Virus record (IMG/VR): IMGVR_UViG_3300023184_000079
Span: 17,645-81,644 of that record
Length of the DNA stretch: 64,000 nt
Reading direction: 5' to 3' (one strand)
Source of the DNA: a virus
The position numbers were made by a program, and so were the translations under genes. Below are positions 1-64,000 of the stretch, piece by piece; position 1 is the first letter of the stretch; each line of letters opens with the position of its first letter. Below the pieces are notes generated by a model. That model had not been told where the DNA came from. It searched no databases and was given only the letters and a program-made list of their open reading frames with translations.

Positions 1-1253
1 TCAACAGTGGCTACCAAAGGATTTGTTGCCGACACCATATAGTTTGTGTATGACAACTCACGCCCAGCATCCCACTCATTTGGCGTGTTCATGTCTGTAA
101 GAATTCTTGTATCAAGACGATCATAGGCTAGCGTCCCCTGATTGGACGCAAGACGAACAGAATTGCTAGTGAATGCGTAAAAGCCAGAACCACCAAGCCC
201 GGTGATAACCGGGGGTTGACCCCCATAGGGGTAGTAATTAGGGTTATTTCCCTGTAGAGCGGTTGCTGGCGGAAGGTTATTACCCTCGCCATCCTTTAGT
301 GGGGCTCTTCCGCCACTGGTGTCTTTTTTGCGAATGTTGTGGATATGGTTATCGTCTGCGACAAGGATATTTCCTGTTGAGCCTCCTACTTTGCCTGTTC
401 CTTTTTTTACGATTTGATTATACTTGTTATCAGGCGCGGCCATATCAACTGAATCGGCAGAGGTACCATAATGCGAGTGATTTGGTATCAGATGCTGATG
501 GTTCATGCCGTGCTGATGGGGGTTCAGGATATGCTTGTGATTAGTGATGCTATGGACGTGAGGCATCGCGTGGCTGTGGGACGGAATAAGAAGAGCCGAA
601 CCAGCCCCGTGATGGTGTGTTATGTCGCGAATGACATTCGTACCAGACTTGGCCGTGCCAATTGCTGTCTCTTTCCCGGAGTCGTAGCCAACACCGGGGG
701 CATAACTAGGGCCGTCTTGCGGCTCGGCTTGGCCGTCATCAATGTTATTGTAATCAGTAATTGCATCAGCACCCTGAGTGTTCTGGGCACCGACAACAGT
801 CTTGTTGCGAAGATCAGGAACAACAATTGGCTGTGTAAAACCATACGAATGGTCGGCAATCTCACTTCCGTCGCAGACGACCCAACCATTTGGCGGCTGA
901 AGATTGGCAACTGGACGCCACCACGCAACAATTGTTCCAAGTGGAACGTCATTGAAGTTTAGGCCAGAGATAACATTGTAGAGATTCTTTCCAGATTTCT
1001 GCTCAGGATAGTTTCCGTAGCCACCGCCGGGAACACGCTCCTTATCGGACCAGCCGTAGGGTTTGCTTGCACCGCCGATCCATTGGGATTCAACGCCAGT
1101 TGGATACTGTGTTGCGCTGCTTTGTCCGGGTCCTCCGTCCGGGCCACCAATTATCTCATCGATTTTGTCCCAGTTGTAAGAAAGATCGTTGTGGCTGTAT
1201 TGGTCTGTTCCCAGATCCCATATGCGAAATCTTCCTAAAAGAGATTTTCGCAT
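1..1253 (-). CDS. Tail collar-domain fibre protein, C terminus beyond window
   Basis: Reads leftward from ATG at 1253 and stays open to the window edge (about 417 codons), so the C terminus is missing. Residues about 97-135 carry a phage tail-collar signature (PLGTIVAWW, PPNGWVVCDGSE, VPDLRNKTVVGA). Residues about 215-270 are crowded with HxH pairs (HSHAMPHVH, NHKHILNPHQHG), the type of motif that binds metal in T4-like fibre tips. The start lies 3 nt after the stop of the gene upstream, so it continues the leftward fibre operon. Role as receptor-binding fibre is inferred from the domain. Confidence 0.85.
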   Translation of the reverse strand, partial: MRKSLLGRFRIWDLGTDQYSHNDLSYNWDKIDEIIGGPDGGPGQSSATQYPTGVESQWIGGASKPYGWSDKERVPGGGYGNYPEQKSGKNLYNVISGLNFNDVPLGTIVAWWRPVANLQPPNGWVVCDGSEIADHSYGFTQPIVVPDLRNKTVVGAQNTQGADAITDYNNIDDGQAEPQDGPSYAPGVGYDSGKETAIGTAKSGTNVIRDITHHHGAGSALLIPSHSHAMPHVHSITNHKHILNPHQHGMNHQHLIPNHSHYGTSADSVDMAAPDNKYNQIVKKGTGKVGGSTGNILVADDNHIHNIRKKDTSGGRAPLKDGEGNNLPPATALQGNNPNYYPYGGQPPVITGLGGSGFYAFTSNSVRLASNQGTLAYDRLDTRILTDMNTPNEWDAGRELSYTNYMVSATNPLVATV

Positions 1254-1256
1254 TTA

Positions 1257-3617
1257 TTAAGCCCCAAACAAGAAGTAGTCGTCGTCTTCAAATCCCATTT
1301 CCTCGGGATAATGTGTGCCCTCTAAGTCAAGTTTGTCTAGATTGCGAGCGACGCCACCTTCATTAATAAAATGTTTTTGTTCATGAGGTTGGTAATCGTA
1401 ACCTGCAGTTTTGTTGGGCTTCTTGCTTTTCGGAGATTTCGGAGGCTGGGGGCTTTGCATTCTGCGGGAACCAATTTCGACATCCTGACCCTGCGCTTGC
1501 TGTTCAAGAATACGCACCTGCCTACGGATCCACTTCTCGCTATTTATTAGGGAGCGAGGGTCAGACGGTGTTGCAGAAAAGTTTCCGACTTTCACTCCAT
1601 TCCAATAAACGGTATAATGACCCGTTCCACCCAGAGTTACAATAAACTTTTCGCTCTCTAGGCGATCCTTGAGCGCTTTCACATCTCTGTTGGACACAGA
1701 GTAGTAATGGTCCTCAAGGCTTGCCTTACGCCCGCCGCTTAAATCTGTTGTACCCACGCCGTCTTGATGCCCCGGGCCTGCGTCATCCATTGTTTCAGGA
1801 GTTCCTGCTAGGGCGTCGTGCTCATCACCGCCGATTTCATTGGGGTTGAGTTTATCAACCTTTTCAATGTTTAAATCTTGAACCATAATGTCTTTAAGCG
1901 AGATGATATAGGGATGACCATCGTCATCGGGGAAAGCGGAATCGACACGGGTGACTTCGATGTATTGTGGATTGATTTCTTCGACCTTAATAACCTCGGG
2001 AAGTTCACCCTCGGGACCAATCTTGTAGACGCTACCGATTTCTAACTCGTCTCCTTCGGAATCCTGAATGCGGTCGCCATCGGCAGAACCCTCTTCATAA
2101 TCGTCTTCGCCCGGATATTCGTAAAATCGAACATCCTCACCCTCATCCTCGCTAGTTGCAGTAATAATCCAATTACGACTGCTTGCCATGACAAGATCCC
2201 CGGCAGGAGCAGACTCGTACGAACCGTTATCTACTGCGGAACCATAATCCGCATAATTCTCAGCCGGTAGGTAATCGTTATACGAAGGAGAGGAATCACC
2301 GGTATTGGTCATGTTATCGGTTTTAACAACAGTCTCTTCCTGAGGAGTTTCGTAGTCTTCGTAGAATTCTTCTATCTCAGGTTGTTCAAACTCAACCTCT
2401 TGTGTCTCCTCCATGACGGGATTCTGCGCTTGTTCAAAAGCCTTCTGCTCTTCGCGCTGTTGCTTGCGCTCTTCTGTTTCGCGTGCTTTTGTATCCCAAT
2501 ATTCGTTCAGGACCATCTCGGGTTTAAAGCGGCATTTAGTGCCCTCTGCTTCGCCCCAGCCGCCCTTGCAGGAGTTCTGAGTGTAAAGATGCTGGGACAA
2601 CGCACTGAGCGCAGAGCCGGGGTCATGGAGCGCTACAGCGTAGTCAACGAGATCAGCGTGATATGGGCACATTTTTGGCTTGCGAGCAGCCACGACTCTT
2701 AGCGTTTTGGTGATCTTGGGATACACGGGGAAGTTCAGTGTCTGGGGAACAGTGCTTGTTGGAGCCTGAGAAGGTTGTGCCGCAGGGGCTGGCTGCTGTG
2801 TAGGCTGATTTGTGGCCTCAATGGAGACAACAGGGCAGTCTGGAAGCGCCGGTACGTTTGAACAGGCCTGCTGGCCAATCACCACTGGTCGGTTGCACTT
2901 GCGACAGATGGCGCTATTGGGCTGGTCAGCGGCGACTTTCGATTCTTTTTTCTCTTTACCACTGGCCTCATCACGAGCCTTGGTGTATTCTTCGCCGAAA
3001 ACATTCTCAAAGAGTTCGTCAAGGGACTTGATTGCAGGGTTGTCTTCGCCGGAGTCTTCTTTGTCAGCAAACTCAATCATTGCAGGAATGCCTTCAGAGA
3101 TAAGTTCGGAAACGAGTTCCATTGCGCTGTCAATATCGTCTGCCTCTACATGATCGTGAATAACGCTGAGAGTGCCACCGATGTCGTTGACATCCTTTAG
3201 GTACTCATCGCCATCACCGTGTGTCATGTTATAATTGCCGGTGCCACCATTTTCGGGATGAGAGTTAATGCCATCAATTTCTATAGCAAAGGTGCCGGAA
3301 CTAGGTTCGGTAGTGCTTGTGTAATTGAATGGCGACTGATATGCGGGAACACCATCTGCATAATTTGTAGAACTCTCGTCGCCGGTCAATGCGTCTCCGA
3401 CGTCCTCGCCGCCCTTAAAGACGGCTTGACCAATAGCCCCTCTTGCGCCGAACCCAAGTGCTTTGCCTGCGAGACCGCCTAGACCGCCAGCGGCTGCCGC
3501 ACCTTCACCCGCAGCAGCAGCACCGGCACCAATACCGAGCGCCTCGGCAATTGGCGCGGCCAATGCAAGTAGCGGTGCAAAAGAAACTTTTTGGTTGGCC
3601 TGTCTCGCATTGTTCAT
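1257..3617 (-). CDS. Large phage protein with Gly/Ala-rich segment and zinc ribbons; frame continues upstream across a TAG
   Basis: First in-frame ATG is at 3617 (786 aa), but the same frame is open without any ATG, GTG or TTG back to a TAG at 3822-3824, and that extension holds two CxxC pairs (CEDCG, CYGCC). Residues 10-65 from the ATG form a hydrophobic Gly/Ala-rich stretch that could insert in a membrane; residues about 235-265 contain another CxxC (ICRKCNRPV). The rest is acidic and low complexity. I do not recognise the family. The position beside fibre genes suggests a virion or assembly protein. The true start is uncertain; the gene may be one 1028-codon unit with 3822-4343. Confidence 0.7.
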   Translation of the reverse strand: MNNARQANQKVSFAPLLALAAPIAEALGIGAGAAAAGEGAAAAGGLGGLAGKALGFGARGAIGQAVFKGGEDVGDALTGDESSTNYADGVPAYQSPFNYTSTTEPSSGTFAIEIDGINSHPENGGTGNYNMTHGDGDEYLKDVNDIGGTLSVIHDHVEADDIDSAMELVSELISEGIPAMIEFADKEDSGEDNPAIKSLDELFENVFGEEYTKARDEASGKEKKESKVAADQPNSAICRKCNRPVVIGQQACSNVPALPDCPVVSIEATNQPTQQPAPAAQPSQAPTSTVPQTLNFPVYPKITKTLRVVAARKPKMCPYHADLVDYAVALHDPGSALSALSQHLYTQNSCKGGWGEAEGTKCRFKPEMVLNEYWDTKARETEERKQQREEQKAFEQAQNPVMEETQEVEFEQPEIEEFYEDYETPQEETVVKTDNMTNTGDSSPSYNDYLPAENYADYGSAVDNGSYESAPAGDLVMASSRNWIITATSEDEGEDVRFYEYPGEDDYEEGSADGDRIQDSEGDELEIGSVYKIGPEGELPEVIKVEEINPQYIEVTRVDSAFPDDDGHPYIISLKDIMVQDLNIEKVDKLNPNEIGGDEHDALAGTPETMDDAGPGHQDGVGTTDLSGGRKASLEDHYYSVSNRDVKALKDRLESEKFIVTLGGTGHYTVYWNGVKVGNFSATPSDPRSLINSEKWIRRQVRILEQQAQGQDVEIGSRRMQSPQPPKSPKSKKPNKTAGYDYQPHEQKHFINEGGVARNLDKLDLEGTHYPEEMGFEDDDYFLFGA

Positions 3618-3821
3618 TGGCGCGTGGTCTTTAATGTACTCTTCGGGGCTTATGCCATTCTTTTCTTTGCAACAGCCATAGCAGACGCCCTCAACTAGGG
3701 GATCGCCACAGTCTTCACAGACGAGGTTGTTGGCATAATGACGATCTTCCCACTCAGCCTGCTCACGAACGTGAGAGTGCTGGGGGAGTCGTGAGCGCTC
3801 GTTGTACTGACCCGATGGGAA

Positions 3822-4343
3822 CTATCTATCTGTTTTCTCTGGATCGGGTTCGGCTGTTTCTGCGCGTTCCATAAACGATTCAAGATCATGTGGGACTGGC
3901 GGCATCTGGACCACATCCTCTGCATCATCCACGAACTTTTGCTCGGGGTTGCCTTCTTCGTCTTTACGATTGTTATAAAGTTCTTTCTCAACGTGACGGA
4001 CTACGGAGTTGCCACCGATGTCTGAGCGCATATGCTCGTCGTCATAATCTTCGCCCTCAGAAACTTCGTGAGGCGCGCCGGTCTCCCAATATTGTCGGGA
4101 GAGGCTTACAACGTCCCAGCCACTTTCTTTATTAAAAACAATAGTCTCATCCTTGTGGCAATTAGCCAGACGATATTGAGCAACATCGGGTTCTGGGCTG
4201 ATCGCCGATTCCCAATTGACAACGGCGGTCTTAACGACGCGGCCGTCTTCAAACTCTACGGTGTACTCTTTTGACTCCTTATTGAAGTCCAAAATGATTC
4301 CGGGTACGGCACCGGCAAAAACGGTCAGGCCAAGATGATTCAT
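3822..4343 (-). CDS. Unrecognised protein, possibly the N-terminal part of the following gene
   Basis: 173 aa from ATG at 4343 to TAG at 3822-3824. The N-terminal 60 residues look like a small beta-barrel (VPGIILDFNKESKEYTVEF), the remainder is acidic. It is in the same frame as the 786-aa reading frame downstream, and the 68 codons between contain no further stop and no usual start codon. Either the TAG is decoded (readthrough or suppression), or it is a nonsense mutation or sequence error, or translation restarts far downstream. No function assigned. Confidence 0.65.
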   Translation of the reverse strand: MNHLGLTVFAGAVPGIILDFNKESKEYTVEFEDGRVVKTAVVNWESAISPEPDVAQYRLANCHKDETIVFNKESGWDVVSLSRQYWETGAPHEVSEGEDYDDEHMRSDIGGNSVVRHVEKELYNNRKDEEGNPEQKFVDDAEDVVQMPPVPHDLESFMERAETAEPDPEKTDR

Positions 4344-4384
4344 ATCAGTAATTAATTGTCAGGGAGAGGGTTGTTTTATACGTT

Positions 4385-5056
4385 CTAGATTTTTATTATG
4401 TGCCATATTTCTATATATGGCGGGTCGGTTGTTGATGGCGAAGCGCTTGAATATGGAACTGTTTGGCTATGAGAGTGACCGTGAACATTGGAAGCAATCT
4501 CTGTTCTTGCTGTAAGAACGTGAGAATGATTATTTCCTGAACCATATTGAAAATCAATAGCAACGGAATGTTGGTGGGTAGATCCGATAACAGATTGGGT
4601 GCCGCTGGTTACGACCGCCGAAAAGTTTGTATCGGAGTTTCCTGTACTGTTGATGTACGCCCAATGGCCACCAGCATAAGTTTCGGCTGTCGTCGCCGTC
4701 GCGGCATTATAGGAATGAGTGTGGTTTGCGTTGGGTAGATTTCCACTAATTGCAAAATTGGGGGAGTGCGTATGATTTCTCAGATCTGTACTCGGCAAAG
4801 AATAGGATGCCCCTCCCGCACTACCGCTGCCCGAGGATTTAAGATATCTTCCACCATAAGTAGAAGTTTGCCCCGGTAGACGGAAATTTCCCGCGCCTTC
4901 TCCGCTAGTATTGTATGTCGTTCCTATCGCCACAAAAAGGGCGGGGTAGGTGGTATAAGACACAGGGAGTCCATTGCAATAAAGCCAGCCGGGGGGCGGT
5001 GTGCTATTTGCGCCTCCCAAATAGGGGACTATTGTTCCTGAGGGGATATTTGTCAT
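4385..5056 (-). CDS. Tail collar-domain fibre protein
   Basis: 223 aa. Begins directly with the collar motif (SGTIVPYLGG, PPPGWLYCNGLPVS, NFRLPGQTSTYGGRYLKS), followed by HxH-containing repeats (NHTHS, HQHS, NHSHV, HGHSHS) and a C-terminal YIEIWHIIKI typical of collar fibres. Its start overlaps the stop of the neighbour by 4 nt, so translation is probably coupled. A short receptor-binding fibre or adhesin is the likely role. The stop is TAG, with a TAA two codons further on. Confidence 0.87.
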   Translation of the reverse strand: MTNIPSGTIVPYLGGANSTPPPGWLYCNGLPVSYTTYPALFVAIGTTYNTSGEGAGNFRLPGQTSTYGGRYLKSSGSGSAGGASYSLPSTDLRNHTHSPNFAISGNLPNANHTHSYNAATATTAETYAGGHWAYINSTGNSDTNFSAVVTSGTQSVIGSTHQHSVAIDFQYGSGNNHSHVLTARTEIASNVHGHSHSQTVPYSSASPSTTDPPYIEIWHIIKI

Positions 5057-5751
5057 GTTTTTATTAGAAATCCTACGACTATTGCTGGTAGATCATTTGA
5101 TCCGGAAAAGTTTGAGGTTGGGTTTGTAACGTTTGTCGATGTATGAGCATGTGCGCCCGAGGTATTCATCCAACCAAATTCGGAAATGCTATGACTATGA
5201 TTGCCAGAATTGTAGTATGTATTTACCGCCGCAAAAGAATGCGAGTGACTACTGCTGTTTGCACCACCCGCAGTGCTGATAGTTCCTGAAGTTGCTTTAA
5301 TATTCGGATTTTGTGACGTGTTTCCTCCGATGTTTCCAGAATTCGTGCCGTGGCTGTGATCTCCAGAAGCATTCATCCACCCGGCGTAGCCATTGTCGTA
5401 GTTAGGAGACCCATGGTAATGCGTTCCAGTGCTTGCGGAAGAGTATGCAAGATCTGATGTTGCGCTGTGTGTATGGTTTGAGGCTCCCCCACTGCCTAAA
5501 GAGGAAGTTGTTCCCAAAGGAGTGTACCCAGATCCGAAATGAGGCAGAGCGAAATAACCGCTTGGCACTGCCGAACTGTTTATTGCTAGATACGCAGAGT
5601 CATATGCTCCGGCTATTACAGCCGAAAGTTCTGGGTAGAGCGATGTTTGTTTTGTGGTTCCATCACAAGCAAGCCAGCCAGAGGGTATGGTAGAAGACAA
5701 ATTCGGCAATATCATTCCGGTCTTAATTCCATGAAAGGGAATCTCAGCCAT
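5053..5751 (-). CDS. Tail collar-domain fibre protein
   Basis: 232 aa, paralogue of its neighbours: collar motif at the N terminus (GIKTGMILPNLS, PSGWLACDGTTK, FALPHFGSGYTPLG), then Ser/Gly-rich sequence with many HxH pairs (NHTHSA, GTHYHG, GDHSHG, SHSHSF, GAHAHT). The C terminus ends in a hydrophobic VVGFLIKT. It overlaps the upstream gene by 8 nt and the downstream start by 4 nt, showing one tightly packed fibre operon. Confidence 0.87.
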   Translation of the reverse strand: MAEIPFHGIKTGMILPNLSSTIPSGWLACDGTTKQTSLYPELSAVIAGAYDSAYLAINSSAVPSGYFALPHFGSGYTPLGTTSSLGSGGASNHTHSATSDLAYSSASTGTHYHGSPNYDNGYAGWMNASGDHSHGTNSGNIGGNTSQNPNIKATSGTISTAGGANSSSHSHSFAAVNTYYNSGNHSHSISEFGWMNTSGAHAHTSTNVTNPTSNFSGSNDLPAIVVGFLIKT

Positions 5752-6487
5752 TTGTCACCCCCGCATATACGATATATTTTACTTTTGTGTGCGGAGGAAG
5801 GTGCGATGAAGAGTTTGAAGCGATTGTTCCCGAGGAGAACGACAACGTATGGTCGTGGGCCTCATAACCAAGGTACGTTGTGGTTTCCACTGACGTTGTG
5901 TTGCTATTGCTGGACCTAACAATAGTATGACCATGATTGGCTGATGTCGTATTATACGTTGCGGTATGTGCGTGTGGAGAATAAGTCGTAGCAAGATCGT
6001 CAGGAGCGCCCTTATAGTTGCCGCTGCCGGTTCTGTATACGTTCGCCACCCCGCCGCCGCCTGACGCTGCGGAAGCGCTGTGAGTATGGGCGTGCTCTGC
6101 AACTGCTGGATAATTAACATTGTGATTATGCGCCGATTCGGAATTTGAAGACCAAGAATTAGTGTTGGTGGTCAAATTGTGGCTGTGTGTGTTTCCGCCC
6201 CCGGTGGTTGCAGAAGATCTGCTTGTCCCCATACGAAGGAACTTCCCGTCAAAGGATGGAAGCACAAACTGACTGCCCGAATTTGCACCAAAAGGAAACG
6301 CAGTGGCCTCGGCAGTAATCACCGAATAAAGGCGGCCGTAGGTGTTGATCGATTTCAAAGAGCCATCGCAAAGGAGCCAACCGGTAGGTATCGTTGCCCC
6401 CGGCCAAGCCATGACGGTTCCAATTGGAAAAGCAAAAACTGGCTTCCTCTTGTTTGCGTAGATCTTATTTCTTGTCGTTATAAACAT
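5744..6487 (-). CDS. Tail collar-domain fibre protein
   Basis: 247 aa. Residues about 20-85 form the collar domain (FPIGTVMAWPGATIPTGWLL, VLPSFDGKFLRMGTSR); the rest is Ser/Thr/Gly-rich with HxH motifs (NTHSHN, HAHTHS, HAHTAT, HDHTLS) and ends KVKYIVYAGVTNG. The ATG lies one codon after a TAG that ends the large fibre gene in the same frame, so readthrough of that TAG would join this domain to the C terminus of the large fibre. Role: receptor-binding or adhesin subunit. Confidence 0.87.
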   Translation of the reverse strand: MFITTRNKIYANKRKPVFAFPIGTVMAWPGATIPTGWLLCDGSLKSINTYGRLYSVITAEATAFPFGANSGSQFVLPSFDGKFLRMGTSRSSATTGGGNTHSHNLTTNTNSWSSNSESAHNHNVNYPAVAEHAHTHSASAASGGGGVANVYRTGSGNYKGAPDDLATTYSPHAHTATYNTTSANHGHTIVRSSNSNTTSVETTTYLGYEAHDHTLSFSSGTIASNSSSHLPPHTKVKYIVYAGVTNG

Positions 6488-6490
6488 GAT

Positions 6491-8404
6491 CTACACCAAG
6501 AAGTCGCCGATAGCAACCCACGTTTCTGGAGAACTTTTAATACAGACAAGAGTAGCCGTTGAATACTGGGCGCGCAATACGAAAGGTGCACTTCCGTCGC
6601 TGCTGACAATAGTCACACCGGACGCGGCGATTGTTACAGCACCCGCTCCTGTTTGAAGCAATTGAATCTGCGAGCCAAGAGCGAACACACCGGACGGAAT
6701 GTTTACCGTTACAGGGGAGGAACTATTGACGGTGTTTATCTTGTTGTCTTCTGCTCCTGCGGCTAATGTCGTGGGGGAGGTTGTGATCTCCGAGAAGGAC
6801 AGGTTCTTGATATCGCTGCCAAGTTTGGAATACGAAATACTTCCGGCAAGATCGGTGTTTGTAACGCTACCAGAAAGATTAAGTTTAGAATAGGCAATGG
6901 CCGCGCCCGACGCTACGTCGGCATTAGCAATGCTAGTGGCAAGATTTAACTTGCTATAGGCAATAGCCGCGCCAGAGGCAACGTCGGCATTTACGATGCT
7001 GGTTGCCAGATTGAGTTTGGAATAGGCAATCGCTGCGCCAGATGCTACGTCAGCATTAACAATGCTTGTGGCGAGATTAAGTTTGCTATATAAAATCGCA
7101 GCGCCAGAGGCAACGTCGGCGTTGACAACTCCACCCGTTAGATTGAGTTTGCTATATACGATTGCCGCGCTTACGGAAACGTCAGCGTTAACAACACCAC
7201 CCGATAGGTTTAGTTTTGCATAGCCTATAGAACTGTCGGTGATGCCGTGGGCGTGATCTGCACGGGCAAGGCGAGTGCTTGTACCTACGGCGGCGGTTCC
7301 AATAGCGGCTGGAGTAGCGGCTGCGGCCTGTCCAAGGACAAATGCAGTGGTGGCTATCTGTGTTGTGTTTGTATCAACCGCTGCCGTGGTTGCCAACGGT
7401 GCTCCGGTAAGAGACGGGCTTGCAAGGGTGGCGTATGCCTGAGCCTTAACAAAGGCGGTTGTAGCAACCTTTGTGGAACTGTCTGCGGTCAGGGCGGTTG
7501 TGGTTGTCGGGGCACCCGGCAAGGCAACGTCTGACTTGATTGTTGGTGCCGGATAAGTACCAGCAAGATCACCAGACGCAGGACCCGTAGGAGCGCGGGA
7601 ATCGGTAAGCGCAGCGTTGTCTGTGTAAACGGGTGTCTTGCCGTTTACGGTTAGCGTAGACGAGATCGCAAGACTTCCAGTTAGGGTTAATGCGGCCGAG
7701 CCTGAACGGGCGAGAGTAGCATCAATAGAGCCAGAGCCAGACGACCAGCCGAGAGAGCCTGCAGAGTTTATGCGGAAACGGTATTGGCTTTCTGACGCAA
7801 TAGAAACAGATAGGGCATTTGCCGAGTCATTTGTTGCACGACCAATGTCAACGGCACCAGCGCTATTGATACGAGCGCCGGAGCCCGAATAAGCAGAGGG
7901 GTTAGATCCGACAAGAACATCATTATCTGATCGAAGAAGTCCAGCCGAACCGCGATACAGGTTGGCATCGGTAGAGGAACTACCGCCAACGCCCCAACTC
8001 AATTCACCAGTTTTGCTTACTCTGAAAGAGGGTTGGGCATCTGCAACGGCGAGATAACTTCCAAATACATTTGTAGCGGCTGTCGCTGCAATTTCCCCAG
8101 ACGTAACCTTGCCGCTGGCCGCAACCTTAAACAGTTCGCTTGAAGAACTGCTGACCTTAAATAGGTCTGCGGTCTGACTCACAAGACCTTGGACTGCTAA
8201 AGGAGTTGTGCTTGTAGATGCAGAAAGCGAGAATAGGGCCGCACCGGCCTGACCCCGGAGAACGTTCTGTATCTTGATAACCTCATCCCAAAGGGGGGCA
8301 ACATGTGAATACAGAATATCCTGACCATTCAGGATTGTATCGGGCTTTAGTGTGGTGGACCCGGGGAAGTATGGCGTATACGGATCCGCAGGCGTATACG
8401 TCAT
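6491..8404 (-). CDS. Large tail fibre protein with 22-residue repeats
   Basis: 637 aa. The N-terminal 60 residues (short, Tyr/Pro-rich, then DEVIKIQNVLRG) would attach to the tail. The middle is Ser/Ala-rich with motifs common in tail fibres (SGDLAGTYPAPT, STKVATTAFVKAQ, TTQIATTAFV). Residues about 395-530 carry tandem repeats of 22 residues (YSKLNLATSIVNADVASGAA), and the C terminus is a small beta-rich domain (VTVNIPSGVFALGSQIQLLQ). Terminates at TAG, one codon before the in-frame ATG of a collar gene. A trimeric fibre is the expected fold; host receptor unknown. Confidence 0.85.
   Translation of the reverse strand: MTYTPADPYTPYFPGSTTLKPDTILNGQDILYSHVAPLWDEVIKIQNVLRGQAGAALFSLSASTSTTPLAVQGLVSQTADLFKVSSSSSELFKVAASGKVTSGEIAATAATNVFGSYLAVADAQPSFRVSKTGELSWGVGGSSSTDANLYRGSAGLLRSDNDVLVGSNPSAYSGSGARINSAGAVDIGRATNDSANALSVSIASESQYRFRINSAGSLGWSSGSGSIDATLARSGSAALTLTGSLAISSTLTVNGKTPVYTDNAALTDSRAPTGPASGDLAGTYPAPTIKSDVALPGAPTTTTALTADSSTKVATTAFVKAQAYATLASPSLTGAPLATTAAVDTNTTQIATTAFVLGQAAAATPAAIGTAAVGTSTRLARADHAHGITDSSIGYAKLNLSGGVVNADVSVSAAIVYSKLNLTGGVVNADVASGAAILYSKLNLATSIVNADVASGAAIAYSKLNLATSIVNADVASGAAIAYSKLNLATSIANADVASGAAIAYSKLNLSGSVTNTDLAGSISYSKLGSDIKNLSFSEITTSPTTLAAGAEDNKINTVNSSSPVTVNIPSGVFALGSQIQLLQTGAGAVTIAASGVTIVSSDGSAPFVLRAQYSTATLVCIKSSPETWVAIGDFLV
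6811..7225 (-). repeat. Coding tandem repeat, 66-bp unit, in the large tail fibre gene
   Basis: About six to seven copies of a 66-bp unit encode YSKLNL-x7-NADVASGAAI-type 22-residue repeats. Central copies are nearly identical at protein level and outer ones diverge (KLNLSGG, KLGSD), the pattern expected of repeat growth by recombination in a fibre shaft. Confidence 0.8.
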
Positions 8405-8407
8405 GGG

Positions 8408-8824
8408 TTACCCTACGACTTCTACAACCGCTGTCGCCGTGACATCATTGGTGCTGGTTAGGCGCAAGAAGTTTGGCGTGTAAGGAGAGAGTTCAATCGT
8501 CGCTTTTCCGGCAGCGCTGAACGTAACCTCGGGGCCACTTCCCCATCCGCCGGTAAACGTGTAGTAGGGATGAGCGTCTTGATGACCGGGGTTATAGTTT
8601 CTACCGGCGGAACGATTTGCAGCGTAAGCGGCTTCAACCTTAATCGTTGTTGCGTCATCAACTTCAATATGAACAGCAACATTTATTTGCGCACCAACAA
8701 CAGCATAAGAGGAAGCGCCATATACGTCGTTCGGACCAGTCGGACCAGTCGGACCAGTCGGACCATACGCCCCTGTGGATTCGTTGTTCCAGATTACTTG
8801 GACGCCACGATTAAGAACAGCCAT
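8408..8824 (-). CDS. Small virion protein with collagen-like GPT repeat
   Basis: 138 aa. Residues 18-31 are YGPTGPTGPTGPN, encoded by a perfect 9-bp tandem repeat, followed by a beta-rich domain of about 100 residues (VAVHIEVDDATTIKVEAAYA, YTFTGGWGSGPEVTFSAAGK). Short collagen-like segments are common in phage fibre proteins, where they trimerise. Starts 1 nt after the TAG of the preceding gene and sits between other tail genes. Confidence 0.75.
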   Translation of the reverse strand: MAVLNRGVQVIWNNESTGAYGPTGPTGPTGPNDVYGASSYAVVGAQINVAVHIEVDDATTIKVEAAYAANRSAGRNYNPGHQDAHPYYTFTGGWGSGPEVTFSAAGKATIELSPYTPNFLRLTSTNDVTATAVVEVVG

Positions 8825-8825
8825 G

Positions 8826-9266
8826 CTAGTCTTCCGTAATTGATAGAGCGCCTACGGCGAACGAAGCGGTATCGCCTTCAGCAATTGTCTTAGGAGTTGT
8901 AAGATCACTCCAGTAGAGAATGTTGCCAGCGGTAGAAGCGTCTAGGATGGCAAACTGATTAATGGTTCCCCAACCACCCGCACCAGCGGTTGCAAACGTA
9001 ATGGCATTACCATTTGTCTTTGTGGCAACTGTGCTACCTGTAGCGTTAGGCCAGTTAGTGTCGTCGTTTGTTACAGACACACGAGCATATGATGTGCCGC
9101 TAACTTCGTTTGTTTGCACTGTGGCATCCGTTAACGATCCAGAGGTGGTCCACAAACCAACATAGACGGTTGTCATGGCAGAGCCAAAACCCGGAATCTG
9201 GCTGTCCTGACCAAGAACTGCGTCTAGCAGCAGTTTGGAAAGATAATTGCTTTTACTTCCCGCCAT
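8826..9266 (-). CDS. Phage tail-associated structural protein (YVGLWTT family)
   Basis: 146 aa. Pattern matches a common phage virion family: N-terminal helix (SNYLSKLLLDAVLG), then TTVYVGLWTTSG, EVSGTSYARVSVTNDDTNWP, a GWGTINQFAILDAS strand and a C-terminal SFAVGALSITED. Such proteins are usually annotated as tail fibre or minor structural proteins. It resembles the 165-residue protein two genes upstream, suggesting duplication. Stop is TAG; a TAA follows five codons later in frame. Confidence 0.75.
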   Translation of the reverse strand: MAGSKSNYLSKLLLDAVLGQDSQIPGFGSAMTTVYVGLWTTSGSLTDATVQTNEVSGTSYARVSVTNDDTNWPNATGSTVATKTNGNAITFATAGAGGWGTINQFAILDASTAGNILYWSDLTTPKTIAEGDTASFAVGALSITED

Positions 9267-9440
9267 TTAGTTTTCTCCCTGAATTTCCCACTGTTGTTTA
9301 GTTTTATTCCATTCTATAACCGGGAGTTTCTGTATATCCTCGGCTGTTAAAGTTGAATGGATTGTAATATCTTCTGGCATCGCCCTTGTCAGTTGTCCAT
9401 CAAAGGCGCGAGGACCAGTGTACTTATTTTTTGTTGCCAT
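9267..9440 (-). CDS. Small tail-region protein
   Basis: 57 aa. ATG at 9440 is preferred because it falls 1 nt after the stop of the upstream gene. Sequence is polar (YTGPRAFDGQLTRAMPEDIT, LPVIEWNKTKQQWEIQG) with no recognised family. The frame is open a further 33 codons upstream, but those overlap the neighbour. Probably a structural accessory protein by position. Confidence 0.6.
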   Translation of the reverse strand: MATKNKYTGPRAFDGQLTRAMPEDITIHSTLTAEDIQKLPVIEWNKTKQQWEIQGEN

Positions 9441-9441
9441 T

Positions 9442-9939
9442 TTAGGTCTGGCGATAGGTGATTGTAATGCGCTCAGTGTCACCGTTTGAGAAGGTGCGTG
9501 TAGCCGCAAGATCTGCACCGAAGAGGCAGTCGTCGCCACCCTTGGTTACGGCTAGGCCGACAAACCAAAGTGTTGCGCCGTTCTGATTGGGCGAGCCAGT
9601 GAACGAGAATGTGACCTGCGGGGCAGTTGACTGATAAGAACCCGACGAGATCGTTGCTTGTGGCCAGCCAGTTCCGCCAGCGTCACGAGCGATTGGCTGA
9701 CGTGCATAGCCATTCGATGCAGCGGCCGAGGCGTGTGTGCCAAGTTCCGCAAGTTGTGAAGCAGGGTCTGGACCATTGACAACCGTCTTACTCGCACCGA
9801 CGCCGCCAGTTTTGCAGCCCATGCCGACATAAACGGTGGAGTCTGGAACCCACGGAATAGCGCTTGTACTTGTAGTAAAACCGCCTAGCCAAGTGTTGAT
9901 GAGACTCTGCTCACCTTTGGACCAAAGAATGTAAGCCAT
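9442..9939 (-). CDS. Phage tail-associated structural protein
   Basis: 165 aa. Shows the same signature order as the protein at 8826-9266: STVYVGMGCKTGG, NGYARQPIARDAGGTGWP, a strand ATLWFVGLAVTKGG and a C-terminal FSNGDTERITITYRQT. Good Shine-Dalgarno sequence (AGGAG) before ATG 9939, and a T4-late-like TATAAATAG about 30 nt upstream. A virion surface or fibre-associated role is inferred. Confidence 0.75.
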   Translation of the reverse strand: MAYILWSKGEQSLINTWLGGFTTSTSAIPWVPDSTVYVGMGCKTGGVGASKTVVNGPDPASQLAELGTHASAAASNGYARQPIARDAGGTGWPQATISSGSYQSTAPQVTFSFTGSPNQNGATLWFVGLAVTKGGDDCLFGADLAATRTFSNGDTERITITYRQT

Positions 9940-9968
9940 GTTATAAGATTTCTCCTAAAGTTCTTTCT

Positions 9969-9977
9969 CTATTTATA
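9969..9977 (-). promoter_or_regulatory. Candidate late promoter TATAAATAG
   Basis: On the minus strand TATAAATAG lies 30 nt before ATG 9939, followed by an AGGAG ribosome-binding site. It resembles T4-type late promoters and the TATAATAG motif placed directly before several tagged genes in this window. No -35 box is visible. Confidence 0.45.
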
Positions 9978-9986
9978 TTGTGGAGT

Positions 9987-10502
9987 TTAGTGTTTTATAT
10001 GTAGGTCGTGCGTTTGCGGTTTAAGACTCTTAGGATTAAGCACCTCGCACAGACCGCCCTGCTTCGTACCGTCGGTAAAGATTACCCACCACTTACGTGG
10101 ACGGAGTCCTAGATAAATCTCTGTCCGATCCCAATAAACTACTTCTGCAAGTTGTTGAGGGCCGCTTCCAACATGAGCAAAACAGAAGCCGGGGATGGGG
10201 CCGGGGTAGTCTCTGCTTGAAACAACCGAGTTATTGACCCCCGCTTTATCGCCTTTCATATCAAACTGGACTTCACGTACCCAGACAGAGGCCTTGAGTT
10301 CGCAACCATTGCACCAGCAGGTATCTTGGCGCTGTTCAGACTTAATGGTCAGAATATTGTCTATGGCGTCCTGCATTATTTTTTCCCGTATCGTTGCTTC
10401 TTCTTTATTTGAGCCAACCGGGGTCTTTGTTGCCAGAAAGGTATTGCCGTCACGGTATTCGTTGGCGTACTCTTCTTCTTTGATTTCTTCTTCTTCGTTC
10501 AT
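9987..10502 (-). CDS. Unrecognised acidic protein with two Cys pairs
   Basis: 171 aa from ATG 10502, which overlaps the stop of the giant gene upstream in an ATGA. Begins with a very acidic stretch (NEEEEIKEEEYANEY). Residues about 60-75 contain CWCNGCELKA, a possible metal site, and the C-terminal half is Trp/Tyr-rich (RPRKWWVIFTDGTKQGGL). No family recognised. The overlap says it is co-translated with the 1544-aa protein. Confidence 0.7.
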   Translation of the reverse strand: MNEEEEIKEEEYANEYRDGNTFLATKTPVGSNKEEATIREKIMQDAIDNILTIKSEQRQDTCWCNGCELKASVWVREVQFDMKGDKAGVNNSVVSSRDYPGPIPGFCFAHVGSGPQQLAEVVYWDRTEIYLGLRPRKWWVIFTDGTKQGGLCEVLNPKSLKPQTHDLHIKH

Positions 10503-13500
10503 ACTACGCCTTCTCCATCGCATACATCGCATTTGGCGGTGACTCTACCATCGGAGTCACAATCATAGCAAGTGGTTTGCCCGTGTCCATTGCATAATCC
10601 GCAAGTCACCCTCCCCGTGGCTTCACAACTCTCGCACGGCAGGCCATCAACGTGACCGTCTCCATCGCAATATCCACATTGCGCCTTGCCGCTCCCTATG
10701 TACATACCGGGACGGCGGCGGTCGGTGACGGCCATGTCGCATCCGTCGCATTTTAGTTTCTCCGTGCCATCGCACTTAGGACATTTTATATTAACTTCGC
10801 CATTTCCTTTACAATTGGAGCAAGTGTTGTCTGTTACTAAGCCGTGTCCATTGCAGATTTCGCAAATTTTCGAGAAATCCGAATACTCCGACAACCCATA
10901 ACCACTGCACGTGTCACACATCTTAAGGGCAACCTCGTCGTTGCTCCCGGTTTCCGCGTCCGCCTGCGTTAGATCCATTATTCGAAAATAACCGTTATTA
11001 AATCTCATTATCGCAAGATTTTTACCCCCAATAGTAGGATCAGTTATTTCGCTTTCTGTAGCGTCCGGCGGTTCTAGTTTCATTCTGCTCAAAGTAGAAA
11101 GCGACTCGGCCAAATCCATTTGCGAGACAGCATGCGTTCCGTCCCGGGCACCGTCGTCCATTCCCAATGCTAACATGTCTGATGCATTGTTGCGCATTGC
11201 AATTTGAACCCACGCTGCATATTCTTCGACATACCCAACAGCCGGAAAATTTTTACGCAAACTTGCGTTATGCCAAAGAATTTCAAGGCCTTGCCTATAG
11301 CCTTCCTCAAAATATTCGCTGATAATTCCGAAAGACTTCAAAAGATTTTTCATTCTGCGCTGATCCGTGCCTTTGTCGGTCGCAGCGAAACTTCCAGCGT
11401 AAGCAAGTATGTCGCTATTAACCGCGACAATAAGATCATTGGTAAAACCATTGTATTTTGCAGGAACTAGGTTAGTAGGATTTGCTATTTGTGCAAGCGT
11501 GTCAACGTCATTAAAATAAACAAATGGCGTTTTGGCGTCAAATGTTTTTGACCACATATCTAGTAAGTTGTCGTCTATCTTTCCACGCGCGAATTCAAGA
11601 ATCATTTGAAATTTTCTATACTCATTTTCTTCCCCGAGCAGGCCATCCGTTGTGCACTTGAAATAGTCAGAAAGAACTTCTGGATTTTCGTTATCAAGAT
11701 GATAAAGTTCCATTCCCAAAGTATTATAAAGACGCTTCCAGTCCTCTCTCTCTATCACGTTCCTCAGCCACCCCGGATCAGAACTTGTTTCGGCAACAAT
11801 TTCCGCAATATCATATATAATCTTTATGAACGTAATCTCAGCCGCTCTTTGTATTTGTTGAAGAGTAGTCGATGGAGATAATGAGGGATAATTATAAACT
11901 TCATTATTAATAAATACTGGCGTTTTTTCGCCATTACCATTGTCGTTAACAACCCACCAATCTGGACGTTCAATTTCTTGAAAAAGAGGCAACTGTTTAT
12001 CTTCTATGTAAATCGAATGATCTTCTTTAACCTTTTGATATATACGATTAAAATATTTCTGTTTTGCATTATCCACAGCCCGAGGGTCTGCCCGGTCTAA
12101 AACACCACCGTCTTCTAGTTCAACTTCTGCGTTATTGCCGTTGATATCCTGCTGAATCAAATTGAATTGTTGGGCGCTAAAGATATTCTTGAAAGTCTCA
12201 TAGTTTGAATAAAAATTTTGGTAGAATAGATATGCTCCGACACCGGGGTCTTCTGCAAAACTGCGCCGCCACTGCGTAAAAGAAATGTCTAAATCGCGCA
12301 GACACTGCCGAGTATCATCAATGGCATTTTCGGTTGCATAACTTTGCGATGCTATGGCGTCCAACAGGTCATTGCTGGAGACACTCTCATCAAGAAGGAA
12401 CTCTACCATTTTTTGAATTGTTTCATTGGGTCTTGTACTATTTGCAACAATAGAGCGCAGCCCCACTCCCACGTTTGGCTTGCTGCCCAAGTCAATGGCA
12501 GGGTCTACGCTTGTGTTGAGGTACGACATAATAACGTAATAGTAGGCAGCGTTTTTTGCGCCAACCTGATCATAGAAGTCGTCGCCCATAGTGTCTTTTT
12601 TGGTGTCCTCCCGGCCCCGGGCAAGTCGTTCTGATATAAGATCAATAATTTCATTGAACGGCTCCTCGGCCGCCCGATTGTTACCGAAAACTTCTGAACA
12701 GAAGGAATCTCCGTCACGGAAGGCGTCGCCGACACCTTTCATTTGTAAATCTTTGCTCCAATATCGCACCCCCTCTTTCGCCTTTGCCGAAAGCGTTTTT
12801 ATATTGCCAATCTCCTCCCCCTGCTCAATTCTGTAATAATTTTTGCCCTCGCGGAAAAAGAAAGTAATCAAAAGTATGATAACATCATGATATCTGTTTT
12901 TCGACCCTATATCTAACCCAACCAGTCCGATTATTTCTGCGACCATTGAGCGATAATCGTCCGGATACTCGGCCCATCTGGAAGCGTTTTCCAACGCCTC
13001 TTCGTAAATCTCGTCTTCAATTCTTGTCAAAAGGGTTTCCTCTTCAAAGAATTCGGCAACGTTGACTACAATATCTGTTCTAAGTTCTGAGTCAAACATT
13101 TTTTTGCCGGATATTCCAAGAGCGGCTTTAAATCCCTTTGCCTGCTCTGCCCGTCGCCGTGACCCCTCGAAGGCCTCCGACGACAGGCTTGCGTATTCGA
13201 CGACTCGTCGCTGCATTTCGTTGGCTCGTCGTATCTGTCTTCCCATCCCGCCGCCACGCAGCGCGTCTTTGTTGAGATAAATATCTATTAGGTTAATAAA
13301 AATATTAGAAGTATTTTTTTCAGAAATAGATGACGCTTGTATTAACTTGCGGTTCTCTCGCATCGGTCCAAAGTCTGGATCAACATGCTCTGTATTGTTC
13401 TCTTTCGACCACCGTATGCCCTGAAGAACTTCTTCTGGTGAGTAGGTGTTCATATACTCTTCAAGTTCTTTATCACCGCCCTCTTGATCGTCGCGAAGGA

Positions 13501-15133
13501 GGGGCATAATAAATCTTCCATATGCGTACTTGCCCTTTGCATTTAGATCTCTTAATGTCTCCCAATAATCTTCCCATGACATCGGCTCAAGAAGGTTTGT
13601 CTCGCCATTCTCTCTGACTCTTTCTTTTGAATTCTCATATTGGTCGTGATCTCCAGAAAGAAAATCTTCATAAAATTTAGATTTTCTTTCGCCAATGGCT
13701 TCTTCCGACGTGTCTACCCCAAGATATGCAAAAATATCTCTGAGCGCAAAGGCAGTCGGGTATGTTGGAATTCCATTTTTCCAAGAGTGCATGGCTGAAA
13801 GAACATATGAGCCCGGATCATTCATAATGGTAAACGTTGCTTGTGGAACTCCTTTGAGACGTACAGAGAAATCTCTGCTTATACCCTGATCGTGAGCGCG
13901 CTCGTAGTAGCCATGGCCGCCCCCAATACAATGGTCTAGAACCGCGCCCTCATTGGCGTAGTCGTCTTGCGTTTCCAGTTCGTAGAACTCCCAAGCGTCT
14001 GGTCTATTCTTATCCGGATCCACGCTTGGCACACCTTCTATCAAGCGCCCACCGAGACCGAAGTTTCTTGCGACAAAAGCCGTATTTGTGCTGCGCATGT
14101 TTTTCATTATGATTTTGGAGGCAACTGCAAGAACGGCAGCCGGAGTTTTGGCTTCATTAGCAAAGCGAATGGCAGGTCCTAGTACGTCGCGGTTATCATA
14201 TGGAATCTGTTCAGTTTCAAAATAATGTTTGGAATCGCCGTTTAAAAATGTATAGGGATTTGTTTTTAAATTTTGAACCAGTTCGCTATCAAGTTTGACG
14301 AAATCATAACTGTCAGTAACTTTCCTCTTTGAAAAAACATCCCAAGCCACTATTGCTTCCTTCATCTTCCTCAAGTCTTGGGCGCTTGTTGCGGCTCTGT
14401 ACATTAAATTAATAATGTCTGAAAAATAGTTTTTGTCTTCCATCATTTGCTTAAAAAGCAAATCAAAGAACTTCATAATTGCTCTATATCCACCGTCTGA
14501 ATTTGGATCCATCGGATCATATATCTTATAGAATCCATTTTTTAGCCTTTCTCGCGTCTGTCCTGTCGATTGAATTATTCCTTGCGGACCAACGTCACTA
14601 TCGTTTAGAAGCCACGGAATTTGCAGGGGGAAAATGGTAAATTTGTCAAGACAGGTCGTGAGGTTATCAATAAACTCCAGATACGTTTTTTCCGCTGATA
14701 AGTCATCAGAGATTAACCATTTCAAAGAATTTTGCTTTAAATCTTGATTAACCATTTCAAAGAATTTTGCTTTAAATCTTTTTGTTGAGGCGTTTGCAAT
14801 TATTTTTTCAAATGCCTGCTCTATACTCAGTATTGTTGCATCAGCCTCTACGATGAAAGATGCCGTGCGGGACAAGTAATCATAGACGACATCTGCGATG
14901 GCGTTACGGTCGCCGCTAGCGTCCTCAAACTTGACGTATCCGCCGGGGGTGATCTCTCCCTTGGCAAACAATCCTTGTGAGGAGTGGGGCAGGTATCCCG
15001 ATGCCATGAGATTGACCTCGGTTCTCAACTCCGGCATGCCCTCTTCCAGAAGAGCGAAGTGCGGATTATCCCCAATGTTTACATACGGCGCTTCGCCGTC
15101 AAAGGGAATAAATGCTATCCAATTCTTCGACAT
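10499..15133 (-). CDS. Giant PcfJ-like protein with C-terminal DnaJ-type zinc repeats
   Basis: 1544 aa. Residues about 375-470 contain a PcfJ-like core: EGAVLDHCIGGGHGYY, then SRDFSVRLKGVPQATFTI and a SYVLSAMHSWKNG segment. The C-terminal 150 residues hold about ten CxxC motifs, several of the DnaJ form CxxCxGxG (CDTCSGYG, CEICNGHG, CSNCKGNG, CGYCDGDG, CGLCNGHG). The middle is a long alpha-helical region without recognisable motifs. PcfJ-like proteins occur on conjugative elements and phages; their function is unknown to me. A perfect 35-bp tandem duplication lies at residues about 118-141. A TAATAGA motif directly precedes the start. Confidence 0.85.
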   Translation of the reverse strand: MSKNWIAFIPFDGEAPYVNIGDNPHFALLEEGMPELRTEVNLMASGYLPHSSQGLFAKGEITPGGYVKFEDASGDRNAIADVVYDYLSRTASFIVEADATILSIEQAFEKIIANASTKRFKAKFFEMVNQDLKQNSLKWLISDDLSAEKTYLEFIDNLTTCLDKFTIFPLQIPWLLNDSDVGPQGIIQSTGQTRERLKNGFYKIYDPMDPNSDGGYRAIMKFFDLLFKQMMEDKNYFSDIINLMYRAATSAQDLRKMKEAIVAWDVFSKRKVTDSYDFVKLDSELVQNLKTNPYTFLNGDSKHYFETEQIPYDNRDVLGPAIRFANEAKTPAAVLAVASKIIMKNMRSTNTAFVARNFGLGGRLIEGVPSVDPDKNRPDAWEFYELETQDDYANEGAVLDHCIGGGHGYYERAHDQGISRDFSVRLKGVPQATFTIMNDPGSYVLSAMHSWKNGIPTYPTAFALRDIFAYLGVDTSEEAIGERKSKFYEDFLSGDHDQYENSKERVRENGETNLLEPMSWEDYWETLRDLNAKGKYAYGRFIMPLLRDDQEGGDKELEEYMNTYSPEEVLQGIRWSKENNTEHVDPDFGPMRENRKLIQASSISEKNTSNIFINLIDIYLNKDALRGGGMGRQIRRANEMQRRVVEYASLSSEAFEGSRRRAEQAKGFKAALGISGKKMFDSELRTDIVVNVAEFFEEETLLTRIEDEIYEEALENASRWAEYPDDYRSMVAEIIGLVGLDIGSKNRYHDVIILLITFFFREGKNYYRIEQGEEIGNIKTLSAKAKEGVRYWSKDLQMKGVGDAFRDGDSFCSEVFGNNRAAEEPFNEIIDLISERLARGREDTKKDTMGDDFYDQVGAKNAAYYYVIMSYLNTSVDPAIDLGSKPNVGVGLRSIVANSTRPNETIQKMVEFLLDESVSSNDLLDAIASQSYATENAIDDTRQCLRDLDISFTQWRRSFAEDPGVGAYLFYQNFYSNYETFKNIFSAQQFNLIQQDINGNNAEVELEDGGVLDRADPRAVDNAKQKYFNRIYQKVKEDHSIYIEDKQLPLFQEIERPDWWVVNDNGNGEKTPVFINNEVYNYPSLSPSTTLQQIQRAAEITFIKIIYDIAEIVAETSSDPGWLRNVIEREDWKRLYNTLGMELYHLDNENPEVLSDYFKCTTDGLLGEENEYRKFQMILEFARGKIDDNLLDMWSKTFDAKTPFVYFNDVDTLAQIANPTNLVPAKYNGFTNDLIVAVNSDILAYAGSFAATDKGTDQRRMKNLLKSFGIISEYFEEGYRQGLEILWHNASLRKNFPAVGYVEEYAAWVQIAMRNNASDMLALGMDDGARDGTHAVSQMDLAESLSTLSRMKLEPPDATESEITDPTIGGKNLAIMRFNNGYFRIMDLTQADAETGSNDEVALKMCDTCSGYGLSEYSDFSKICEICNGHGLVTDNTCSNCKGNGEVNIKCPKCDGTEKLKCDGCDMAVTDRRRPGMYIGSGKAQCGYCDGDGHVDGLPCESCEATGRVTCGLCNGHGQTTCYDCDSDGRVTAKCDVCDGEGVV
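14711..14780 (-). repeat. Perfect 35-bp tandem duplication inside the 1544-aa gene
   Basis: Two identical 35-bp copies (14711-14745 and 14746-14780). Because 35 is not a multiple of three, the copies are read in different frames, giving RFKAKFFEMVN and then DLKQNSLKWLI, yet the gene stays open. Confidence 0.95.
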
Positions 15134-15137
15134 GTCT

Positions 15138-15143
15138 ATTATT
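15138..15143 (-). promoter_or_regulatory. AATAATAGAC motif before the 1544-aa gene
   Basis: AATAAT is followed by AGAC and then ATG 15133, a variant of the TAATAGAT motif found directly before tagged genes. It may be a -10-like late promoter box giving a leaderless mRNA; no Shine-Dalgarno sequence is visible. Confidence 0.4.
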
Positions 15144-15165
15144 TATGTTGCGCAAAAGAAGAATT

Positions 15166-15801
15166 CTATGGGGTAAAATTAATGCCGCTGTTCCAAATAA
15201 AATGGCTAGCCTTTTCCCAAAGTCGATCCTTTTGCTCCATGGACAGGCTGCCGTATCTCGGGTCATCATACATGTCTTTGACCTGCTTGATTAATTGTGA
15301 GCAATGATTATAAAATTCAATTTGCGCCTGCTTGTCCGGTTCTTGATTTGGCTGTCCCGCCCCCGGAAACTGGATAAGGTCGCCTGCGGTTTTGACCGCT
15401 TCTTTTTTCTTTTTTTTATTCACGGATTCAAGTGATTCATTTTCTAAGAGAATCTTGGCCCAGTCTGGTTGTCCGGGTTTATTTTCGCCCACGGGATAGC
15501 GTGGAAAATACAGATCTGACCCGACCTCGCCGCGCGGTTTTTTCTTTTCTTTTTTCTTACCTGATTGTTTGTCGTCAAATTTGACAGACCACACCTCATG
15601 CGATCCACAATCGGGACAAGTAGGTGGTATATCGAAGACATCATAGCCGCCTCGTTTTCCGCAGCCATAACATTCCATAGTGTTCCACAATTCGGATCGA
15701 AGACCGTCTTCAACTTCGTCCCAACTAAAATTACCTTTCTCGTCAACAGACTTTTTGAACCACTTCCAACGCTCGTTTGCTGTTTCAAATTTAAATGCCA
15801 T
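15166..15801 (-). CDS. Tagged protein (N-terminal FETANERW) with zinc ribbon
   Basis: 211 aa. Starts MAFKFETANERWKWF, the N-terminal tag shared by five consecutive genes. Residues about 44-68 form a zinc ribbon (CYGCGKRGG then CPDCGSHE). A Lys-rich linker (KKKEKKKPRG) and a helical C-terminal part follow. Last gene of the tagged cluster; stop is TAG. Outside the tag it is unlike its neighbours. I infer a cargo or accessory virion protein; the biochemical role is unknown. Confidence 0.75.
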   Translation of the reverse strand: MAFKFETANERWKWFKKSVDEKGNFSWDEVEDGLRSELWNTMECYGCGKRGGYDVFDIPPTCPDCGSHEVWSVKFDDKQSGKKKEKKKPRGEVGSDLYFPRYPVGENKPGQPDWAKILLENESLESVNKKKKKEAVKTAGDLIQFPGAGQPNQEPDKQAQIEFYNHCSQLIKQVKDMYDDPRYGSLSMEQKDRLWEKASHFIWNSGINFTP

Positions 15802-15805
15802 TGTT

Positions 15806-16315
15806 TCACATTCCTAAATGATCAAAAAACTTTTTTTCTTTGCTCTGTTCTTTGTTCCTAAGATCATGGACTCGCCATCGATGTTTTGATTCGTCGAATT
15901 CCAAGTTGTCAAATCTGGTTTTCCATTGTTCTCCGACGAGGGTTGGGTCCATAAAACCGGAATTTGCATAAGTCTTTTGCATGTCGTCAAAGATATAGTT
16001 CCAGTCTATTTTTCTTTCGTCTATAAATCCAGAGTTGTCATAGAAATCTTGAAGTATTTTATTATTGTATGGGCCTAGCCATTTTCCAATAACATACTCT
16101 GCCAATCTCTGCGGCCCCGCGCCATCCGCCCCCATGCCTTTTCTTACGACACCCCAAGCGTCTTGGATACTGTTGTTGTTGTTGTTATTCATCTCTGTTC
16201 GGACTTGTTGTGTTTCGTAATTTGGAGCATCTTGATACGGAGCGTCTTGATCAAAAAGGCGACCAGAGAGATACCACTTCCAACGCTCGTTCGCTGTTTC
16301 AAATTTAATCGCCAT
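15806..16315 (-). CDS. Tagged protein (N-terminal FETANERW), related to the NGWTNWDTW gene nearby
   Basis: 169 aa from ATG 16315, chosen because it gives MAIKFETANERWKWY, the shared tag. An Asn run (MNNNNNNS) lies at about residue 47. Its middle (WLGPYNNKILQDF, ERKIDWNYIFDDM) resembles the protein at 16834-17382 (ISPYNKNLMDEA, SKVNWQEIYDSIV), so the two bodies are probably homologous. Overlaps the upstream gene by 11 nt. Confidence 0.7.
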   Translation of the reverse strand: MAIKFETANERWKWYLSGRLFDQDAPYQDAPNYETQQVRTEMNNNNNNSIQDAWGVVRKGMGADGAGPQRLAEYVIGKWLGPYNNKILQDFYDNSGFIDERKIDWNYIFDDMQKTYANSGFMDPTLVGEQWKTRFDNLEFDESKHRWRVHDLRNKEQSKEKKFFDHLGM

Positions 16316-16844
16316 TTTTAAATTCAACCTGAACATTTCTCATCCTGTTAAAGACAACAGTCATATATAGGAAATCATAAACAAGTTTAAAAAAATCATT
16401 TGCATTCATATCATTGATATAAACATCTGGATCAGAGATAACCGCTTGAGCCACCATTTTGATATGTTCGGAAATTTCTAAAAGGGTTTGTTTTGCCTCG
16501 TCGGCCCATTTAGATTCACTCATCGGCCCTAAAAGTACCCAGTCCTTGTCTTCAGGCTCCCATCTCTTGAGCACCTCAACAAGACCAAGCGCAGCATCAT
16601 AAATAGTTTCGGCAGTTTCTGGAACTAAATCAATAGGGTCTCTTCCCTGAGCAAGAAGGGGGGACAGAAATTCATTATTGATATCGGTTAGCAAAGGTTG
16701 AATTCGGACAGCCTGATCAACATACTCTAGATCTTTGTCTACCCGATCCCATGATCCGTCGGTGGCTGGTTCATCCTGCCAATCGGACTGCTTACGATTG
16801 AACCACTTCCAACGCTCGTTTGCTGTTTCAAATTTAAATGCCAT
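16305..16844 (-). CDS. Tagged protein (N-terminal FETANERW), helical body
   Basis: 179 aa from ATG 16844 (MAFKFETANERWKWF). The body is acidic and helical (DKDLEYVDQAVRIQPLLTDI, ETIYDAALGLVEVLKRW) with no recognised motif. It overlaps both neighbours by about 11 nt, so the cluster is read as one operon. A start at 16898 would add 18 residues before the tag and is less likely. Confidence 0.7.
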   Translation of the reverse strand: MAFKFETANERWKWFNRKQSDWQDEPATDGSWDRVDKDLEYVDQAVRIQPLLTDINNEFLSPLLAQGRDPIDLVPETAETIYDAALGLVEVLKRWEPEDKDWVLLGPMSESKWADEAKQTLLEISEHIKMVAQAVISDPDVYINDMNANDFFKLVYDFLYMTVVFNRMRNVQVEFKNGD

Positions 16845-17382
16845 TGTTCTGTTCTTCCCATCTTCTGTTTTCTTCAATGCGGCCGACAATGGAATCATAA
16901 ATTTCTTGCCAATTCACTTTGGAGTCTTGAATTATGTGATCATTCATATCTGTTGGCTGCGGTTCTCCAAACAATCCATACGCTATGTTTCTCATTCTTT
17001 CAACATATTGCGTGCGAGCCTCGGGATCATTTGGATGACGCTCTTGTGCCCGCGCCATCCAGTCCTCTACGTCTCTCTCTCTCATGGCCGCTACTTCCTC
17101 TTCGTCGGTCCAATTCTGAGCCTCATCCATCAAGTTCTTATTGTAAGGACTTATAATGTTTTGCAGAGCCCAGTCGGATAGTTGCTGAACGGATCCACCG
17201 CGCTCAACGAGTTTGTAAGCATACGAAGACGTTTCTTCTTCGTTGTCAATTATTAAAGCAGTGTTCCAAGTGTCCCAGTTTGTCCAGCCATTATAGTTGT
17301 CCGCAGAAGGATCCATTGGGTCAATGACACTTTGCTTGTACCAGTCCCAACGTTCGTTTGCTGTTTCAAATCTAAATGCCAT
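16834..17382 (-). CDS. Tagged protein with NGWTNWDTW domain
   Basis: 182 aa. Tag MAFRFETANERWDWY, then KQSVIDPMDPSAD, identical to the next gene upstream, then NGWTNWDTWNTALIIDNEEE. That motif marks a small phage family seen in many tailed phages, of unknown function to me. The C-terminal part (SKVNWQEIYDSIVGRIEE) completes the family pattern. It is in frame with the upstream gene, separated from it by a TAG and ten sense codons. Confidence 0.75.
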   Translation of the reverse strand: MAFRFETANERWDWYKQSVIDPMDPSADNYNGWTNWDTWNTALIIDNEEETSSYAYKLVERGGSVQQLSDWALQNIISPYNKNLMDEAQNWTDEEEVAAMRERDVEDWMARAQERHPNDPEARTQYVERMRNIAYGLFGEPQPTDMNDHIIQDSKVNWQEIYDSIVGRIEENRRWEEQNNGI

Positions 17383-17389
17383 TGTAACT

Positions 17390-17395
17390 ATTACC
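17390..17395 (-). promoter_or_regulatory. TAATAG motif before a tagged gene
   Basis: GGTAAT then AGTTACA then ATG 17382; -10-like box with 7 nt to the start codon and no Shine-Dalgarno sequence. Same arrangement as before ATG 17973 and ATG 40956. Confidence 0.4.
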
Positions 17396-17409
17396 TTGCG
17401 CTTGGGGCA

Positions 17410-17973
17410 CTAAGGAAGCGTCCTTAAAACGCGCGCGATGTCTTCATGCTGACGACCAATCGTCTTAGCAGATTGATTAAACCAATCTTTCAACTGTGCG
17501 ATTGAGTTTATTGCGTCTTCATTTGGAAGCGCCTGCTGTTCTTCAATGGCGAGAACTGCATTGCCGACGAGATAGGACATCTGGCCGATGGCATCAAGAA
17601 TATTCTTTCTAAAGTCTGCCTCTGCCTTATTTGTCGGAATCCAGACATTTATGATTTCCTTGTAGCCGCTTTCAAATATTGCCGATTCGGCCTGCTTCAA
17701 GTAATTCAGATATTTTTCGATATGGCTTCGGATTTCGCCGCCCGTGTAATCGTCCAACAATTCTTCAAAGGCAGCGTCACTATAGTCTTCAAGGGCGTGG
17801 TTGTTCCCTCCCGCTAGGCTCCATGACAAATCGAACAATTGGTCAAGAGCCGCAAGTTTTTCCTCCAGACGAATTCTTTGTTCGCTGGCGTCCGCAGAAG
17901 GATCCATTGGGTCAATGACACTTTGCTTGTACCATTTCCATCGTTCATTTGCTGTTTCAAAACGAAATGCCAT
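17410..17973 (-). CDS. Tagged protein (N-terminal FETANERW), first of its cluster
   Basis: 187 aa. Tag MAFRFETANERWKWY followed by KQSVIDPMDPSAD, shared with the next gene, then a helical acidic body (IRLEEKLAALDQLFDLSWSL, YLNYLKQAESAIFESG). No family recognised. First gene after a terminator at 18061-18097, so it should have its own promoter; TATAGTAATAGAT sits directly before the ATG. Stop is TAG, in frame with the following gene. Confidence 0.75.
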   Translation of the reverse strand: MAFRFETANERWKWYKQSVIDPMDPSADASEQRIRLEEKLAALDQLFDLSWSLAGGNNHALEDYSDAAFEELLDDYTGGEIRSHIEKYLNYLKQAESAIFESGYKEIINVWIPTNKAEADFRKNILDAIGQMSYLVGNAVLAIEEQQALPNEDAINSIAQLKDWFNQSAKTIGRQHEDIARVLRTLP

Positions 17974-17980
17974 TGCATCT

Positions 17981-17989
17981 ATTACTATA
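17981..17989 (-). promoter_or_regulatory. Candidate late promoter directly before the FETANERW operon
   Basis: Minus strand reads TATAGTAATAGATGCA and then ATG 17973. With the upstream terminator at 18061-18097 this is the only promoter candidate for the five-gene tagged operon. Spacing from AGTAAT to ATG is 7 nt, which fits a leaderless start. Confidence 0.5.
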
Positions 17990-18060
17990 CGCTTAGGCTA
18001 TGAAGAAGGTAGTCATAGCCATTTCCTTCTAATAGTTTTACTAATTATATTTTTGTTTAG

Positions 18061-18097
18061 ACCAAAAAGAAAGAGCCGCCCCCGAAGGGACGGCTCT
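18061..18097 (-). terminator. Rho-independent terminator
   Basis: Minus strand: AGAGCCGTCCC TTCG GGGGCGGCTCT followed by TTTCTTTTT. A strong stem with tetraloop and U-tract, ending transcription of the genes at 18171 and above. A second hairpin (GGGGGTTCT arms, about 18106-18141) lies just before it. Confidence 0.9.
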
Positions 18098-18170
18098 GAG
18101 AGAGGGGTGGGGGTTCTGCGACGTAGCAAGAAGAACCCCCATATGAGGATGGATGGTGGAGAGAAAATCT

Positions 18171-18503
18171 CTAGGAGTTCATCTGCTTCTGCATCTCCAG
18201 CAGGCGCTGGATCTTGCTAGCAACCGACCCGCCAGAGCGAACCGGTGTGAACCCACAAGCCTTCTGGTATTCGCTGAAGTTGCCAAAGACCTTGATGATC
18301 GTTGCACCGTGCGGCCAGCAAATGTCCTGCTGGAAACGGTTGATCAACGACTCCTTGTCGGAACGCTTTGACCTTGCAGCGTAGGCGGGGAAGAAGTGCG
18401 CCTGCGTCGGAACCTCGCCGTACTTCTGGTGATACATCTGACCGGCAAGAATGCAGTTCTCGCGCGTCCAAGTTGTATCGTCGTTCGTGATCTTGCTAGC
18501 CAT
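18171..18503 (-). CDS. HEAR-type DNA-binding protein (homing-endonuclease-associated repeat)
   Basis: 110 aa from ATG 18503. The region DTTWTRENCILAGQMYHQKY, GEVPTQAHF, ICWPHGATIIKVFG, EYQKACGF follows the homing-endonuclease-associated repeat pattern (W-T...G-x-P-T...W-P...FG...AGF), a small DNA-binding module. No nuclease domain is present, so it may be a regulator or a free-standing DNA-binding protein. Overlaps the end of the HicA-like gene; a terminator follows. Confidence 0.65.
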   Translation of the reverse strand: MASKITNDDTTWTRENCILAGQMYHQKYGEVPTQAHFFPAYAARSKRSDKESLINRFQQDICWPHGATIIKVFGNFSEYQKACGFTPVRSGGSVASKIQRLLEMQKQMNS

Positions 18504-18504
18504 T

Positions 18505-18753
18505 TCAGTTTCCTTTTCGATTGGCTTTGATGGACTGCTTACCCATTGTATGGGAGTTTGCATTGAGAGTCAAACGACCCTCTATTTCCTTCCGATTGTT
18601 GAGTAACCAACGATGATCGGAAGGAGAATTCGGAACGGTTCCGACAAGCGCCTCGCCCTCATCATAAATTTTCCAATGAGAAGAGCGAGAACGCTTGACG
18701 GTAAGACCGTTCTTTTCCAGAAATCGAAGATATTTCCGGACTTCCTTGTCCAT
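18505..18753 (-). CDS. HicA-like small protein
   Basis: 82 aa. VRKYLRFLEKNGLTVKRSRS, SHWKIYDEGEALVGTVPNSP, SDHRWLLNNRKEIE matches the HicA/YcfA dsRNA-binding-like fold found in toxin-antitoxin loci and frequently as a lone gene in phages. The SHW position corresponds to the catalytic GSHH His of HicA toxins. No HicB partner is adjacent, so a toxin role is not supported. Stop lies 1 nt before the next start. Confidence 0.6.
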   Translation of the reverse strand: MDKEVRKYLRFLEKNGLTVKRSRSSHWKIYDEGEALVGTVPNSPSDHRWLLNNRKEIEGRLTLNANSHTMGKQSIKANRKGN

Positions 18754-19161
18754 CTAGAAGCAGTTCTTGATCTGGTCAAGCCGATTGCGAAGATCGCCAT
18801 TCTCGTTGCGGAGAGTGGTGTTCTCGTTGCGGAGGGTAACGACCTCGCGCTCCATGGACTCAATCGCACCGGCCAGCGAAGGAATCTGCGCCTGAGCAGC
18901 AACCTCGGCAGGCTTCTGCGGTTGCGGCTTGGTAGTTGGCTTGATCGGCTGCACAGTCGTAGCGGCCTGAATCTTCGCCGTGGCGTAGTACGCGGCCTGC
19001 ACCGATCCGTGCGTCTTGTTGCGAACCTTAGCGACCACACGAATCGCAGCGGCTGTAGAACAGCCTTCCTTGCTCTTGATGCTCTGAACGGCTTTGAAGT
19101 CGCTCATCTGCTGGCCGCGTGGGCGGCGAGTGGAAGGGGTGGTGGTGGTGGTGCCAGTCAT
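18754..19161 (-). CDS. Coiled-coil protein downstream of twin promoters
   Basis: 135 aa. Thr-rich N terminus, a middle that could be a small helical domain (AVQSIKSKEGCSTAAAIRVV), a Pro/Lys/Gln linker and a C-terminal leucine-zipper-like coiled coil (EREVVTLRNENTTLRNENGD). Possibly DNA-binding and dimeric; no family recognised. AAAGGAG precedes the ATG, and two TTGACA promoters lie upstream. Confidence 0.7.
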   Translation of the reverse strand: MTGTTTTTPSTRRPRGQQMSDFKAVQSIKSKEGCSTAAAIRVVAKVRNKTHGSVQAAYYATAKIQAATTVQPIKPTTKPQPQKPAEVAAQAQIPSLAGAIESMEREVVTLRNENTTLRNENGDLRNRLDQIKNCF

Positions 19162-19192
19162 TTAGACTCCTTTGGCTCCGGGGTGTAATTGG

Positions 19193-19221
19193 ATTATGCA
19201 CGAACCGTCTGTCGGTGTCAA
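19193..19221 (-). promoter_or_regulatory. Sigma-70-type promoter P2
   Basis: Minus strand TTGACA-17 nt-CATAAT, 31 nt upstream of ATG 19161. A palindrome CCGACAATCGG at 19229-19239, between P1 and P2, is a candidate operator, perhaps for the HTH protein encoded just upstream. Confidence 0.75.
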
Positions 19222-19239
19222 GCACCAACCGACAATCGG

Positions 19240-19268
19240 ATTGTAGACACATCCCAACGACATGTCAA
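19240..19268 (-). promoter_or_regulatory. Sigma-70-type promoter P1
   Basis: Minus strand TTGACA-17 nt-TACAAT, near consensus, just past the end of the 131-aa HTH gene. Tandem with P2, both reading toward the coiled-coil gene. Confidence 0.75.
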
Positions 19269-19660
19269 GTTGCTTGATTTTTTTGTTGCGCTCGCTTATC
19301 AGCACTGTAATGAGCGTTGCAAAATCCCTTACTGTGGTGGACTTTATCGCAGTCTTCAATACTGCAATTTTTATCATTCTCTTTCTTCTCGACAGTAGCA
19401 ACCTTGCCGCATTCGGCAAAAGCCTGATCGTCGTCGTACTCGGGATAGAAATCAATAATTGAACGACTACCCTCTGTAGAAATCATTTTATCCAAGGCAT
19501 TAAAATTTATCTTCGTACGTCGTCCAGACATAAAATCACTAAGACTCTTTGCCGAAACTCCGCACCGCTCTGCAAAAGCCCCTGCCGTCTCTTTCTCGCA
19601 GCACTCCTTGATCCAAGGGATCAGTGGCGCTACGGGAAGGACTCGGGGAAGTTTCATCAT
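19265..19660 (-). CDS. Repressor-like HTH protein with Cys/His C-terminal motif
   Basis: 131 aa. Residues 20-50 (TAGAFAERCGVSAKSLSDFM) look like a helix-turn-helix of the phage repressor type. The C-terminal CSIEDCDKVHHSKGFCNAHY is a C-x4-C-x9-C-x2-H metal-binding motif common in small phage proteins. Likely a transcription regulator; the palindrome between the downstream promoters is a candidate target. AAAGGAGA precedes the start. Confidence 0.65.
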   Translation of the reverse strand: MMKLPRVLPVAPLIPWIKECCEKETAGAFAERCGVSAKSLSDFMSGRRTKINFNALDKMISTEGSRSIIDFYPEYDDDQAFAECGKVATVEKKENDKNCSIEDCDKVHHSKGFCNAHYSADKRAQQKNQAT

Positions 19661-19685
19661 ACATCTCTCCTTTGAAAGTAAACAA

Positions 19686-19715
19686 ACCCTAGTCGGACAC
19701 CTTTGGCGATGTCAA
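19686..19715 (-). promoter_or_regulatory. Weak promoter for the HTH gene
   Basis: TTGACA-18 nt-TAGGGT on the minus strand, ending about 25 nt before ATG 19660. The -35 is perfect, the -10 poor. Confidence 0.4.
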
Positions 19716-20192
19716 CTACGAGTCAGTTGATACCAACTTGTTTTTCTTATGAACCTCACGATGATGTGTGGCGCAGAGCCACACGATGTCGAACGGCTTG
19801 CTATAGTCCTCATGGTGCGCATGTACGTTTTCGTTAGTGCCGCACACTTCGCAGTCTTTACGCTCTAGACGACCACGGCGAATAGCGCCGCGCGTCTTCT
19901 CCCGCGCCTGTATCTTTAGGTAGCGGTCTTTATCATGCCGTCGTTTTCGGTCGGCGGCGCTACGGAGTTCCCTCGCGTCTGGACGCTGGCTGTACTCCTT
20001 CTTGTATTCTCTCACCTTTTCTCTATTTGTTTCTTTCCAATTTCTGGAGCAGGCGAGAATGCGATCCTTATTCTCTTCATAATAAGCGGCCGTCTTTTCT
20101 TTATTCTTTTTGCGCCAATTTTCAGCCTTGATGCGATTCTTGCATCGTTTGCATTTATCGCATTTACAACCGACTGGTGTATCAAATGCCAT
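19716..20192 (-). CDS. HNH endonuclease
   Basis: 158 aa. N-terminal CKCDKCKRCKNRI, a long Lys/Arg/Glu-rich helical middle, and a C-terminal HNH domain: CEVCGTNENVHAHHEDYSKP followed by IVWLCATHHREVH. This is the common free-standing phage HNH type with a zinc-binding CxxC. It sits next to a tRNA gene, a frequent location for homing-type endonucleases. Nicking or cutting of DNA is inferred. Confidence 0.85.
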   Translation of the reverse strand: MAFDTPVGCKCDKCKRCKNRIKAENWRKKNKEKTAAYYEENKDRILACSRNWKETNREKVREYKKEYSQRPDARELRSAADRKRRHDKDRYLKIQAREKTRGAIRRGRLERKDCEVCGTNENVHAHHEDYSKPFDIVWLCATHHREVHKKNKLVSTDS

Positions 20193-20211
20193 ATCCCTCT
20201 CCTTTAGTTAG

Positions 20212-20284
20212 TCCGCGAGGCTGGGATCGAACCAGCGACCATTCGCTTAGAAGGCGAAGACTCTATCCACTGAGTTACTCGCGG
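20212..20284 (-). tRNA. tRNA-Arg (anticodon UCU)
   Basis: 73-nt cloverleaf: acceptor CCGCGAG/CTCGCGG, anticodon stem TTCGC/GCGAA with loop CTTCTAA (anticodon TCT), T arm with GGTTCGATCCC. CCA is not encoded. Supplies decoding of AGA, which is common in this AT-richer genome. Its 5' end overlaps the 3' end of the next gene by 10 nt. Confidence 0.95.
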
Positions 20285-20469
20285 GTACTTTTGGGCGGTC
20301 GCCCACGACGTTTCTTCTGCTCTGGATAGCGCCATACCAGAACAGTATCAGACAGCCACTCGCCTGTAATGCCCAACTTCGCAAGTCCCTTCTCGGTTCT
20401 TTTGATCTCGGCCTCATCTTTGTCGCGCACAGCGATAGCGTGCTGCATCTTGAGTTGAGTCTCTGTCAT
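20275..20469 (-). CDS. Small protein with AT-hook
   Basis: 64 aa. Helical N terminus rich in charged residues and a C-terminal KKRRGRPPKS, a classical AT-hook that binds the minor groove of AT-rich DNA. Its ATG overlaps the previous stop as ATGA. Its last codons lie inside the tRNA-Arg gene. Confidence 0.65.
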   Translation of the reverse strand: MTETQLKMQHAIAVRDKDEAEIKRTEKGLAKLGITGEWLSDTVLVWRYPEQKKRRGRPPKSTRE

Positions 20470-20708
20470 GGCATTGGAGGAGCGTCAGGTATTTCTTCCA
20501 AATAGACCTTGTTGAGATGTCTCTCAATATGAGGGAGCGCTGCATACAGAACCTCTCGGACGACGCAAGTCTCACACCCACAGAATGGAGCGCAGGCATC
20601 GTCGTCGCATTCTTCTTCACCATCATCCATAAGAACACTAAAGCATTTGTTTAAATGATCCAACGCAACTTTATGTGCTTCGGCCCAGTAATTCGTATTA
20701 TCAATCAT
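20466..20708 (-). CDS. Small Cys-rich protein
   Basis: 80 aa. Acidic middle followed by CAPFCGCETC, a possible metal site, and a helical C terminus. No family recognised. The start is coupled to the small ORF upstream (TAATG) and the stop to the AT-hook gene (ATGA). Confidence 0.65.
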   Translation of the reverse strand: MIDNTNYWAEAHKVALDHLNKCFSVLMDDGEEECDDDACAPFCGCETCVVREVLYAALPHIERHLNKVYLEEIPDAPPMP

Positions 20709-20806
20709 TAGCGCGGCGGCTTATCAAGAGCAAGAAAAATAATGGCAACAAAAAGAAGAGCGCCAAAAGTGCGCAACTGCTCAGTGGTGAGGAATGTGGT
20801 GAGCAT
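20708..20806 (-). CDS. Short predicted membrane peptide
   Basis: 32 codons from ATG 20806. The second half (FGALLFVAIIFLALD) would span a membrane once. The stop shares its last base with the next ATG (TAATG), as in coupled phage operons. A competing 26-codon frame begins at 20861. Function unknown. Confidence 0.4.
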   Translation of the reverse strand: MLTTFLTTEQLRTFGALLFVAIIFLALDKPPR

Positions 20807-20860
20807 GTGTGTTGTTTGTTGTTTGCGATGTCTGCAAGATAAATGTCAGAAGTGTAATCA

Positions 20861-21103
20861 TCATCCATTTTTTTCTACCATAGACGGCCATTGCAAAATA
20901 TCGGGACGCAACGTATTGATGACATGAATGAATCGCTCATTCGACTCGTCTCTGCCAAAGTGCATATACATTGGGTAAAAACCATTTATGCCGATTTCAA
21001 CAATCTTTGTTCCGTCTTTGTTTTCAATGAAGTTGACCTCCCAGCCATCCTCCATGTCCATACTGAACGAAGTTTTTGTCTTACTCTTTTCCACTTGAAC
21101 CAA
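20861..21103 (-). CDS. Unrecognised small protein
   Basis: 80 aa, beta-rich in the first half (EDGWEVNFIENKDGTKIVEI). No motif recognised. Its start overlaps the end of dut by 23 nt, so the two are probably co-translated. Confidence 0.6.
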   Translation of the reverse strand: MVQVEKSKTKTSFSMDMEDGWEVNFIENKDGTKIVEIGINGFYPMYMHFGRDESNERFIHVINTLRPDILQWPSMVEKNG

Positions 21104-21536
21104 ATCCTTTCTCTCCCCGATCTGACTCGGAGAGTTCGTTTACTTCATTCAAATACACAATGTAATTTGGAATGAACACAATTTGCGCAATTCGTTCTGC
21201 CGGAAGAATAGAGTAAACGGAATCGCTAAGGTTCTGAAGGATGATCTTTATCTCTCCACGATAGCCCGTATCAATGAGACCGGGAGCATTGAGAACAAAA
21301 ATCTGATCAACCGCCAGACCAGAACGAGACAGGATAGCGGCGTGGTGACTTGTCAGCCCTTGGGACATATCCAGAGCGATGCCTGTGCCGACAAGGGCAT
21401 TCTTCCCCGGAGAGATATCTACTCCTTCATCCGCATAAAGATCAAAGGCTGCATCGGTCTTGTGTGCCTTCTTAGGGGCTACTGCCGTTTTGGTAAGCCG
21501 TCGATAACTTACCGTAGGATAATCAGAAGAAAACAT
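21081..21536 (-). CDS. dut: dUTP diphosphatase
   Basis: 151 aa, normal length for the trimeric family. All five motifs are present: DAAFDLYAD (I), SRSGLAVDQ (II), GLIDTGYRGEIKI (III), LPAERIAQIVF (IV) and the C-terminal RGEKGFGSSG (V). It hydrolyses dUTP to dUMP and pyrophosphate, keeping uracil out of phage DNA and feeding dTMP synthesis. No thymidylate synthase lies in the window. Confidence 0.95.
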   Translation of the reverse strand: MFSSDYPTVSYRRLTKTAVAPKKAHKTDAAFDLYADEGVDISPGKNALVGTGIALDMSQGLTSHHAAILSRSGLAVDQIFVLNAPGLIDTGYRGEIKIILQNLSDSVYSILPAERIAQIVFIPNYIVYLNEVNELSESDRGEKGFGSSGKE

Positions 21537-21544
21537 TTTGACAT

Positions 21545-21739
21545 CTACTTCCTCTTTGTTACCAGAATAAGTTTTGGATACATTGTATTGTCCAGAGAGG
21601 GTATAGACTTTACTTCCATTACTCTGTTTTTGTGTTTATTGTTGTAGTAGGCTACTTGACTGTAAAGATTATCAAGTTTCTTACTGAACTTATTACAACA
21701 CTTCTTAGTAAGAAGATTTCTTTTTTTTGCGTTAGCCAT
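21545..21739 (-). CDS. Unrecognised basic small protein
   Basis: 64 aa, strongly basic with two Cys (KKCCNKFSKKLDNL). It overlaps the upstream gene by 8 nt. No known family. Confidence 0.5.
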   Translation of the reverse strand: MANAKKRNLLTKKCCNKFSKKLDNLYSQVAYYNNKHKNRVMEVKSIPSLDNTMYPKLILVTKRK

Positions 21740-21920
21740 TTTGGATTTCCAATACTTTTATAGAACAATTAAACTTTTCAAAATTATTAATCATATTCAT
21801 CAAATCTGAATAACAAGAATTTTTATCAATAGTTATTGTATATTCTTCAGATGAATAAAAGAACCAAAGGGTTTTCCAATTCTTCTTTGGTGCAGTAGTT
21901 ATCTTCAGTTGATAACTCAA
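21732..21920 (-). CDS. Unrecognised small protein behind a structured leader
   Basis: 62 aa with an apparent TTG start at 21920 preceded by AAGGTG. Beta-strand pattern (SYQLKITTAPKKNWKTLWFF) and a helical end. First reading frame after the structured RNA at 21948-22056, so the leader may control it and the following dut genes. AT-rich relative to its neighbours. Confidence 0.5.
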   Translation of the reverse strand: MSYQLKITTAPKKNWKTLWFFYSSEEYTITIDKNSCYSDLMNMINNFEKFNCSIKVLEIQNG

Positions 21921-21947
21921 ACTTTCACCTTTTCCCTTCTATCAAAA

Positions 21948-22056
21948 CCCCCGGTGTCCCACCCGGCTGTTTCGGTCAGCCTGCTACCCAACGTGTCGCG
22001 CTCCCACGTCTAGACCCGACCCTCTGACGGTCTACGACCCGAGTGCGAACCGGGGA
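21948..22056 (-). ncRNA. Candidate structured RNA or leader with its own promoter
   Basis: A closing stem CCCCGGT/ACCGGGG (22049-22055 with 21949-21955) encloses three hairpins: TAGACC/GGTCTA (22029-22034 with 22011-22016), ACGTG/CACGT (22005-22009 with 21991-21995) and GGCTG/CAGCC (21977-21981 with 21965-21969). It is GC-rich amid AT-rich genes and has a promoter directly upstream. It has no TpsiC arm in the right place, so it is not a tRNA. A riboswitch-like leader or free small RNA are both possible. Confidence 0.6.
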
Positions 22057-22062
22057 AGTAGT

Positions 22063-22090
22063 ATTGTAGCATAATTTCCAAAAATGACAA
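22063..22090 (-). promoter_or_regulatory. Promoter of the structured RNA
   Basis: Minus strand TTGTCA-16 nt-TACAAT with the predicted start about 7 nt before the closing stem. The RNA would begin almost exactly at the fold. Confidence 0.7.
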
Positions 22091-22141
22091 CCTGCTCATG
22101 CTTTTCTGGGTGGACGAGGAGAGCATACTCCTTTTGGCTGC

Positions 22142-22657
22142 TCAATGCAAGCCTTTCAGGATCTTAGTAGTCCGTGCTATTAGAACGGTCTGTCTAGCAG
22201 CCCAACGCACCTGCCTATCTGAGACAACCTTCAACGAGGCGTGTGATAGCGCAACCCCGCCACATCCCCATGCATGGATGTTGTATGTATTGATGATCCG
22301 CTGTGCTTGGATCATTTGCTGTATAGGTGTGGCTTTGTCTGCCGACGGTGCCATGTCAAGGCCACCGAACTCTTCGGAGTTCCAGTTTGCGGCGAACACA
22401 CCAAGCCCTCCGGGGTACGTCCAGTTCCTTGTTTGATGCCAAGCAATTCCCCACTTACCATCTCCCGGCTGCTCACAGCGACCCAGAGCAATGAACACCT
22501 TCCAGTTTGGGACAAGAGTCTCTAGACGGGTGTGCCTTACTGGCTTGTCTGCGCTTCTCATACTGAATAGTACCCGTGCCGAAGCAAAAGACGGATACAC
22601 ACAGACGCAAGCGAGCAAGGATAAAACGATACTGATTGTTATTATTCTCTTATTCAT
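22142..22657 (-). CDS. Secreted Rpf-like transglycosylase-domain protein
   Basis: 171 aa from ATG 22657, which overlaps the upstream stop as ATGA. Residues 1-27 (MNKRIITISIVLSLLACVCV) form a signal peptide. The body matches the resuscitation-promoting-factor/transglycosylase-like fold: IALGRCEQPGDGKWGIAWH, YPGGLGVFAANW, FGGLDMAPSADKATPIQQM and a Trp-Gly-Cys near the end. The Glu of CEQP is the expected catalytic acid. The fold is typical of actinobacteria and their phages. Likely cleaves peptidoglycan outside the membrane. Confidence 0.75.
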   Translation of the reverse strand: MNKRIITISIVLSLLACVCVYPSFASARVLFSMRSADKPVRHTRLETLVPNWKVFIALGRCEQPGDGKWGIAWHQTRNWTYPGGLGVFAANWNSEEFGGLDMAPSADKATPIQQMIQAQRIINTYNIHAWGCGGVALSHASLKVVSDRQVRWAARQTVLIARTTKILKGLH

Positions 22658-23079
22658 GCGATCCCCACCATTCTCCCGCAGGTCCAGTCGCTCCAGCCGC
22701 GTGTCTGCCAGAACCAGTAGGCGATTCTGGTATTCCACACTGGATCAAAGATGTTAGCGCCAAGCCTCCAGCCTTCACCGTTGTACAACTTGTTTATTTG
22801 GAACAAGCCGTAGTCTCCTGTGTGGCTGACGGCGCGAGGAGTCCATACGGATTCACACGCGACGATCAGCATGGCGTTGCTAGCCTCTGACCCAAAGCCG
22901 ATGCGAACAACACATTGCAACTCAGGCTTCGTCCAATTCGCAGGACGATGATTGCAAGCGTACATGCGGCGTGTCTGGGTGTTGTGTTCGTGAGGGTTAG
23001 GGACCTTCACTGATGCTGCCGCTATTGAGACGACAGTTAGAAATAACGAACAAACGATGAATGTTAATAGCACCTTCAC
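22654..23079 (-). CDS. Secreted lysozyme-like (SLT-type) protein
   Basis: 141 aa with GTG start at 23079 and GGAGG ahead. Signal peptide MKVLLTFIVCSLFLTVVSIA. Then VACESVWTPRAVSHTGDYGL and FQINKLYNGEGWRLG: catalytic-type Glu followed by the GLFQIN motif of soluble lytic transglycosylases and lysozymes, then FDPVWNTRIAYWFWQTRGW. It is coupled to the Rpf-like gene, so two wall-active enzymes are co-expressed. Confidence 0.75.
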   Translation of the reverse strand: MKVLLTFIVCSLFLTVVSIAAASVKVPNPHEHNTQTRRMYACNHRPANWTKPELQCVVRIGFGSEASNAMLIVACESVWTPRAVSHTGDYGLFQINKLYNGEGWRLGANIFDPVWNTRIAYWFWQTRGWSDWTCGRMVGIA

Positions 23080-23196
23080 GGGCTACCTCCTTCTCATACC
23101 GTCCCTTTTGGGTGGTTAGTCACACGGCTTTTTTGTGACGGAAATGCGGATCGTCAACATCTCCTAAACAAGTAGTTCCCTTATTATGGTTCGTGC

Positions 23197-23382
23197 CTAC
23201 GATTTATAATAGCCTGTCTCCTCCACCCGCTTTACCTGAGCCTTTAGTTTATCCACATTTGCCGTAGGTGTGTTCTTGCCGTGACCGGGCAGCGGATTGC
23301 CCATCTTTTTTGCCCCACGAATGATGCGACGCATCTTCGCAGCCTCCATCTTATTCTTCTTGATGCTTCCGATATTTGCCAT
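23197..23382 (-). CDS. Small basic protein
   Basis: 61 aa from ATG 23382. Very rich in Lys/Arg (NKMEAAKMRRIIRGAKKMG), possibly nucleic-acid binding. Starts 1 nt after the upstream stop. The 114 bases between its end and the GTG at 23079 hold no clear gene. Confidence 0.55.
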   Translation of the reverse strand: MANIGSIKKNKMEAAKMRRIIRGAKKMGNPLPGHGKNTPTANVDKLKAQVKRVEETGYYKS

Positions 23383-23383
23383 A

Positions 23384-23830
23384 TCAGCCCTTCTCGTTGA
23401 CGATTTCTTCTGCCAGCATATCAGCAATGACGGCCAACACGTCGTCGGAGTCGCGCTGCTGCTTTAGCAGAGTATCGTACTCTTCGTCGGTCAGCGCCCT
23501 ACTAAACGTGATTTGCACAAAGCGCGAACCGTTGAACCCGTTATGCGACGGATTCAAATTGAGCGTTTTTGCGACTCCGTGTTCGTCCATATGCTCTGGC
23601 AGGGTGAGCGAATCGTACTCCTCCGGGTCAAGCGTGATGTGCATGCGCACTCTCTGCCCAATGACCTTGGAGTCCGGGTCGCCAGCCTCGCCGCTCCATG
23701 CGTTTCCCACAATTGCGCTGACCGAAGGCAGCGTGACCATCATCAATCCGCTCTGAATGATGTCCCGCTTCACATCTGCACCGTTGTGATAGATGACTTG
23801 AACCTTGGGTTCTGCGATATTGATTTCCAT
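23384..23830 (-). CDS. Unrecognised protein
   Basis: 148 aa from ATG 23830, preceded by AAAGGAC. Beta-rich N terminus, a GNAWSGEAGDPDSKVIGQRV segment and a helical acidic C terminus. No family recognised. Confidence 0.6.
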   Translation of the reverse strand: MEINIAEPKVQVIYHNGADVKRDIIQSGLMMVTLPSVSAIVGNAWSGEAGDPDSKVIGQRVRMHITLDPEEYDSLTLPEHMDEHGVAKTLNLNPSHNGFNGSRFVQITFSRALTDEEYDTLLKQQRDSDDVLAVIADMLAEEIVNEKG

Positions 23831-23929
23831 TGTGCTTGTCCTTTGTTCGTGGTTGCACATTGTTGTCGCCTCTTATGACCAAAATCTTACTACAGAAAAA
23901 TTTGCTTTGTGTTAAAATCTTTTTGCAAT

Positions 23930-24253
23930 TTATTCGCAGAAATCTGGTTCCGTTGCAAAGCATCCATTCACGCGCCCATGAATATCTACGACACGACTAG
24001 GGTGTCCGAAACGCGCAATCCACTCTTCAATGGTGTACAGCGTGATGTCCTTGCGCTGGGGCCGCCACTCCGTCTCAATCCAGTCCGCGAGCGTCATGGC
24101 ACCCTCGCTTATTGCAGCATCAAACTCTGCAAGCCTTGCTAGGTAAGTTTCCACCGTTTTGACATCTTGCGTTTCACGCAGGTGGGCTATTCTATTTTTC
24201 AGCGACTTTTTGTATTGCGCGTCTTGGGTCTTGCTTTCGTCGCACAGCGCCAT
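23930..24253 (-). CDS. Unrecognised protein
   Basis: 107 aa; helical N-terminal half (KSLKNRIAHLRETQDVKTVE) and a Trp/Ile-rich second half (LYTIEEWIARFGHPSRVVDI). It ends near a gene-poor AT-rich gap of about 100 bases (23831-23929). Directly follows the glycosylase-like gene. Confidence 0.6.
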   Translation of the reverse strand: MALCDESKTQDAQYKKSLKNRIAHLRETQDVKTVETYLARLAEFDAAISEGAMTLADWIETEWRPQRKDITLYTIEEWIARFGHPSRVVDIHGRVNGCFATEPDFCE

Positions 24254-24255
24254 CC

Positions 24256-24726
24256 TTAGACTCCTTGTCCTTGCAATTTACGAGGGTAGCCCCATACATA
24301 CGGAAGGTCGTCAGGGACATGCCCGTAGAACGGAGAGTAGTGGTCAGGGTTTTTTCGCATGAGATTGGATTGATGAGAAACATGGATCTCCATATCACCC
24401 CACCAGCCGGGATGACTAGCAATCACAAATGGTTCACGATAATGCTTGTGGTAAAAGGCGGATCGCACCCTCTCCATGCAGTTGTCGATGTAGCCTCTAT
24501 CCGTCCACTCGTCGCAAATCGCTTCGGTGTAATGGAGCAGGGCGTACTCCCAGCCTTGCCACATGACAACAGCAGGATGATTCCGCCAGCCCTTGCGATG
24601 CGTTGGCTGCACACCGCAAAGGATGTTCATAATCTGCAAGCACTCCACGCGCTGCTTACCCAGCCGCTGTCTATCTAAAACAGCGGCGCAGTCTGCATAA
24701 ACTATTTCAGGAATAAAGGTCTGCAT
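24256..24726 (-). CDS. Pyrimidine-dimer-DNA-glycosylase-like protein
   Basis: 156 aa. Begins MQTFIPEIVYADCAAVLD and has RQRLGKQRVECLQI, WRNHPAVVMWQGWEYALL, YTEAICDEWTDRGY, SHQSNLMRKNPDHYSPFYG and DDLPYVWGYP, the signature of the MSMEG_6728/Pyr_excise-like family. The family is named after T4 endonuclease V, but activity of these members is not proven to my knowledge. Sits directly beside the helicase, so a DNA repair role is likely. Confidence 0.8.
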   Translation of the reverse strand: MQTFIPEIVYADCAAVLDRQRLGKQRVECLQIMNILCGVQPTHRKGWRNHPAVVMWQGWEYALLHYTEAICDEWTDRGYIDNCMERVRSAFYHKHYREPFVIASHPGWWGDMEIHVSHQSNLMRKNPDHYSPFYGHVPDDLPYVWGYPRKLQGQGV

Positions 24727-26607
24727 TCAGAACGCTCCGTTGATGATCCGTGCAAGCAAGCCTACCAGAATCGACTCGTCCTCGTCCACTTCACGACCGT
24801 CGATAGCAGCGGAGATAATCTGGTTTTTACGATCCAGCAAGGCGGCAAGAGTCTCATCTACCGTGTCCTCTGCCATGAGGTAGTAGCAGGTGACGGGATT
24901 CTGCTGACCGCTGCGGTGGCAGCGATCCTCCGCCTGATGGTGGCGCACGGGAGACCATGCCAACTCCGCAAAGGCGACGTTAGAGCAAACATCCTGCCAG
25001 CCGTCAATACCCTCGGCAGCCGCGTCAATGTTCGCCACAACCAGCCGCACGTTGTCGTCATTGATAAATGCGTCAATCGCTTTCTGACGCTTCTCGGCAC
25101 TCATGCCGCCGTAAATCTTGACAGCCTTGTCACCGAACTCGTCCATGAGACGATTGACCGTTCGGCGATGGATGCAGTAAATCAGCAACTTCTCATTATC
25201 GTTGGTCATAAAATCGCGCACCCAATCAACGATGCCGCTCATCTTCCCATCAACACAGGTCTGGCGCAACGCACCCAGCCGCACCAGAGCCTCTGCCTTT
25301 TCGGCACGAAACATCCGCTCCGCAATGGCGTAGCCACGACGCTCCGCACGAAGGGACGGCGGCATCGAAGCCAACTCAGATTGCAAGCCAGAGTCACGAG
25401 CGACCCGATCTTCAACCCAATAGCGCAAGTCGCGCATGATGTTGTCATAGTCACCACGATTGGTGATTTTCAGGGGCAGGCTAATGCGCTCCTTCGGCGG
25501 CAGTTCGCCCATGATCTCGTCCTTTGTGCGACGGATGACGATGCCGTACTCGCGCAACTTCTGCGACAACTCAAACAGATTGCTAGATCCGCTGATGTCC
25601 CAGCCGTACCCGTTGTGGACGGGGCGGCAGTACCGCTCCATAAAATACCACTTATTGCGACCCTGTAGGAAGTCGTCAAAGCGACCCAACACCTGTAGTT
25701 GCGAAACGATTTCAGCAGGACGGTTCACCATTGGCGTGCCGGACAAGGCGATGCGGAAATCCACGCGCGCAGCAAGGTTGAGAAGAGTCTTGGTGCGCTT
25801 CGCCTTTGGGTTCTTGATGAAGTGCGCTTCGTCGATAATGACGCTCTTGTAATCGAACACAGAGAGATGTCCATCTTTGACCGTGGTCAGCGGCGACCAC
25901 GCCTCCACGATGTCGTAGTTCATCACAACGACATCGGTGTCAGCCGGAATAATGTTCTTGGCGCTGGCAATATGGGCGGGAGCATTTTCGGTATTTTTCT
26001 TGCCGCTAGCGACGTACACCTTGAGGTCGGGGAAGAAGCGATTGATCTGGCGCTCCCATCCCAACTTGACCGACGCAGGGCAAACAACAGCCACCGGCAG
26101 CCGGTCTGCAACGACACACGCAGCCATTGCCGAAAGCGTTTTGCCCGTGCCCATGTCGTCAGCAATGTAGACCTTGCGGTTCTCTAACGCCCAATGCACA
26201 GCGGCACGTTGATAGCCGCGCAGGTCGCCTACAAGCCCCGGCACGTTTACCGGCGGTGCGTCAGCAGCAGAAGCCTTCTCACGGTTGTTGGCGTGGCGCA
26301 CAGGAGCATCATCGTGGCGCTTCTTGACCTCAGAGAGCAGCGCCTTGGCGTCCTTCGACATCTCTAGGTCGTAGTCCCGAATCAGACGAGACAGGTTGTC
26401 GATGATGCGCGGCTCTGCAGGCACCGTCCAAGCCCCGACGTTCTCACCCTTATAGGGGAAATACTTTGGATGAAACTTGACGCGGGCGTCCTGCGTGCGG
26501 AGAACGCGCAGGCAACCAACGATGAGGTCAAACTCATTGCGGTCAAGATCATGGATTGCTACTCCGAAACCGGAGCCGTCCTTTAGTGCGCCTACATACT
26601 TCAACAA
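24727..26607 (-). CDS. SNF2-type DNA helicase/translocase
   Basis: 626 aa, TTG start at 26607 after AAAGG. Motif I DDMGTGKTLSA, Ia AVVCPASVKLGW, II IIDEAHFIKNPKAKRT, III ALSGTPMVNRP, IV LLIYCIHRRTVNRLM, V VVANIDAAAEGIDG and VI WSPVRHHQAEDRCHRSGQ are all present. The pattern is nearest to SMARCAL1-type annealing helicases in phages. It probably remodels forks or recombination intermediates. The N-terminal 130 residues are a family-specific substrate domain. Confidence 0.92.
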   Translation of the reverse strand: MLKYVGALKDGSGFGVAIHDLDRNEFDLIVGCLRVLRTQDARVKFHPKYFPYKGENVGAWTVPAEPRIIDNLSRLIRDYDLEMSKDAKALLSEVKKRHDDAPVRHANNREKASAADAPPVNVPGLVGDLRGYQRAAVHWALENRKVYIADDMGTGKTLSAMAACVVADRLPVAVVCPASVKLGWERQINRFFPDLKVYVASGKKNTENAPAHIASAKNIIPADTDVVVMNYDIVEAWSPLTTVKDGHLSVFDYKSVIIDEAHFIKNPKAKRTKTLLNLAARVDFRIALSGTPMVNRPAEIVSQLQVLGRFDDFLQGRNKWYFMERYCRPVHNGYGWDISGSSNLFELSQKLREYGIVIRRTKDEIMGELPPKERISLPLKITNRGDYDNIMRDLRYWVEDRVARDSGLQSELASMPPSLRAERRGYAIAERMFRAEKAEALVRLGALRQTCVDGKMSGIVDWVRDFMTNDNEKLLIYCIHRRTVNRLMDEFGDKAVKIYGGMSAEKRQKAIDAFINDDNVRLVVANIDAAAEGIDGWQDVCSNVAFAELAWSPVRHHQAEDRCHRSGQQNPVTCYYLMAEDTVDETLAALLDRKNQIISAAIDGREVDEDESILVGLLARIINGAF

Positions 26608-26630
26608 GATGTTTCCTTTCTACAAATACA

Positions 26631-26659
26631 ACTCTATCACATGTTGTTGTAAAACACAA
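26631..26659 (-). promoter_or_regulatory. Promoter of the helicase gene
   Basis: Minus strand TTGTGT-17 nt-TAGAGT, preceded by the TAAACACAATC box that also lies upstream of the other early promoters here. Gives a leader of about 20 nt with a ribosome-binding site. Confidence 0.5.
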
Positions 26660-26689
26660 GTTAAGATTGTGTTTAGTAGTTATTGCGAT

Positions 26690-26926
26690 TTATTGGTTGG
26701 GGAGGTGACCGCTGCTCTCATCGCCGGGATCGCTGTTTGTGAAGAAGGGAGCAGCGGCTGTAGTTACGCAGACGACCTGCCGCTCGTACTCCACAACGTC
26801 ATCTGCAACGTCGCCCGCCTCAGCAGTACGCACCAGCGTTTCGGCATCAGCCGCCGTGAATGCAGACACAAGCACAACGCACTTGGCGGTTGCCGTGTAT
26901 ATGACCTCAAATGTTTGGAGTTTCAT
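26690..26926 (-). CDS. Unrecognised small protein
   Basis: 78 aa. The first half has a ferredoxin-like strand-helix pattern (TFEVIYTATAKCVVLVSAFT, AADAETLVRTAEAG) often seen in small phage proteins. It overlaps the upstream HTH gene by 20 nt. Confidence 0.6.
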   Translation of the reverse strand: MKLQTFEVIYTATAKCVVLVSAFTAADAETLVRTAEAGDVADDVVEYERQVVCVTTAAAPFFTNSDPGDESSGHLPNQ

Positions 26927-27410
26927 TATTCTTCTTCTCCATTACGGCAATACAAAAGTTATTCCAGTTGCCAAACTTACGATAGATTGTTGTAAACACT
27001 GGGTGGTCGTTATTGGCGCTGTGCCAATCAGAACTTTTCGGGAGCCTGCCATGTGTTTGCTCCCAGCAAATCGCTGCGTAAATACATTTGCTAATCGGCC
27101 ACTTGGTCTTGGCGCGTGCTGCGGCAGCGAGAGAGAGCGTAGAGTCTTTGACCACACCATAACGAACAAGCGTGCTGCGAGAAGTGCCAAGAGCACTTTC
27201 GATTGTCTCCCAAGTAATCTCAGGATTCTCCAAAATCATTCTGTTTGCGTCAGCAACAAGCATACCGATGCGAGCACCTTTATACTCGGTCCCAATAATC
27301 TGCCGTACTCGCTCACGACTGATCTGAAACATTCCGCCAATGTCGGCAAGTGTCGCCCCATCTGCGCGAAGCGCAAGCATTACCTCTACACGAGAATCGT
27401 TTGTTGTCAT
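26907..27410 (-). CDS. HTH protein with HEAR-like C-terminal domain
   Basis: 167 aa from ATG 27410. Residues about 15-40 (ATLADIGGMFQISRERVRQI) closely resemble sigma-70 region 4 or a similar winged HTH. The C-terminal CWEQTHGRLPKSSDWHSAN and FTTIYRKFGNWNNF follow the homing-endonuclease-associated-repeat pattern. Most likely a DNA-binding regulator with two binding modules; a phage sigma-like factor is possible but regions 1-2 are absent. Confidence 0.65.
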   Translation of the reverse strand: MTTNDSRVEVMLALRADGATLADIGGMFQISRERVRQIIGTEYKGARIGMLVADANRMILENPEITWETIESALGTSRSTLVRYGVVKDSTLSLAAAARAKTKWPISKCIYAAICWEQTHGRLPKSSDWHSANNDHPVFTTIYRKFGNWNNFCIAVMEKKNNETPNI

Positions 27411-27421
27411 ATCATATACTC

Positions 27422-27667
27422 CTAAAATGGATTGCTGGATTTGGTGGCGACGGTGCTGGTAATGATCGCTTGAAAGCATTCAGGATGAAAGGCTGGCGGA
27501 CGACCACGACGGTGCGAACGGGGTATGGGCAGATTGCAACGCTGACAATCTTGCTCATAAAACTTGGGCTTGCTCCCTGCACAGGGCAAGCACCGCTTGC
27601 GCGGACGACCCTTCTTGCCCGTTGCCGGGATGACGGTGCCGCACGATATGCACTGGCTAATAGACAT
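27422..27667 (-). CDS. Zinc-ribbon protein with AT-hook-like motif
   Basis: 81 aa from ATG 27667. SQCISCGTVIPATGKKGRPR then CLPCAG, followed by CQRCNLPIPRSHRRGRPPAF. Two zinc-binding CxxC repeats, each with a GRP basic motif. Likely DNA-binding. It overlaps the membrane-protein gene upstream by 11 nt. Confidence 0.65.
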   Translation of the reverse strand: MSISQCISCGTVIPATGKKGRPRKRCLPCAGSKPKFYEQDCQRCNLPIPRSHRRGRPPAFHPECFQAIITSTVATKSSNPF

Positions 27668-27833
27668 GTAAAGAAACAACCTCCAAAGTGATTGCCGATC
27701 CAATAATAATACCAGAAATAAGCGAAATGATTATTTTGACTTTCATGTTACCGATTCGGATTTCGCATCGACGATTGCCGTTGTCAAGCCCGGAAAGGTA
27801 TCCGCGAAGGTAACTATTACGATTGTACATCAT
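27657..27833 (-). CDS. Small single-pass membrane protein
   Basis: 58 aa from ATG 27833, 13 nt after the upstream stop. Arg-rich N-terminal half, then a membrane segment KVKIIISLISGIIIGSAITL. Longer in-frame starts overlap the neighbouring gene fully and are unlikely. Function unknown. Confidence 0.55.
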   Translation of the reverse strand: MMYNRNSYLRGYLSGLDNGNRRCEIRIGNMKVKIIISLISGIIIGSAITLEVVSLHVY

Positions 27834-27846
27834 TACTCCCTGTTTG

Positions 27847-28305
27847 TCAAATCGGTTCTTGAGAAGGATAGCCGTCAATGCTGGGGTACAGCCAAAAAGA
27901 AATGGTGCCGCCGTAAAACGACATGTCATAACGCACCCCGCCAATAACGTCATGCTCAGGCATCGTGCTAACTTGTCCCATTGCAGAGAGGCATCTTTCT
28001 TTGTCAATGCCACGGAGTTCAGAAAAACTTTCAATCTGTTTATATAATGTATTGATGGCGTTTTCTCGTGAATCGCATAGAATCGGATCGCCGTCATAGA
28101 CACCATTCACGTTTGTCCCGACAATAAACTTGCCATGAATACGGACATGGTACAGACCCCATTCTTCCTCGTTGTAAAGACCACTAATCAGACGTAGGCA
28201 GTCCTCAATAAGAGGGGTGTCTACCGTAATGCTAGTGAGCCGAAGCGAGTCCAGAGCCGCACAGAGCGTGTGTGCTTGTGCAATACCAATCTCTACCGAT
28301 CTCAT
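27847..28305 (-). CDS. Unrecognised protein
   Basis: 152 aa. Helical N terminus and a beta-rich middle (EEWGLYHVRIHGKFIVGTNV). Overlaps the upstream membrane gene by 4 nt, so coupled. No family recognised. Confidence 0.6.
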   Translation of the reverse strand: MRSVEIGIAQAHTLCAALDSLRLTSITVDTPLIEDCLRLISGLYNEEEWGLYHVRIHGKFIVGTNVNGVYDGDPILCDSRENAINTLYKQIESFSELRGIDKERCLSAMGQVSTMPEHDVIGGVRYDMSFYGGTISFWLYPSIDGYPSQEPI

Positions 28306-28520
28306 CGCGCGTCCTTTTTAGTCAGCGGAGCCTTGCGAATGTTATTGACCGTAATCACCAGTAGAGCGGCAACGATGCAGCCTACGCTGGTACCGATAAC
28401 TGCATCAAACTTGCTGCCCGCCATGTAAACCTCAGTCACAGCGCACATCTCAACAAGTACGAACATCGTCAATGCGATTAGGTATGTGACGATTTTTTCA
28501 TTTGCGGTCATGGTGGTCAT
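28302..28520 (-). CDS. Small two-pass membrane protein
   Basis: 72 aa from ATG 28520 (ATGA overlap with the gene upstream). Two hydrophobic segments, IVTYLIALTMFVLVEMCAV and FDAVIGTSVGCIVAALLVIT, then a basic tail. Topology like a small phage membrane protein; no specific function. Confidence 0.6.
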   Translation of the reverse strand: MTTMTANEKIVTYLIALTMFVLVEMCAVTEVYMAGSKFDAVIGTSVGCIVAALLVITVNNIRKAPLTKKDAR

Positions 28521-28711
28521 GCTACCACCACCCAATCCATCGTCGTGCGGAGCAGGTTGTTGTAGTCGCCAGACATTGCTTCCTTCATGTAGGAATCAAC
28601 CTCTGCCTTGTCTGCGCCAGCAGCCTTCAGAGCCTTGCTGACGGTGCCAAGGATGCCAAACGCATTTCCGTCCTTGCCGATCAGACTCACGGTGATGTCA
28701 TACTTCGCCAT
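28517..28711 (-). CDS. Conserved small phage protein
   Basis: 64 aa: MAKYDITVSLIGKDGNAFGI, LGTVSKALKAAGADKAEVDS, YMKEAMSGDYNNLLRTTMDW. This exact pattern recurs in many phage and bacterial small proteins of unknown function. Coupled to both neighbours by short overlaps. Confidence 0.75.
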   Translation of the reverse strand: MAKYDITVSLIGKDGNAFGILGTVSKALKAAGADKAEVDSYMKEAMSGDYNNLLRTTMDWVVVA

Positions 28712-28844
28712 TTACTTCTTCTCCTTTGGGGTTTTCTTTTGGGGTTTTCTTAGGCTTAGGAATACTCTTACCACTAGCAGAATCTTCCATACGAATACCA
28801 TACTTCGCAAGGATTTGCTCAACCGTGAGGCGGTCGTCAGTCAC
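28698..28844 (-). CDS. Small Lys/Pro-rich protein
   Basis: 48 codons with a GTG start at 28844 that overlaps the previous stop as GTGA. First half is helical (DRLTVEQILAKYGIRMED), second half is basic and proline-rich (SIPKPKKTPKENPKGEE). Its stop overlaps the next start. Coupling at both ends supports a real gene. Confidence 0.6.
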   Translation of the reverse strand: MTDDRLTVEQILAKYGIRMEDSASGKSIPKPKKTPKENPKGEEVNGEV

Positions 28845-29086
28845 AGGTACGTCCCCCTGAGCGGTCCCCAGTTAGAGGGGCGTCGGCTGGGGTTTGCCGG
28901 TTCGATGTCCATTTTCTCAATCTCAACGATGCAGTCACACTTGGAACACACGAGAGACTGCGGGGAAGGCGTACCGTCGTGGCACACCCAATCTTCCTCA
29001 CGGGTGATGGGGTCGTCGTGCCGGGTGGCACAGGTCACGCAGTACGTTTCGTCGTCCTGCCGGTATGCAATGGGGTCTGTTTCCAT
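28841..29086 (-). CDS. Small zinc-binding protein
   Basis: 81 aa from ATG 29086. CVTCATRHDDPITREEDW and CSKCDCIVEIEK supply four Cys as two CxxC pairs; the first resembles tags of small actinophage proteins. The promoter -10 box lies 7 nt before the start, which fixes the start codon. Confidence 0.65.
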   Translation of the reverse strand: METDPIAYRQDDETYCVTCATRHDDPITREEDWVCHDGTPSPQSLVCSKCDCIVEIEKMDIEPANPSRRPSNWGPLRGTYL

Positions 29087-29093
29087 GTGATGA

Positions 29094-29122
29094 ATGATAG
29101 GATACAATGTTTAGAAAGTCAA
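29094..29122 (-). promoter_or_regulatory. Early promoter, leaderless type
   Basis: TTGACT-17 nt-TATCAT, 7 nt, then ATG 29086. TAAACACAATC box upstream of the -35. Confidence 0.65.
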
Positions 29123-29148
29123 ATGAAGATTGTGTTTAGATATTTATG

Positions 29149-29994
29149 CTAGATATCTTTGATGCCGTGAAACAGGATACCCGTCTTGACAGCGGACAAG
29201 TCACTCAACTTGTTTTCTAGCGCCGCAGCCATGCGCTCCAACGCCTCGTCGTCCATTGTGTCCGCAGCCGTAGCCGTCGGAGCAATCGGGGCAATGAAAG
29301 CGCCACTAGCAATGAGCGTATCCAACAGCGAGCGCACGGAGTCCGTAAAGGAATCGTTATACTTTGTCATATTCAACGATCCAGTCAGTAACGCGCCGAT
29401 GCGGTCAAATGTCGCCAAACGCTTTTCGGACACGGTGGGAACCGGGATAGCCGGGGACTCGCACACCTCGTCCTCGTAGTACAGGGTAGACAGAAGCAGC
29501 CGACCGTCGCGCTGGCGCAGCGCAATCGTGTGCTGCCGCTGCCGGTAGACGAACGAACCCACGGCGATTCGGTCGCCAACGAGAGCGCAAATCTCTGCAT
29601 AGCGAGCGGGAGCCTCTTTGCCTGCTTTTGCTTTCTTGTCTACACCCACAAAGTAGGTGTCCTCAAACCAGATCGGGTCAATCTTGTCCACGAAATCTGT
29701 CAAGATGATGGTCTTGCAAGCCTCGGGCATGAGGCTGTCAATCGCATCGTCGGGGACGTGAATAAACACGCCCTCATTCACCTCGTAGCCCTTGCGGAGA
29801 TCCGCCAACTCAACATTGTTGTCGTCGCTGTCCACGCGGCGTTGCGCGATGGGGAAGCCATTGGGAGCAATCTGGCGGAAGGAGATGTTGTGCGACTCCC
29901 GCGCCTTGTAGAGGCTCACGGGCGCGTCCACGGCAATCGCCACATCATCGCCCTCGTAATCAAAAGAAATCGTTCCTGTCCAGATGCTACGCAT
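29149..29994 (-). CDS. ku: Ku-family DNA end-binding protein
   Basis: 281 aa from ATG 29994, giving MRSIWTGTISFDYEGDDVAI, the classical start of prokaryotic Ku. Further matches: APVSLYKARESHNISFRQIA, RKGYEVNEGVFIHVPDDAID, TDFVDKIDPIWFEDTYFVGV, GDRIAVGSFVYRQRQHTIAL and LSTLYYEDEV. It should bind double-strand DNA ends as a dimer for end joining, as phage Ku proteins of Corndog and Omega are thought to do when genomes circularise. No LigD or ligase is in the window. Overlaps the upstream gene by 8 nt. Confidence 0.9.
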   Translation of the reverse strand: MRSIWTGTISFDYEGDDVAIAVDAPVSLYKARESHNISFRQIAPNGFPIAQRRVDSDDNNVELADLRKGYEVNEGVFIHVPDDAIDSLMPEACKTIILTDFVDKIDPIWFEDTYFVGVDKKAKAGKEAPARYAEICALVGDRIAVGSFVYRQRQHTIALRQRDGRLLLSTLYYEDEVCESPAIPVPTVSEKRLATFDRIGALLTGSLNMTKYNDSFTDSVRSLLDTLIASGAFIAPIAPTATAADTMDDEALERMAAALENKLSDLSAVKTGILFHGIKDI

Positions 29995-30277
29995 TGGTGG
30001 CCTCATTGTCGTCGTAGTTGTCGGCGTGGTCCCGATTGCCGATGTACTCACACGTCATATGCAGGCGCAAAATCGTGCCGTCGTAGTAGGTCAGGGTCAG
30101 ACTGCCAAGGCTGATGTCGGCATTCGCAACGTGCCCGTCGTATCCCACGGTCTCGCCTTTGCGTACCCACTCCGCGTAGTCGCGGAGGATCTCCTCCGGC
30201 GTGTTGTTGTGAATCACCAGCATCTCCTGAGTTTCGTCGTACTCGCGGTCGTTGGCTTCGTAGTGGTCGGTTGTCAT
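29987..30277 (-). CDS. Unrecognised small protein upstream of ku
   Basis: 96 aa from ATG 30277, fixed by the -10 box ending 6 nt earlier. Acidic ends with a beta-rich middle (SLGSLTLTYYDGTILRLHMT). It overlaps the Ku start, so both are expressed together. Confidence 0.65.
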   Translation of the reverse strand: MTTDHYEANDREYDETQEMLVIHNNTPEEILRDYAEWVRKGETVGYDGHVANADISLGSLTLTYYDGTILRLHMTCEYIGNRDHADNYDDNEATNA

Positions 30278-30283
30278 ATAAGT

Positions 30284-30311
30284 ATTATACACACGGGTGG
30301 TCAGATTGCAA
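30284..30311 (-). promoter_or_regulatory. Early promoter, leaderless type
   Basis: TTGCAA-16 nt-TATAAT, 6 nt, then ATG 30277. Perfect -10 box; drives the small gene and ku. Confidence 0.7.
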
Positions 30312-30346
30312 GTTGTGTTTGCGTTTAGTTATTTACACAATATAAA

Positions 30347-30421
30347 TGGGGAAGCCCGGAATCGAACCGGGGCGCCAACAGCGTCAAGCCTGTTGTGTCG
30401 CTACCCTACGACCACCTCCCC
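30347..30421 (-). tRNA. tRNA-like gene with enlarged anticodon loop
   Basis: Acceptor GGGGAGG/CTTCCCC, D stem GTCG/CGAC, T arm CCCGG-TTCGATT-CCGGG are all good. The anticodon arm is CAACAG/CTGTTG around an 8-nt loop GCTTGACG instead of 5 bp and 7 nt, and the variable loop is 4 nt. The isotype cannot be assigned safely. Either a non-canonical tRNA, perhaps affecting frame, or a decaying gene. Confidence 0.75.
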
Positions 30422-30600
30422 TAAAGGGTTTTCCGCCAGAAAGGTAAGAGCATCGGAGGTCAAGTCAGCCAATGCTTTTTGCTCTCTATTACGAAGCCAC
30501 CGGAGATCAAACCCGGTTTCTTCTTTTTGACCGTGAGCCTTTTCGAAATCTGTCTCTTGGTGACGGAAATCGCGTAACTCAACGTGGTGGAAAGGTTTGT

Positions 30601-30927
30601 TTAGTCGTCTCTGCTGACCTTCCGCGCCTCCACAGCGAGCAGCACCTCGTAGACCTCGCCGTCGGCAATGATGTCTCGCTCGTCGTCAGTCAGGTCGCTT
30701 TCGCAGACGATGATAAGGTCGCTGCGTTTGCAGCCACCCCACGAACCATCTGGGGAAGCCCAGATAATGTTTGTCTTGTGCAGCGGACTCCTGATTTCGT
30801 CTTGGATTTCTTCCATCATATTTACGAGTCCCCAGAGAATAGACTCTTTGTCCTCACCGATGATTGTGATGAGCAACTCCAACTGCTCAGAGAGCATTTG
30901 GCTATCAATACTGGTCTTGTCAATCAT
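30601..30927 (-). CDS. Unrecognised acidic protein
   Basis: 108 aa. Helical N terminus (QMLSEQLELLITIIGEDKES), then SPDGSWGGCKRSDLIIVCES and a helical C-terminal part. AAGGAG precedes the ATG, and a TTGACA promoter lies 25 nt upstream. Between its end and the tRNA (30422-30600) one frame is open but lacks a start codon. Confidence 0.65.
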   Translation of the reverse strand: MIDKTSIDSQMLSEQLELLITIIGEDKESILWGLVNMMEEIQDEIRSPLHKTNIIWASPDGSWGGCKRSDLIIVCESDLTDDERDIIADGEVYEVLLAVEARKVSRDD

Positions 30928-30951
30928 GCAGCGGACTCCTTGTGTATTTAT

Positions 30952-30980
30952 AGACTAGGGCATGTTGCCCTGAATGTCAA
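30952..30980 (-). promoter_or_regulatory. Early promoter with short leader
   Basis: TTGACA-17 nt-TAGTCT with TAAACACAA upstream; here a 24-nt leader with AAGGAG precedes ATG 30927, unlike the leaderless members. Confidence 0.7.
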
Positions 30981-31015
30981 GTTGCGTTTGTGTTTAGATG
31001 ATTTGCGGGATTTAT

Positions 31016-31564
31016 TTACATCCCGACGGCAGCCTGAGCCGCATCGATCTTTTCTTCGTACCACTTGTGGTACTTGTCGTCAAAAGTTCCCTCGTCGTCA
31101 ATCACAGGGTAGTCGCTTAGAGAGATGTCGCAATGAATCTTGATCTCTCCGTTCCGGATCACCTCGCCGCCGCAGAAGCCGCAGCCTTCTTCGATGTATG
31201 CCTGCCGAAACGTAAGGTTAGGATACATTTGACTAATGCTTACGAGAGCCTCGGTCATGGGCGACCACGCCGTAAGGTAGAAGAAGTTGGCGGACAAGGG
31301 GTTAGAGGACTCCAACAGTTGCACGTCGTAATCGCCCCACTTGGTGCCCCACAGACGAAGCGCCGTGTCGTAGCCTGTGTCGGAGAACACGGTCATGGTG
31401 CCGTCGTCGATGGTCTTGTGAGCGTCCTTGGGTAGCGGCAGAAGGGTACGGCAAATCTGGTACTCCTCGTCGTGGGTCGTCGGCACAGACACGGCATCCA
31501 TGAAACTCTTTACGTCCTCTGCCGTGCCGTCCACCTGCAAATAGTTTGTGCAATGATTAGGCAT
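31016..31564 (-). CDS. Api92-like ferredoxin-fold protein
   Basis: 182 aa. ATG 31564 is favoured because AGGAGG lies 6 nt before it and the family begins MPN-x-C-x-N. MPNHCTNYLQVDGTAEDV, RTLLPLPKDAH, LRLWGTKWGDYDVQLLES, YLTAWSPMTEALVSISQMYP and EEGCGFCGGEV match the phage Api92/DUF1281-like family. Function unknown; such genes sit in early accessory regions. Confidence 0.8.
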   Translation of the reverse strand: MPNHCTNYLQVDGTAEDVKSFMDAVSVPTTHDEEYQICRTLLPLPKDAHKTIDDGTMTVFSDTGYDTALRLWGTKWGDYDVQLLESSNPLSANFFYLTAWSPMTEALVSISQMYPNLTFRQAYIEEGCGFCGGEVIRNGEIKIHCDISLSDYPVIDDEGTFDDKYHKWYEEKIDAAQAAVGM

Positions 31565-31736
31565 CGCCATCCTCCTTTGGAAACGTCTGTGGAAGGTTCA
31601 GTTCCTTTTCCAGATCGCGGATTGCCTGCACCGCTTCGGGTGCCGCGCCAGCCGCGTTTTCGGGCAAACGCTTTTTCAGGCTTGCGTAGAGATTTCGCAG
31701 AATATACTCCTGCGCTTTTTTGGTCTGCATACTCAT
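31557..31736 (-). CDS. Small helical protein
   Basis: 59 codons from ATG 31736, overlapping the previous stop as ATGA. Amphipathic helices (KKAQEYILRNLYASLKKRLP, EAVQAIRDLEKELNLP). Its 3' end carries the AGGAGG used by the Api92-like gene. Confidence 0.6.
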   Translation of the reverse strand: MSMQTKKAQEYILRNLYASLKKRLPENAAGAAPEAVQAIRDLEKELNLPQTFPKEDGDA

Positions 31737-31930
31737 GCTTTCTCCACTTCGTGAATAGGACAGGACTCGCTGTCATGCTGAAGCGAAAACTGCAATGTAT
31801 CGTCATGGTCCATAACGTGGACCATAATCCATCCAGTACAGTCAAGGCGAGGGCGAACCGTCACCTGCTTTTCGCTGTAGTCAATGAAAAACTTTTCACT
31901 GACTGCGTTCTCGTGAATCTGCATACTCAT
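31733..31930 (-). CDS. Unrecognised small protein
   Basis: 65 aa, beta-rich (EKFFIDYSEKQVTVRPRLDC, TGWIMVHVMDHDDTLQFSL). Coupled by ATGA overlaps to the genes on both sides. Confidence 0.6.
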   Translation of the reverse strand: MSMQIHENAVSEKFFIDYSEKQVTVRPRLDCTGWIMVHVMDHDDTLQFSLQHDSESCPIHEVEKA

Positions 31931-32097
31931 ACTTTCTCCACTTCGATGTCATGAGATATGGCAGCAACATCCCAGCCGTAGTGGTCCTTGAGATAAACGT
32001 TCGCCTTGGCGATGATCTGTCCCTCGTCCATGTCCTCGGTGTCAGTCACGAAGGTGCGTAGGACGAGGTTGGAAGCGATAAACAGGACGCTGTGCAT
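31927..32097 (-). CDS. Unrecognised small protein
   Basis: 56 codons from ATG 32097 (MHSVLFIASNLVLRTFVTDT), ending with ATGA overlap on the next gene. The alternating beta pattern suggests a compact fold. AAAGGAG precedes the start. No family recognised. Confidence 0.55.
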   Translation of the reverse strand: MHSVLFIASNLVLRTFVTDTEDMDEGQIIAKANVYLKDHYGWDVAAISHDIEVEKV

Positions 32098-32175
32098 ATA
32101 GTCTCCTTTTGTTAGTTGGCGTAGACGGTGGTCGCCGTGCCGTTATGATCGACGATGATCCAGCCGCAGCCGCCG

Positions 32176-32424
32176 TCAGTCTCGGAAGCAGCAATCGTCC
32201 CAGCGGTCGCCGTGCAAGGCTGCCGTCTCCCGGCACAGATTGCGCTGCGCCTCCCATATCTTGCTATCGGCGGCTACGCAGTCGTCGCAACTGCACCAAC
32301 CTGTCTGGTCCCCTCTGCCACCGTTCTGCAGCCCTCCCTCCTCGCAGCGGTCGATCTCTGCCGCGAGGATTGCCGCGTCAACATTCTGTTGGGCCTTGCT
32401 GATCTTGCTGATGTCGTTGCTCAT
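32176..32424 (-). CDS. Small Cys-containing protein
   Basis: 82 aa. Helical N-terminal half, then TGWCSCDDCVAADSKIWEAQ, which looks metal-binding, and DDCCFRD at the end. A +1 frame continuing past its stop is open for about 25 codons (EFTDGGCGWIIVDHN-like, to 32110), with no usual start codon. Leaderless promoter directly upstream. Confidence 0.6.
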   Translation of the reverse strand: MSNDISKISKAQQNVDAAILAAEIDRCEEGGLQNGGRGDQTGWCSCDDCVAADSKIWEAQRNLCRETAALHGDRWDDCCFRD

Positions 32425-32430
32425 GTCAGT

Positions 32431-32459
32431 AGACTACTACCTTTCGGGTCAGATGTCAA
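32431..32459 (-). promoter_or_regulatory. Early promoter, leaderless type
   Basis: TTGACA-17 nt-TAGTCT, 6 nt, then ATG 32424; TAAACACAATC box upstream. Confidence 0.75.
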
Positions 32460-32498
32460 GTTGAGATTGTGTTTAGTGATTTTTGCAGTTTTTTGGAT

Positions 32499-33419
32499 TT
32501 ACTGCTTTTCGATTTTCTTCTGAGCCTTGGCCTTGGCTTCGGCGGCGACGGCTTCAGGCGTGGTCCCAATCTTCTGAGCGATTGCCGACACAACCCAAGC
32601 CTCGTTTTCGACGGTCCACGCCCGATCCGTCAGGGCGTAGTCCGAATCCCAAGCGTGAGCATCGCTGACCTCGCGGAGCCAAGTCTTGGCCTGAGCCAGC
32701 GTCGTGATCTGCTCCTTGCGGGTGTACTCTCCGCGCTCCGTCATCTGAGGAGCGCCGTGCAGCGTAGTGGTCGAACCATCGGGCAGGAGCGCCTTTTCCA
32801 ACTTCTTGGCGAGCCGCTCTGCCTTGCAGCGGGCGGCCTCTTCGCGCGCCGCGATCTTTGCGACCGGCAAACCATCCGTCCACTCGGTCGGGGCCGACGG
32901 GTAGCAGACGGAGCAAAGCACCTTGCCCCAGTCAGCGACGGCCTCTGCCTCAGTCCTGTCGCTGAGGTGGGTGAGCCACTGGTAGTCGGTCGTGTCGTAA
33001 CACGTCGAGCAGTGCATCGACTCGTGGATGTGGCCGTTGGTGTTCGTGACAAAAAAGTAGCGCGACCACCTCCATTCGTACCACACTATGTGCAGTTCAG
33101 TCTGTTCTGCGCGGAGGGCGCTCATTTCGTCTGCCATGACGCGGTACTTGGCGGCGGCACTCTGCCGCCAAGAATCGGCAGACGATTCGCAGGTTGCGAC
33201 GGCCTCGGCGAACGTCATCTGCCATTGGCGCTCGGGGCGTCGGCCATACGTGTCGGTACGCTCGGGCGCGACTTTCTTGTCCCCGGCGCAATCGTGGATC
33301 TGGTCGGCCTGCCAACCCATCGTCTGGGTGAGCCGGTACTGCATCTCTGCAAGTTCTGCGAGTCGCGTGTCGATTTCTACGATGCGCTCGCGAGTCGGTT
33401 TTGTGGTGAGTGTGCTCAT
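32499..33419 (-). CDS. Conserved actinophage-type protein with Cys motifs
   Basis: 306 aa. Helical N-terminal 110 residues, then WSRYFFVTNTNGHIHESMHC, STCYDTTDYQWLTHLSDRTE and WGKVLCSVCYPSAPTEWTDG. This HxH...C-x2-C...C-x2-C pattern recurs in many actinophage proteins of unknown function and probably binds zinc. C-terminal part is helical and Lys/Ala-rich. Own leaderless promoter. Confidence 0.75.
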   Translation of the reverse strand: MSTLTTKPTRERIVEIDTRLAELAEMQYRLTQTMGWQADQIHDCAGDKKVAPERTDTYGRRPERQWQMTFAEAVATCESSADSWRQSAAAKYRVMADEMSALRAEQTELHIVWYEWRWSRYFFVTNTNGHIHESMHCSTCYDTTDYQWLTHLSDRTEAEAVADWGKVLCSVCYPSAPTEWTDGLPVAKIAAREEAARCKAERLAKKLEKALLPDGSTTTLHGAPQMTERGEYTRKEQITTLAQAKTWLREVSDAHAWDSDYALTDRAWTVENEAWVVSAIAQKIGTTPEAVAAEAKAKAQKKIEKQ

Positions 33420-33421
33420 GT

Positions 33422-33613
33422 CTAAAGACTACTACCTTTCGGGTCGGATGTCAAGTTGAGATTGTGTTTAGTGATTTTTGCAGTTTTTCGGCGGTAGTGA
33501 TTTATTGCTTTTTTCTTGCTGGCGAACCAACGTTCGCTTATCACTTCGCCGCCGCCGTCGCACAGGCGCACGACGTAAACGTCGTCAATGCGTAACACCT
33601 GATACACCCTCAC
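33422..33613 (-). CDS. Small protein whose end encodes the next promoter
   Basis: 63 aa with GTG start at 33613 overlapping the upstream stop (GTGA). VYQVLRIDDVYVVRLCDGGG suggests a small beta fold. The C-terminal NLNLTSDPKGSSL is simply the early-promoter repeat read as protein, so the gene and promoter share DNA. Confidence 0.55.
   Translation of the reverse strand: MRVYQVLRIDDVYVVRLCDGGGEVISERWFASKKKAINHYRRKTAKITKHNLNLTSDPKGSSL
33426..33454 (-). promoter_or_regulatory. Early promoter, leaderless type
   Basis: TTGACA-17 nt-TAGTCT, 6 nt, then ATG 33419. Lies inside the 3' end of the preceding gene. Confidence 0.75.
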
Positions 33614-34410
33614 CCCACCATCGTCATGGGGTGAGGGACCGGCACGGTGTTGGGCTTGCGAATCGCCTCAATCGCAGCAAGGGTCGCTTGCGCCTCCTCC
33701 GTCCACGCCTTCTGCGCCGCCGTAACCCTCTCCGGGGCGTCAGCGGTGATGCGGAACAGATCGCCGCCAACAGCCACGCCGTTGGTGGTGCCCACCATGA
33801 TGCGGGGATTCTTGCGCCACACCGGTAGCGTCCAGCCCGTGTTCGGCAGCGTCAGGCTGCCCACGGTGTCGTGCAGACCCTCGTTCTTGCGAGCCTCCAC
33901 CTCCCACGGCAGGCTTTCGTACCGCGCGTGAGCAGCGCCGGAACGCTGCGTGCTCTTGGCACGGCTGTCGCGGAGCGCCGTCTGGTACTTCTTGTGGAAC
34001 AGGGGGTCTCGCTCCGCCTGCGCCGCGTGGGTCAACTCATGCCACAGGACGCGGGACGCCTGATCGTCGGTCAGCCGCGCGCTGACGGTGATGTAGTGAT
34101 AGGTCGTGACAGGCTCGGCAGCCGCGTTCAGTTGGCATCCCAACCTCGTACCCTTGTACGCACCCAGCAGGCGCACGCCCTTGGAGCGGCGGACGTAGAC
34201 CGGGCGAACAAGACCGAAGTGCTTGACGGCAGCGGCGAGCATGTCGTCGTCCAAGCGCCACGGGGCGCTGTTGCCAGACTTCGCGCGCTGGCGGTTGTCG
34301 CGGCAGTCGGGGCACTTGGTGACGGGCCGACCGCGCTTGCCGGTCAACTGAATCACGTTAGTGCAGCCGTCGGTCGCGCAGGTCTTGGTGGTGTCGGTGG
34401 TGGTGTTCAT
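33610..34410 (-). CDS. Zinc-finger and HExxH metallopeptidase-like protein
   Basis: 266 aa from ATG 34410, fixed by the promoter spacing. N-terminal CATDGCTNVIQLTGKRGRPV and KCPDCRD form a zinc ribbon with an AT-hook-like GKRGRP. Residues about 145-165 (SRVLWHELTHAAQAERDPLF) contain HELTH, the HExxH zinc-protease motif, and SLPWEVEA further on could supply the third ligand Glu, as in SprT-like and minigluzincin families. DNA-associated protease activity is inferred. Confidence 0.7.
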   Translation of the reverse strand: MNTTTDTTKTCATDGCTNVIQLTGKRGRPVTKCPDCRDNRQRAKSGNSAPWRLDDDMLAAAVKHFGLVRPVYVRRSKGVRLLGAYKGTRLGCQLNAAAEPVTTYHYITVSARLTDDQASRVLWHELTHAAQAERDPLFHKKYQTALRDSRAKSTQRSGAAHARYESLPWEVEARKNEGLHDTVGSLTLPNTGWTLPVWRKNPRIMVGTTNGVAVGGDLFRITADAPERVTAAQKAWTEEAQATLAAIEAIRKPNTVPVPHPMTMVG

Positions 34411-34417
34411 AAAAGTG

Positions 34418-34446
34418 ATCTTACTACCTTTCGGTCGGGATGTCAA
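34418..34446 (-). promoter_or_regulatory. Early promoter, leaderless type
   Basis: TTGACA-17 nt-TAAGAT, 7 nt, then ATG 34410. Confidence 0.75.
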
Positions 34447-34765
34447 GGGGATTTGTGTTACGATTGCGTTTGGCTACAGTCGCAATGACATCGCGCATCG
34501 TGTCGGCGGAAGCGATCAGAGTACCATCGGACCACGCCTCCCAGCCGTAGTGCTCGCAGGAGCCGCGACCCGCCGAATAACCGGGCCACGTCGTCTTGTA
34601 AACGACGACGGGCAGCAGGTCCGCCTTGGGCACGTAGGCGATGCGCGACGAAAGACTGCCCAGCATAGTCTCCTTCTTTCCGGGGTAAGCCTGAGCCACC
34701 CCCCATTCGGCCTGCTTCCACGCCTTCCGGTCGGAGAGGTCAGTAGTGATGGTGTCGTTGTTCAT
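34424..34765 (-). CDS. Unrecognised early protein
   Basis: 113 aa. MLGSLSSRIAYVPKADLLPV and YGWEAWSDGTLIASADTMRD suggest a small alpha/beta fold; no family recognised. Its last codons overlap the promoter of the next gene. Confidence 0.6.
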   Translation of the reverse strand: MNNDTITTDLSDRKAWKQAEWGVAQAYPGKKETMLGSLSSRIAYVPKADLLPVVVYKTTWPGYSAGRGSCEHYGWEAWSDGTLIASADTMRDVIATVAKRNRNTNPLDIPTER

Positions 34766-34771
34766 GTCTAC

Positions 34772-34800
34772 AGACTACATTCTTTCGGGTTGAATGTCAA
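34772..34800 (-). promoter_or_regulatory. Early promoter, leaderless type
   Basis: TTGACA-17 nt-TAGTCT, 6 nt, then ATG 34765. Confidence 0.75.
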
Positions 34801-34823
34801 GGGGATTTGTGTTACGATTGCGT

Positions 34824-35150
34824 TTACCGCGCCGGAGCCGCGCAGAAGCGGCCCGTGGTCCGGCAGCGCCAGCAGACGCGCTTGCCACAGCCGCAGGTGC
34901 AGAGGGTGCCGGAGCGGTCGTAGACAGCGGCGCAGCCGCCGACGACGTGCGCGCCTTGCTCGCGCATGGCATGGCCGATGCGCTTGATGGCCGTCTTACG
35001 GTCTAGCGCAGCGAGAGCCTGCACGTCCGCCGTGGGGCGGCGCTTGACCGGGCTAGCCGTGTGGATACGGAAGGTCGTCGGGTCTGCTGCCAACGCAAGT
35101 GCGCGGTGGGAGAAGCCGGAGCCGGGGCGGTTGGTGTTCTTGATCTTCAT
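34824..35150 (-). CDS. Small protein with C-terminal Cys cluster
   Basis: 108 aa. Basic N terminus and a C-terminal CTCGCGKRVCWRCRTTGRFC, eight Cys-rich residues likely to bind zinc. Own leaderless promoter. Resembles small actinophage zinc proteins only in style. Confidence 0.6.
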   Translation of the reverse strand: MKIKNTNRPGSGFSHRALALAADPTTFRIHTASPVKRRPTADVQALAALDRKTAIKRIGHAMREQGAHVVGGCAAVYDRSGTLCTCGCGKRVCWRCRTTGRFCAAPAR

Positions 35151-35156
35151 ACTTAG

Positions 35157-35185
35157 AGACTACTACATTTTGGGTCAGATGTCAA
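35157..35185 (-). promoter_or_regulatory. Early promoter, leaderless type
   Basis: TTGACA-17 nt-TAGTCT, 6 nt, then ATG 35150. Confidence 0.75.
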
Positions 35186-35209
35186 GAGGTCATAACATAA
35201 ACTCAACAC

Positions 35210-35238
35210 TTGACAAATGCCCGATTCTTTGCTACAGT
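35210..35238 (+). promoter_or_regulatory. Plus-strand promoter opposing the early genes
   Basis: TTGACA-17 nt-TACAGT on the plus strand, followed after 7 nt by an ATG. Could drive a tiny leaderless ORF or an antisense RNA into the gene at 35334. Confidence 0.55.
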
Positions 35239-35245
35239 GTGTATA

Positions 35246-35287
35246 ATGAAGAGAGTGCGCCTAAAAAAGTCGATTTATACAAACTAA
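35246..35287 (+). CDS. Possible 13-residue leaderless peptide
   Basis: ATG placed 7 nt after a plus-strand -10 box; codes for the basic peptide MKRVRLKKSIYTN and stops at TAA beside the oppositely oriented terminator. The spacing copies the leaderless promoters of the region. Could equally be chance within an antisense transcript. Confidence 0.25.
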   Translation: MKRVRLKKSIYTN

Positions 35288-35320
35288 AAAAAAAAGAAGG
35301 GCGGAGCCGAAGCCCCGCCC
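35286..35320 (-). terminator. Rho-independent terminator
   Basis: Minus strand GGGCGGGGC TTCG GCTCCGCCC followed by TTC and a run of ten T. Ends the 170-aa gene transcript. Confidence 0.9.
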
Positions 35321-35333
35321 CTCCGTCCAATCG

Positions 35334-35846
35334 TTACACCCGGTTCGCGCACACCGGGCCGATGCCCCGGTCAATGGACTCGGGATCGGTCAGAGTGCGA
35401 CCGCAGATCGCGCAGACCCCGAAGCGGGCACCAAACTCCTGCGCCTGCTGCATCGTGATGCGGTTAGCCAGCGACAGGAGTCGCACGGCACCGGGCGCGT
35501 ACTCCCATCCCAACACATCAGTGCGTAAGACCTTGGCATACAGATTGCCGCTCGTGCGCGACCTCTGCACCTTGTACACGGCCTCCTCTCTCATGTAGCA
35601 GCCCTCCGCCAGCGGCTCCACAGCGGGAGCAGCGGCACGGGCCTCGCGGCGCACCGCCGCCAGACCAGCCTTGAGGAGGTCAATGGTGTTGGGCGGAAAA
35701 GCCACCGTCCACACCGTGGCGGCAGCCTCCAGCGTCGTCGTGATGTCGGCCTCGTCTGTCCCAAGGATGGTCAGGTGCTCGCGCAGAAGGTCGCTGGCAA
35801 ACTTGACCTGCGCGGGAGAGGCGGGGCGGGTGCGGGTGTTGTTCAT
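35334..35846 (-). CDS. DUF6011-like zinc protein
   Basis: 170 aa. Helical N terminus; C-terminal FGVCAICGRTLTDPESIDRG and IGPVCANRV follow the CxxCGRxLTDPxSxxxGxGPxC motif of DUF6011-type phage proteins, presumably zinc-binding. It has its own promoter and a terminator, so it is a single-gene unit. Function unknown. Confidence 0.75.
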   Translation of the reverse strand: MNNTRTRPASPAQVKFASDLLREHLTILGTDEADITTTLEAAATVWTVAFPPNTIDLLKAGLAAVRREARAAAPAVEPLAEGCYMREEAVYKVQRSRTSGNLYAKVLRTDVLGWEYAPGAVRLLSLANRITMQQAQEFGARFGVCAICGRTLTDPESIDRGIGPVCANRV

Positions 35847-35852
35847 GTCTGT

Positions 35853-35881
35853 AGACTATCTACTCTCTGTGAGAATGTCAA
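35853..35881 (-). promoter_or_regulatory. Early promoter, leaderless type
   Basis: TTGACA-17 nt-TAGTCT, 6 nt, then ATG 35846. The spacer is diverged from other family members while both boxes are kept. Confidence 0.75.
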
Positions 35882-35949
35882 GGTGATTCATGTTAGGATT
35901 GTGTTTACTCTGCTAGGGCGGCGGAGCCGCCCCGCGCGGGGGGTCAGGG

Positions 35950-36318
35950 TCAGGCGACCCTTGCGACCGCCCAGACGTACTCCGCAGCCTCGTCTCGCGT
36001 CCAGCCCCGAGCGGCGTACTCCGGGGCGAAGCGGTCGTCGTCGTCTAGCCCGTCGATCTGCCACAGGCTGTCCGCCAGAGTCAGCCCCGACAAGCCAGCC
36101 GTGTCCTCGTCGTGACAGACCGCGAGGGTGGCGGAGTCGTACCAGCCGTTTTGCGACACGCCGGGGCAACCGGACAGCGCCTGCAGGGCAGAGATGAGGC
36201 TGCCGCCGAACAGGAAGTCTGCGACCTCCTGAGCCGTGACGGCAAAGCCGGTGATCTTAGACTGACAGGCGGTGCCGACGTAGTGGGCCACGTCGGCAGG
36301 CTGCATATACTTGCTCAT
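35950..36318 (-). CDS. Unrecognised early protein
   Basis: 122 aa. Helical N-terminal part (KITGFAVTAQEVADFLFGGS), then an acidic middle (IDGLDDDDRFAPEYAARGWT). Third gene of a coupled three-gene unit. A GC-rich hairpin (about 35910-35930) follows it but has no T-run. Confidence 0.6.
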   Translation of the reverse strand: MSKYMQPADVAHYVGTACQSKITGFAVTAQEVADFLFGGSLISALQALSGCPGVSQNGWYDSATLAVCHDEDTAGLSGLTLADSLWQIDGLDDDDRFAPEYAARGWTRDEAAEYVWAVARVA

Positions 36319-36638
36319 GCTGTCTGCTCCTTGGTTGCGTAAGCGATTGCGGCAAGTGCCGCACGCTTGGTATCAAACACATCGCTTAGTCCGTAGCCGA
36401 CTGCTCGGTCGCCGGTCGTGGTGTCCAAGATGTACCAGTCAAAACGCTCCACGTCGTGCCACGAGTGACAGCCTCGTCCGCTGATCTTGCCTGCGACGAT
36501 CCGGTTGCCGTCAATGTTGGTTAGCCAGCGGAATCGGCGCTCGTTGCGATGTAGTGTCTCGCACTTCTCGTGTTCGCATGGGGTAGACCACTCGTTGCGA
36601 TCAGGGACGTATCGGTTTGTGGTGGTGGTTATGCTCAT
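36315..36638 (-). CDS. Unrecognised early protein
   Basis: 107 aa. CEHEKCETLHRNERRFRWLT may bind metal; the rest is a mixed fold. ATGA overlaps at both ends place it in the middle of a three-gene unit. Confidence 0.6.
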   Translation of the reverse strand: MSITTTTNRYVPDRNEWSTPCEHEKCETLHRNERRFRWLTNIDGNRIVAGKISGRGCHSWHDVERFDWYILDTTTGDRAVGYGLSDVFDTKRAALAAIAYATKEQTA

Positions 36639-36922
36639 GCCGTCACCTCCACCGCAACCCAGATGCCGTCGGAGCGGTAGGTGAAGGTCTGCCCGTCGTG
36701 GAAGGCGGCGATGCGGCTGCGAATGCCGCGCAGGCGCTTCACTTCGGCGGCGACGTAGGCGCGAGGGGTCAGGTAGCGGTAGCCGTCGAAGATCTCGTTG
36801 TCGTCGCGGTGGCGGAAGGCGTAGGCAATATGAGCCTCGCTGATCTCCGCGTACATGGCGTCAGTCTCCGCGTCCGCCGCGTTGTAGGTGATGGTGTTGT
36901 TGTCGTTCATGCGATTGCTCAT
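36635..36922 (-). CDS. Unrecognised early protein
   Basis: 95 aa; acidic N terminus and a helical middle (LTPRAYVAAEVKRLRGIRSR). First gene of a three-gene unit behind a leaderless promoter, which places the start at 36922 rather than at the later ATG. Confidence 0.6.
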   Translation of the reverse strand: MSNRMNDNNTITYNAADAETDAMYAEISEAHIAYAFRHRDDNEIFDGYRYLTPRAYVAAEVKRLRGIRSRIAAFHDGQTFTYRSDGIWVAVEVTA

Positions 36923-36928
36923 GTCTAA

Positions 36929-36957
36929 AGACTACTACCTTTCGGGTCGGATGTCAA
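36929..36957 (-). promoter_or_regulatory. Early promoter, leaderless type
   Basis: TTGACA-17 nt-TAGTCT, 6 nt, then ATG 36922. Confidence 0.75.
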
Positions 36958-36958
36958 G

Positions 36959-37228
36959 TTAAGATTGTGTTGGGCGGTAGTGATCGTCTTGGCACTCTTC
37001 GCACCACTGCTCCGGTGCTGCCATCCACGAGACGGCATTGGCCTGCGTCTCAAACTGCATGATCGTGCTGTGCTGCTCGCAGATCAGAGTCCACGGCAGG
37101 TCGGGGTCGCAAGCCTGTTCGGCGCTGCTGACCAGCACGACGAGCGTGCCCGTGCTGCGCGCGAAAGAGGCGCGGCGGAAGCCGCAGTAGGTGCGAGCCT
37201 CCGCAATCGCCTGCTGACGGGCAGTCAC
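36959..37228 (-). CDS. Unrecognised small protein
   Basis: 89 aa with GTG start at 37228 overlapping the previous stop as GTGA. TARQQAIAEARTYCGFRRAS, then a beta-rich middle and a C-terminal EQWCEECQDDHY. The longer open frame to 37342 is probably an overlap artefact. Confidence 0.55.
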   Translation of the reverse strand: MTARQQAIAEARTYCGFRRASFARSTGTLVVLVSSAEQACDPDLPWTLICEQHSTIMQFETQANAVSWMAAPEQWCEECQDDHYRPTQS

Positions 37229-37536
37229 GCCCCCACCTCCCAAGCACCGTCGCGGCTGGCATTGGCGACGACGTACAGGATCGCGATGACCTCCGCCGGA
37301 GTCATGTCGGGAACGTACGCGGAGATCACATCGGCGCACCATTCGTTGCCGTCGTTGTCGTTGCCCTCGCCCCAGCCGAAGAGGGCGGCGCGGGACACGA
37401 GGCTACGGAACCGCATCGGCATGCGGTAGACGTAGCCGTCAATCTTGTTGCCAGACGGCTGCCCTTCGACCATGCGGTCGGGGTCGCAGTCAATCAGGTG
37501 GTCAGGGTTCACGGTGTCGTACATGTCTTTGTTCAT
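37225..37536 (-). CDS. Unrecognised early protein
   Basis: 103 aa. VYRMPMRFRSLVSRAALFGW and DMTPAEVIAILYVVANASRD suggest a helical fold. Promoter spacing confirms ATG 37536. Confidence 0.6.
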   Translation of the reverse strand: MNKDMYDTVNPDHLIDCDPDRMVEGQPSGNKIDGYVYRMPMRFRSLVSRAALFGWGEGNDNDGNEWCADVISAYVPDMTPAEVIAILYVVANASRDGAWEVGA

Positions 37537-37542
37537 GTCTGT

Positions 37543-37571
37543 AGACTACTACCTTTCGAGTCAGATGTCAA
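37543..37571 (-). promoter_or_regulatory. Early promoter, leaderless type
   Basis: TTGACA-17 nt-TAGTCT, 6 nt, then ATG 37536. Confidence 0.75.
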
Positions 37572-37640
37572 GGGGATTTGTGTTATTTTTGTGTTTACTC
37601 TACTTGGGCGGCGGAGCCGCCCCGCGCGCGGGGTCAGGCC

Positions 37641-37907
37641 CTAGAGATGTCGAACGCTTGGCTCGGCGTGGTTGATCGTCACGAGATCCGTACCCGTCAC
37701 GATATGCACGGAGTTGAACCTGCCGCGAGCGTTGATTTTGATATGGTTGTTTTGCTCGCGCTCGCGGTAGTAGAAACTGCGGCCATCCTGCCCCATGTAC
37801 TGCCACGGCAGATGCGCTTTGGCAGGCGCGCGTGTGAGGTAGGCGGTGAGGGGCGCGAAGTCGTGCTGCGGGTCGTAGTTCATGGTGTCCTTCGGGTCGT
37901 ATTCCAT
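37641..37907 (-). CDS. Unrecognised small protein
   Basis: 88 aa from ATG 37907, 1 nt after the upstream stop. WQYMGQDGRSFYYREREQNN and INARGRFNSVHIVTGTDLVT look beta-rich. A GC-rich hairpin like the one near 35920 lies downstream (about 37604-37625). Confidence 0.55.
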   Translation of the reverse strand: MEYDPKDTMNYDPQHDFAPLTAYLTRAPAKAHLPWQYMGQDGRSFYYREREQNNHIKINARGRFNSVHIVTGTDLVTINHAEPSVRHL

Positions 37908-37908
37908 T

Positions 37909-38253
37909 TTACTGGCAGTCGCCGCAGAGGGTCTGGGCGCCAGTCCACGCGAGGTTGTCGGTGTCGCCACAGTCGTCGCAGCAGCCGCTGCGAGGAGCCA
38001 TCAGGCCAGCCGAAGGAGCAGCCGGAGTCGTCGTCCACCCATCGGTGAAGTCGAAGATGTAGGCGACCTTGCCGTTACCGAGGTCGCGCTGGTCGAACAC
38101 GTCGCCTAGCGTCACCTGCTTGAGGCCGCCGCTCTTGAGGTGGACGGTGACGTGGCTGCCAACGCCGAAGCCGTGGCCCTGACCATTCTGGACGCGGACG
38201 GCCCAGCCGTCTCCGAATCGGGTAAACGTGCCCTGCGGGTGCTTGGTGCTCAT
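37909..38253 (-). CDS. Protein with C-terminal zinc ribbon
   Basis: 114 aa. N-terminal small beta barrel (RFGDGWAVRVQNGQGHGFGV) and C-terminal CCDDCGDTDNLAW then LCGDC, a zinc ribbon. The first domain could bind nucleic acid; this is a guess. Own leaderless promoter. Confidence 0.6.
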   Translation of the reverse strand: MSTKHPQGTFTRFGDGWAVRVQNGQGHGFGVGSHVTVHLKSGGLKQVTLGDVFDQRDLGNGKVAYIFDFTDGWTTTPAAPSAGLMAPRSGCCDDCGDTDNLAWTGAQTLCGDCQ

Positions 38254-38255
38254 AT

Positions 38256-38498
38256 TTAGAGACTACTACCTTCCGGGTCGGATGTCAAGTTAGGATTGTG
38301 TTTAGTCACAGCAGCGAAGCGGTGATTCTCGCAAGCGGCGATGAACCGCTCGCGGGAGAAATGAACGTTGTCACGGGCGTAGGTGGCCGCGATTTCGTCG
38401 CGCACCGTCTCCCATTCGGACCGGCTGCTGATGGACCAGCGCAGGCACCGGACCGTCTCTGCCATGTCCTCGTAATGTCGCCGGGATAGCGACGACAT
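38256..38498 (-). CDS. Small conserved-type phage protein
   Basis: 80 aa. SRRHYEDMAETVRCLRW, WETVRDEIAATYARDNVHFS, RERFIAACENH match a small helical family frequent in phages, unknown in function. The last residues (NPNLTSDPEGSSL) are the promoter repeat read as protein, as in the gene at 33422. Confidence 0.65.
   Translation of the reverse strand: MSSLSRRHYEDMAETVRCLRWSISSRSEWETVRDEIAATYARDNVHFSRERFIAACENHRFAAVTKHNPNLTSDPEGSSL
38260..38288 (-). promoter_or_regulatory. Early promoter, leaderless type
   Basis: TTGACA-17 nt-TAGTCT, 6 nt, then ATG 38253. Embedded in the 3' end of the preceding gene. Confidence 0.75.
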
Positions 38499-38857
38499 TA
38501 GAGGCGCTCCAGCAGCAGGCGGACCTGCGGGTCAACAGCCACAGCGTTGAGCGCAATCCAGTCGCTGTCAGACTCCGACAGATCCAGCGTGTAGTCGGAG
38601 GCGATGGCGATGCCGCCGAGGTCCGGGTGCTGCTCAACCGTCACAAAGCGAACGCGGTAGGTGCTGTGGTCAAGCCCGTGGGAGTCGCAGCCGCGACCGA
38701 CCAACGTCTCCACAGCCGACCGCAGGGCGGCAAACGTGGTGCCGCGATTGGCGACCTCAGCAATGGCCGTCTGCATACCACGGCTCATCACCTTGGCGGC
38801 TTCAGCGTCCTCTAGGGCTTTGTCGCGCTTGCTCTGGCTCTGATGATTGGCGCTCAC
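38498..38857 (-). CDS. Unrecognised early protein
   Basis: 119 aa. Helical N terminus (DAEAAKVMSRGMQTAIAEVA) and beta-rich C terminus (YRVRFVTVEQHPDLGGIAIA). Overlaps the next start by one base. No family recognised. Confidence 0.6.
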   Translation of the reverse strand: MSANHQSQSKRDKALEDAEAAKVMSRGMQTAIAEVANRGTTFAALRSAVETLVGRGCDSHGLDHSTYRVRFVTVEQHPDLGGIAIASDYTLDLSESDSDWIALNAVAVDPQVRLLLERL

Positions 38858-38859
38858 GC

Positions 38860-39162
38860 CTACACCCCCGTTCCGAAATCGACGTTCTCAAAGCAGGAGG
38901 CGCGGTAGGCGACTTCGCCGATCTGGTCGCAGTAGACGCCGAAGACCTCGCCGTGAATGAAGGTCTGGGTGTCGCGCTTGAAGGTGCGGCGGACGTTGTA
39001 AAGGTCGTTTTCGATGGTGATCTCAACGCGGTAGCCCTTCCCGGCAGGGAGAATGAACGTGTCGTCTTGGACGAACCAACGTCCGCCGCTGATGGCGAGA
39101 AGGTTGCTCCATCCGATCTGGCGCTCAATCGTGCAGGCTTCTGGCTTCGTCAAAATGCTCAT
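38860..39162 (-). CDS. Unrecognised early protein
   Basis: 100 aa from ATG 39162 (ATGA overlap). Beta-rich (GRWFVQDDTFILPAGKGYRV, EITIENDLYNVRRTFKRDTQ). Second gene of the operon behind the 39492 promoter. Confidence 0.6.
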   Translation of the reverse strand: MSILTKPEACTIERQIGWSNLLAISGGRWFVQDDTFILPAGKGYRVEITIENDLYNVRRTFKRDTQTFIHGEVFGVYCDQIGEVAYRASCFENVDFGTGV

Positions 39163-39485
39163 GCCGTCACCTCCTCGCTGCACCACTGGCAGACGCACTG
39201 GATGTCGGCAGGCACGGTCTGGTCAAGGCGCGCGACAACGGTGGCGGGATCAATGCCGATGCCGCGCAGCCAGTGCGCCTGATCGTCTCGCTTGAAGGCG
39301 AGGCGCGCGGCCAAGTTGATCTCGCGCGTCAGCGCGCCCGAATGCGTGGTGCCGGTCAGCGTGGCGATCTGGCGCTTGCAGCGGACGAGCCTGCTCACGA
39401 TGTCGTGGTAGGCAACAACGGCCTGCGCGACGTGGAGGAGATTCTCCGGGGCGATGGTGATGTTCGTGCTCTCGGTCTGGTTCAT
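39159..39485 (-). CDS. Unrecognised early protein, first of the early region
   Basis: 108 aa from ATG 39485, which the -10 box fixes. Helical body (LLHVAQAVVAYHDIVSRLVR) and a C-terminal CVCQWCSEE that could bind metal. First leftward gene after the 0.9-kb gene-free stretch. Confidence 0.65.
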   Translation of the reverse strand: MNQTESTNITIAPENLLHVAQAVVAYHDIVSRLVRCKRQIATLTGTTHSGALTREINLAARLAFKRDDQAHWLRGIGIDPATVVARLDQTVPADIQCVCQWCSEEVTA

Positions 39486-39491
39486 AGGCAC

Positions 39492-39519
39492 AGTATACAC
39501 AACTACGGTCAGATGTCAA
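39492..39519 (-). promoter_or_regulatory. Early promoter, leaderless type
   Basis: TTGACA-16 nt-TATACT, 6 nt, then ATG 39485. The best -10 of the family. Confidence 0.8.
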
Positions 39520-39854
39520 GCCCCATAGGGCAGATTTTTTCTACATATTTTTCAGAGGAACGTACGCACACGCATATAGCATGGGGGCGGGGGGTCTGTC
39601 AAGTACCAACTGTCAATGCCGCCTAGCATACCCTGAACGACATGTCAAGGACTCTAATGCCGAACTGCGGCTGTTCGGGAGAGGGGGGCCGGGTGGGTCC
39701 GGGTCCCATCAAAGACTCAGGACGGACGGTTCTGGCGACATAGCATATATACACTTACTATGTGGCACTATGGCTGGCTGTAAGGTAGATAGGTGATGGC
39801 CGCTCCTAGCATACAGCATAGGCAATGTCAAGTAAGTGAATGAGTAAGTCTTAC
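39520..39854. other. Gene-free region with repeated TTGACA and TAGCATA elements
   Basis: No convincing coding frame. The minus strand holds at least four TTGACA hexamers (complements near 39597, 39613, 39641, 39821), two of them followed 17 nt later by TAGG, plus several copies of TAGCATA or its complement. It separates the leftward early genes from the structured region to the right. An origin or control region is possible; nothing proves it. Confidence 0.4.
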
Positions 39855-39883
39855 TTGACAAACAGGCAGGATTGTGCTATGAT
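39855..39883 (+). promoter_or_regulatory. Plus-strand promoter into the gene-free region
   Basis: TTGACA-17 nt-TATGAT on the plus strand. No gene follows for over 1 kb, so the product would be a noncoding RNA. Confidence 0.65.
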
Positions 39884-39889
39884 ATGGTG

Positions 39890-40378
39890 GGGGGAGCCAC
39901 GGGATGGGCATGACGAGCGGGTAAGCGGGTTCGTTTGGGGTAAAGAGGCGCGCACTTCAGGACAGTTAATAGTAAATATTTGGCTTACCTAAGCGAAATA
40001 ACAGATGTCAAGTATGGCAAGTTCATTAGGGGGCAAACTCGCTCTTTACTGTCCAAGTGGTACAAGTTAGTACAGAGTAATCCGCAGTAGGGTGAACAGG
40101 TTCAAGGGCAAAGAAAAACCCCCTGAAAGGTGCGAAGCGGGTGGCTGCTGATGTGCTGGAGGTTCTTCTTCTCCTATACTGGAGAGGTATTACTTCTATT
40201 GGTCTGAGGGGGAGGGTTTGGGTTATGGCCGCCTTCGGATCCCCCTATGGTTCTTCGCCGCCTTGTATGGGCAGATCAGTACACGGGAAGCGAATGTGCT
40301 GAATTGGCGGCATTCTTCACCCCTCAAAGGGCAGTGCCCGTTACGGTCGGTTAACCCATACTGATCTGCTGTTATTGA
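39890..40378 (+). ncRNA. Candidate large structured noncoding RNA
   Basis: About 490 nt without a gene, downstream of a good plus-strand promoter. Visible pairings: GTAAGC with GCTTAC, GTAAAGAG with CTCTTTAC, GGACAGT (39960-39966) with ACTGTCC (40048-40054), TCTCC with GGAGA, and an 11-bp stem GCAGATCAGTA/TACTGATCTGC near 40271 and 40358 closing a domain with inner ACGGG/CCCGT. No T-run ends it. Strand and boundaries are uncertain. Confidence 0.4.
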
Positions 40379-40915
40379 CTATAGCAGAGTGGGAGGATCC
40401 CAGAATTCAAGCCATTGATCCCGATCTACATCGGTGCCAGTAAATATATCTAGGGGCGAAAATTTTGCATCAAGAAACCTATGATAGTATTCTGGTTTGA
40501 TATCTGAATTATGTCTTCCTGTAAGGTTTGCCGAACTTAGATCCAATTCAGTATCCAGTGTTGCACGAGGAATATTATTCGGATCTCTGAGCGAATATAT
40601 TGCCATGTTTGGCAATGCTGAGTCTGCCGCCTCGCCAGCATATTCTTCCCATCTATCAGATATAAAATCTTGATCCGACCATTTATCGCGCTCAATGCCT
40701 TCCCATTCGCATGGAGGAGACAAACAATTGCCTACCAGTTCACCTTCACGAACAAGGTCTTTCCATGTTTGCGGTTGTCTAATAGTCCATCCATCGGGGA
40801 ATGTATAGATAATTTTGCTAGTATCTTCTGGGAGTTGGGCCGCTCTATTCAGAAGTTGAGTGGTTGTTTCTGCCGCTTGATGCAGCATCTCCGCTCTTGT
40901 TTCAATACGCTTCAT
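40379..40915 (-). CDS. Tagged protein (MKRIETR) with PcfJ-like core
   Basis: 178 aa. Tag MKRIETRAEMLHQAA, then IIYTFPDGWTIRQPQTWKDL, VREGELVGNCLSPPCEWEG and MAIYSLRDPNNIPRATLDTE. The EGE-x-V-x-NC then I-x-L-R-D-P-x-x-x-P-x-A order is the same as in the pentapeptide protein at 46389 and resembles a minimal PcfJ-like core. Divergently arranged with the gene at 40956. Function unknown; suspected capsid cargo. Confidence 0.75.
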   Translation of the reverse strand: MKRIETRAEMLHQAAETTTQLLNRAAQLPEDTSKIIYTFPDGWTIRQPQTWKDLVREGELVGNCLSPPCEWEGIERDKWSDQDFISDRWEEYAGEAADSALPNMAIYSLRDPNNIPRATLDTELDLSSANLTGRHNSDIKPEYYHRFLDAKFSPLDIFTGTDVDRDQWLEFWDPPTLL

Positions 40916-40920
40916 TATCT

Positions 40921-40926
40921 ATTATC
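40921..40926 (-). promoter_or_regulatory. TAATAGAT motif before a tagged gene
   Basis: Minus strand GATAAT-AGATA-ATG 40915. Part of a 40-bp divergent control region shared with the plus-strand gene at 40956. Confidence 0.5.
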
Positions 40927-40942
40927 TTGCCGCCATCTTATA

Positions 40943-40948
40943 TATAAT
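40943..40948 (+). promoter_or_regulatory. TATAATAGAT motif before a tagged gene
   Basis: TATAAT-AGATACC-ATG 40956: consensus -10 box 7 nt before the start codon, no -35 and no Shine-Dalgarno sequence. Confidence 0.55.
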
Positions 40949-40955
40949 AGATACC

Positions 40956-41528
40956 ATGTGGCGTATATCAACTAGAAAAGAAATGCTATTTAAGACGGCG
41001 GAAGAAGAGAGGGTAGAAGTTAACCCAAACACAAGAAATCAGTCTCAATGGTATTTTAATATCTATGAGATTAGTGAGGTTTATGGCGGTTCAGAAGAGG
41101 GTGGTTGGTATTATACTGCTGGCGAGCCTGTTGAAAGCATAAAACTTAAAAATCCTTTTCCGGAGAATGCGTACATTTCCCCACAAGAAGATGGCGGTAA
41201 CGAGGCATATTTTGAAAAAGAAAATACAGAAGTAGACGATTTTCTTAAGTTTTTTGAAAGCAAAGGGTATACTTTTAATGGCAAAAACAGATTCAAAACA
41301 AGCCCCCAACAAGCCGAACAAGAGGATTTCGCTAACGCGCAAAGAAATTATGGTCCCGATGAGGCTGCTGAAGTTTATTTAGAGGGTTCTAAAGCCATGG
41401 AAGAGTTCGCTCAAGGGCATCCGGAATTGTTGGACAAGTGGTACATGGATCAATACACCGATTATTCTTATCGGATTGAAGACCACCCCGGCAGATCATT
41501 CCCCCAACAGGGGCAATACTACCAATAA
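40956..41528 (+). CDS. Tagged protein (MWRISTR), plus strand
   Basis: 190 aa. Tag MWRISTRKEMLFKTA, a variant of MKRIETR. The body is Tyr/Glu-rich (YFNIYEISEVYGGSEEGGWY, NTEVDDFLKFFESKGYTF) without recognised motif, and ends in a Gln-rich tail. Followed after 3 nt by a second, truncated copy of the tag. AT-rich compared with the early genes. Confidence 0.7.
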   Translation: MWRISTRKEMLFKTAEEERVEVNPNTRNQSQWYFNIYEISEVYGGSEEGGWYYTAGEPVESIKLKNPFPENAYISPQEDGGNEAYFEKENTEVDDFLKFFESKGYTFNGKNRFKTSPQQAEQEDFANAQRNYGPDEAAEVYLEGSKAMEEFAQGHPELLDKWYMDQYTDYSYRIEDHPGRSFPQQGQYYQ

Positions 41529-41531
41529 CCT

Positions 41532-41627
41532 ATGTGGCGCATATCTACTAGACGAGAGATGTTATCTGATTTTGATGACGGTAAAAATCCGTTTGACCTC
41601 CGCTCACGTTGCGGACCTCAAAACTAA
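41532..41627 (+). pseudogene. Tag-only remnant of a tagged gene
   Basis: 31 codons: MWRISTRREMLSDFDDGKNP and a short tail, stop TAA at 41625. It carries the complete tag but no body, 3 nt after an intact tagged gene and at the edge of the hairpin-rich gene-free stretch. Probably left by recombination that removed or never completed a body; a functional short peptide cannot be excluded. Confidence 0.55.
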
Positions 41628-41670
41628 TACAATACTCATAAAAAGTGAAGATAACGTATTAGTTTTGAGG
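41616..41670 (+). repeat. 15-bp perfect inverted repeat
   Basis: CCTCAAAACTAATAC at 41616-41630 pairs with GTATTAGTTTTGAGG at 41656-41670 across a 25-nt loop. It spans the stop of the tag-only ORF. No T-run follows, so it is not a classical terminator. Confidence 0.85.
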
Positions 41671-42089
41671 AGAGTCTTTGACGTTGTTCACGTATAGAGT
41701 GTATTGCGTGTGATCTGGTGCGACGCTCATGTGTCCATTACGAGACTCTCGTATGTCCAATAGTGTGGTTGTTATGTCGTCTTTGACGTTGTAGATAAGC
41801 CCGGTGTGTATCTACATGTGTGTGCGGAACCGTATCAGTTTGATACGCTATAGCACATGGCGTGTTGTGTACTACTGCAGGTGTACGCCATCATGTATCC
41901 TCTGCAGGCGATTACCTGCAAATGGCTTGTATCTCTCTAGGTGGTACTTTCCAAGTGTAGGATCGGTTCTAGGCATTACCGCTTGTTGTGTCTAGGCATT
42001 CGTGAAGATTGGGTCTGAGAGGTTCTCTTTGTCTGCGAAATATCGTGCATACGGACGATATTTCGTGCATACTTGGGTCGTGAATCTGG
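41671..42089. ncRNA. Hairpin-rich gene-free stretch, possible structured RNA
   Basis: No gene. Successive perfect stems: TACGAG/CTCGTA (41739-41753), GTAGATA/TATCTAC (41791-41815), CGTATCA/TGATACG (41831-41847), ATGGCGT/ACGCCAT (41857-41891), TGCAGG/CCTGCA (41903-41920) and CGAAATATCGT/ACGATATTTCG (42036-42065). Direct repeats GTCTTTGACGTTGT (41674, 41779) and TCTAGGCATT (41968, 41991) also occur. The density suggests a functional RNA or a recombination/replication region; strand unknown. Confidence 0.45.
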
Positions 42090-42153
42090 CTCGCATAAAG
42101 ATGCGAGTTAAAGGCGTTTAACCCTGCGTAATCGCTTATTTATGCGAGTTAAC
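42090..42153 (+). repeat. Flanking repeat, left copy
   Basis: About 62 bp similar to 46221-46280: both contain GCGAGTTAAAG, TAACC, AATCGC and TTTATGCGA in the same order. Internally CTCGCAT (42090-42096) can pair with either of two ATGCGAG copies (42101-42107 or 42142-42148). Lies at the end of the leftward tagged cluster. Confidence 0.6.
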
Positions 42154-42793
42154 GTAGCAAAGATGCTAGTTTATCGTATTGGAAATAAGACTCATTTAAT
42201 GATATCGCCTCTGGTGAAATCGGCCCTTTGTATGAAAAAGTTTTTAAATTGAATATTGATTCTTGAACAAATTTCGGCTGATCTATTATGTGAGATTGCG
42301 ACTCAGCGTACTCGCCAAGTGATTGCTGCCCCGGCTCAAGTTTGTGATGAATATTAATTAGATTTTTGGGATGAAGTCTAAAGTGTTCAGGTAAGGAATC
42401 AATACCCTCAATCTCCATATTTGTATCTAGGGCATCTTCATCAAAATCTACTTTTGATGGATCCAGTTGTCTTGCGTCTATTTTGAATTGACAAAACGTT
42501 TTACTGTCAGTTCTTAGATAAACATGATTTGCTCTTGGTTCCCCAACTGTTCTATCGTAGACACTTTTACCAAGAACGTCCCATGGTATTAGACCGTTTT
42601 GCAATATGCTTTGAATAGTTTTAATTCCCTCTTCATCAATTCTTGCAGACATATTTTGATGATATACAAAAGGATATGTCTGAATGAACGTATTCCACCA
42701 ACGCTGATCAACAGCCATGCTTAAAAGCGTAAACCTGTGGCCGCCCTGTGAATAGCCATAGATCATCTCTTTTCTTGTTTCAATACGTTTCAC
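42149..42793 (-). CDS. Tagged protein (MKRIETR), ADP-ribosyltransferase-like
   Basis: 214 aa with GTG start at 42793 overlapping the preceding TAG. Tag MKRIETRKEMIYGYS. YPFVYHQNMSARIDEEGIKT, IQSILQNGLIPWDVL and ANHVYLRTDSKTFCQFKIDA follow the pattern of small ART-like folds (YH...SIL-x-x-GL-x-P...VYL). SLGEYAESQSHIID near the end is shared with the C-terminal half of the 471-aa protein at 44296, so this is a paralogue of that half. Activity not proven. Confidence 0.7.
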   Translation of the reverse strand: MKRIETRKEMIYGYSQGGHRFTLLSMAVDQRWWNTFIQTYPFVYHQNMSARIDEEGIKTIQSILQNGLIPWDVLGKSVYDRTVGEPRANHVYLRTDSKTFCQFKIDARQLDPSKVDFDEDALDTNMEIEGIDSLPEHFRLHPKNLINIHHKLEPGQQSLGEYAESQSHIIDQPKFVQESIFNLKTFSYKGPISPEAISLNESYFQYDKLASLLR

Positions 42794-43599
42794 TATTGAA
42801 ATCCCATTTCAAATGATCCCGGCTCTGAGCCCATCTCTTCATGAAGCGGATTCATTGTTCTTTGGCGTTCTGTGGCCACCCATATAGCGGCTTGTGTATC
42901 GCGAGGAGATTGGCCGTATTCCTTCGCAATTCTCCGAATAGCGTTTTGAATTGCTCTTCTTGCTGGATTTCCCACACTTCGCAAAGAATCAAATCCTGCT
43001 GCTCTTGCAATAATGACATCTACGGCAATTGCATCAGGATCGCCAGTCATGGCTTTAAAGAATTCAGTGACCTTGGGTCCGGTAACATACTGTTCAAAAT
43101 TTGATTCGTCTGCTATGAGAACATTGAAAGCGGCTCTAAGGTTTGATGAATTCTTAAGTTTTATTTCATCAAACGGAAATGTCGGACCGACTGGGTGAGT
43201 ATCCATAGGACCCCTCCCCCATGGACCGGCCGACCATTCGCCTTGTTCATTTATTTCAGCCACAGGATTCGTAACGAAGCCTGCTCCATGTTTTAAAACG
43301 TAAGAGATTATCTCTTTTGCTTTTCTAACATTAATTGCCCATTCTACTTGTGGACTGGTGACTGCGATGACAGCGGCCACTCTTTCGGGAGATACTGCGC
43401 CATTGAATTCGTCACTTATATTTTGACAAAGGTTGAAAGCATTTGGGTACCAGTTAACCCCTTCGGAAAAAGCGCGTTCTTTTCCATAAATATTAAGAAT
43501 TTTTCTAAACCGTCTGGAATAGAGATTTTCCTGACTGTTATCTTTAATACTGGCCGCAGCATTAAAGATCATTTGATCTCTGGTTTCAAGACGTTTCAT
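42793..43599 (-). CDS. Tagged protein (MKRLETR) of a phage DUF7178-like family
   Basis: 268 aa. Tag MKRLETRDQMIFNAA. Body: PERVAAVIAVTSPQVEWAIN, VTGPKVTEFFKAMTGDPDAI, AVDVIIARAAGF and PRDTQAAIWVATERQRTM. The order AalSP-x-x-x-W-x-x-N, GD-x-x-A-V-x-D and Q-A-x-x-W is one I associate with a conserved phage family (DUF7178-like), perhaps related to helix-hairpin-helix DNA glycosylases. DNA-related function inferred weakly. Confidence 0.7.
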   Translation of the reverse strand: MKRLETRDQMIFNAAASIKDNSQENLYSRRFRKILNIYGKERAFSEGVNWYPNAFNLCQNISDEFNGAVSPERVAAVIAVTSPQVEWAINVRKAKEIISYVLKHGAGFVTNPVAEINEQGEWSAGPWGRGPMDTHPVGPTFPFDEIKLKNSSNLRAAFNVLIADESNFEQYVTGPKVTEFFKAMTGDPDAIAVDVIIARAAGFDSLRSVGNPARRAIQNAIRRIAKEYGQSPRDTQAAIWVATERQRTMNPLHEEMGSEPGSFEMGFQ

Positions 43600-43601
43600 A
43601 T

Positions 43602-44294
43602 CTATCCTATACCAAGTGTTTGTGTTGCTTGTTGACCGACTTCAGACCAATAGTCCTCACTGGGAAATCTTCCGGGATTGTTGGGGTCACCATTCTGTAT
43701 CAACTTCATGTTGTTTGTTGATAGTTCCTGTATATCGGGAGGCAAAGAATTGAAATACTCTTCTGTTTGCGGTTCAATAAATTGTATGCCGCTTTCAACC
43801 AATTTCTGAGCCATCGCGTTTGCATCAATTTCTTGCTCTCTTCTCTGGTGTATCTTTTGTGTTTCCAACCAATCAGTGGTTCGTTCACGAGGCGCATTTT
43901 CAAATTCTCTTTCTTCCATATATTGGTACAGATGCTGTAACTCATGGATAAAAATGTAGTTTGCATTTTTTGGAGTTTGATATTGAAAAAGATATATTCT
44001 ATACTCTTTGCCGCGCTGCGGCCTCCTCCACTGAACGCTGACGTTCTTGTAGTTTCCAATTCTAATTATCAAAGGAGCATCTAATCCAAAAACTGGATCA
44101 AATATTAACTTATTGACAAGATCCTCATTGACTTTAAAATACGGCAAATACTCACCAACAACATCAACTTCGACTTTGACAGGAGAATTGTGCCGTGCGG
44201 GACCTTGTCGGTTTTTGATTGCTTCTGCAAATGGTTGCCAATCATTGGCTGCTGGTACAGAAAGCATTTGCATTCTTGTTTCTATGCGCTTCAT
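43602..44294 (-). CDS. Tagged protein (MKRIETR) with zinc-peptidase-like motif
   Basis: 230 aa from ATG 44294, giving the tag MKRIETRMQMLSVPA. NYIFIHELQHLYQYMEEREF contains HELQH, of the HExxH form, and REQEIDANAMAQKLVESG provides an Asp/Glu-containing helix as a possible third ligand, as in many small metallopeptidases. A phage protease acting on host or virion protein is possible. Start lies 1 nt after the TAG of the gene upstream. Confidence 0.7.
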   Translation of the reverse strand: MKRIETRMQMLSVPAANDWQPFAEAIKNRQGPARHNSPVKVEVDVVGEYLPYFKVNEDLVNKLIFDPVFGLDAPLIIRIGNYKNVSVQWRRPQRGKEYRIYLFQYQTPKNANYIFIHELQHLYQYMEEREFENAPRERTTDWLETQKIHQRREQEIDANAMAQKLVESGIQFIEPQTEEYFNSLPPDIQELSTNNMKLIQNGDPNNPGRFPSEDYWSEVGQQATQTLGIG

Positions 44295-44295
44295 A

Positions 44296-45711
44296 CTACC
44301 GCGCAGGCCCGAGAAAAAGTTTATCCAGTTCATCACCCGTGAGTGGCCGACCCCATGCGTCTAAGACGACGGGCAGCACTATATCCGCTATCGCTTCTAA
44401 AGGCACAGTTCCCCAATATGCGAGAGTCTTGTTATGTTGAAGAGATTTCTGAGTAACATCTGGGTCATCAAGAATCTCTGCATTTTCCTCTGCCCAAGCC
44501 CCAAGACTTTCTGGGCCACTTTCCGGCCACCATTCTGGATGGCTTGTAGGATAGGACCGAATTCCATCAAACATCTCATTATTTGGATTTTTAAGATATT
44601 CGTCTTCAACATAGTCTTCATCTGCTGAGAATCTTGATGCTTCTAGTTTGCGTAGGTCTATAGTGAGTCTTACGCCGTCTCCATGAAAGTGGGGACTTAT
44701 ATCCTTAACATGCATATAAACAAATCCTGCTCTAGGGATAACGTGTGCGAGGCCGTCGTCAATATACTTTTCTTCTACTCTTGAATTTGGAATTTCATCC
44801 CATGGCATTAGGCCGTTTTTGAGGATTCCCTCAAGGCTTTCATAACTTGTGTCATGGTAGGCATAGGGGCCGTTTTGTTCAATCCATTCTTGTAAATCTT
44901 CTGGCCGCATAGCCATTGCCTTTTTGGAGAACATTGGCTGATATTTGTAGCGGGGAGTGCCATCTTCATATTGAGTGAATTCGTCTTCGTAATCATCGTA
45001 GGCAATAGTGTTGACGCTGTTTGGCGAGGGCTCAGTTCCTGCTGGGTAATATGAGGCGATACTTATATTTTGAGCCGGGATTACACCAAGATATACGAAA
45101 GCGCCATTAGAACGTAATTCTTTCCACAACTCGGTCAAATCACTTCTTTGTTGACGGCTCATTTTCATAATTTCATCGAAAAGAATACCGCCCGATGTGT
45201 CATTTTCCATCCAGTAGAAAAAACTTTCGGCATTTTGTGGTGCTTCTGGGGCTTTGTTTCCATTTATTCCCCATTCAACAAAGAATTCGGGGAATCCTGC
45301 TTCTCTGATATCAACGTATGCCTCTTCCCAACCTTCTACTGTGCCATCATATGCATCGCTTACACGAACAGCAAGAAATTGATTTAATTCCTCTGGATCA
45401 GGAATAATCTTTTGAAGATCAAGTCCAGTAATTTTAAGAATGACTGGATCTCCGCCCGGATATCCCTCGCTCTTAGCAAGAGAACTTTCGTTGAAGGACC
45501 ATTCTTGAGCCGTGGCTATTGTAGAAGCAAGATAAACTCCATTCTCAGCCACACTGTGCCTTGGGAAATTCTTATTTGCAATACCTCTACCAGTCGGCGT
45601 CAAGCCATGATCCCGAATAGACTGGAGGTTGAGTTCGCTAGTGACGTGATACCATACGTTTGTATCGTATGGCATAGAGAGCATCTGTCGTCTTGTTTCT
45701 ATGCGTTTCAT
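44296..45711 (-). CDS. Tagged protein (MKRIETR) with two ADP-ribosyltransferase-like halves
   Basis: 471 aa. Tag MKRIETRRQMLSMPY, then VWYHVTSELNLQSIRDHGLT with NGVYLASTIATAQEW, the YH-x-T...L-x-S-I...HGL...YL layout of Tpt1/DarT-type ART folds. The second half repeats it: YAYHDTSYESLEGILKNGLM, GFVYMHVKDISPHFHGDGVR. T4 packs the ADP-ribosyltransferase Alt in its head; this supports a cargo role by analogy. Target and activity unknown. Confidence 0.75.
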   Translation of the reverse strand: MKRIETRRQMLSMPYDTNVWYHVTSELNLQSIRDHGLTPTGRGIANKNFPRHSVAENGVYLASTIATAQEWSFNESSLAKSEGYPGGDPVILKITGLDLQKIIPDPEELNQFLAVRVSDAYDGTVEGWEEAYVDIREAGFPEFFVEWGINGNKAPEAPQNAESFFYWMENDTSGGILFDEIMKMSRQQRSDLTELWKELRSNGAFVYLGVIPAQNISIASYYPAGTEPSPNSVNTIAYDDYEDEFTQYEDGTPRYKYQPMFSKKAMAMRPEDLQEWIEQNGPYAYHDTSYESLEGILKNGLMPWDEIPNSRVEEKYIDDGLAHVIPRAGFVYMHVKDISPHFHGDGVRLTIDLRKLEASRFSADEDYVEDEYLKNPNNEMFDGIRSYPTSHPEWWPESGPESLGAWAEENAEILDDPDVTQKSLQHNKTLAYWGTVPLEAIADIVLPVVLDAWGRPLTGDELDKLFLGPAR

Positions 45712-45717
45712 TATCTA

Positions 45718-46170
45718 TTATTGTCTAGTCGGCGCAGGATAAGTTGCAAAACCTATCTGACTGGGATACAGATACGATGGCAGGTAATTATGCTCATCGG
45801 TAAGGAGTTCTGGGTCAATCATTTGGCGGCTTTTCAGGCCTTTTCTTCTGCCCCGCATTACTTGAACTGGCACAAGTTGATTGTCTTCTGCCGCCATCAA
45901 GCGGTGATTGCCTTCTGATACATGAGCCTGACCTGTTAAGTCATTGTAATCAACAATGATTGCATTATCATACTGCTGGCCGCGAAGTTCTTCAACTTTG
46001 TCCCAATCAGCGATATCATTGCCTTCCATACCACGAAGATCACCGGCTCTGACGTATTCCACATTAGGATAGCCGGGTAATGTGACTGGGTGTTTTGCTC
46101 TTTCTTCGTTAGGAACTTTATTCCAAAGCCATGAGAGCATTTGCCGTCTTGTTTCTACACGTTTTGCCAT
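45718..46170 (-). CDS. Tagged protein (MAKRVETR) with ParB-like motif
   Basis: 150 aa. Tag MAKRVETRRQMLSWL. The middle (NAIIVDYNDLTGQAHVSEGN, HRLMAAEDNQLVPVQVMRGR) resembles the ParB/sulfiredoxin-fold nuclease pattern, in which G-N-H-R is the nucleotide-binding GxxR box. First gene of the leftward tagged operon, so expression depends on the divergent region at 46171-46388. Confidence 0.65.
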   Translation of the reverse strand: MAKRVETRRQMLSWLWNKVPNEERAKHPVTLPGYPNVEYVRAGDLRGMEGNDIADWDKVEELRGQQYDNAIIVDYNDLTGQAHVSEGNHRLMAAEDNQLVPVQVMRGRRKGLKSRQMIDPELLTDEHNYLPSYLYPSQIGFATYPAPTRQ

Positions 46171-46220
46171 CGTACACCTTATGTCGTAGATATGGATCGA
46201 ATGCGTGGTCTTCTTATTCG

Positions 46221-46280
46221 CTCATATACGCGAGTTAAAGCAGTATAACCTAGAATAATCGCAAGTTTATGCGAATAACG
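46221..46280 (+). repeat. Flanking repeat, right copy
   Basis: Second copy of the element at 42090-42153, same orientation, about 4.1 kb away. The pair brackets the five-gene leftward tagged operon. It lies in the divergent promoter region. Confidence 0.6.
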
Positions 46281-46320
46281 ACATACCCAATTTTAAACAT
46301 CAATTATGTCGATTTTGGAA

Positions 46321-46346
46321 TGAACATTATCTCTTATCGGGATGAG
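46321..46346 (+). repeat. 26-bp direct repeat, left copy
   Basis: TGAACATTATCTCTTATCGG and the next six bases recur at 48241-48266 with one mismatch. The two copies bracket the pentapeptide gene. Confidence 0.85.
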
Positions 46347-46375
46347 AGTTTCTATTATTTTGCCGTTATCTCAGA

Positions 46376-46381
46376 TATAAT
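46376..46381 (+). promoter_or_regulatory. TATAATAGAT motif before the pentapeptide gene
   Basis: TATAAT-AGATATA-ATG 46389: same box and 7-nt spacing as at 40943-40948. Confidence 0.55.
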
Positions 46382-46388
46382 AGATATA

Positions 46389-48236
46389 ATGGCGTTCCGC
46401 ATAGAGACTCGTCAAGAGATGTTGTCCGGTTTTCGTTATGCCGCCATCATTAAAGAGCAAAAACAGTTTGGATACTTCCTTGGCTCTTGGGTTTTTTCTG
46501 ATGTAGATGATGCCACCAAAGCAGCGAATACCCGCCAACAGATTCTTAATACGAAAAATGTAAAAGAAAACGAAGAAACAAGATACGTTGTTGAACAAGT
46601 ATTGACTTCGCTTGATGACTCCGCTTGGCGCTGGTTTGAATATGCCACAAAGTGGACACTGCATTACACCAAGCAAGTCGCTGCTGAAGGGCTGGTTCCT
46701 GAGGAGTATAAGACAAGACTCAACGGTCTAGTTGAGAACCTCATCACTCAAGTCAATCAAGGCTCTGCTAATCACACTCGGATGCAGTCTCCAGAACAAT
46801 ATTCTCAATGGACTCCAAAACAATTAGAAGAGTGGAACAAAGAGAACAATCAAGGGGATAGGCTTCAAGGATCAAAGTTTTATAAGAACAACGTTATTTA
46901 CACGTTTCCAGATGGCTCGACTATGGTTCGACTTGAGAACGAAAAAGACTACGAGATGGTTGGAGAGAAACTCTTTAACTGCGTAAGACACGAGCAACCA
47001 AATGGATGGAAGAACCATCCGGGAATGATCGCTCTTGTTGATCCAGAAGGAAATCCAAAAGCGGTTGCTAGGTTTGGTGGAGATGGACAAAGGATAATAA
47101 GTCCCGGCGAACCACAGTACATGAAGATTTGCTATGAGTTCCAATCTCAAGAGAAAGGTCATCCGGTAATAGCATACAACTACGGAGAATACCTGTTTGA
47201 GTTTCTTGAAAAAACGACTCCTGAGGACTTAGGATTCGAAGGAGAAGCATGGGAAAACGAATCCAAAGTTCAACCACCACATGAAATTGTTAAAAGATAT
47301 AAACAAGGAGAGAGGGATTTCCAAAGTATGGACCTGAAGGGCGCGGACCTGCGTGGCGCGAACCTGTCTCGCGCGGTCCTGCGTGGCGCGAACCTGCAGG
47401 ACGCGAAACTGCGTGGCGCGAACCTGTATCGCGCGGACCTGTCTGACGCGGACCTGAAGGGCGCGAACGCTGGCGGCGCGGACATGAAGCGCGCGAACCT
47501 GAATGGCGCGAACCTGATTGGCGCGCTCCTGTCTCGCGCGGACCTAAATAGCGCGGACCTGAAGGGCGCGGACCTGTCTGGCGCGCGCCTGTTCAAAACG
47601 GACCTGTATGGCGCGGACCTGTATGGCGCGAACCTGTCTGGCGCGGATCTGACGGAAGCGGACATGAATGGCGCGGACCTGTCTGGCTCGGACCTGTCTG
47701 GCGCGAATCTGACTGGCACGGACCTGCGTGGCGCGATCCTGCGTGGCGCGAACCTGTCTGGCGCGTTCCTGTCTCGCGCGGATCTGATTGACGCGATCCT
47801 GTCTGGCGCGAACCTGTCTCTCGCGGACCTAAATCACGCGATCCTGCGTGGCGCGATCCTGCGTGGCGCGAATCTGACTGGCACGGACCTGTATCGCGCG
47901 GACCTGTATGGCGCGAACGTGACTGACGCGAACCTGAAGGGCGCGAACCTAAATAGCGCGATCCTGACTGGCGCGAACCTGTCTGGCGTAGACCTGTCTG
48001 GCGTAGACCTGCGTGGCGCGAAACTGATTAGCGCGAACCTGTCTGGCTCGGACCTGTCTGGCGCGGACCTGAAGGGCGCGGACCTGTCTGGCGCGGATCT
48101 GACGGGTGCGAACCTGACGGGTGCGAACCTGACGGGTGCGAATCTGTATCACGCGAACCTGTCTGACGCGGACCTGTCTGGCGCGAATCTAGAGGGCGCG
48201 AACATGACTGGCGTAATAGACAATCAAAGTTATTAG
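46389..48236 (+). CDS. Tagged protein with PcfJ-like domain and about 59 pentapeptide repeats
   Basis: 615 aa from ATG 46389, chosen because it gives the tag MAFRIETRQEMLSGF and follows the TATAATAGAT box; an ATG at 46269 would add 40 residues. Residues about 165-250 hold the PcfJ-like core (VIYTFPDGSTMVRLENEKDY, GEKLFNCVRHEQPNGW, MIALVDPEGNPKAVARFGGD), shared with the protein at 40379. From about 313 to the end run A-[DN]-L-x-G pentapeptides, which form a right-handed beta helix. In Qnr/MfpA such helices mimic DNA and bind gyrase, so a host-directed role is conceivable. Confidence 0.85.
   Translation: MAFRIETRQEMLSGFRYAAIIKEQKQFGYFLGSWVFSDVDDATKAANTRQQILNTKNVKENEETRYVVEQVLTSLDDSAWRWFEYATKWTLHYTKQVAAEGLVPEEYKTRLNGLVENLITQVNQGSANHTRMQSPEQYSQWTPKQLEEWNKENNQGDRLQGSKFYKNNVIYTFPDGSTMVRLENEKDYEMVGEKLFNCVRHEQPNGWKNHPGMIALVDPEGNPKAVARFGGDGQRIISPGEPQYMKICYEFQSQEKGHPVIAYNYGEYLFEFLEKTTPEDLGFEGEAWENESKVQPPHEIVKRYKQGERDFQSMDLKGADLRGANLSRAVLRGANLQDAKLRGANLYRADLSDADLKGANAGGADMKRANLNGANLIGALLSRADLNSADLKGADLSGARLFKTDLYGADLYGANLSGADLTEADMNGADLSGSDLSGANLTGTDLRGAILRGANLSGAFLSRADLIDAILSGANLSLADLNHAILRGAILRGANLTGTDLYRADLYGANVTDANLKGANLNSAILTGANLSGVDLSGVDLRGAKLISANLSGSDLSGADLKGADLSGADLTGANLTGANLTGANLYHANLSDADLSGANLEGANMTGVIDNQSY
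47334..48218 (+). repeat. 15-bp coding tandem repeats (pentapeptide region)
   Basis: About 59 units of the form GGCGCGGACCTGTCT with variation mainly at the codon for the fifth residue. GC content rises sharply compared with flanking AT-rich DNA. Nucleotide identity among units is high, which suggests recent expansion. Confidence 0.9.
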
Positions 48237-48240
48237 AGGA

Positions 48241-48266
48241 TGAACGTTATCTCTTATCGGGATGAG
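48241..48266 (+). repeat. 26-bp direct repeat, right copy
   Basis: Partner of 46321-46346. It overlaps the last codons of the leftward gene at 48254. Confidence 0.85.
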
Positions 48267-48523
48267 CAACAACCATCGCAACCATGTACTGCTGCTAGAA
48301 ATGGTTTGACTGTTAATAGGTATTCGTCTGGGTCGGGGTGGCCGATTCCATGCGGGCAGATACGTTCCATGAATCCCCAGTCTCCACGCCAGTGTTGCCG
48401 CCATGATCTCATGTGATGGTCAGACATCTTGTGAATCGTGCAGTATTCGCCCTTGCACTGGTCTGGACCGTGCGTTCCGTAAAGCACCTGATCGCTGTTT
48501 TCTAGTTGGTGAGTGGTAGTCAT
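48254..48523 (-). CDS. Conserved actinophage-type small protein
   Basis: 89 aa from ATG 48523. CTIHKMSDHHMRSWRQHWRG and FMERICPHGIGHPDPDEY are the signature of a small protein family frequent in actinophages (CaIH...SdH...HWR.dr..mERiCpHGiGHPDPD). Metal binding by Cys/His is likely, function unknown. The start is coupled to the upstream stop (TAATG). Confidence 0.8.
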   Translation of the reverse strand: MTTTHQLENSDQVLYGTHGPDQCKGEYCTIHKMSDHHMRSWRQHWRGDWGFMERICPHGIGHPDPDEYLLTVKPFLAAVHGCDGCCSSR

Positions 48524-48741
48524 TATTTGTCCAATGCTGCACGAATGGATCTGCGAATGGCGCAAGCAATCTCAATATTAAAATACATGCCGTTTGCACT
48601 GCTCTCTACATCAACAAGCCAGTCAAGATCATATAACTTGTTCTTGTGAACCGCATTTTCAATCTGTGCCTTGTTCCTCTTGGCCTGAAGATCGTAATGT
48701 CTGGCTACGGCAACTGCTCTGCGGATTTCGTCAATGGTCAT
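48523..48741 (-). CDS. Unrecognised small helical protein
   Basis: 72 aa (DEIRRAVAVARHYDLQAKRN, IEIACAIRRSIRAALDK). No family recognised. Precedes the conserved actinophage-type gene. Confidence 0.6.
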   Translation of the reverse strand: MTIDEIRRAVAVARHYDLQAKRNKAQIENAVHKNKLYDLDWLVDVESSANGMYFNIEIACAIRRSIRAALDK

Positions 48742-48758
48742 GTTTGCATCATAGCGGA

Positions 48759-48869
48759 CTATCGACCAAAAATAAAGCGGAACTTTTTTCGTAGGTTCAT
48801 GGGGCGATGCATGCGCATGAGGTCGCGCTCTTTGGCTCGGTATTGAAGATGCATGCTGTGGTGAGTCAT
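48759..48869 (-). CDS. Short basic peptide
   Basis: 36 codons from ATG 48869 with AGGAG 6 nt upstream (AERDLMRMHRPMNLRKKF-like basic, His/Met-rich sequence). Short but with a good ribosome-binding site and operon position. Function unknown. Confidence 0.4.
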   Translation of the reverse strand: MTHHSMHLQYRAKERDLMRMHRPMNLRKKFRFIFGR

Positions 48870-48926
48870 TATTTCTCCTGTTTTTGTCACAAGCGTGTAA
48901 CGAAGTTTGTATTTGGCCGAAATTTA

Positions 48927-48952
48927 GCCCGCCTAACGTGCTCAGGGCGGGC
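48927..48952 (-). terminator. Hairpin terminator behind the lysis-like pair
   Basis: GCCCGCC...GGCGGGC stem; on the minus strand followed by TAAATTT, a weak U-tract. A second perfect stem TAGACTACT/AGTAGTCTA (48987-49006) lies next to it, with a T-run on the plus-strand side. Confidence 0.5.
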
Positions 48953-49008
48953 TTAGAGGGATCTGTGGCGCGTTTTAAGCGCTTTGTAGACTACTAGAGT
49001 AGTCTAGC

Positions 49009-49227
49009 CTAGTTTTTTTCTGGAGGCTCTGTATATAGCGCTTTAAGCGTCTTAGCATCCTCTACCTTTTGAACCTTATTACCGACTCCCAAAAAGGCCA
49101 GCAGCACAAGGACCACAACTTCGACAGGAATCTCCGGATACAGTCTTGCTACGAAGGCAGCAAAAGCGAAAGCAAAGGCGTAAATCCTTGCCGGATTTGC
49201 TTTCGCGAAATCTTTGACGTTATTCAC
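49009..49227 (-). CDS. Small membrane protein, possible holin
   Basis: 72 aa. Two hydrophobic segments (RIYAFAFAFAAFVARLY and VEVVVLVLLAFLGVGN) and a charged tail. Size and topology fit a class II holin or phage membrane protein. Overlaps a TM-coiled-coil gene by 8 nt. No endolysin is adjacent, so holin is only a suggestion. Confidence 0.5.
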   Translation of the reverse strand: MNNVKDFAKANPARIYAFAFAFAAFVARLYPEIPVEVVVLVLLAFLGVGNKVQKVEDAKTLKALYTEPPEKN

Positions 49228-49675
49228 TGATTGGCTGAATTCTATCTAAAAGATCTTTTAATATATCTGCATTAATAGTTTCTTTGATGCCAAATATAAA
49301 GTCTCTTAGAATTTTATTTTCTCTTCTTAAGCGGCCATTCTCTTGTTTCGTGCCTGAATGTTGCTGGGCAAGGAGTTCATGGGCGGCGTTTAGGCTGGCG
49401 TACTTGTCACGCCAACTATCAACCTCGTCTCTAAGGACCCTAACCTCGGTGCGAAGTTTTGTAACTTCATCATGGAGTTCTGCCCGAATCTGTTCTGCTA
49501 CTTCAGACTGTAATTTTTGTAAATCCACAGAATCACGCATCTCTCTTCTTTGGTCAACGTTGCGTTGTTTAAACCACACAGTTCCAAAATTTAAAACAAA
49601 ATATCCCGCTAGGGCTGTGACCACGACCCAAAGGCCGTCATAGCCGGAAATTTGGAATAAATCAACAATACCCAT
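49220..49675 (-). CDS. Membrane-anchored coiled-coil protein
   Basis: 151 aa. One N-terminal membrane segment (GLWVVVTALAGYFVLNFGTV) followed by a long coiled coil (LRTEVRVLRDEVDSWRDKYA, KQENGRLRRENKILRDFIFG). Such proteins often sit beside holins in phages. A spanin-like or structural role is speculative. Confidence 0.6.
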   Translation of the reverse strand: MGIVDLFQISGYDGLWVVVTALAGYFVLNFGTVWFKQRNVDQRREMRDSVDLQKLQSEVAEQIRAELHDEVTKLRTEVRVLRDEVDSWRDKYASLNAAHELLAQQHSGTKQENGRLRRENKILRDFIFGIKETINADILKDLLDRIQPISE

Positions 49676-49712
49676 CTTATCAATTAATAGACAGAACTAT
49701 CGAGAAAAAACA

Positions 49713-52700
49713 TTAATCTTCTTTGTAACCAACGGGTTGCAGACAAAGAACATAAGAATGATCGTCGTGACAGAAATGAAAACTCCATCTTTCGTCTTCA
49801 ACAGCCTTTTTAATGTCTTCTAAAGCCCAAGCGTCTTGCTGTTTTGCGTCTTCAGAGATATTGGTATTATCTTGTTCTTTGGGATTAAGTTTGCCGCGTG
49901 AAAGGTCTTTAAGCCACGACTCTACGGACTTGTGTGCCTCTTTCCAAGATTCAAATGCTCCGACAATATCATAGCCCATGTCGCCGTCCAAAACAATTTC
50001 CCATGGTTCTTTTTTGGCACTTTCAAAGACTTTTTGCATCCAAACACCAGATGAATCGACTAATTCTGATCCGCTGTCCCCAACCATTGGTTTGTTAGTC
50101 AGAAATTCCGATCCATTGAAAAGGTAGTACGGAGAGAATAGATTTTTTAACTGCTCCACTTCATTTTCAGAAAAGCCGCCACTCTTCAGTTTAGTGTTAA
50201 TACGATTAACAAGATTGAACATTGCCGTACGATGCGACGGCACCGCCGCGATGTCAAGCAAATTTGCATGTAAATTTGCATCTATAATATCATTTTGATA
50301 TGCGTTATCAATAAACTCACTGATTGACCCGTGATAATCATAATATTGAAATTCATTTTTTATTCGCTGCGTGGCAGGCAAATCAGGCGTGCCCCAATCG
50401 AAATACCGTATGGTATCGAAGAGTTTATTGTTTTGAATTGGCGTCTCTGGTTTTTCTTCTTGAGATTCTAAATAGGAATACTCTTCAACAAGGCTAAAAA
50501 ATTTGTTTATGTTTTGTTTTTCTATTGACATTCCGTTAAGAATAGATATAACTTCTTGTTGGGATCTGGCCGATTGTATTTTTTTAAGAATTAAATCAGA
50601 ATAATCGTCTACGTCTTCTGACAGAACATTAGAAGCGAATAGCATAGCCATTGCGTTAAGGTTGTTTTCCGTTTTAATATCGTCTACTCCAACCGATAAT
50701 AAGTTTAGGTCTTCACGGAATTTTCCTGCTGCTTCGTATTCTTTTGGAAGTTTTTGATATGTCATATATAAAGCGTTTGCAACGTCGTTAAAGAATTTTG
50801 GCGCCGACGGGGAATCTTTTGAAAAATGCAAAAACAATTCTATCCAACCAATATAAGGAGGTTCAAACGCATTATCAAACTCAAGAAAATATTGCTCTAT
50901 TTTGTTTTTATCATAAGCCTCATTAAAATCAAGTGGTTCGGCAAAAAATCGCTTAGCGGCGTCTCTTCCGGCATCAAATATCGCCTGACTAACGGCATCT
51001 GTAATATCTGTTGGCCGGAGACGTACTTGAACATTGTTACCCTCCTCGTCTTCTTCAACCTCTCCATAATCTTGATACTCTTCCGATTTAGATAATGCAA
51101 TTCCTTCTTTTATAAAGTTTATTGATGATTGAACATCAGATCTTCTATAGTGAGGTGCCCAATCTTGCAAATCTTGCATATCGGCTGGTGGAATATGTTC
51201 TTGATACAAGAAATCACCATCAAGAAAATTAATATCAATTTCATCTTGAAAACGAGTTTCTGTTTCAATACTTTGTATGTGACCATATTTCTCGCCATCG
51301 TATTCTTTATCAAGAAAACGGAGAATTCTTTTAACAATGGGAATCGGTTCGTGGTTTGATGGCCCAAAAAACTCCATGAGATTGTATTCTTTTGGAGATA
51401 CAGAGTTTTTTATGTCCTCTGAAAAACTCAACACTTCCCCATCAGATTTTCCAAAATAATATGCTGAGCCTTTAGAAGCACCGTCTTTGCCTATCTCAAT
51501 AGCAAATCCGTTTCCCGCATCTAAAGTATTTCCATATTTATCGTCCGATCCAATGCAATGGCCCATCGCCCATCCGTTGTACAGCAAATCAACTGGCTCA
51601 GTTAGAAGTTTTGCGTAATATCCATTGTTTGATATTTCTTCTGGAAGTTCCAAATCTTTGCCATAGTCAATATATAGCATGGTATTCTTGATTACTTTGT
51701 CGTTAAAAAATCCTCTAATTATGCCTTGAGGATATTCTTTTGAACTTAAACTTTGCATCTCGCGCATAATTTGAAGATCTCTAAAAAGGCTCGGTCTCGC
51801 GGCGAAGGGACCCGTGGTTGTAGATGGCGAACTTGGGAGTGGAAGCAATGAAGGAATATCCTTCAGATTGAATTTGAACGGTTTCAGTTTGCCGTTCTCG
51901 TTCCGATTTTCAATTCTAAATTTATTTGTTATAAATTGGAATTTGAACATTTCTGCAAGAATTCTCTCGGCACTGGCAAAATTTGGTAAATAAACAGAAT
52001 GCCCGCGCTGGTCACGATCGTCGCTCATGAGATAAGCGGGATCTTCTTTAATTTTTTCACATATTGCTTTGTAGAACCCGTAAATACCAGTAAAATTCTT
52101 TTGTCCTCCATTATAATAATCCGGATAATGGATATCAAACTTATCTTTTGTTCGTGCAAAAATGCTTGCGTCGTTACGACTTGCAAACCTTTCCGGATCT
52201 TCCTGTATTTTTGAAGCAATTTCTTCAAAATTATCCGGAATATAATAATAACTGTACCCTTCGGCTGGAGCCTCGTCGTCTGACCCGGTGTTAACGACAA
52301 TATTTGCTTCTATAAAATATTTTAAGACTTTGTATATATCAAAAAGCGGCTTTGCTTCTTCATAGGTCGGAAAACGTTCTTGCGGGAGGCTTATTCCGAT
52401 TCCTTCGTATATTTTCCTTGAGTTATTCCATATACGACGCGGATCCAATCTAGCAGGGACATCTCCCCGTAGGTGTGTTAACCCGCCATAGCCATTAGTA
52501 TCGGGGCCCTCGGCAAGCGCTTTTTCAATAGCAGAAGCGTATGGTTCATAAAGATTTTCAGATATTGCGTCCAACTTTTTTTTATTTTGGTCGCAAACAT
52601 CTCTGACAGTAATGGCGATGGCTTCTTCGGGACTACTACCGGCAGCCAAAAACGGATCGAAAGAATAGAAATCCGGATTTGTTTGTATTCGCCAACCCAT

Positions 52701-52874
52701 CTTGTTAATTTTTGCCGCTTTTTTGATATCAAAATACCCGGGATCATTCTCGCTCCATTCTTGCGGCGGTTCGGGGCGATCCTTATAGCGCCAACTTGGG
52801 CCTAGCGAATCAAAAGAGTCTTCCGGATTTCTCCAATAAAGCCATTTTCTATATGCTTTTTGATTGTTGTCCAT
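49713..52874 (-). CDS. Giant PcfJ-like protein
   Basis: 1053 aa from ATG 52874 (a GTG two codons earlier is possible). Residues about 420-490 contain YNGWAMGHCIGSD, then GFAIEIGKDGASKGSAYYFG and SDGEVLSFSEDIKNS, the same HCIG-centred core as in the 1544-aa protein at 10499, without its zinc repeats. The rest is helical and rich in Asn/Tyr/Phe. Second of two giant paralogue-like proteins. AT-rich. Function unknown; possibly virion-associated. Confidence 0.8.
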   Translation of the reverse strand: MDNNQKAYRKWLYWRNPEDSFDSLGPSWRYKDRPEPPQEWSENDPGYFDIKKAAKINKMGWRIQTNPDFYSFDPFLAAGSSPEEAIAITVRDVCDQNKKKLDAISENLYEPYASAIEKALAEGPDTNGYGGLTHLRGDVPARLDPRRIWNNSRKIYEGIGISLPQERFPTYEEAKPLFDIYKVLKYFIEANIVVNTGSDDEAPAEGYSYYYIPDNFEEIASKIQEDPERFASRNDASIFARTKDKFDIHYPDYYNGGQKNFTGIYGFYKAICEKIKEDPAYLMSDDRDQRGHSVYLPNFASAERILAEMFKFQFITNKFRIENRNENGKLKPFKFNLKDIPSLLPLPSSPSTTTGPFAARPSLFRDLQIMREMQSLSSKEYPQGIIRGFFNDKVIKNTMLYIDYGKDLELPEEISNNGYYAKLLTEPVDLLYNGWAMGHCIGSDDKYGNTLDAGNGFAIEIGKDGASKGSAYYFGKSDGEVLSFSEDIKNSVSPKEYNLMEFFGPSNHEPIPIVKRILRFLDKEYDGEKYGHIQSIETETRFQDEIDINFLDGDFLYQEHIPPADMQDLQDWAPHYRRSDVQSSINFIKEGIALSKSEEYQDYGEVEEDEEGNNVQVRLRPTDITDAVSQAIFDAGRDAAKRFFAEPLDFNEAYDKNKIEQYFLEFDNAFEPPYIGWIELFLHFSKDSPSAPKFFNDVANALYMTYQKLPKEYEAAGKFREDLNLLSVGVDDIKTENNLNAMAMLFASNVLSEDVDDYSDLILKKIQSARSQQEVISILNGMSIEKQNINKFFSLVEEYSYLESQEEKPETPIQNNKLFDTIRYFDWGTPDLPATQRIKNEFQYYDYHGSISEFIDNAYQNDIIDANLHANLLDIAAVPSHRTAMFNLVNRINTKLKSGGFSENEVEQLKNLFSPYYLFNGSEFLTNKPMVGDSGSELVDSSGVWMQKVFESAKKEPWEIVLDGDMGYDIVGAFESWKEAHKSVESWLKDLSRGKLNPKEQDNTNISEDAKQQDAWALEDIKKAVEDERWSFHFCHDDHSYVLCLQPVGYKED

Positions 52875-52957
52875 GTACACTTTAATGTCAGCAGGCAGCG
52901 TGAATGAAGGTCTTTTATCATACCCGTTTTAGTCAACTGCTTCCTGCGAAGGATTTT

Positions 52958-53203
52958 TTAAGACTTGCAAGCACAGTTGCCGCCGCACGGGCATCCGTTG
53001 TCCACCAGATGTCTCATTTCGCTAGCGAGGTCTTTAGCAATCTCATACACGGCAATCTCATAAAAATCCGTATTTACAGGAAGATCATGGAACCATTGTC
53101 CGAGACGGGACCCAAGAGAATTGGTTAGAAATTCTGTCAGTTCGTCTTTGGGCGGGTTATTTTCAAATTCTTTCCCATCAAACAATTCAAGTTGATCACT
53201 CAT
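52958..53203 (-). CDS. Unrecognised small protein
   Basis: 81 aa from ATG 53203. Begins SDQLELFDG, continues with helices and ends in NGCPCGGNCACKS, a Cys-rich tail able to bind metal. Overlaps the gene upstream by 8 nt. Confidence 0.6.
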   Translation of the reverse strand: MSDQLELFDGKEFENNPPKDELTEFLTNSLGSRLGQWFHDLPVNTDFYEIAVYEIAKDLASEMRHLVDNGCPCGGNCACKS

Positions 53204-53342
53204 TTGGCTTTTCCTTGCTTTCTTTTTTAATTTCTTCAACCTTTTCGGATTTCTCCATATAGAGTTCCGTTGTTGTTTTCGCTTTTGTGCTGTTGACTCC
53301 GCCCTCTGTCATGGTGACGATGACGGTCTTTTCATTCTGCAT
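53196..53342 (-). CDS. Small Lys/Glu-rich protein
   Basis: 48 codons from ATG 53342 (QNEKTVIVTMTEGGVNSTKA followed by a charged helix). Overlaps neighbours at both ends, consistent with a coupled operon. Confidence 0.5.
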   Translation of the reverse strand: MQNEKTVIVTMTEGGVNSTKAKTTTELYMEKSEKVEEIKKESKEKPNE

Positions 53343-53511
53343 TAAAATTCTCCACTATCTTCCAAAATTCTTTTCGTTTTTGTATGAAATCATCTACGCA
53401 TTTTTGAGAACAAAAATTATATTCAATTTCTTCTCCTGCCGAGGTAGGAGCGTAAAAGGATACAATTGTTCCAAATATGGTCATAGGCTTTTTACAAGAA
53501 TAGCACTTCAC
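53332..53511 (-). CDS. Small zinc-binding protein
   Basis: 59 codons with GTG start at 53511. KCYSCKKPM and FCSQKCVDDFIQKRKEFW supply two Cys pairs in the layout of MYM/TRASH-type treble-clef fingers. Overlaps the next gene. Confidence 0.5.
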   Translation of the reverse strand: MKCYSCKKPMTIFGTIVSFYAPTSAGEEIEYNFCSQKCVDDFIQKRKEFWKIVENFNAE

Positions 53512-53526
53512 ATATCTTATATTTCG

Positions 53527-53934
53527 CTAACTGTTATAAGACAATAAAACAGTTATATAATGACCAATTAATTTAGGAAGATTAACATCTTCAGAATCGT
53601 AATTAGCCACTGGCGTAAGCACAAAAAAATAATTGCCTTCTGCCGATTTATCAAAAAGGAAACCACCGGAACGAATAAAATACTTATTGTACTTCAGAGT
53701 ATCTTTATCAGGGGTTTCAATCTTGGAAGAACAAAAACCCATATCATTTAATTGAAATAATTTTTTCTCTTCATCAAAAATGGCTGTAATGACAATGTTT
53801 TCTTCCGTGTCAAGATTGTAAAAGGGCAACGAAACCCGGATATTTGTTGTCTCACCGGGTGCGTCCTTTACATGCTCATATTCAGCAAACGGAAGGATCT
53901 TGCCAAAAGTTTTTTCAAAAAGTTCTTCTACCAT
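53527..53934 (-). CDS. Unrecognised beta-rich protein
   Basis: 135 aa. VEELFEKTFGKILPFAEYEH, then strands (IVITAIFDEEKKLFQLNDMG, EGNYFFVLTPVANYDSEDV). No family recognised. Confidence 0.6.
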   Translation of the reverse strand: MVEELFEKTFGKILPFAEYEHVKDAPGETTNIRVSLPFYNLDTEENIVITAIFDEEKKLFQLNDMGFCSSKIETPDKDTLKYNKYFIRSGGFLFDKSAEGNYFFVLTPVANYDSEDVNLPKLIGHYITVLLSYNS

Positions 53935-54077
53935 TCTTCATCTCCTATATCGATATAACTAGACAAATCGTCTTCTTTTTCGCCCCATTCGTCATCGTTA
54001 GATGAGTCCCATTCTTGATAAGACGAATCATCTACGACATCTTCATAGTCGCGATCATCTGGATCAATCCATGACAT
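53928..54077 (-). CDS. Small highly acidic protein
   Basis: 49 codons from ATG 54077 with a strong GGAGGTG ahead. Almost half Asp/Glu (DPDDRDYEDVVDDSSYQEWD). Ends with ATGGTAG overlapping the next start. Could be a DNA mimic or a chaperone-like peptide, but nothing specific supports this. Confidence 0.5.
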   Translation of the reverse strand: MSWIDPDDRDYEDVVDDSSYQEWDSSNDDEWGEKEDDLSSYIDIGDEEW

Positions 54078-54094
54078 TGATTTCACCTCCTTTA

Positions 54095-55450
54095 TTATAT
54101 CAGATAAATGTCTTTAAGCGCAACCCAAACATCAATATGCTCATGATTTGGGTATTGATTCCCAATTTCATAATGGATAAGCGCTAGACGGTCTCTTGGA
54201 TCAACACTTATAACTTTTACTTCTGACTGGGCAGGGATCGCGCCATAAGTTCCGCGTTCTTCTTCTTCGTGCCCCATGTCAAAAAATTCTGGGTGCCAAC
54301 CGAGGTCTTCATCCATAAAAATGAAGTTTCCATCTTCCATGCGGTCAATTGGCGCTGCATCGGGGTGCGCATGAAGTCCGCCTCTGCGCTCTCCCCAAAA
54401 CTCTTTTGTGGTGTATGCAGACACATCACCACCCTCCATAAGTGTATGCTTTATATATTTTATAATGTCATTAATAGGATTTATCTCTTTATCGCCTTTT
54501 ACGGTCAATATTGTGAATGAAGAATTCACTCTCTTCCTTAAATCCTCTAGCCTCTCAACATTTTTGACAAATTTCCCACCCGGACCTCTATAAACTTTTG
54601 CATCGCCAAATCCGGGAATCTCTGTAGGCTGTTTATTCGGCTTTTTGGGTTCTTGATAGCGTGTGTCTAAGTCAAGAGGACGTTGAGCCTGTTCGTAAGG
54701 CAACCATGGCTCTCTGTGGTGTTCTCCCTCTTCGTCCTGCTTTTCTATATTGAACTGCAATGCCTCTTCCTCTGGACTCCATAGCGTCATATTCGTACTC
54801 GGATTGACCGGAACTTCAGCGTCATATCCGAATTCGCCCGGTTCGCCCCGTGAGCGGTCTTTTAAGGCCTCTGGGAGCCTTCCCGGTATCTCCGGTGCCT
54901 CAAACAGTTGCTGCTGGTCCTCGGACGGCTTAGAGCGCTGTATGGCTTCCTGAGAGTCCTCATCTAATTTCTCTTTTTTGGAATGCCAGTACAATGCCAA
55001 TACATGCGAGCAAAGACGCCCTTCATATTTTTTCCATTGCCTTGTGCGGTTCCACACATATCGGTTCCAAGTGCATTCACACGCCCACGAACGAATAAAA
55101 AGAGATCTAGGATCTGAATTGGCTGTCCATATTTGAGATTTATAAACAGAATTGTCGCCAACAACTGTGCCCTCTATATAAATCGGTCCCTCAGGCAATT
55201 CAAAATCGTGTAATTTCTTTTCGCTTATGTAGACCTTGCCGTCGGCTACAAGTCTCTTTGCCTTGTTCTCAACATCAACCCAAGCAGACTCATGCTGAAT
55301 GCGTCCAAGTTTCTCTATGTTTATGCCCTCTGGAAAATATTCAAAAGGCTCTTTGATATTGAGCCGGTCTTCTAAACTAAGCACCGGAGACTCTTTCTCT
55401 AACCTTTTTGTCATCTTGTTTATGAACGACGTAAATGTGATTGATTTCAT
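54095..55450 (-). CDS. SWIM zinc-finger protein
   Basis: 451 aa from ATG 55450; ATG 55414 is also possible since both overlap the upstream gene. Residues about 124-158 form a SWIM finger: CECTWNRYVWNRTRQWKKY and then LCSHVLALYWH, the CxC-x(n)-CxH pattern. SWIM fingers bind DNA or protein. The linker is Pro/Glu-rich, and the C-terminal domain ends YPNHEHIDVWVALKDIYLI. Similar proteins occur near structural genes in large actinophages. Role unknown. Confidence 0.75.
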   Translation of the reverse strand: MKSITFTSFINKMTKRLEKESPVLSLEDRLNIKEPFEYFPEGINIEKLGRIQHESAWVDVENKAKRLVADGKVYISEKKLHDFELPEGPIYIEGTVVGDNSVYKSQIWTANSDPRSLFIRSWACECTWNRYVWNRTRQWKKYEGRLCSHVLALYWHSKKEKLDEDSQEAIQRSKPSEDQQQLFEAPEIPGRLPEALKDRSRGEPGEFGYDAEVPVNPSTNMTLWSPEEEALQFNIEKQDEEGEHHREPWLPYEQAQRPLDLDTRYQEPKKPNKQPTEIPGFGDAKVYRGPGGKFVKNVERLEDLRKRVNSSFTILTVKGDKEINPINDIIKYIKHTLMEGGDVSAYTTKEFWGERRGGLHAHPDAAPIDRMEDGNFIFMDEDLGWHPEFFDMGHEEEERGTYGAIPAQSEVKVISVDPRDRLALIHYEIGNQYPNHEHIDVWVALKDIYLI

Positions 55451-56459
55451 ATTCTGGGTGCATATATTCCCATAACCGTCTAACGTGGCTTATGGTGTAG
55501 GGGACGCTTGTTTGCGTAGATATTATCAAATCTTGTTCCGGTGTGTAAAATCCTTCAACCATTCCAAACGGATTGTATTCGCCGATATCAACGCGCTCGT
55601 CACCGGGCTGTCCGGTTCTAATTCTGTCTTCTTCAATGTCGTATATAAACGGAATTGGCCCGGGGATGTCTATATCCTTCTTTGCACCGGTATGGACGCC
55701 CACTTCTCCACCGGGTCTTGACATTTCATTGTCTGGATAAAAGAATTCGTCGTTGTCGCGAATTTCTTCTTCATGACCCGTAGGTTTTTCTTTTGGATGA
55801 TCAAAAGAGACATGATTTAACATGTGTTTGTAATCAGAAAAAGAATCACCACAAGTAATACATTGGTAAGGTTCTTCGGTAAGTGAGCCATCTTCAGAAC
55901 GCATTGTTCCTTGTCCCGGAAAAGTTCCTCTATCTTTTTCTTGAATTTGGATGTCTGTTCGGATATCGTCATCAGTTTTATTCCAAAGTTTTGGAACTGT
56001 CTGCCAATTAGAGCCGGGATCAGAAGCCGTCTTGCTCAACCCTACGGGGAGCGGAATACCGTCCTTGTTTGTAATCAACGCCAACTCTAATGGATGGTCT
56101 AATTGATTCCTTCCTATCTGTGGGGAACCAGCCCAACTCTTAAGCATTTTATATAGAGTATCTAAATCAATATTTGATTGCTCTATTACAAATACACAAG
56201 TCCAATGATGACTTATTGTGACTGTTCCATGAGCAACGGGTCCATGAGCATCAAGAGCATTACCAAGTGCTGCGTAGCCGTCATCATGACCATCACTCTC
56301 AAAAACAACAAATTCTTTTTTGCCTACAGCGACCCATTTGTAGTTCTCCGAGGCTTGGGGCATGCTGTATCCAGCCGACTCTTGCCAGTTGTTTTGTAAT
56401 TCTTGAGGTTGTTGCGCTGGGTAGGCGTCTCCGCCCCAGCCTAAAGATTCTTTATTCAT
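55377..56459 (-). CDS. Protein with classical C2H2 zinc finger
   Basis: 360 aa from ATG 56459; an in-frame ATG at 56564 would extend across the hairpin at 56463-56483. Residues about 205-235, YQCITCGDSFSDYKHMLNHV and SFDHPKEKP, fit C-x2-C-x12-H-x4-H with the conserved Phe and Leu. N-terminal half is alpha/beta, the rest acidic with GPIPFIYDIEEDRIRTGQPG. No family recognised. Confidence 0.7.
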   Translation of the reverse strand: MNKESLGWGGDAYPAQQPQELQNNWQESAGYSMPQASENYKWVAVGKKEFVVFESDGHDDGYAALGNALDAHGPVAHGTVTISHHWTCVFVIEQSNIDLDTLYKMLKSWAGSPQIGRNQLDHPLELALITNKDGIPLPVGLSKTASDPGSNWQTVPKLWNKTDDDIRTDIQIQEKDRGTFPGQGTMRSEDGSLTEEPYQCITCGDSFSDYKHMLNHVSFDHPKEKPTGHEEEIRDNDEFFYPDNEMSRPGGEVGVHTGAKKDIDIPGPIPFIYDIEEDRIRTGQPGDERVDIGEYNPFGMVEGFYTPEQDLIISTQTSVPYTISHVRRLWEYMHPEYEINHIYVVHKQDDKKVRERVSGA

Positions 56460-56462
56460 AAT

Positions 56463-56483
56463 AAAAAAAAGCCCGTACAGGGC
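56463..56483 (-). terminator. Short terminator-like hairpin at a gene start
   Basis: Minus strand GCCC-TGTAC-GGGC then eight T, ending 3 nt before ATG 56459. Small stem but perfect. Either it ends upstream transcription or acts as an attenuator of the C2H2 gene. Confidence 0.5.
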
Positions 56484-56623
56484 CGAAGGAGTTGAGCCGG
56501 AAGACAGGCTGGAAGAGGGTTGGGTGTTTTCTTGCGCCAGTCCCCCGGCTCGGTGATATTGCAAATCTCATTTCTGAGAAGAAACTAGGATCACCTCCAT
56601 CAAACTTTCCTGTCTTCCATCTA

Positions 56624-56806
56624 TTATTCATCGCTGAGACCCAATATGTAGAGTGCTTTTTCTTGATCTCCACATTTTATTGCTGCTTCGGCAATGCGCA
56701 AATCAATTTTAGATCTTGCAATTTCCATCGCCGCCGCTGGCTCCCACCCGACTTTTACAAGGCATTCCTTTCGCCATGCGAAAACTTGATCGTTTTTCTC
56801 ATCCAT
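56624..56806 (-). CDS. Small conserved actinophage-type protein
   Basis: 60 aa from ATG 56806. VFAWRKECLVKVGWEPAAAM, EIARSKIDLRIAEAAIKCGD and ALYILG follow a pattern common in actinophages (R...L...G...A..iA...DlH.A....G....al.IL). Function unknown. Confidence 0.65.
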   Translation of the reverse strand: MDEKNDQVFAWRKECLVKVGWEPAAAMEIARSKIDLRIAEAAIKCGDQEKALYILGLSDE

Positions 56807-56813
56807 TGTCGCC

Positions 56814-57323
56814 TTACGAATTTTGGTCTTCATCTACATCAAAAAATTCTGCCGCTTCTTTAATCTTTTCCATTGTTTGGTGCGCTTCTATACTGCCGTG
56901 AATTGAAACCTCGGCAAGTTGAATTGCAACAGCAAGCGCGTCCGGAACAATTTTTAAAGCGTCTAAAGGAGTTGCGGCATCAGTAATTGTATATGGTATA
57001 CCGTTTTTAATAAAAATTAAAATAAAAGATGATACATTGTCTTGCGATACGGCTTTTGATGCCAGTTGTTTTGATCGAAAAAATTGTTTTAATGTTGTTA
57101 TTTTTTCAATATTTTTTGCTGCACAAACATGATGACAATCAACTAGGCCATCCATCTGACCATTCACTTTTGGATCTTCTTCATCCCAGATGATCTGGTA
57201 ATAGTTGAAGCCATCTTCTTGAACACAACCCTCCACAACCCCTCTAGCACCCTTGGCGGCTAAATATATTGCCGAATAACCATCTTGCAATTCTACAACA
57301 GTGCCTACAGGTAAAAATTTCAT
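56814..57323 (-). CDS. Unrecognised protein
   Basis: 169 aa. N-terminal beta barrel (LPVGTVVELQDGYSAIYLAA) with KGARGVVEGCVQEDGFNYYQ, then a helical C-terminal half. Start coupled to the upstream stop by ATGA. No family recognised. Confidence 0.6.
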   Translation of the reverse strand: MKFLPVGTVVELQDGYSAIYLAAKGARGVVEGCVQEDGFNYYQIIWDEEDPKVNGQMDGLVDCHHVCAAKNIEKITTLKQFFRSKQLASKAVSQDNVSSFILIFIKNGIPYTITDAATPLDALKIVPDALAVAIQLAEVSIHGSIEAHQTMEKIKEAAEFFDVDEDQNS

Positions 57324-57556
57324 TTAACAATTCCGTTATTTGTGTTTATTTTAGAGTTTTCTGCACCGCCAGAAGGTGGTTTTGGTTCTGGGAGACCAGA
57401 CAGAGACACTCGCGATGGAGAACCGCCCGCGCCATTCACCGTAGAAACACCAAAAGCAAATACTCTTTTCCATTCGCCGGGTTCTTGAGGCGGTGTAGAA
57501 AAATCGTTTGTGATTCGGGATTCACCTTTTTCGTTTACCCATTCGTATTCCAGCAT
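57320..57556 (-). CDS. Unrecognised small protein
   Basis: 78 aa. Polar, with a Gly/Pro/Ser-rich C-terminal half (GLPEPKPPSGGAENSKINTN) likely disordered. Coupled to the next gene. Confidence 0.55.
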   Translation of the reverse strand: MLEYEWVNEKGESRITNDFSTPPQEPGEWKRVFAFGVSTVNGAGGSPSRVSLSGLPEPKPPSGGAENSKINTNNGIVK

Positions 57557-57557
57557 T

Positions 57558-57827
57558 TTAGCCCTCTATGCCACTTGCATACGTTTTTAGATATCTATTA
57601 ATAATTCGATAGGCATTTCTAAGAGGCTTTTTGACATCTTCATAGTCTTCTCTTTCAAAATGCGAAATTGCCCGGACAAGGTCGTTCTGAAGATCAAACA
57701 AAACTTTCGCTTCTGGAACCTGTGATCTCGGGCGGCGAGGTTTAAATTTATCAGGGCCAGCAGGCGGAGAACCGAATGAAAAGGGATCAGTGCTAAACGG
57801 TTTTAATGGATCATTATTCTTTGGCAT
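57558..57827 (-). CDS. Unrecognised small protein
   Basis: 89 aa. Pro-rich N terminus, basic patch KFKPRRPRSQ, and a helical C terminus (LVRAISHFEREDYEDVKKPL). No family recognised; overlaps the upstream gene by 14 nt. Confidence 0.55.
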   Translation of the reverse strand: MPKNNDPLKPFSTDPFSFGSPPAGPDKFKPRRPRSQVPEAKVLFDLQNDLVRAISHFEREDYEDVKKPLRNAYRIINRYLKTYASGIEG

Positions 57828-58101
57828 TGTTTTCCTCCTTCTGATACTTCTCGTAAATGTAATCTTTGAGGAACCCAGACAATCGTGTATGAATTCTCTC
57901 TACCTCTTTAGTTAACGGTCTGTACACAATAACTTCATTTAAATTATTATAATTTTCCGCAACATCCTGAGATTGCATTGCTCCGGACACCAAATGAAGG
58001 ATAGAAACAACATCTTCCAAGTCATTTACGCCGATTTCAACCATGCCCGTTAGGACGAGTGGTGGTTCTTCAATATTCTCTTTATTGTCTTCACTTTTCA
58101 T
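57814..58101 (-). CDS. Unrecognised acidic protein
   Basis: 95 aa; NDLEDVVSILHLVSGAMQSQ and a charged helical C terminus. Similar in size and composition to its upstream neighbour; the overlap of 11 nt suggests co-translation. Confidence 0.55.
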   Translation of the reverse strand: MKSEDNKENIEEPPLVLTGMVEIGVNDLEDVVSILHLVSGAMQSQDVAENYNNLNEVIVYRPLTKEVERIHTRLSGFLKDYIYEKYQKEENNAKE

Positions 58102-58441
58102 CTGTTTCTAGACCCCAATCAGGCATTTCTGGTGCCATTATTGTAACAGACAATATGTCCTCAACAAAAAATATTTTTTTGTTATTTTGAGAATCCTCAA
58201 GAAAGAAATGAGCAATAGACTTCGCATCAAGAAGCGTGTTCAGCCAAACATGTGCAAAATCTGTAATCTCTTTAACATTTTCCGGCGAGTCTTCTTTCAT
58301 ATAGTAAAAAACATGCGATGCAAAAAGAGGATCATTTCGGCTTTTGAGATAAAAAATCATGTCAATTTCTACATTGACCATACCTTCAACCATTTCGTCA
58401 TCCTCTTCAAAAAAGTTATCCATCGATTGCCTCTTTGCCAT
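58091..58441 (-). CDS. Unrecognised acidic protein
   Basis: 116 aa. MVNVEIDMIFYLKSRNDPLF and SIAHFFLEDSQNNKKIFFVE suggest an alpha/beta fold. Acidic N terminus (FFEEDDEMVEG). No family recognised. Confidence 0.55.
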   Translation of the reverse strand: MAKRQSMDNFFEEDDEMVEGMVNVEIDMIFYLKSRNDPLFASHVFYYMKEDSPENVKEITDFAHVWLNTLLDAKSIAHFFLEDSQNNKKIFFVEDILSVTIMAPEMPDWGLETDEK

Positions 58442-58664
58442 TAAAATCTACTAAACGTAGCATTTGTTTGCAAAGAGAACAAACAAATAGGTTTGTAGGA
58501 ACTTGACGATGAATCCGTGTGTCTTCATCGATAACCCAATCAATAGCCGATGCAGGGTGAGGGCACGGTGTTTGCGGAATTTCTCCTGCACGGGCTTTTG
58601 CGGCTTCTTTTGCGCGCATGATTGCTGGATCTGGCGATTCAATATGTTTAAGAACGTCAGACAT
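58416..58664 (-). CDS. Small protein with possible zinc site
   Basis: 82 aa. PCPHPASAIDWVIDEDTRIH then FVCSLCKQML: C-x-H and CxxC spaced as in small zinc ribbons of phages. Overlaps the next gene by 26 nt. Confidence 0.6.
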   Translation of the reverse strand: MSDVLKHIESPDPAIMRAKEAAKARAGEIPQTPCPHPASAIDWVIDEDTRIHRQVPTNLFVCSLCKQMLRLVDFNGKEAIDG

Positions 58665-58668
58665 ATAC

Positions 58669-58983
58669 CTAATCCATCACATACCATGTTGGATTAGTGC
58701 AAGACTCACAAGTACAAATTTTCTTCTTTTTTTTAACGCTCTTAGCAAACGGGCTATTGGAATCAGCAGATGTTGCCACCTCTTTCTCAACAAGACTTAT
58801 ATAGCGCTCAAGATACCAAGCGGCTTTTTTAAGATCTTCAAGTTCCTTCCCCTTGCGTTTTGCACGGGAAACATACTTGACAACATTGCCAAGATGGTAG
58901 GGAAGATCCCAAGCCTCAATAACATCAATGGTCTCATGCGGACCAAAATTATAATGAGGCGGATGATTTACCATATCAGCCAT
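58669..58983 (-). CDS. DUF3310 protein with C-terminal CxxC
   Basis: 104 aa. VNHPPHYNFGPHETIDVIEA, YHLGNVVKYVSRAKRKGKEL, EDLKKAAWYLERYISLVEKE is the DUF3310 signature, a widespread phage family of unknown function sometimes called nucleotide-kinase-like. An extra Lys-rich linker leads to CTCESCTNP, a metal-binding tail. Confidence 0.88.
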   Translation of the reverse strand: MADMVNHPPHYNFGPHETIDVIEAWDLPYHLGNVVKYVSRAKRKGKELEDLKKAAWYLERYISLVEKEVATSADSNSPFAKSVKKKKKICTCESCTNPTWYVMD

Positions 58984-59212
58984 TGTTGTCTTGTCCCTTC
59001 AGTTCGGAATAACCTTCCTCAAGGTAGGAATCAACCTCGCCCTTGAGAAATTTCCTACGTGATTCAACAAACTGCTGGACAGCGTCGGCAGAATCGTCAG
59101 CGTTAAAAACCCAAGTTTCCGTACGACCTTCGGAAATATCGGCCGATTCGTAATTCCCGAGATTCGCCTTGACACCTGCACGATATGAGATTGTGACCTC
59201 TTTGAGTTCCAT
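58976..59212 (-). CDS. Conserved-type small phage protein
   Basis: 78 aa. ELKEVTISYRAGVKANLGNY, ESADISEGRTETWVFNADD resembles small phage proteins whose start reads E-V-x-I-x-Y-x-x-x-x-N-L-G-x-Y-x-S, of unknown function. Overlaps DUF3310 by 8 nt. Confidence 0.6.
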   Translation of the reverse strand: MELKEVTISYRAGVKANLGNYESADISEGRTETWVFNADDSADAVQQFVESRRKFLKGEVDSYLEEGYSELKGQDNNG

Positions 59213-59389
59213 TTACTCTGATCCCATCTTTTTGCTATCACAAAGGAGACGAATGCCCTGATCTTCCTCGGCTTTTTTCATAGCCTCTTCCAAAGCCTTT
59301 GTAAGATTGTCAGAGGTACTTTGAGGTATAGAACCGCCATTCATATTCCAAATGGCAAAATAGACATAATTTTTCTTGGTATCGCTCAT
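59213..59389 (-). CDS. Small helical protein
   Basis: 58 codons from ATG 59389, coupled by ATGA to the phosphoesterase. NYVFAIWNMN-like strand, then a charged helix (LTKALEEAMKKAEEDQGIRL). Stop is immediately followed by the next ATG. Confidence 0.6.
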   Translation of the reverse strand: MSDTKKNYVYFAIWNMNGGSIPQSTSDNLTKALEEAMKKAEEDQGIRLLCDSKKMGSE

Positions 59390-60420
59390 GCTAGAACCAT
59401 TTCTTCGTCATAGATATTTCCATAATGTTTGCCTCCATATATATAACCATTGTTAACGGCACGAACAAGTTCAACATGGAAGTTTGAGGTTCGTGTGGAA
59501 AAATGTCCCACAGCAAATCCCGGCTGCCAGTTTGTTTCGCCGATTTTGTACTCGGCATTACGCATACAGAGACAACCCTGTTCATACCAAGTAAGGTTAC
59601 GATAGCCATACTTGGGGTATTCCGCCATGCGGTGGGTATGACCCATCATGCCAGAGATAAGGGTGTTATTTAGACGAGCCTTAGCACTTGCGCCAGCATC
59701 AGAACGGACAACATGACCATGCTCAAACACAAACTCAGGACGAATACGGAATCCGCTACGTCCATAGAGTGTGATTTCTAGTTCCTCCAATTGCAAAAGA
59801 GCCTCCGGCTTTAAAGCACGAAGGCTTGAAAGAGAACGAGCGTTATTTTCAACATAAGAGAGAAGTCGTTCGTCATGGTTGCCGAGTGTTTCGCGAATTA
59901 CGGCATTGGGAGCGATATCACGAAGGGTCCTTCTGAAATCGACACCCATATCAATTTCCTCTTGCAATTCGTCAAGGCGTTCTAATCCCTGATTAAACCG
60001 AGATAATTGGAAAAAGTCATTCACATCTCCATTAATCACGATGCAATGAGGCTTAATGTCTTCAATAAGTAGAAAAGTCGAAGCCAACAGAGTTTCATTG
60101 TGATAAGGGAAATGGATGTCTGAGACGGATACGACAACCTCAAATTGTTCATCCGTTGTTGAAGAAACAAGCGGGGCTAAACCATCCCCCCATTTTTCGG
60201 CAACAGGAATAACAAATCCCTCACCGGGGACGTATCGGCCTTGGCGTGAACGTAGGTTGCGGTACTCCGATACACGACCACGCAGACCGGATACCGAGAC
60301 ATCGACTCCAAAACGGCTATAAACCTCTTGAGCGAGGTCCTGCCAAGATGGTGCGCCGTCATCGGGCGTAGCGCCCTTTGGTTTGCGCTCTATACAGTAT
60401 TCAAGGATTTCTTTATTCAT
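59386..60420 (-). CDS. Calcineurin-like metallophosphoesterase with N-terminal HTH
   Basis: 344 aa. Metal-binding motifs in order: SVSDIHFPYH, VINGDVNDFFQLSRF, ETLGNHDERLLSY, FEHGHV and MMGHTHRMAEYPKYG. The first 60 residues (WQDLAQEVYSRFGVDVSVSG) look like a small HTH or terminase-like DNA-binding domain. Hydrolysis of a phosphodiester or nucleotide is expected; substrate unknown. Overlaps the portal gene by 8 nt, so it belongs to the head operon. Confidence 0.85.
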   Translation of the reverse strand: MNKEILEYCIERKPKGATPDDGAPSWQDLAQEVYSRFGVDVSVSGLRGRVSEYRNLRSRQGRYVPGEGFVIPVAEKWGDGLAPLVSSTTDEQFEVVVSVSDIHFPYHNETLLASTFLLIEDIKPHCIVINGDVNDFFQLSRFNQGLERLDELQEEIDMGVDFRRTLRDIAPNAVIRETLGNHDERLLSYVENNARSLSSLRALKPEALLQLEELEITLYGRSGFRIRPEFVFEHGHVVRSDAGASAKARLNNTLISGMMGHTHRMAEYPKYGYRNLTWYEQGCLCMRNAEYKIGETNWQPGFAVGHFSTRTSNFHVELVRAVNNGYIYGGKHYGNIYDEEMVLA

Positions 60421-62539
60421 TGGGTTCCTGAATTAGTTTGATTGAACGGGATTTTTTTGCTGTTGGTAGTTTCTTTATAGCAGATTCTACATCTAACTGC
60501 AAATCCTCAGACGATTTTTTTTCGCCTTCGACTGAACCCTGTCTATTATATTGGAGTCCGGGCCGACGTTCATTACTAATTTCAGGAACTGGTCCCTTTT
60601 CAGAACCGATTGGGCCTGCTGGGGGCGGCCCACCACCGGGCGGAGTTCCGCCCATACCACCGGGTCCAAGACCCTCACCCATACCGCCGGGTGCTGGCGG
60701 CATCGCAATTGGTCCTCCACCGGGGGCCATGCCGGGACCGACACCACCCTCTTGAGGGGCTGCACCCTCTTGTCCCATTGTCGCAATTTCGGCTGCGAGG
60801 TCTGGGGGGATGGGAAGACCTTTTCTAACAAGAATCTTGTACGTTTCCATCTTTGCCTCTTGCTGAGCAACTGTTTTGGAAATCATCTCTGTCTGCATTT
60901 CGTCAAGACTATCCTTAAACTCAAACGGAATGCCGACCATAAGGTGTTCATCAGAAATTGGAACACCCATTGTGCGTAGAGTCTGAAGGAACTGTCGCTC
61001 CGTTGCCTCGTCGCGCATGTCTAGGACAGCCATATTCATATCTGGAATAAGAAGTTTTTGACGTTTTTCTATTCGGAAACCCTCTTTCGCTTCCGGATCG
61101 GGAACGACGACTTCTTCGTAAATGGGGACACGAGTTTGTCCCTTCTTCTCATAATCGTAATGGCCGTGGGCTTCCGCAATAACCATCGCTCTTTCTCTAT
61201 AATGCCTCTTCAAATAATCCTGATAGGTGCGAAGCATCTGATTCATAAACTCTGCTTGAAGGGCTGAAGAGGCGTAGGGCTGAGAGTTCACGCCGCCGCC
61301 AAGTAGCGATGGGTTAATACCAAAGACCTGCATGAGGCGGCGCTCAATGCGGTCAAAATCGTTCCAGAGGTCCGGCACTTGCTCACGACCAAAGACATTT
61401 GTAACGTCAAGAGCGAAATGATGAACAAGTAGGCGGAAATCCGAGGATAAAGCGATATCCATGTCATCACGGAATTGCTCCAATTCGCCCGGGCCGGGAA
61501 TCCATGGACCCTGCCCATCACCGAGATCCGTAGCGCCGAGTTTGGCGAGGATGAGAGGGGAATAGAGACGTTCTGCGATGGCATCCTGCGATGCAAGCAA
61601 TTTCTCTTCATGTATGAGCATGCGAAGGCCACGAAGAAGGATCGGTGTGCCGTGATCGTCCCAAGGATTTGCACGAAAGGCAATTTGCTTCATCAAAACG
61701 TCAGAAACGGGAAATGCCTCACTACGTTCTAGGAACGGAATAAGGTCGCCGTAATTCTGAACGAGCATCTTGTATTCTTCGGTCGGCTGCTTGGTACGAG
61801 CGATGCGCTTCAAATAATCCGGGGGTACGATCTTCATCTGCTTGGATCCGAGAAGCGGATAGTTCTCAATAATTACATCTTCGGGATTAATAAGTTCTTC
61901 GCGTTCCCATGTTCCGAGATGTTCGTTAAAAGATGCAAGCGGGAATGCCTCGCCAATCATCCAGTATTCGCGCCCAAGGGACACGAGAAACTCTGGGTAG
62001 TTCAACTGATCAAGAAAAACATCTTCGTAGAAAGATGTTAGTTGATTATCTTTGCATTCAAAATACATTCCCGAAAGCGGGAAGCGCGTAAATATATCAA
62101 CAAGAATTGGAATAAGATAGTGCGTCATATAAAACAAACGCATCCACTTGTGCAACTTATGACGATGTCCTTCGTCCGCCATATTCCATGGTAAACCCGA
62201 AAGATCCCAATACTCCATTGGGTCATAGAAACGCGGAATGGCGGAATACACGTCGCCCATATTTGACGACTTATTGAATCCTCCGCTCTTGCTCATGCGA
62301 GAATTTCGCATGGCCCTTGTAAGACGCGCGTTTTCTTGAATTGAGGAGACGGTCTGATCGTTAGCGCCGGGGATGGATGACGCGGTGCGTGAGAGATCGT
62401 CGCGCAGAGATCCGCCCGACGCCATGCCATACATTTCCTGAACAGACTTCATTGCCCTGCCGGGATGACGAGGCAGGATGAGTTTCTGATCCCGAAGTCT
62501 CTGAAGTTCTTGGTCTAGTTTTATTGTATTTTTTGGCAT
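60413..62539 (-). CDS. Portal protein
   Basis: 708 aa. Typical portal layout: helical N terminus, core segments (YDPMEYWDLSGLPWNMADEG, LGREYWMIGEAFPLASFNEH, WERKEELINPEDV-like), a VFGINPSLLGGGVNSQPYAS loop and a Gln/Met-rich helical stem and crown. The last 120 residues are Gly/Pro-rich and disordered. It forms the dodecameric ring for DNA packaging at one head vertex. Strongest evidence that the window is a tailed phage. Terminase and major capsid lie outside. Confidence 0.85.
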   Translation of the reverse strand: MPKNTIKLDQELQRLRDQKLILPRHPGRAMKSVQEMYGMASGGSLRDDLSRTASSIPGANDQTVSSIQENARLTRAMRNSRMSKSGGFNKSSNMGDVYSAIPRFYDPMEYWDLSGLPWNMADEGHRHKLHKWMRLFYMTHYLIPILVDIFTRFPLSGMYFECKDNQLTSFYEDVFLDQLNYPEFLVSLGREYWMIGEAFPLASFNEHLGTWEREELINPEDVIIENYPLLGSKQMKIVPPDYLKRIARTKQPTEEYKMLVQNYGDLIPFLERSEAFPVSDVLMKQIAFRANPWDDHGTPILLRGLRMLIHEEKLLASQDAIAERLYSPLILAKLGATDLGDGQGPWIPGPGELEQFRDDMDIALSSDFRLLVHHFALDVTNVFGREQVPDLWNDFDRIERRLMQVFGINPSLLGGGVNSQPYASSALQAEFMNQMLRTYQDYLKRHYRERAMVIAEAHGHYDYEKKGQTRVPIYEEVVVPDPEAKEGFRIEKRQKLLIPDMNMAVLDMRDEATERQFLQTLRTMGVPISDEHLMVGIPFEFKDSLDEMQTEMISKTVAQQEAKMETYKILVRKGLPIPPDLAAEIATMGQEGAAPQEGGVGPGMAPGGGPIAMPPAPGGMGEGLGPGGMGGTPPGGGPPPAGPIGSEKGPVPEISNERRPGLQYNRQGSVEGEKKSSEDLQLDVESAIKKLPTAKKSRSIKLIQEPNE

Positions 62540-62587
62540 GGATCCTCTGATTTTAATCCATTATAGCAGTCTTTATGATTTTCGCAA

Positions 62588-62758
62588 TTATGCATGACGA
62601 AATTCGCTAGCCCAACGCGGGTTAACATGATTAACATACCAATCTACGCATTCTTGAGCATTATCAACATTATACTTATGGGTTAAATGTTTTGCTGCCT
62701 GAAGCGGAGACATTCCTTCTTTGGATAGCCCATTTAGAACGTCCATTATCCCCTTCAT
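62588..62758 (-). CDS. Small helical protein
   Basis: 56 codons from ATG 62758, 11 nt after the upstream stop (DVLNGLSKEGMSPLQAAKHL, AQECVDWYVNHVNPRW). Lies between the 274-aa gene and the portal in the head operon. Function unknown. Confidence 0.6.
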   Translation of the reverse strand: MKGIMDVLNGLSKEGMSPLQAAKHLTHKYNVDNAQECVDWYVNHVNPRWASEFRHA

Positions 62759-62769
62759 CTGGGATTGGC

Positions 62770-63594
62770 TTATCTCAGAAGTTTTTTTTTACCGTATTTT
62801 TTGCCACCATCACGGGCAATTTCGACAACTGCATCTTTTATATTATGTGACAATTCATTATACTTATCATCTTGCATCAACTGCTCAATTGCGTTTTCTT
62901 TTTTGTTATCAGGAATTTCCTGTTCAAAAATTATAGACGCTTTTTCTTTAAGGTCGTAAGCGAGATCTCTAATATTGCCTATTTTTTTTTTAGAGGCTAC
63001 TGGTCGTGCTTGACCTTTGTTTGGAAAAACTTTGGTGTTGTCACCAACATTAAACTCAGGCTGCATTGGGATGTCTGCATTAACGCGGTTGACAAGAGGA
63101 TGATCCATTTCTAAATCAGCAACGTAATCAGCGCGATCCTGAGGGTGCTGTAGTTCTTTACGATGACGAACCGAATCAATCTCTGGTGCCTCTTGGGATG
63201 TGTGCCATTCGTCACCCGCTGTGTCGGGATTCAATTTTGGAGAAGGCTCACCGGAAAGTTCTCCATGCTCACCGGCTTTGGGGAGTTCATCGCGACGAGT
63301 GTAATAGTTGTCGCCATCTTCAACATCAGCCGCTAGGAGTTCAATCTGACCGTGGACAATCTTAGAGATGTGATCGGTGTCAGCGTAGTTGAATTCTTCA
63401 CAGGCGTCTTGGATCATTCCGTCAATCTTGTCCTGAACTAAGGCAAGACGAGAATTGAATTCAGAAATGTTTGAAGACTTCTCTAGAAACGGATAAAGTG
63501 CTTCCGAACGGCTAACCGCGATAGCAGCGGCCTTGCGGAGCGAATCGCCCTCGCCGTCTGAGATAATTTCAAGATATTCAAAAATGTCGGCCAT
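62770..63594 (-). CDS. Head-operon protein of unknown function
   Basis: 274 aa, acidic and mostly helical with a Pro/Glu-rich middle (GELSGEPSPKLNPDTAGDEW) and a Lys-rich C terminus (DGGKKYGKKKLLR). Upstream of the portal. Could be a minor head or adaptor protein; no family recognised. Start shares a base with the preceding stop (TAATG). Confidence 0.65.
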   Translation of the reverse strand: MADIFEYLEIISDGEGDSLRKAAAIAVSRSEALYPFLEKSSNISEFNSRLALVQDKIDGMIQDACEEFNYADTDHISKIVHGQIELLAADVEDGDNYYTRRDELPKAGEHGELSGEPSPKLNPDTAGDEWHTSQEAPEIDSVRHRKELQHPQDRADYVADLEMDHPLVNRVNADIPMQPEFNVGDNTKVFPNKGQARPVASKKKIGNIRDLAYDLKEKASIIFEQEIPDNKKENAIEQLMQDDKYNELSHNIKDAVVEIARDGGKKYGKKKLLR

Positions 63595-64000
63595 TAGAGA
63601 TATAATCCTTCGTCTGGAACAGAATTAAAAGATGTTTTTTTATTCTGTATCTTTTGACTCTTTTCAATTTTAGAAATACGCAATGCGTTTCTGCGAGCAT
63701 TTTCTGCGTTTTCAATATACTTTGTAATAAATTCTTGACGAATGTCTTCATTAAGATAGGCCGCTGCACTAGCAACTCGGCGCTTTGCGTGGGAGCGGAC
63801 GGCACCAGCGTCAGACATCATCTCTTCAGGAAGGTCTGTGATCATAAGGATCGGATCTTCACGAACAAACTTGTCTACGTCTTCAACGACATTGGAGGCG
63901 GCATCTTCAGCGGCTCCATCCAACCAGTCAGCACTGTGCTGAGTGAAGGCGGAGGAATATATCTCTTTGCCGATCTCATATGTGGGAAGTTCCGCAATCT
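63594..64000 (-). CDS. Head-operon protein, N terminus beyond window
   Basis: Open from the window edge to TAA at 63594, about 135 codons visible, start outside (a TTG at 63923 is unlikely to be the start because the frame continues upstream as YEIGKEIYSSAFTQHSADWL). Helical, with EEMMSDAGAVRSHAKRRVAS and LNEDIRQEFITKYIENAENA. Family not recognised. Confidence 0.7.
   Translation of the reverse strand, partial: IAELPTYEIGKEIYSSAFTQHSADWLDGAAEDAASNVVEDVDKFVREDPILMITDLPEEMMSDAGAVRSHAKRRVASAAAYLNEDIRQEFITKYIENAENARRNALRISKIEKSQKIQNKKTSFNSVPDEGLYL

What the first reader, a model, noticed from the sequence alone, without database searches (positions are those of the whole stretch)
3618..3824. In-frame TAG splits a large tail-region gene; the gap is coding but has no start codon
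The 173-aa frame ends at TAG 3822-3824, the 786-aa frame starts at ATG 3617, and both are in one frame. The 68 codons between contain no stop, no ATG/GTG/TTG, and encode a CxxC...CxxC zinc site. So the natural protein probably spans the TAG. Options: programmed readthrough, amber suppression in late genes as known in some phages, a nonsense mutation, or a base error.
Basis: seen in the sequence. Interest (0 to 1): 0.7.

Follow-up and report, generated by a model that had tools for sequence, protein, structure and literature searches.

The report
Lone stop codon inside phage gene
A large structural-module gene of an uncultivated bacterial virus carries a single in-frame TAG stop in a stretch that its relatives translate straight through, which is most simply a one-off nonsense variant or base error and not a special decoding trick.

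Summary
In detail: on the minus strand one frame runs 4343->1257, broken only by TAG at 3822-3824, followed by 68 sense codons without ATG/GTG/TTG and then ATG 3617. The gap is coding. Four related uncultivated phages (L090, L091/L054, L092, L093/L059) carry this gene as one uninterrupted ORF (621-993 aa), with the same N-terminal domain and C-terminal motif. Three of them carry the gap's HSHVRE..WED + CxxC..CxxC block, with all four cysteines invariant. The TAG lies inside a conserved motif (HD..ES..ER..P.P...D-x-[*]-FPSG.YNER), where relatives have Glu, Glu, Gln, Ser. More distant relatives (Mycobacterium phage Flabslab gp91; Gordonia phage Stormageddon gp12; Rhodococcus phage Finch gp16) are also single ORFs, beside the prohead protease and major head protein, so this is the head module, not strictly 'tail region'. 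'The natural protein spans the TAG' is supported. Programmed readthrough or amber recoding is not: no relative has a stop there, TAG ends 25 of 95 ORFs of 80 aa or more with ordinary extensions, no CUA tRNA lies in the 81.6 kb record, and no significant RNA structure was found. Best reading: a lone nonsense change or consensus base error. Without reads these cannot be separated.

The parts
3822..4343 (-). N-terminal frame, 173 aa, ending in the TAG; N-terminal domain MNHLGLTV...EYTVEFEDGRVVK conserved in L090/L091/L092/L093
3822..3824 (-). in-frame TAG, the only in-frame stop between 4343 and 1257; aligned residues in four relatives are Glu, Glu, Gln, Ser
3792..3896 (-). conserved block HD..ES..ER..P.P...D-x-*-FPSG.YNER that contains the TAG
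3618..3821 (-). 68-codon coding gap without ATG/GTG/TTG
3672..3719 (-). CxxC-x8-CxxC putative zinc ribbon (C209, C212, C221, C224), all four Cys invariant in three uninterrupted relatives
1257..3617 (-). C-terminal frame, 786 aa from ATG 3617; no Shine-Dalgarno before this ATG
3426..3584 (-). Ala/Gly-rich hydrophobic segment; similar segment at a similar place in Flabslab gp91 and in L061; L062 protein starts here
1299..1412 (-). C-terminal family motif AG..Y.P.EQ..FINE.G.ARNLDKLDL.GTHY
3..1253 (-). downstream tail-collar-type gene; a homologue follows directly in L091

Best explanation
The frame 4343->1257 is one gene for a mosaic, zinc-ribbon-bearing protein of the head/structural module of a large phage distantly related to Bixzunavirus, Stormageddonvirus and Finchvirus. 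In this single assembled genome the gene is interrupted once by a TAG. The TAG is an isolated nonsense change (a recent mutation or strain variant in the sampled population) or a consensus base error; it is not a programmed signal. If it is real, ribosomes would release a 173-aa N-terminal fragment at TAG-U. The rest could be made only by background readthrough, a suppressing host, or weak initiation at ATG 3617, which would lose the zinc ribbon. Shown: the homology, the frame, and the absence of a stop in relatives. Inferred: that it is recent, non-programmed and non-functional.
For: Uninterrupted homologues with N-terminus, gap block and C-terminus in one ORF: L092 906 aa, L090 975 aa, L091/L054 993 aa; L093/L059 (621/623 aa) has both ends without the gap block. 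One tblastn HSP runs through the TAG: L092 354-489 against window 4100-3660, 51% identity, E 4e-35. The motif block around the TAG scores above all 300 shuffles against L090, L092 and L091. More distant syntenic relatives are single ORFs. TAG is an ordinary stop: 25 of 95 ORFs of 80 aa or more, with median in-frame extension 11 codons against 9 (TAA) and 14 (TGA). No CUA-anticodon tRNA in the 81.6 kb. Over the 37.6 kb of this record covered by relatives' proteins, it is the only stop found inside a block conserved on both sides; the one other candidate examined in detail is the natural end of a dUTPase. The frame has not decayed: 68 and 786 codons stay open after the stop.
Against: No near-identical second assembly was found to show that the stop varies, and reads are not available. 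The frame's intactness over 854 codons after the stop is also what a functional readthrough gene would show. The record is a fragment, so a suppressor tRNA outside it is possible; one distant relative (G008) has a candidate tRNA with a UUA anticodon.
Confidence: 0.8

Rival explanations
1. Programmed or suppressed amber readthrough: the TAG is decoded part of the time, giving a 173-aa protein and a 1028-aa extended protein, by leaky context or a suppressor tRNA of phage or host.
For: Both sides stay open and conserved. The record is a fragment, so a tRNA could be unseen. A distant relative (G008) has a candidate tRNA with UUA anticodon, which could also read UAG by wobble. A 7-bp inverted repeat brackets the TAG in the predicted fold.
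Against: No relative has a stop at this codon. No CUA tRNA here. UAG-U is a poor readthrough context (my knowledge). The fold is not significant (z -1.57). TAG is an ordinary stop elsewhere with no long coding extensions. Known TAG-recoded phages have many such genes, e.g. 41 ORFs in phAss-1 (PMC10607447 abstract).
Confidence: 0.09
2. True gene fission: the gene now works as two genes, a 173-aa protein and a 786-aa protein started at ATG 3617 by reinitiation or coupling.
For: A family member, L062, starts right at the Ala/Gly-rich segment, close to the position of ATG 3617, so a form without the N-terminus exists. Several genes of this phage lack a Shine-Dalgarno, including the true start at 4343.
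Against: The conserved zinc ribbon in the gap would be lost, yet it is intact. There is no Shine-Dalgarno at 3617 (-0.9 kcal/mol, weaker than the random mean of -2.1), and about 200 nt separate stop and start. No Met at that position in the near relatives.
Confidence: 0.09
3. Alternative genetic code (TAG sense throughout the phage).
For: One in-frame TAG in a structural gene.
Against: 25 of 95 ORFs of 80 aa or more end in TAG with short extensions; several homologous genes in relatives end in TAG as well.
Confidence: 0.01

Closest known systems
Mycobacterium phage Flabslab gp91 (Bixzunavirus, PHROG 2940) and its relatives Stormageddon gp12 and Finch gp16
   Same: Same genomic place (upstream of the protease and major head protein genes), shared C-terminal motif AG...EQ..I.E...LDL.GTHY (P0001 978-1015 against gp91, E 2e-7); gp91 has a similar Ala/Gly-rich segment
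   Different: Central domains differ (SWIM-type zinc finger and LysM in this family; zinc ribbon here); their ORFs have no internal stop; the window protein as a whole does not reach PHROG 2940
IMG/VR uncultivated phages L092 (3300043446_001855), L090 (3300021519_000007), L091/L054 (3300032223_001256)
   Same: Homologue with the same N-terminus, zinc ribbon and C-terminus; in L091 the same collar-type gene follows
   Different: One uninterrupted ORF; an extra domain of about 170-200 aa after the FPSG.YNER motif (in this phage a similar CQCWDGYKR... motif lies in the 383-aa gene further downstream)
Phages with TAG recoding and suppressor tRNAs (crAss-like phages; phAss-1)
   Same: In-frame TAG in a structural gene
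   Different: Those have many recoded genes and suppressor tRNAs; here one TAG, none of the rest

Membership tests
Head-module gp91-type protein family (C-terminal GTHY motif, PHROG 2940-related) | C-terminal motif AG..[YF]...EQ..[LF]I.E...[DN].LdL.GTHY | tested here: met
Head-module gp91-type protein family (C-terminal GTHY motif, PHROG 2940-related) | Position on the protease / major head protein side | tested here: met
   collar-type gene, 383-aa gene, protease-like 844 aa, 193 aa, major head protein follow downstream
Head-module gp91-type protein family (C-terminal GTHY motif, PHROG 2940-related) | Match to the PHROG 2940 profile over the protein | tested here: not met
   P0001 hits only phrog_2089 (883-951) and weakly phrog_2053; phrog_2940 hits another window gene (54095-55450). 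So it is filed as a syntenic relative, not as a PHROG 2940 member
Programmed stop-codon readthrough | Stop codon conserved at the same site in relatives | tested here: not met
Programmed stop-codon readthrough | Stimulatory context or structure | tested here: not met
   z-score -1.57; TAG followed by U
Programmed stop-codon readthrough | Extended product detected | not testable with these tools
   no proteomics
Amber-recoded (code 15) phage | Suppressor tRNA with CUA anticodon | tested here: inconclusive
   none in the 81,644-bp record, but the record is a fragment
Amber-recoded (code 15) phage | Many in-frame TAGs; TAG avoided as stop | tested here: not met

The most novel reading that the evidence does not exclude
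A phage that uses TAG normally keeps one leaky amber codon in a head-module gene, so that a short N-terminal form and a long form with zinc ribbon and C-terminal domain are made in fixed ratio.
Probability: 0.07. Interest if true: 0.6.

Novelty: already known. Interest (0 to 1): 0.15.

Why it matters
Mainly for annotation: the two ORFs and the unannotated gap should be treated as one interrupted gene of the head module, and the zinc ribbon in the gap belongs to it. The homologue set also shows that the family is strongly mosaic in its middle and marked by a short C-terminal motif. If the TAG were programmed it would be an unusual case of amber readthrough in a dsDNA phage structural-module gene, but the evidence points the other way.

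Tried and rejected
Direct searches with the 1028-aa readthrough product found nothing (IMG/VR patterns; phage records). Searching with the large 1544-aa gene and the protease gave no relatives. The route that worked was portal relatives -> syntenic gene -> C-terminal motif alignment A1 -> N-terminal alignment A2 -> gap alignment A4. Pattern search for another copy of the TAG site with the codon left free: no record. Genome contigs with the gap alignment: none. Plasmids: none. Intron/intein: rejected, since the TAG sits in a conserved block and both sides stay in one frame. A +1 slip on GATAGATAG: rejected, since it leaves the conserved frame. A second suspected in-frame stop near 21.08 kb is the natural TAA end of a dUTPase. 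The L062 and L080 upstream in-frame stretches are unrelated (L062 not coding in that frame, L080 the neighbouring portal-like gene, by eye), not split forms.

Full report
Observation. On the minus strand one frame runs from ATG 4343 to a TAA at 1257. It is broken only by TAG at 3822-3824. The 68 codons after the TAG hold no ATG, GTG or TTG; the next start is ATG 3617.

The gap is coding. Its G+C by codon position (0.65/0.40/0.57) resembles both flanks and the two other sense-strand frames contain stops. More decisively, it is homologous to protein sequence in other phages. Taken alone it aligns to L090, L092 and L091 with scores that none of 500 shuffles reach. HSHVRE..WED and all four cysteines of the CxxC-x8-CxxC site are conserved. 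There is no Pfam match to the gap, so 'zinc ribbon' is inferred from the invariant cysteines.

The gene. The window is part of an 81,644-bp virus record. Its portal is related to those of Bixzunavirus, Stormageddonvirus and Finchvirus. Downstream of the interrupted gene lie a collar-type gene, a 383-aa gene, a protease-like protein, a 193-aa gene and the major head protein. In Flabslab (gp91), Stormageddon (gp12) and Finch (gp16) the gene just upstream of the protease-type gene is one long ORF. The C-terminus of the window protein matches gp91 (E 2e-7), and gp91 matches gp12 and gp16. A 1115-aa ORF in G017 lies in the corresponding place. So 'tail region' is better called the head module, with tail-collar genes beside it.

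Close relatives. An alignment of the C-terminal motif brought in 36 IMG/VR loci, and an N-terminal alignment four. L092 (906 aa), L090 (975 aa) and L091/L054 (993 aa) each hold the N-terminal domain, the gap block and the C-terminal motif in one ORF. L093/L059 (621/623 aa) holds both ends. A single HSP of the L092 protein runs through the TAG (51% identity, E 4e-35). The TAG sits within a conserved block, HD..ES..ER..P.P...D-x-*-FPSG.YNER, where the relatives have Glu, Glu, Gln and Ser. None has a stop there. Intact copies of the gene therefore exist, and the natural protein spans this codon. The homologues also show rearrangement: in L092 the FPSG.YNER block lies before an extra domain and the HSHVRE block after it, so the window protein is a mosaic of the same pieces.

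Programmed or not. TAG ends 25 of 95 ORFs of 80 aa or more in the record, with in-frame extensions like those of TAA and TGA. Homologous genes in relatives end in TAG too. ARAGORN finds only a tRNA-Arg(UCU) and an odd tRNA-like element in the record, Rfam only the tRNA-Arg. The folded region round the TAG is not significantly stable (z -1.57), and TAG-U is a poor readthrough context (my knowledge). In the 37.6 kb covered by relatives' proteins no other stop was found inside a block conserved on both sides; the remaining stops in the matches lie at ends, in over-extended starts or on antisense frames by my reading of the table, and only the dUTPase case was examined in detail. Recoded phages described in the literature have many such genes, e.g. 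41 ORFs in phAss-1 (PMC10607447 abstract). All this fits a lone nonsense change or a base error.

Reinitiation at ATG 3617 is possible but weakly supported: no Shine-Dalgarno, and loss of the conserved zinc site. That L062 begins near that point shows only that forms without the N-terminus exist.

Limits. No reads, no near-identical second assembly, a fragmentary record, and no proteomics. Nonsense mutation and base error cannot be separated here.

Noticed in passing
window 30347-30421 (-): ARAGORN reports a tRNA-like gene with an 8-base anticodon loop and a four-base anticodon (TTGA); good acceptor and T arms by eye, but not reported by Rfam at the tRNA gathering score. Possibly a degenerate or frameshift-type tRNA; it does not read UAG.
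   Followed up: partly
L048:5687-5757 (-), record G008: Candidate tRNA with UUA (ochre-suppressor type) anticodon inside an array of 38 tRNA/tmRNA calls in a related 107-kb phage, with a tmRNA at L048:4899-5349.
   Followed up: partly
window 6487-6493 (-): A 637-aa tail-fibre ORF ends in TAG and the next collar gene starts in the same frame one codon later; a homologous collar gene in G001 is free-standing, so it looks like plain adjacency.
   Followed up: partly
window 4385-6487 (-): Three neighbouring tail-collar-type genes that match a similar trio of collar-type genes in G001.
   Followed up: partly
window 54095-55450 (-): A 451-aa gene near the portal carries part of the PHROG 2940/30974 profile that in Flabslab, Stormageddon and Finch lies within the gp91-type protein: likely domain shuffling between head-module genes.
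   Followed up: partly
window 10499-15133 (-): A 1544-aa protein with a sub-threshold DnaJ CXXCXGXG match and almost no relatives in the phage collection or IMG/VR.
   Followed up: no
window 1412 region (P0001 978) and L029:13762-16296: Short [K/R/H]-x-A-G sites occur before the conserved C-terminal tail of this protein and near the C-terminus of the protease-like protein; possibly prohead-protease cleavage sites, untested.
   Followed up: no

What the first reader, a model, noticed from the sequence alone, without database searches (positions are those of the whole stretch)
15166..17973. A second tag family (M-A-F-K-F-E-T-A-N-E-R-W) in five tandem genes, related to the first
Five consecutive genes start MA[FI][KR]FETANERW[KD]W[FY]; two also share KQSVIDPMDPSAD. 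The pentapeptide protein starts MAFRIETRQEML, which bridges both families: [KR]-[IFL]-E-T is common. Two separate loci, 25 kb apart, with one general tag design suggest a single sorting system with two variants. Bodies differ (zinc ribbon, NGWTNWDTW domain, helical).
Basis: partly seen in the sequence, partly recalled or inferred. Interest (0 to 1): 0.78.

Follow-up and report, generated by a model that had tools for sequence, protein, structure and literature searches.

The report
Shared address tag on phage proteins
At least sixteen otherwise unrelated proteins of one uncultured phage begin with versions of the same 12-residue sequence, which most likely works as an address label that loads effector proteins into the virus head, like the capsid-targeting peptide of phage T4 but with an unrelated sequence and on many more genes.

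Summary
Five consecutive minus-strand genes (15166-17973) start MA[FI][KR]FETANERW. Once the first 20 residues are removed, their bodies show no clear similarity to one another. The record holding the window (81.6 kb) has 16 tagged ORFs at three loci, not two. The third locus, upstream of the window, holds MAFRIETAAERLEWYK and MAFRIETRVEML. In two close relatives the only tagged genes found lie in that same slot; a sister phage has the slot empty. Tag codons evolve under purifying selection (pN/pS about 0.15-0.23); just behind the tag, similarity drops to random. Domains found behind the tag occur without it in other phages, as single genes or inside giant PcfJ/ART-type polyvalent proteins. 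Best explanation: an N-terminal capsid-loading (cargo-addressing) peptide for head-packaged, injected effectors, functionally like the T4 or P1 capsid-targeting sequence but unrelated in sequence. Packaging, injection and cleavage are inferred, not shown. Novelty: new variant of a known kind.

The parts
15166..15801 (-). tagged gene a1, 211 aa: tag (15766-15801) MAFKFETANERW + zinc-ribbon-like body (CYGC...CPDC), VKTAGD motif
   Evidence: (weak zinc-ribbon-type matches)
15806..16315 (-). tagged gene a2, 169 aa: tag (16280-16315) MAIKFETANERW
16305..16844 (-). tagged gene a3, 179 aa: tag (16809-16844) MAFKFETANERW + body without family match
16834..17382 (-). tagged gene a4, 182 aa: tag (17347-17382) MAFRFETANERW + DUF7249 (NGWTNWDTW) body; TAATAG before the start codon
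   Evidence: (PF23907 1.6e-6)
17410..17973 (-). tagged gene a5, 187 aa: tag (17938-17973) MAFRFETANERW + body without family match; TAATAG before the start codon
10499..15133 (-). untagged 1544-aa protein directly downstream of the five genes; DnaJ zinc-finger region, weak PcfJ match, DPMDP motif, TAATAG-type start; possible co-regulated partner
40379..40915 (-). tagged gene b1, 178 aa: MKRIETRAEML + domain homologous to PcfJ-containing regions of large phage proteins
40956..41528 (+). tagged gene b2, 190 aa: MWRISTRKEML + unknown body; KTAEEE directly behind the tag
41532..41627 (+). tagged 31-aa ORF b3 (MWRISTRREML...), probable gene remnant
42149..42793 (-). tagged gene b4, 214 aa: MKRIETRKEMI + ART-like domain homologous to the C-terminal half of b7
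42793..43599 (-). tagged gene b5, 268 aa: MKRLETRDQMI + DUF7178 body
   Evidence: (8e-24)
43602..44294 (-). tagged gene b6, 230 aa: MKRIETRMQML + putative zincin (HELQH)
   Evidence: (DUF6782 metallopeptidase, E 0.015, below cut-off)
44296..45711 (-). tagged gene b7, 471 aa: MKRIETRRQML + two ART-like domains (YHVTSE..SIRDHGL)
   Evidence: weak PARP10
45718..46170 (-). tagged gene b8, 150 aa: MAKRVETRRQML + ParB-like body
   Evidence: phrog_723, E 0.007
46389..48236 (+). tagged gene b9, 615 aa: MAFRIETRQEML + region homologous to the second head-locus protein + pentapeptide repeats
   Evidence: (1e-99)

Best explanation
The 12-residue N-terminus M-(A)-[FK]-[KR]-[IF]-E-T-x-x-[EQ]-[MR]-[LW] is an address peptide, a capsid-targeting or cargo-loading sequence. 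It would bind the scaffold, protease or inner face of the major head protein during prohead assembly, so that about 15 unrelated effector proteins are packed into the head and injected with the DNA. In this model the effectors (ART-like, zincin-like, ParB-like, PcfJ-like, DUF7178, DUF7249 and pentapeptide proteins) protect the incoming genome or reprogramme the host. Relatives carry some of the same domains fused in giant polyvalent proteins; this phage has them as separate proteins, each with its own address. Shown: one tag on unlike bodies, three loci, purifying selection on the peptide, conserved position behind the head gene, and homologous domains without the tag elsewhere. Inferred: packaging, injection, the binding partner, and any cleavage of the tag.
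For: 16 tagged ORFs with a clean score gap to chance. The two bridging members lie immediately downstream of the major head protein (phrog_2522, 2e-92), the cement protein and a head maturation protease-scaffold protein. The only tagged genes seen in relatives G002 (two) and G003 (one) occupy that same slot with other bodies, while G001 and G008 run straight from the head protein to the next conserved gene. Within the tag pN is 0.06 (A) and 0.15 (B) against pS 0.39 and 0.66; just behind it pN is 0.62-0.69. The DUF7249 protein of Synechococcus phage S-H9-2 begins at the residue matching a4 30-31, so the first ~29 residues of a4 are an added extension. b1-, t2- and b7-type domains recur untagged in 1973-, 990- and 818-aa proteins of relatives, where Pfam finds PcfJ. 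ART, zincin and ParB domains are typical of polyvalent proteins predicted to be packaged and injected (PMC5512222). T4 (PMC3012670) and P1 DarB (PMC9024508) use N-terminal capsid-targeting peptides. The DPMDP motif is shared by the protease-scaffold protein, the 1544-aa protein and a4/a5 against 0.03 expected (post hoc).
Against: No virion proteome exists for this phage or its tagged relatives. The slot behind the head gene also receives non-virion genes in other phages (NAMPT-like and NadR-like genes in G009; ribonucleotide reductase and RNA ligase in Stormageddon), so position alone is weak. The sister phage G001 lacks the tag in its 71.5 kb, so it is not essential. The T4 cleavage consensus [LI]xE is absent from the tags; AxE occurs in only part of them. 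The tag is not notably amphipathic (mean moment 0.17 against 0.24 for other N-termini). Body assignments for the ART, zincin and ParB domains are below curated cut-offs.
Confidence: 0.55

Rival explanations
1. Intracellular sorting rather than packaging: the peptide docks newly made proteins on a phage replication or assembly site, or on another phage protein, in the infected cell.
For: The tag is short, polar, under purifying selection and on unlike bodies. The record is a fragment, so a docking partner could lie outside it.
Against: The conserved location is beside the head genes and the bodies match domains of proteins predicted to be packaged and injected (PMC5512222). No compartment protein was looked for or found.
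Confidence: 0.15
2. Shared 5' DNA cassette: conserved gene starts serve as recombination sites for shuffling bodies, and the peptide is a by-product of that process.
For: Bodies are swapped behind near-identical starts; a4 and a5 share 28 residues at 27/28 identity. TAATAG lies before 6 of 16 tagged starts against 2 of 77 other ORFs (p = 2e-4).
Against: Synonymous sites in the tag are strongly diverged while the peptide is held (pN/pS 0.15-0.23). Upstream DNA is not shared by most members. Recombination may explain origin but not maintenance.
Confidence: 0.12
3. Expression signal: the first codons form a translation or leaderless-start element that boosts or regulates expression, not a protein address.
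For: Several tagged starts lack a Shine-Dalgarno-like sequence and have TAATAG a few bases before the start codon.
Against: Selection acts on amino acids, with synonymous codons free to change. Internal operon members without TAATAG carry the same peptide (a1-a3, b4-b6).
Confidence: 0.06
4. Remnant of a shared N-terminal domain: all proteins descend from one ancestor and the bodies diverged beyond recognition.
For: Some pairs are truly paralogous (b4/b7, b9/t2).
Against: Bodies match different families (DUF7249, DUF7178, pentapeptide, PcfJ-related), and an untagged free-standing DUF7249 relative starts just where the tag and linker end.
Confidence: 0.05

Closest known systems
T4 capsid-targeting sequence (CTS) of internal proteins IPI-III
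   Same: Short N-terminal peptide shared by otherwise unlike phage proteins with swapped bodies; head maturation protease encoded; accessory anti-host cargo (PMC3012670).
   Different: No sequence match: a tag HMM finds nothing in the T4 record, and the T4 peptide MKTYQEFIAE-type start occurs on two or three ORFs against 16 here. No [LI]xE cleavage site in the tag.
P1 Dar system (DarB N-terminal capsid-targeting signal)
   Same: N-terminal signal of fewer than 30 residues is enough to load a reporter into the head; cargo protects incoming DNA (PMC9024508).
   Different: The P1 paper reports no consensus among Dar N-termini; here the tag is shared by 16 ORFs. No tag match in the P1 record.
Polyvalent proteins of phages and conjugative elements
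   Same: Overlapping domain repertoire (ART, zincin, ParB); homologous domains lie in 1973- and 990-aa proteins of a related phage (PMC5512222).
   Different: Here the domains are separate genes, each with the tag, instead of one long polypeptide.
SPN3US / phiKZ head ejection proteins with N-terminal propeptides
   Same: Many internal head proteins, head protease, N-terminal propeptides (PMC5694885, PMC10052503).
   Different: Most of those propeptides are 111-254 residues and not one shared short sequence; AxE sites occur in only part of the tags here.

Membership tests
N-terminal capsid-targeting sequences (functional class) | one short N-terminal sequence on several proteins with unrelated bodies | tested here: met
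N-terminal capsid-targeting sequences (functional class) | tagged proteins are inside the mature head | not testable with these tools
   no virion proteome; only position beside head genes
N-terminal capsid-targeting sequences (functional class) | tag is sufficient to load a foreign protein | not testable with these tools
   needs an experiment
T4 CTS (sequence family) | sequence related to MKTYQEFIAE | tested here: not met
   no match of the tag HMM in the T4 record at E <= 1 (own record positive)
T4 CTS (sequence family) | cleavage consensus [LI]xE at the end of the tag | tested here: not met
   absent from residues 1-20 of all 16; one IKE at residue 23 in b9
T4 CTS (sequence family) | prohead/head maturation protease encoded by the phage | tested here: met
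   L006:13762-16296, phrog_18299 1.7e-22; its cleavage specificity is unknown
P1 Dar capsid-targeting signal | tag sequence found in the P1 record | tested here: not met
Polyvalent proteins | two or more effector-type domains in one polypeptide | tested here: inconclusive
   b7 (two ART-like domains) and b9 (PcfJ-related + pentapeptide) qualify loosely; the other tagged proteins look single-domain
SPN3US/phiKZ-type head propeptides | AxE cleavage site behind the propeptide | tested here: inconclusive
   AxE at residues 8-10 in the five genes and t1, and near residue 16 in b1 and b2; absent in the other eight

The most novel reading that the evidence does not exclude
A phage with a Myrna/Bxz1-type head has evolved its own capsid address code, independent of T4, with one swappable 12-residue label on at least 15 separate effectors at three loci, in place of the fused polyvalent proteins of its relatives.
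Probability: 0.5. Interest if true: 0.75.

Novelty: new variant of a known kind. Interest (0 to 1): 0.62.

Why it matters
If right, the tag is a sequence signature that lists the likely injected effectors of this phage from genome sequence alone, most of them of unknown function. It suggests that multi-domain polyvalent proteins and addressed single-domain cargo are alternative ways to solve one problem. It would also give a second, T4-independent loading peptide for putting proteins into phage heads.

Tried and rejected
Wider occurrence of the tag: degenerate-codon scans of IMG/VR for RIETRxEML, MAFRIETR, [IF]ETAxERLEW and KRIETRxQML gave only unrelated or chance hits or none. FETANERW gave two IMG/VR records, both close relatives, and none in 257 Gb of GTDB genomes. 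Tags of other sequence in named relatives: unsupervised search in Myrna, Pupper and E3 showed no comparable tag; Myrna and Pupper were at control level, while E3 had more pairs than its control (91 against 61), its largest groups being tail/fibre repeat or low-complexity sequences. The same search listed no T4 internal-protein pair among its top groups, so it is not a sensitive detector of small tag sets. Structure test: the ART-half model had pLDDT 32 and a4 had 58 (helix 8-23, then a low-confidence linker); neither is decisive. Amphipathic helix: not supported. ART confirmation in the PDB by sequence: only E = 1.4 to PARP10. PADLOC: no match.

Full report
OBSERVATION. The window is positions 17645-81644 of an 81,644-bp viral record that is probably incomplete. 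The five genes are real ORFs on the minus strand, partly overlapping, with the stated starts. I scored the nine-residue core ([KR][IF]ET..E[MR][LW]) over every ATG/GTG/TTG of the record. The tagged starts score 23.7 or more, the next start 13.1, and the best in the reversed sequence 11.9. An HMM of the first 20 residues returns 16 places, all at ORF starts, at E-values from 3e-13 to 1e-6; most of these are the sequences the HMM was built from, so the independent evidence is the score gap and the leave-one-locus-out test below. They fall in three loci: two genes at record 10405-11950, the five genes of the finding, and nine ORFs at window 40379-48236. One of the nine is a 31-aa ORF, probably a remnant, which was not in the training set.

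ONE SYSTEM OR TWO. A comparison of all N-termini without any prior motif puts MAFRIETRVEML, MAFRIETAAERLEWY, the five FETANERW genes, MAKRVETRRQML and MAFRIETRQEML into one group, and MKRIETR/MWRISTR into a second. Profiles trained without one locus recover members of that locus: E about 1e-8 for the head locus, 0.001 for two of the five genes, and 1e-6 and 4e-4 for two of the large locus.

BODIES. Without residues 1-20 the five bodies of the finding have no significant match among themselves; the best pair, a3/a4, reaches only E = 0.016. a4 is DUF7249 (1.6e-6). a1 carries a CxxC...CxxC zinc-ribbon-like stretch. In the large locus b5 is DUF7178 (8e-24) and b9 has pentapeptide repeats. b4 and both halves of b7 align around a YHxTS...I..GL motif that is weakly ART-like. 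b6 has HELQH, and b8 is weakly ParB-like. b1, b9 and the second head-locus gene share a region that, in relatives, lies in proteins matched by PcfJ. The ART, zincin and ParB labels rest on sub-threshold matches and motifs and should be read as leads.

TAG AS ADDED MODULE. The free-standing DUF7249 protein of Synechococcus phage S-H9-2 starts at the residue corresponding to a4 30-31; this rests on a weak alignment (E = 0.5) at the family's signature motif. The DUF7178 relative in Rhodococcus phage Dorin has about ten residues fewer in front of the domain (residue 33 against 43). In relative G009 (major head protein 75% identical) the b1- and b7-type domains lie inside one 1973-aa protein, and a t2/b1-type domain lies in a 990-aa protein; neither has the tag.

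SELECTION. Among the five genes, tag codons 2-12 have pS 0.39 and pN 0.06. Among five of the MKRIETR genes, pS is 0.66 and pN 0.15. In the dozen codons just behind the tag pN is 0.62 and 0.69, which is random. The peptide is therefore maintained by selection and is not only a recent copy. These are pairwise averages on very short alignments, so they are indicative rather than exact.

POSITION AND RELATIVES. The head-locus genes follow protease-scaffold, cement and major head protein. The head protein is about 52% identical to those of Mycobacterium phage Myrna, Rhodococcus phage E3 and Gordonia phage Pupper. Of the closest IMG/VR relatives, G002 has two tagged genes and G003 one, all directly behind the head protein; G001 has none and an empty slot. 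The tag was not found in seven named phage records including T4, P1 and Myrna, nor in GTDB genomes with the FETANERW pattern. The slot is a general insertion site in this group, so its use is suggestive only.

MECHANISM. [quoted passage not shown] P1 loads DarB through an N-terminal signal of less than 30 residues, sufficient for a reporter (PMC9024508). Polyvalent proteins with ART, zincin and ParB domains are predicted to be packaged and injected (PMC5512222). The pattern here fits the same principle: one short N-terminal label, swapped bodies, an encoded head protease, and effector-type cargo. I therefore propose that the label binds the prohead scaffold or shell and loads the cargo. The steps from binding to injection are inference. 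A possible link is DPMDP, which occurs in the protease-scaffold protein, the 1544-aa protein next to the five genes, and a4/a5, against 0.03 expected in shuffled proteins; this was noticed after the fact. Cleavage is undecided: the T4 consensus is absent from the tags, and AxE is present in only part of them.

VERDICT. The interpretation as one sorting system is supported, and the most likely destination is the capsid. Functionally it resembles the T4 capsid-targeting sequence, but it is not a member of that sequence family. Confidence in capsid loading is 0.55.

Noticed in passing
window 15133, 17382, 17973, 40915, 40956, 45711, 46389: TAATAG lies within 16 bases upstream of 6 of 16 tagged starts and of the untagged 1544-aa gene, against 2 of 77 other ORFs of 80 aa or more; no Shine-Dalgarno-like sequence there. 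Possibly a shared promoter with leaderless starts.
   Followed up: partly
L006:13762-16296 and homologs in G009, G012, G008: K[TIMLVQ]A motifs are enriched in the head protease-scaffold protein (7 against 1.0 expected; 9 against 1.2 in G009) and recur between domains of the G009 polyvalent protein and in a1 and b2; candidate maturation-protease sites, chosen after seeing the sequences.
   Followed up: partly
L120:4241-10162 (G009:144241-150162): A 1973-aa protein of a related phage combines two PcfJ-related and two or more ART-like domains; looks like a polyvalent protein.
   Followed up: partly
window 10499-15133: The 1544-aa protein next to the five genes shares only its N-terminal ~100 residues with 364-376-aa proteins at the same place in G001-G003, so this too is a conserved start with a changed body.
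   Followed up: no
window 41532-41627: 31-aa tagged ORF directly behind b2, probably a decayed tagged gene; followed by about 500 bases without an obvious gene.
   Followed up: no
window 30347-30421: ARAGORN reports a tRNA-like gene with a four-base anticodon (ttga).
   Followed up: no
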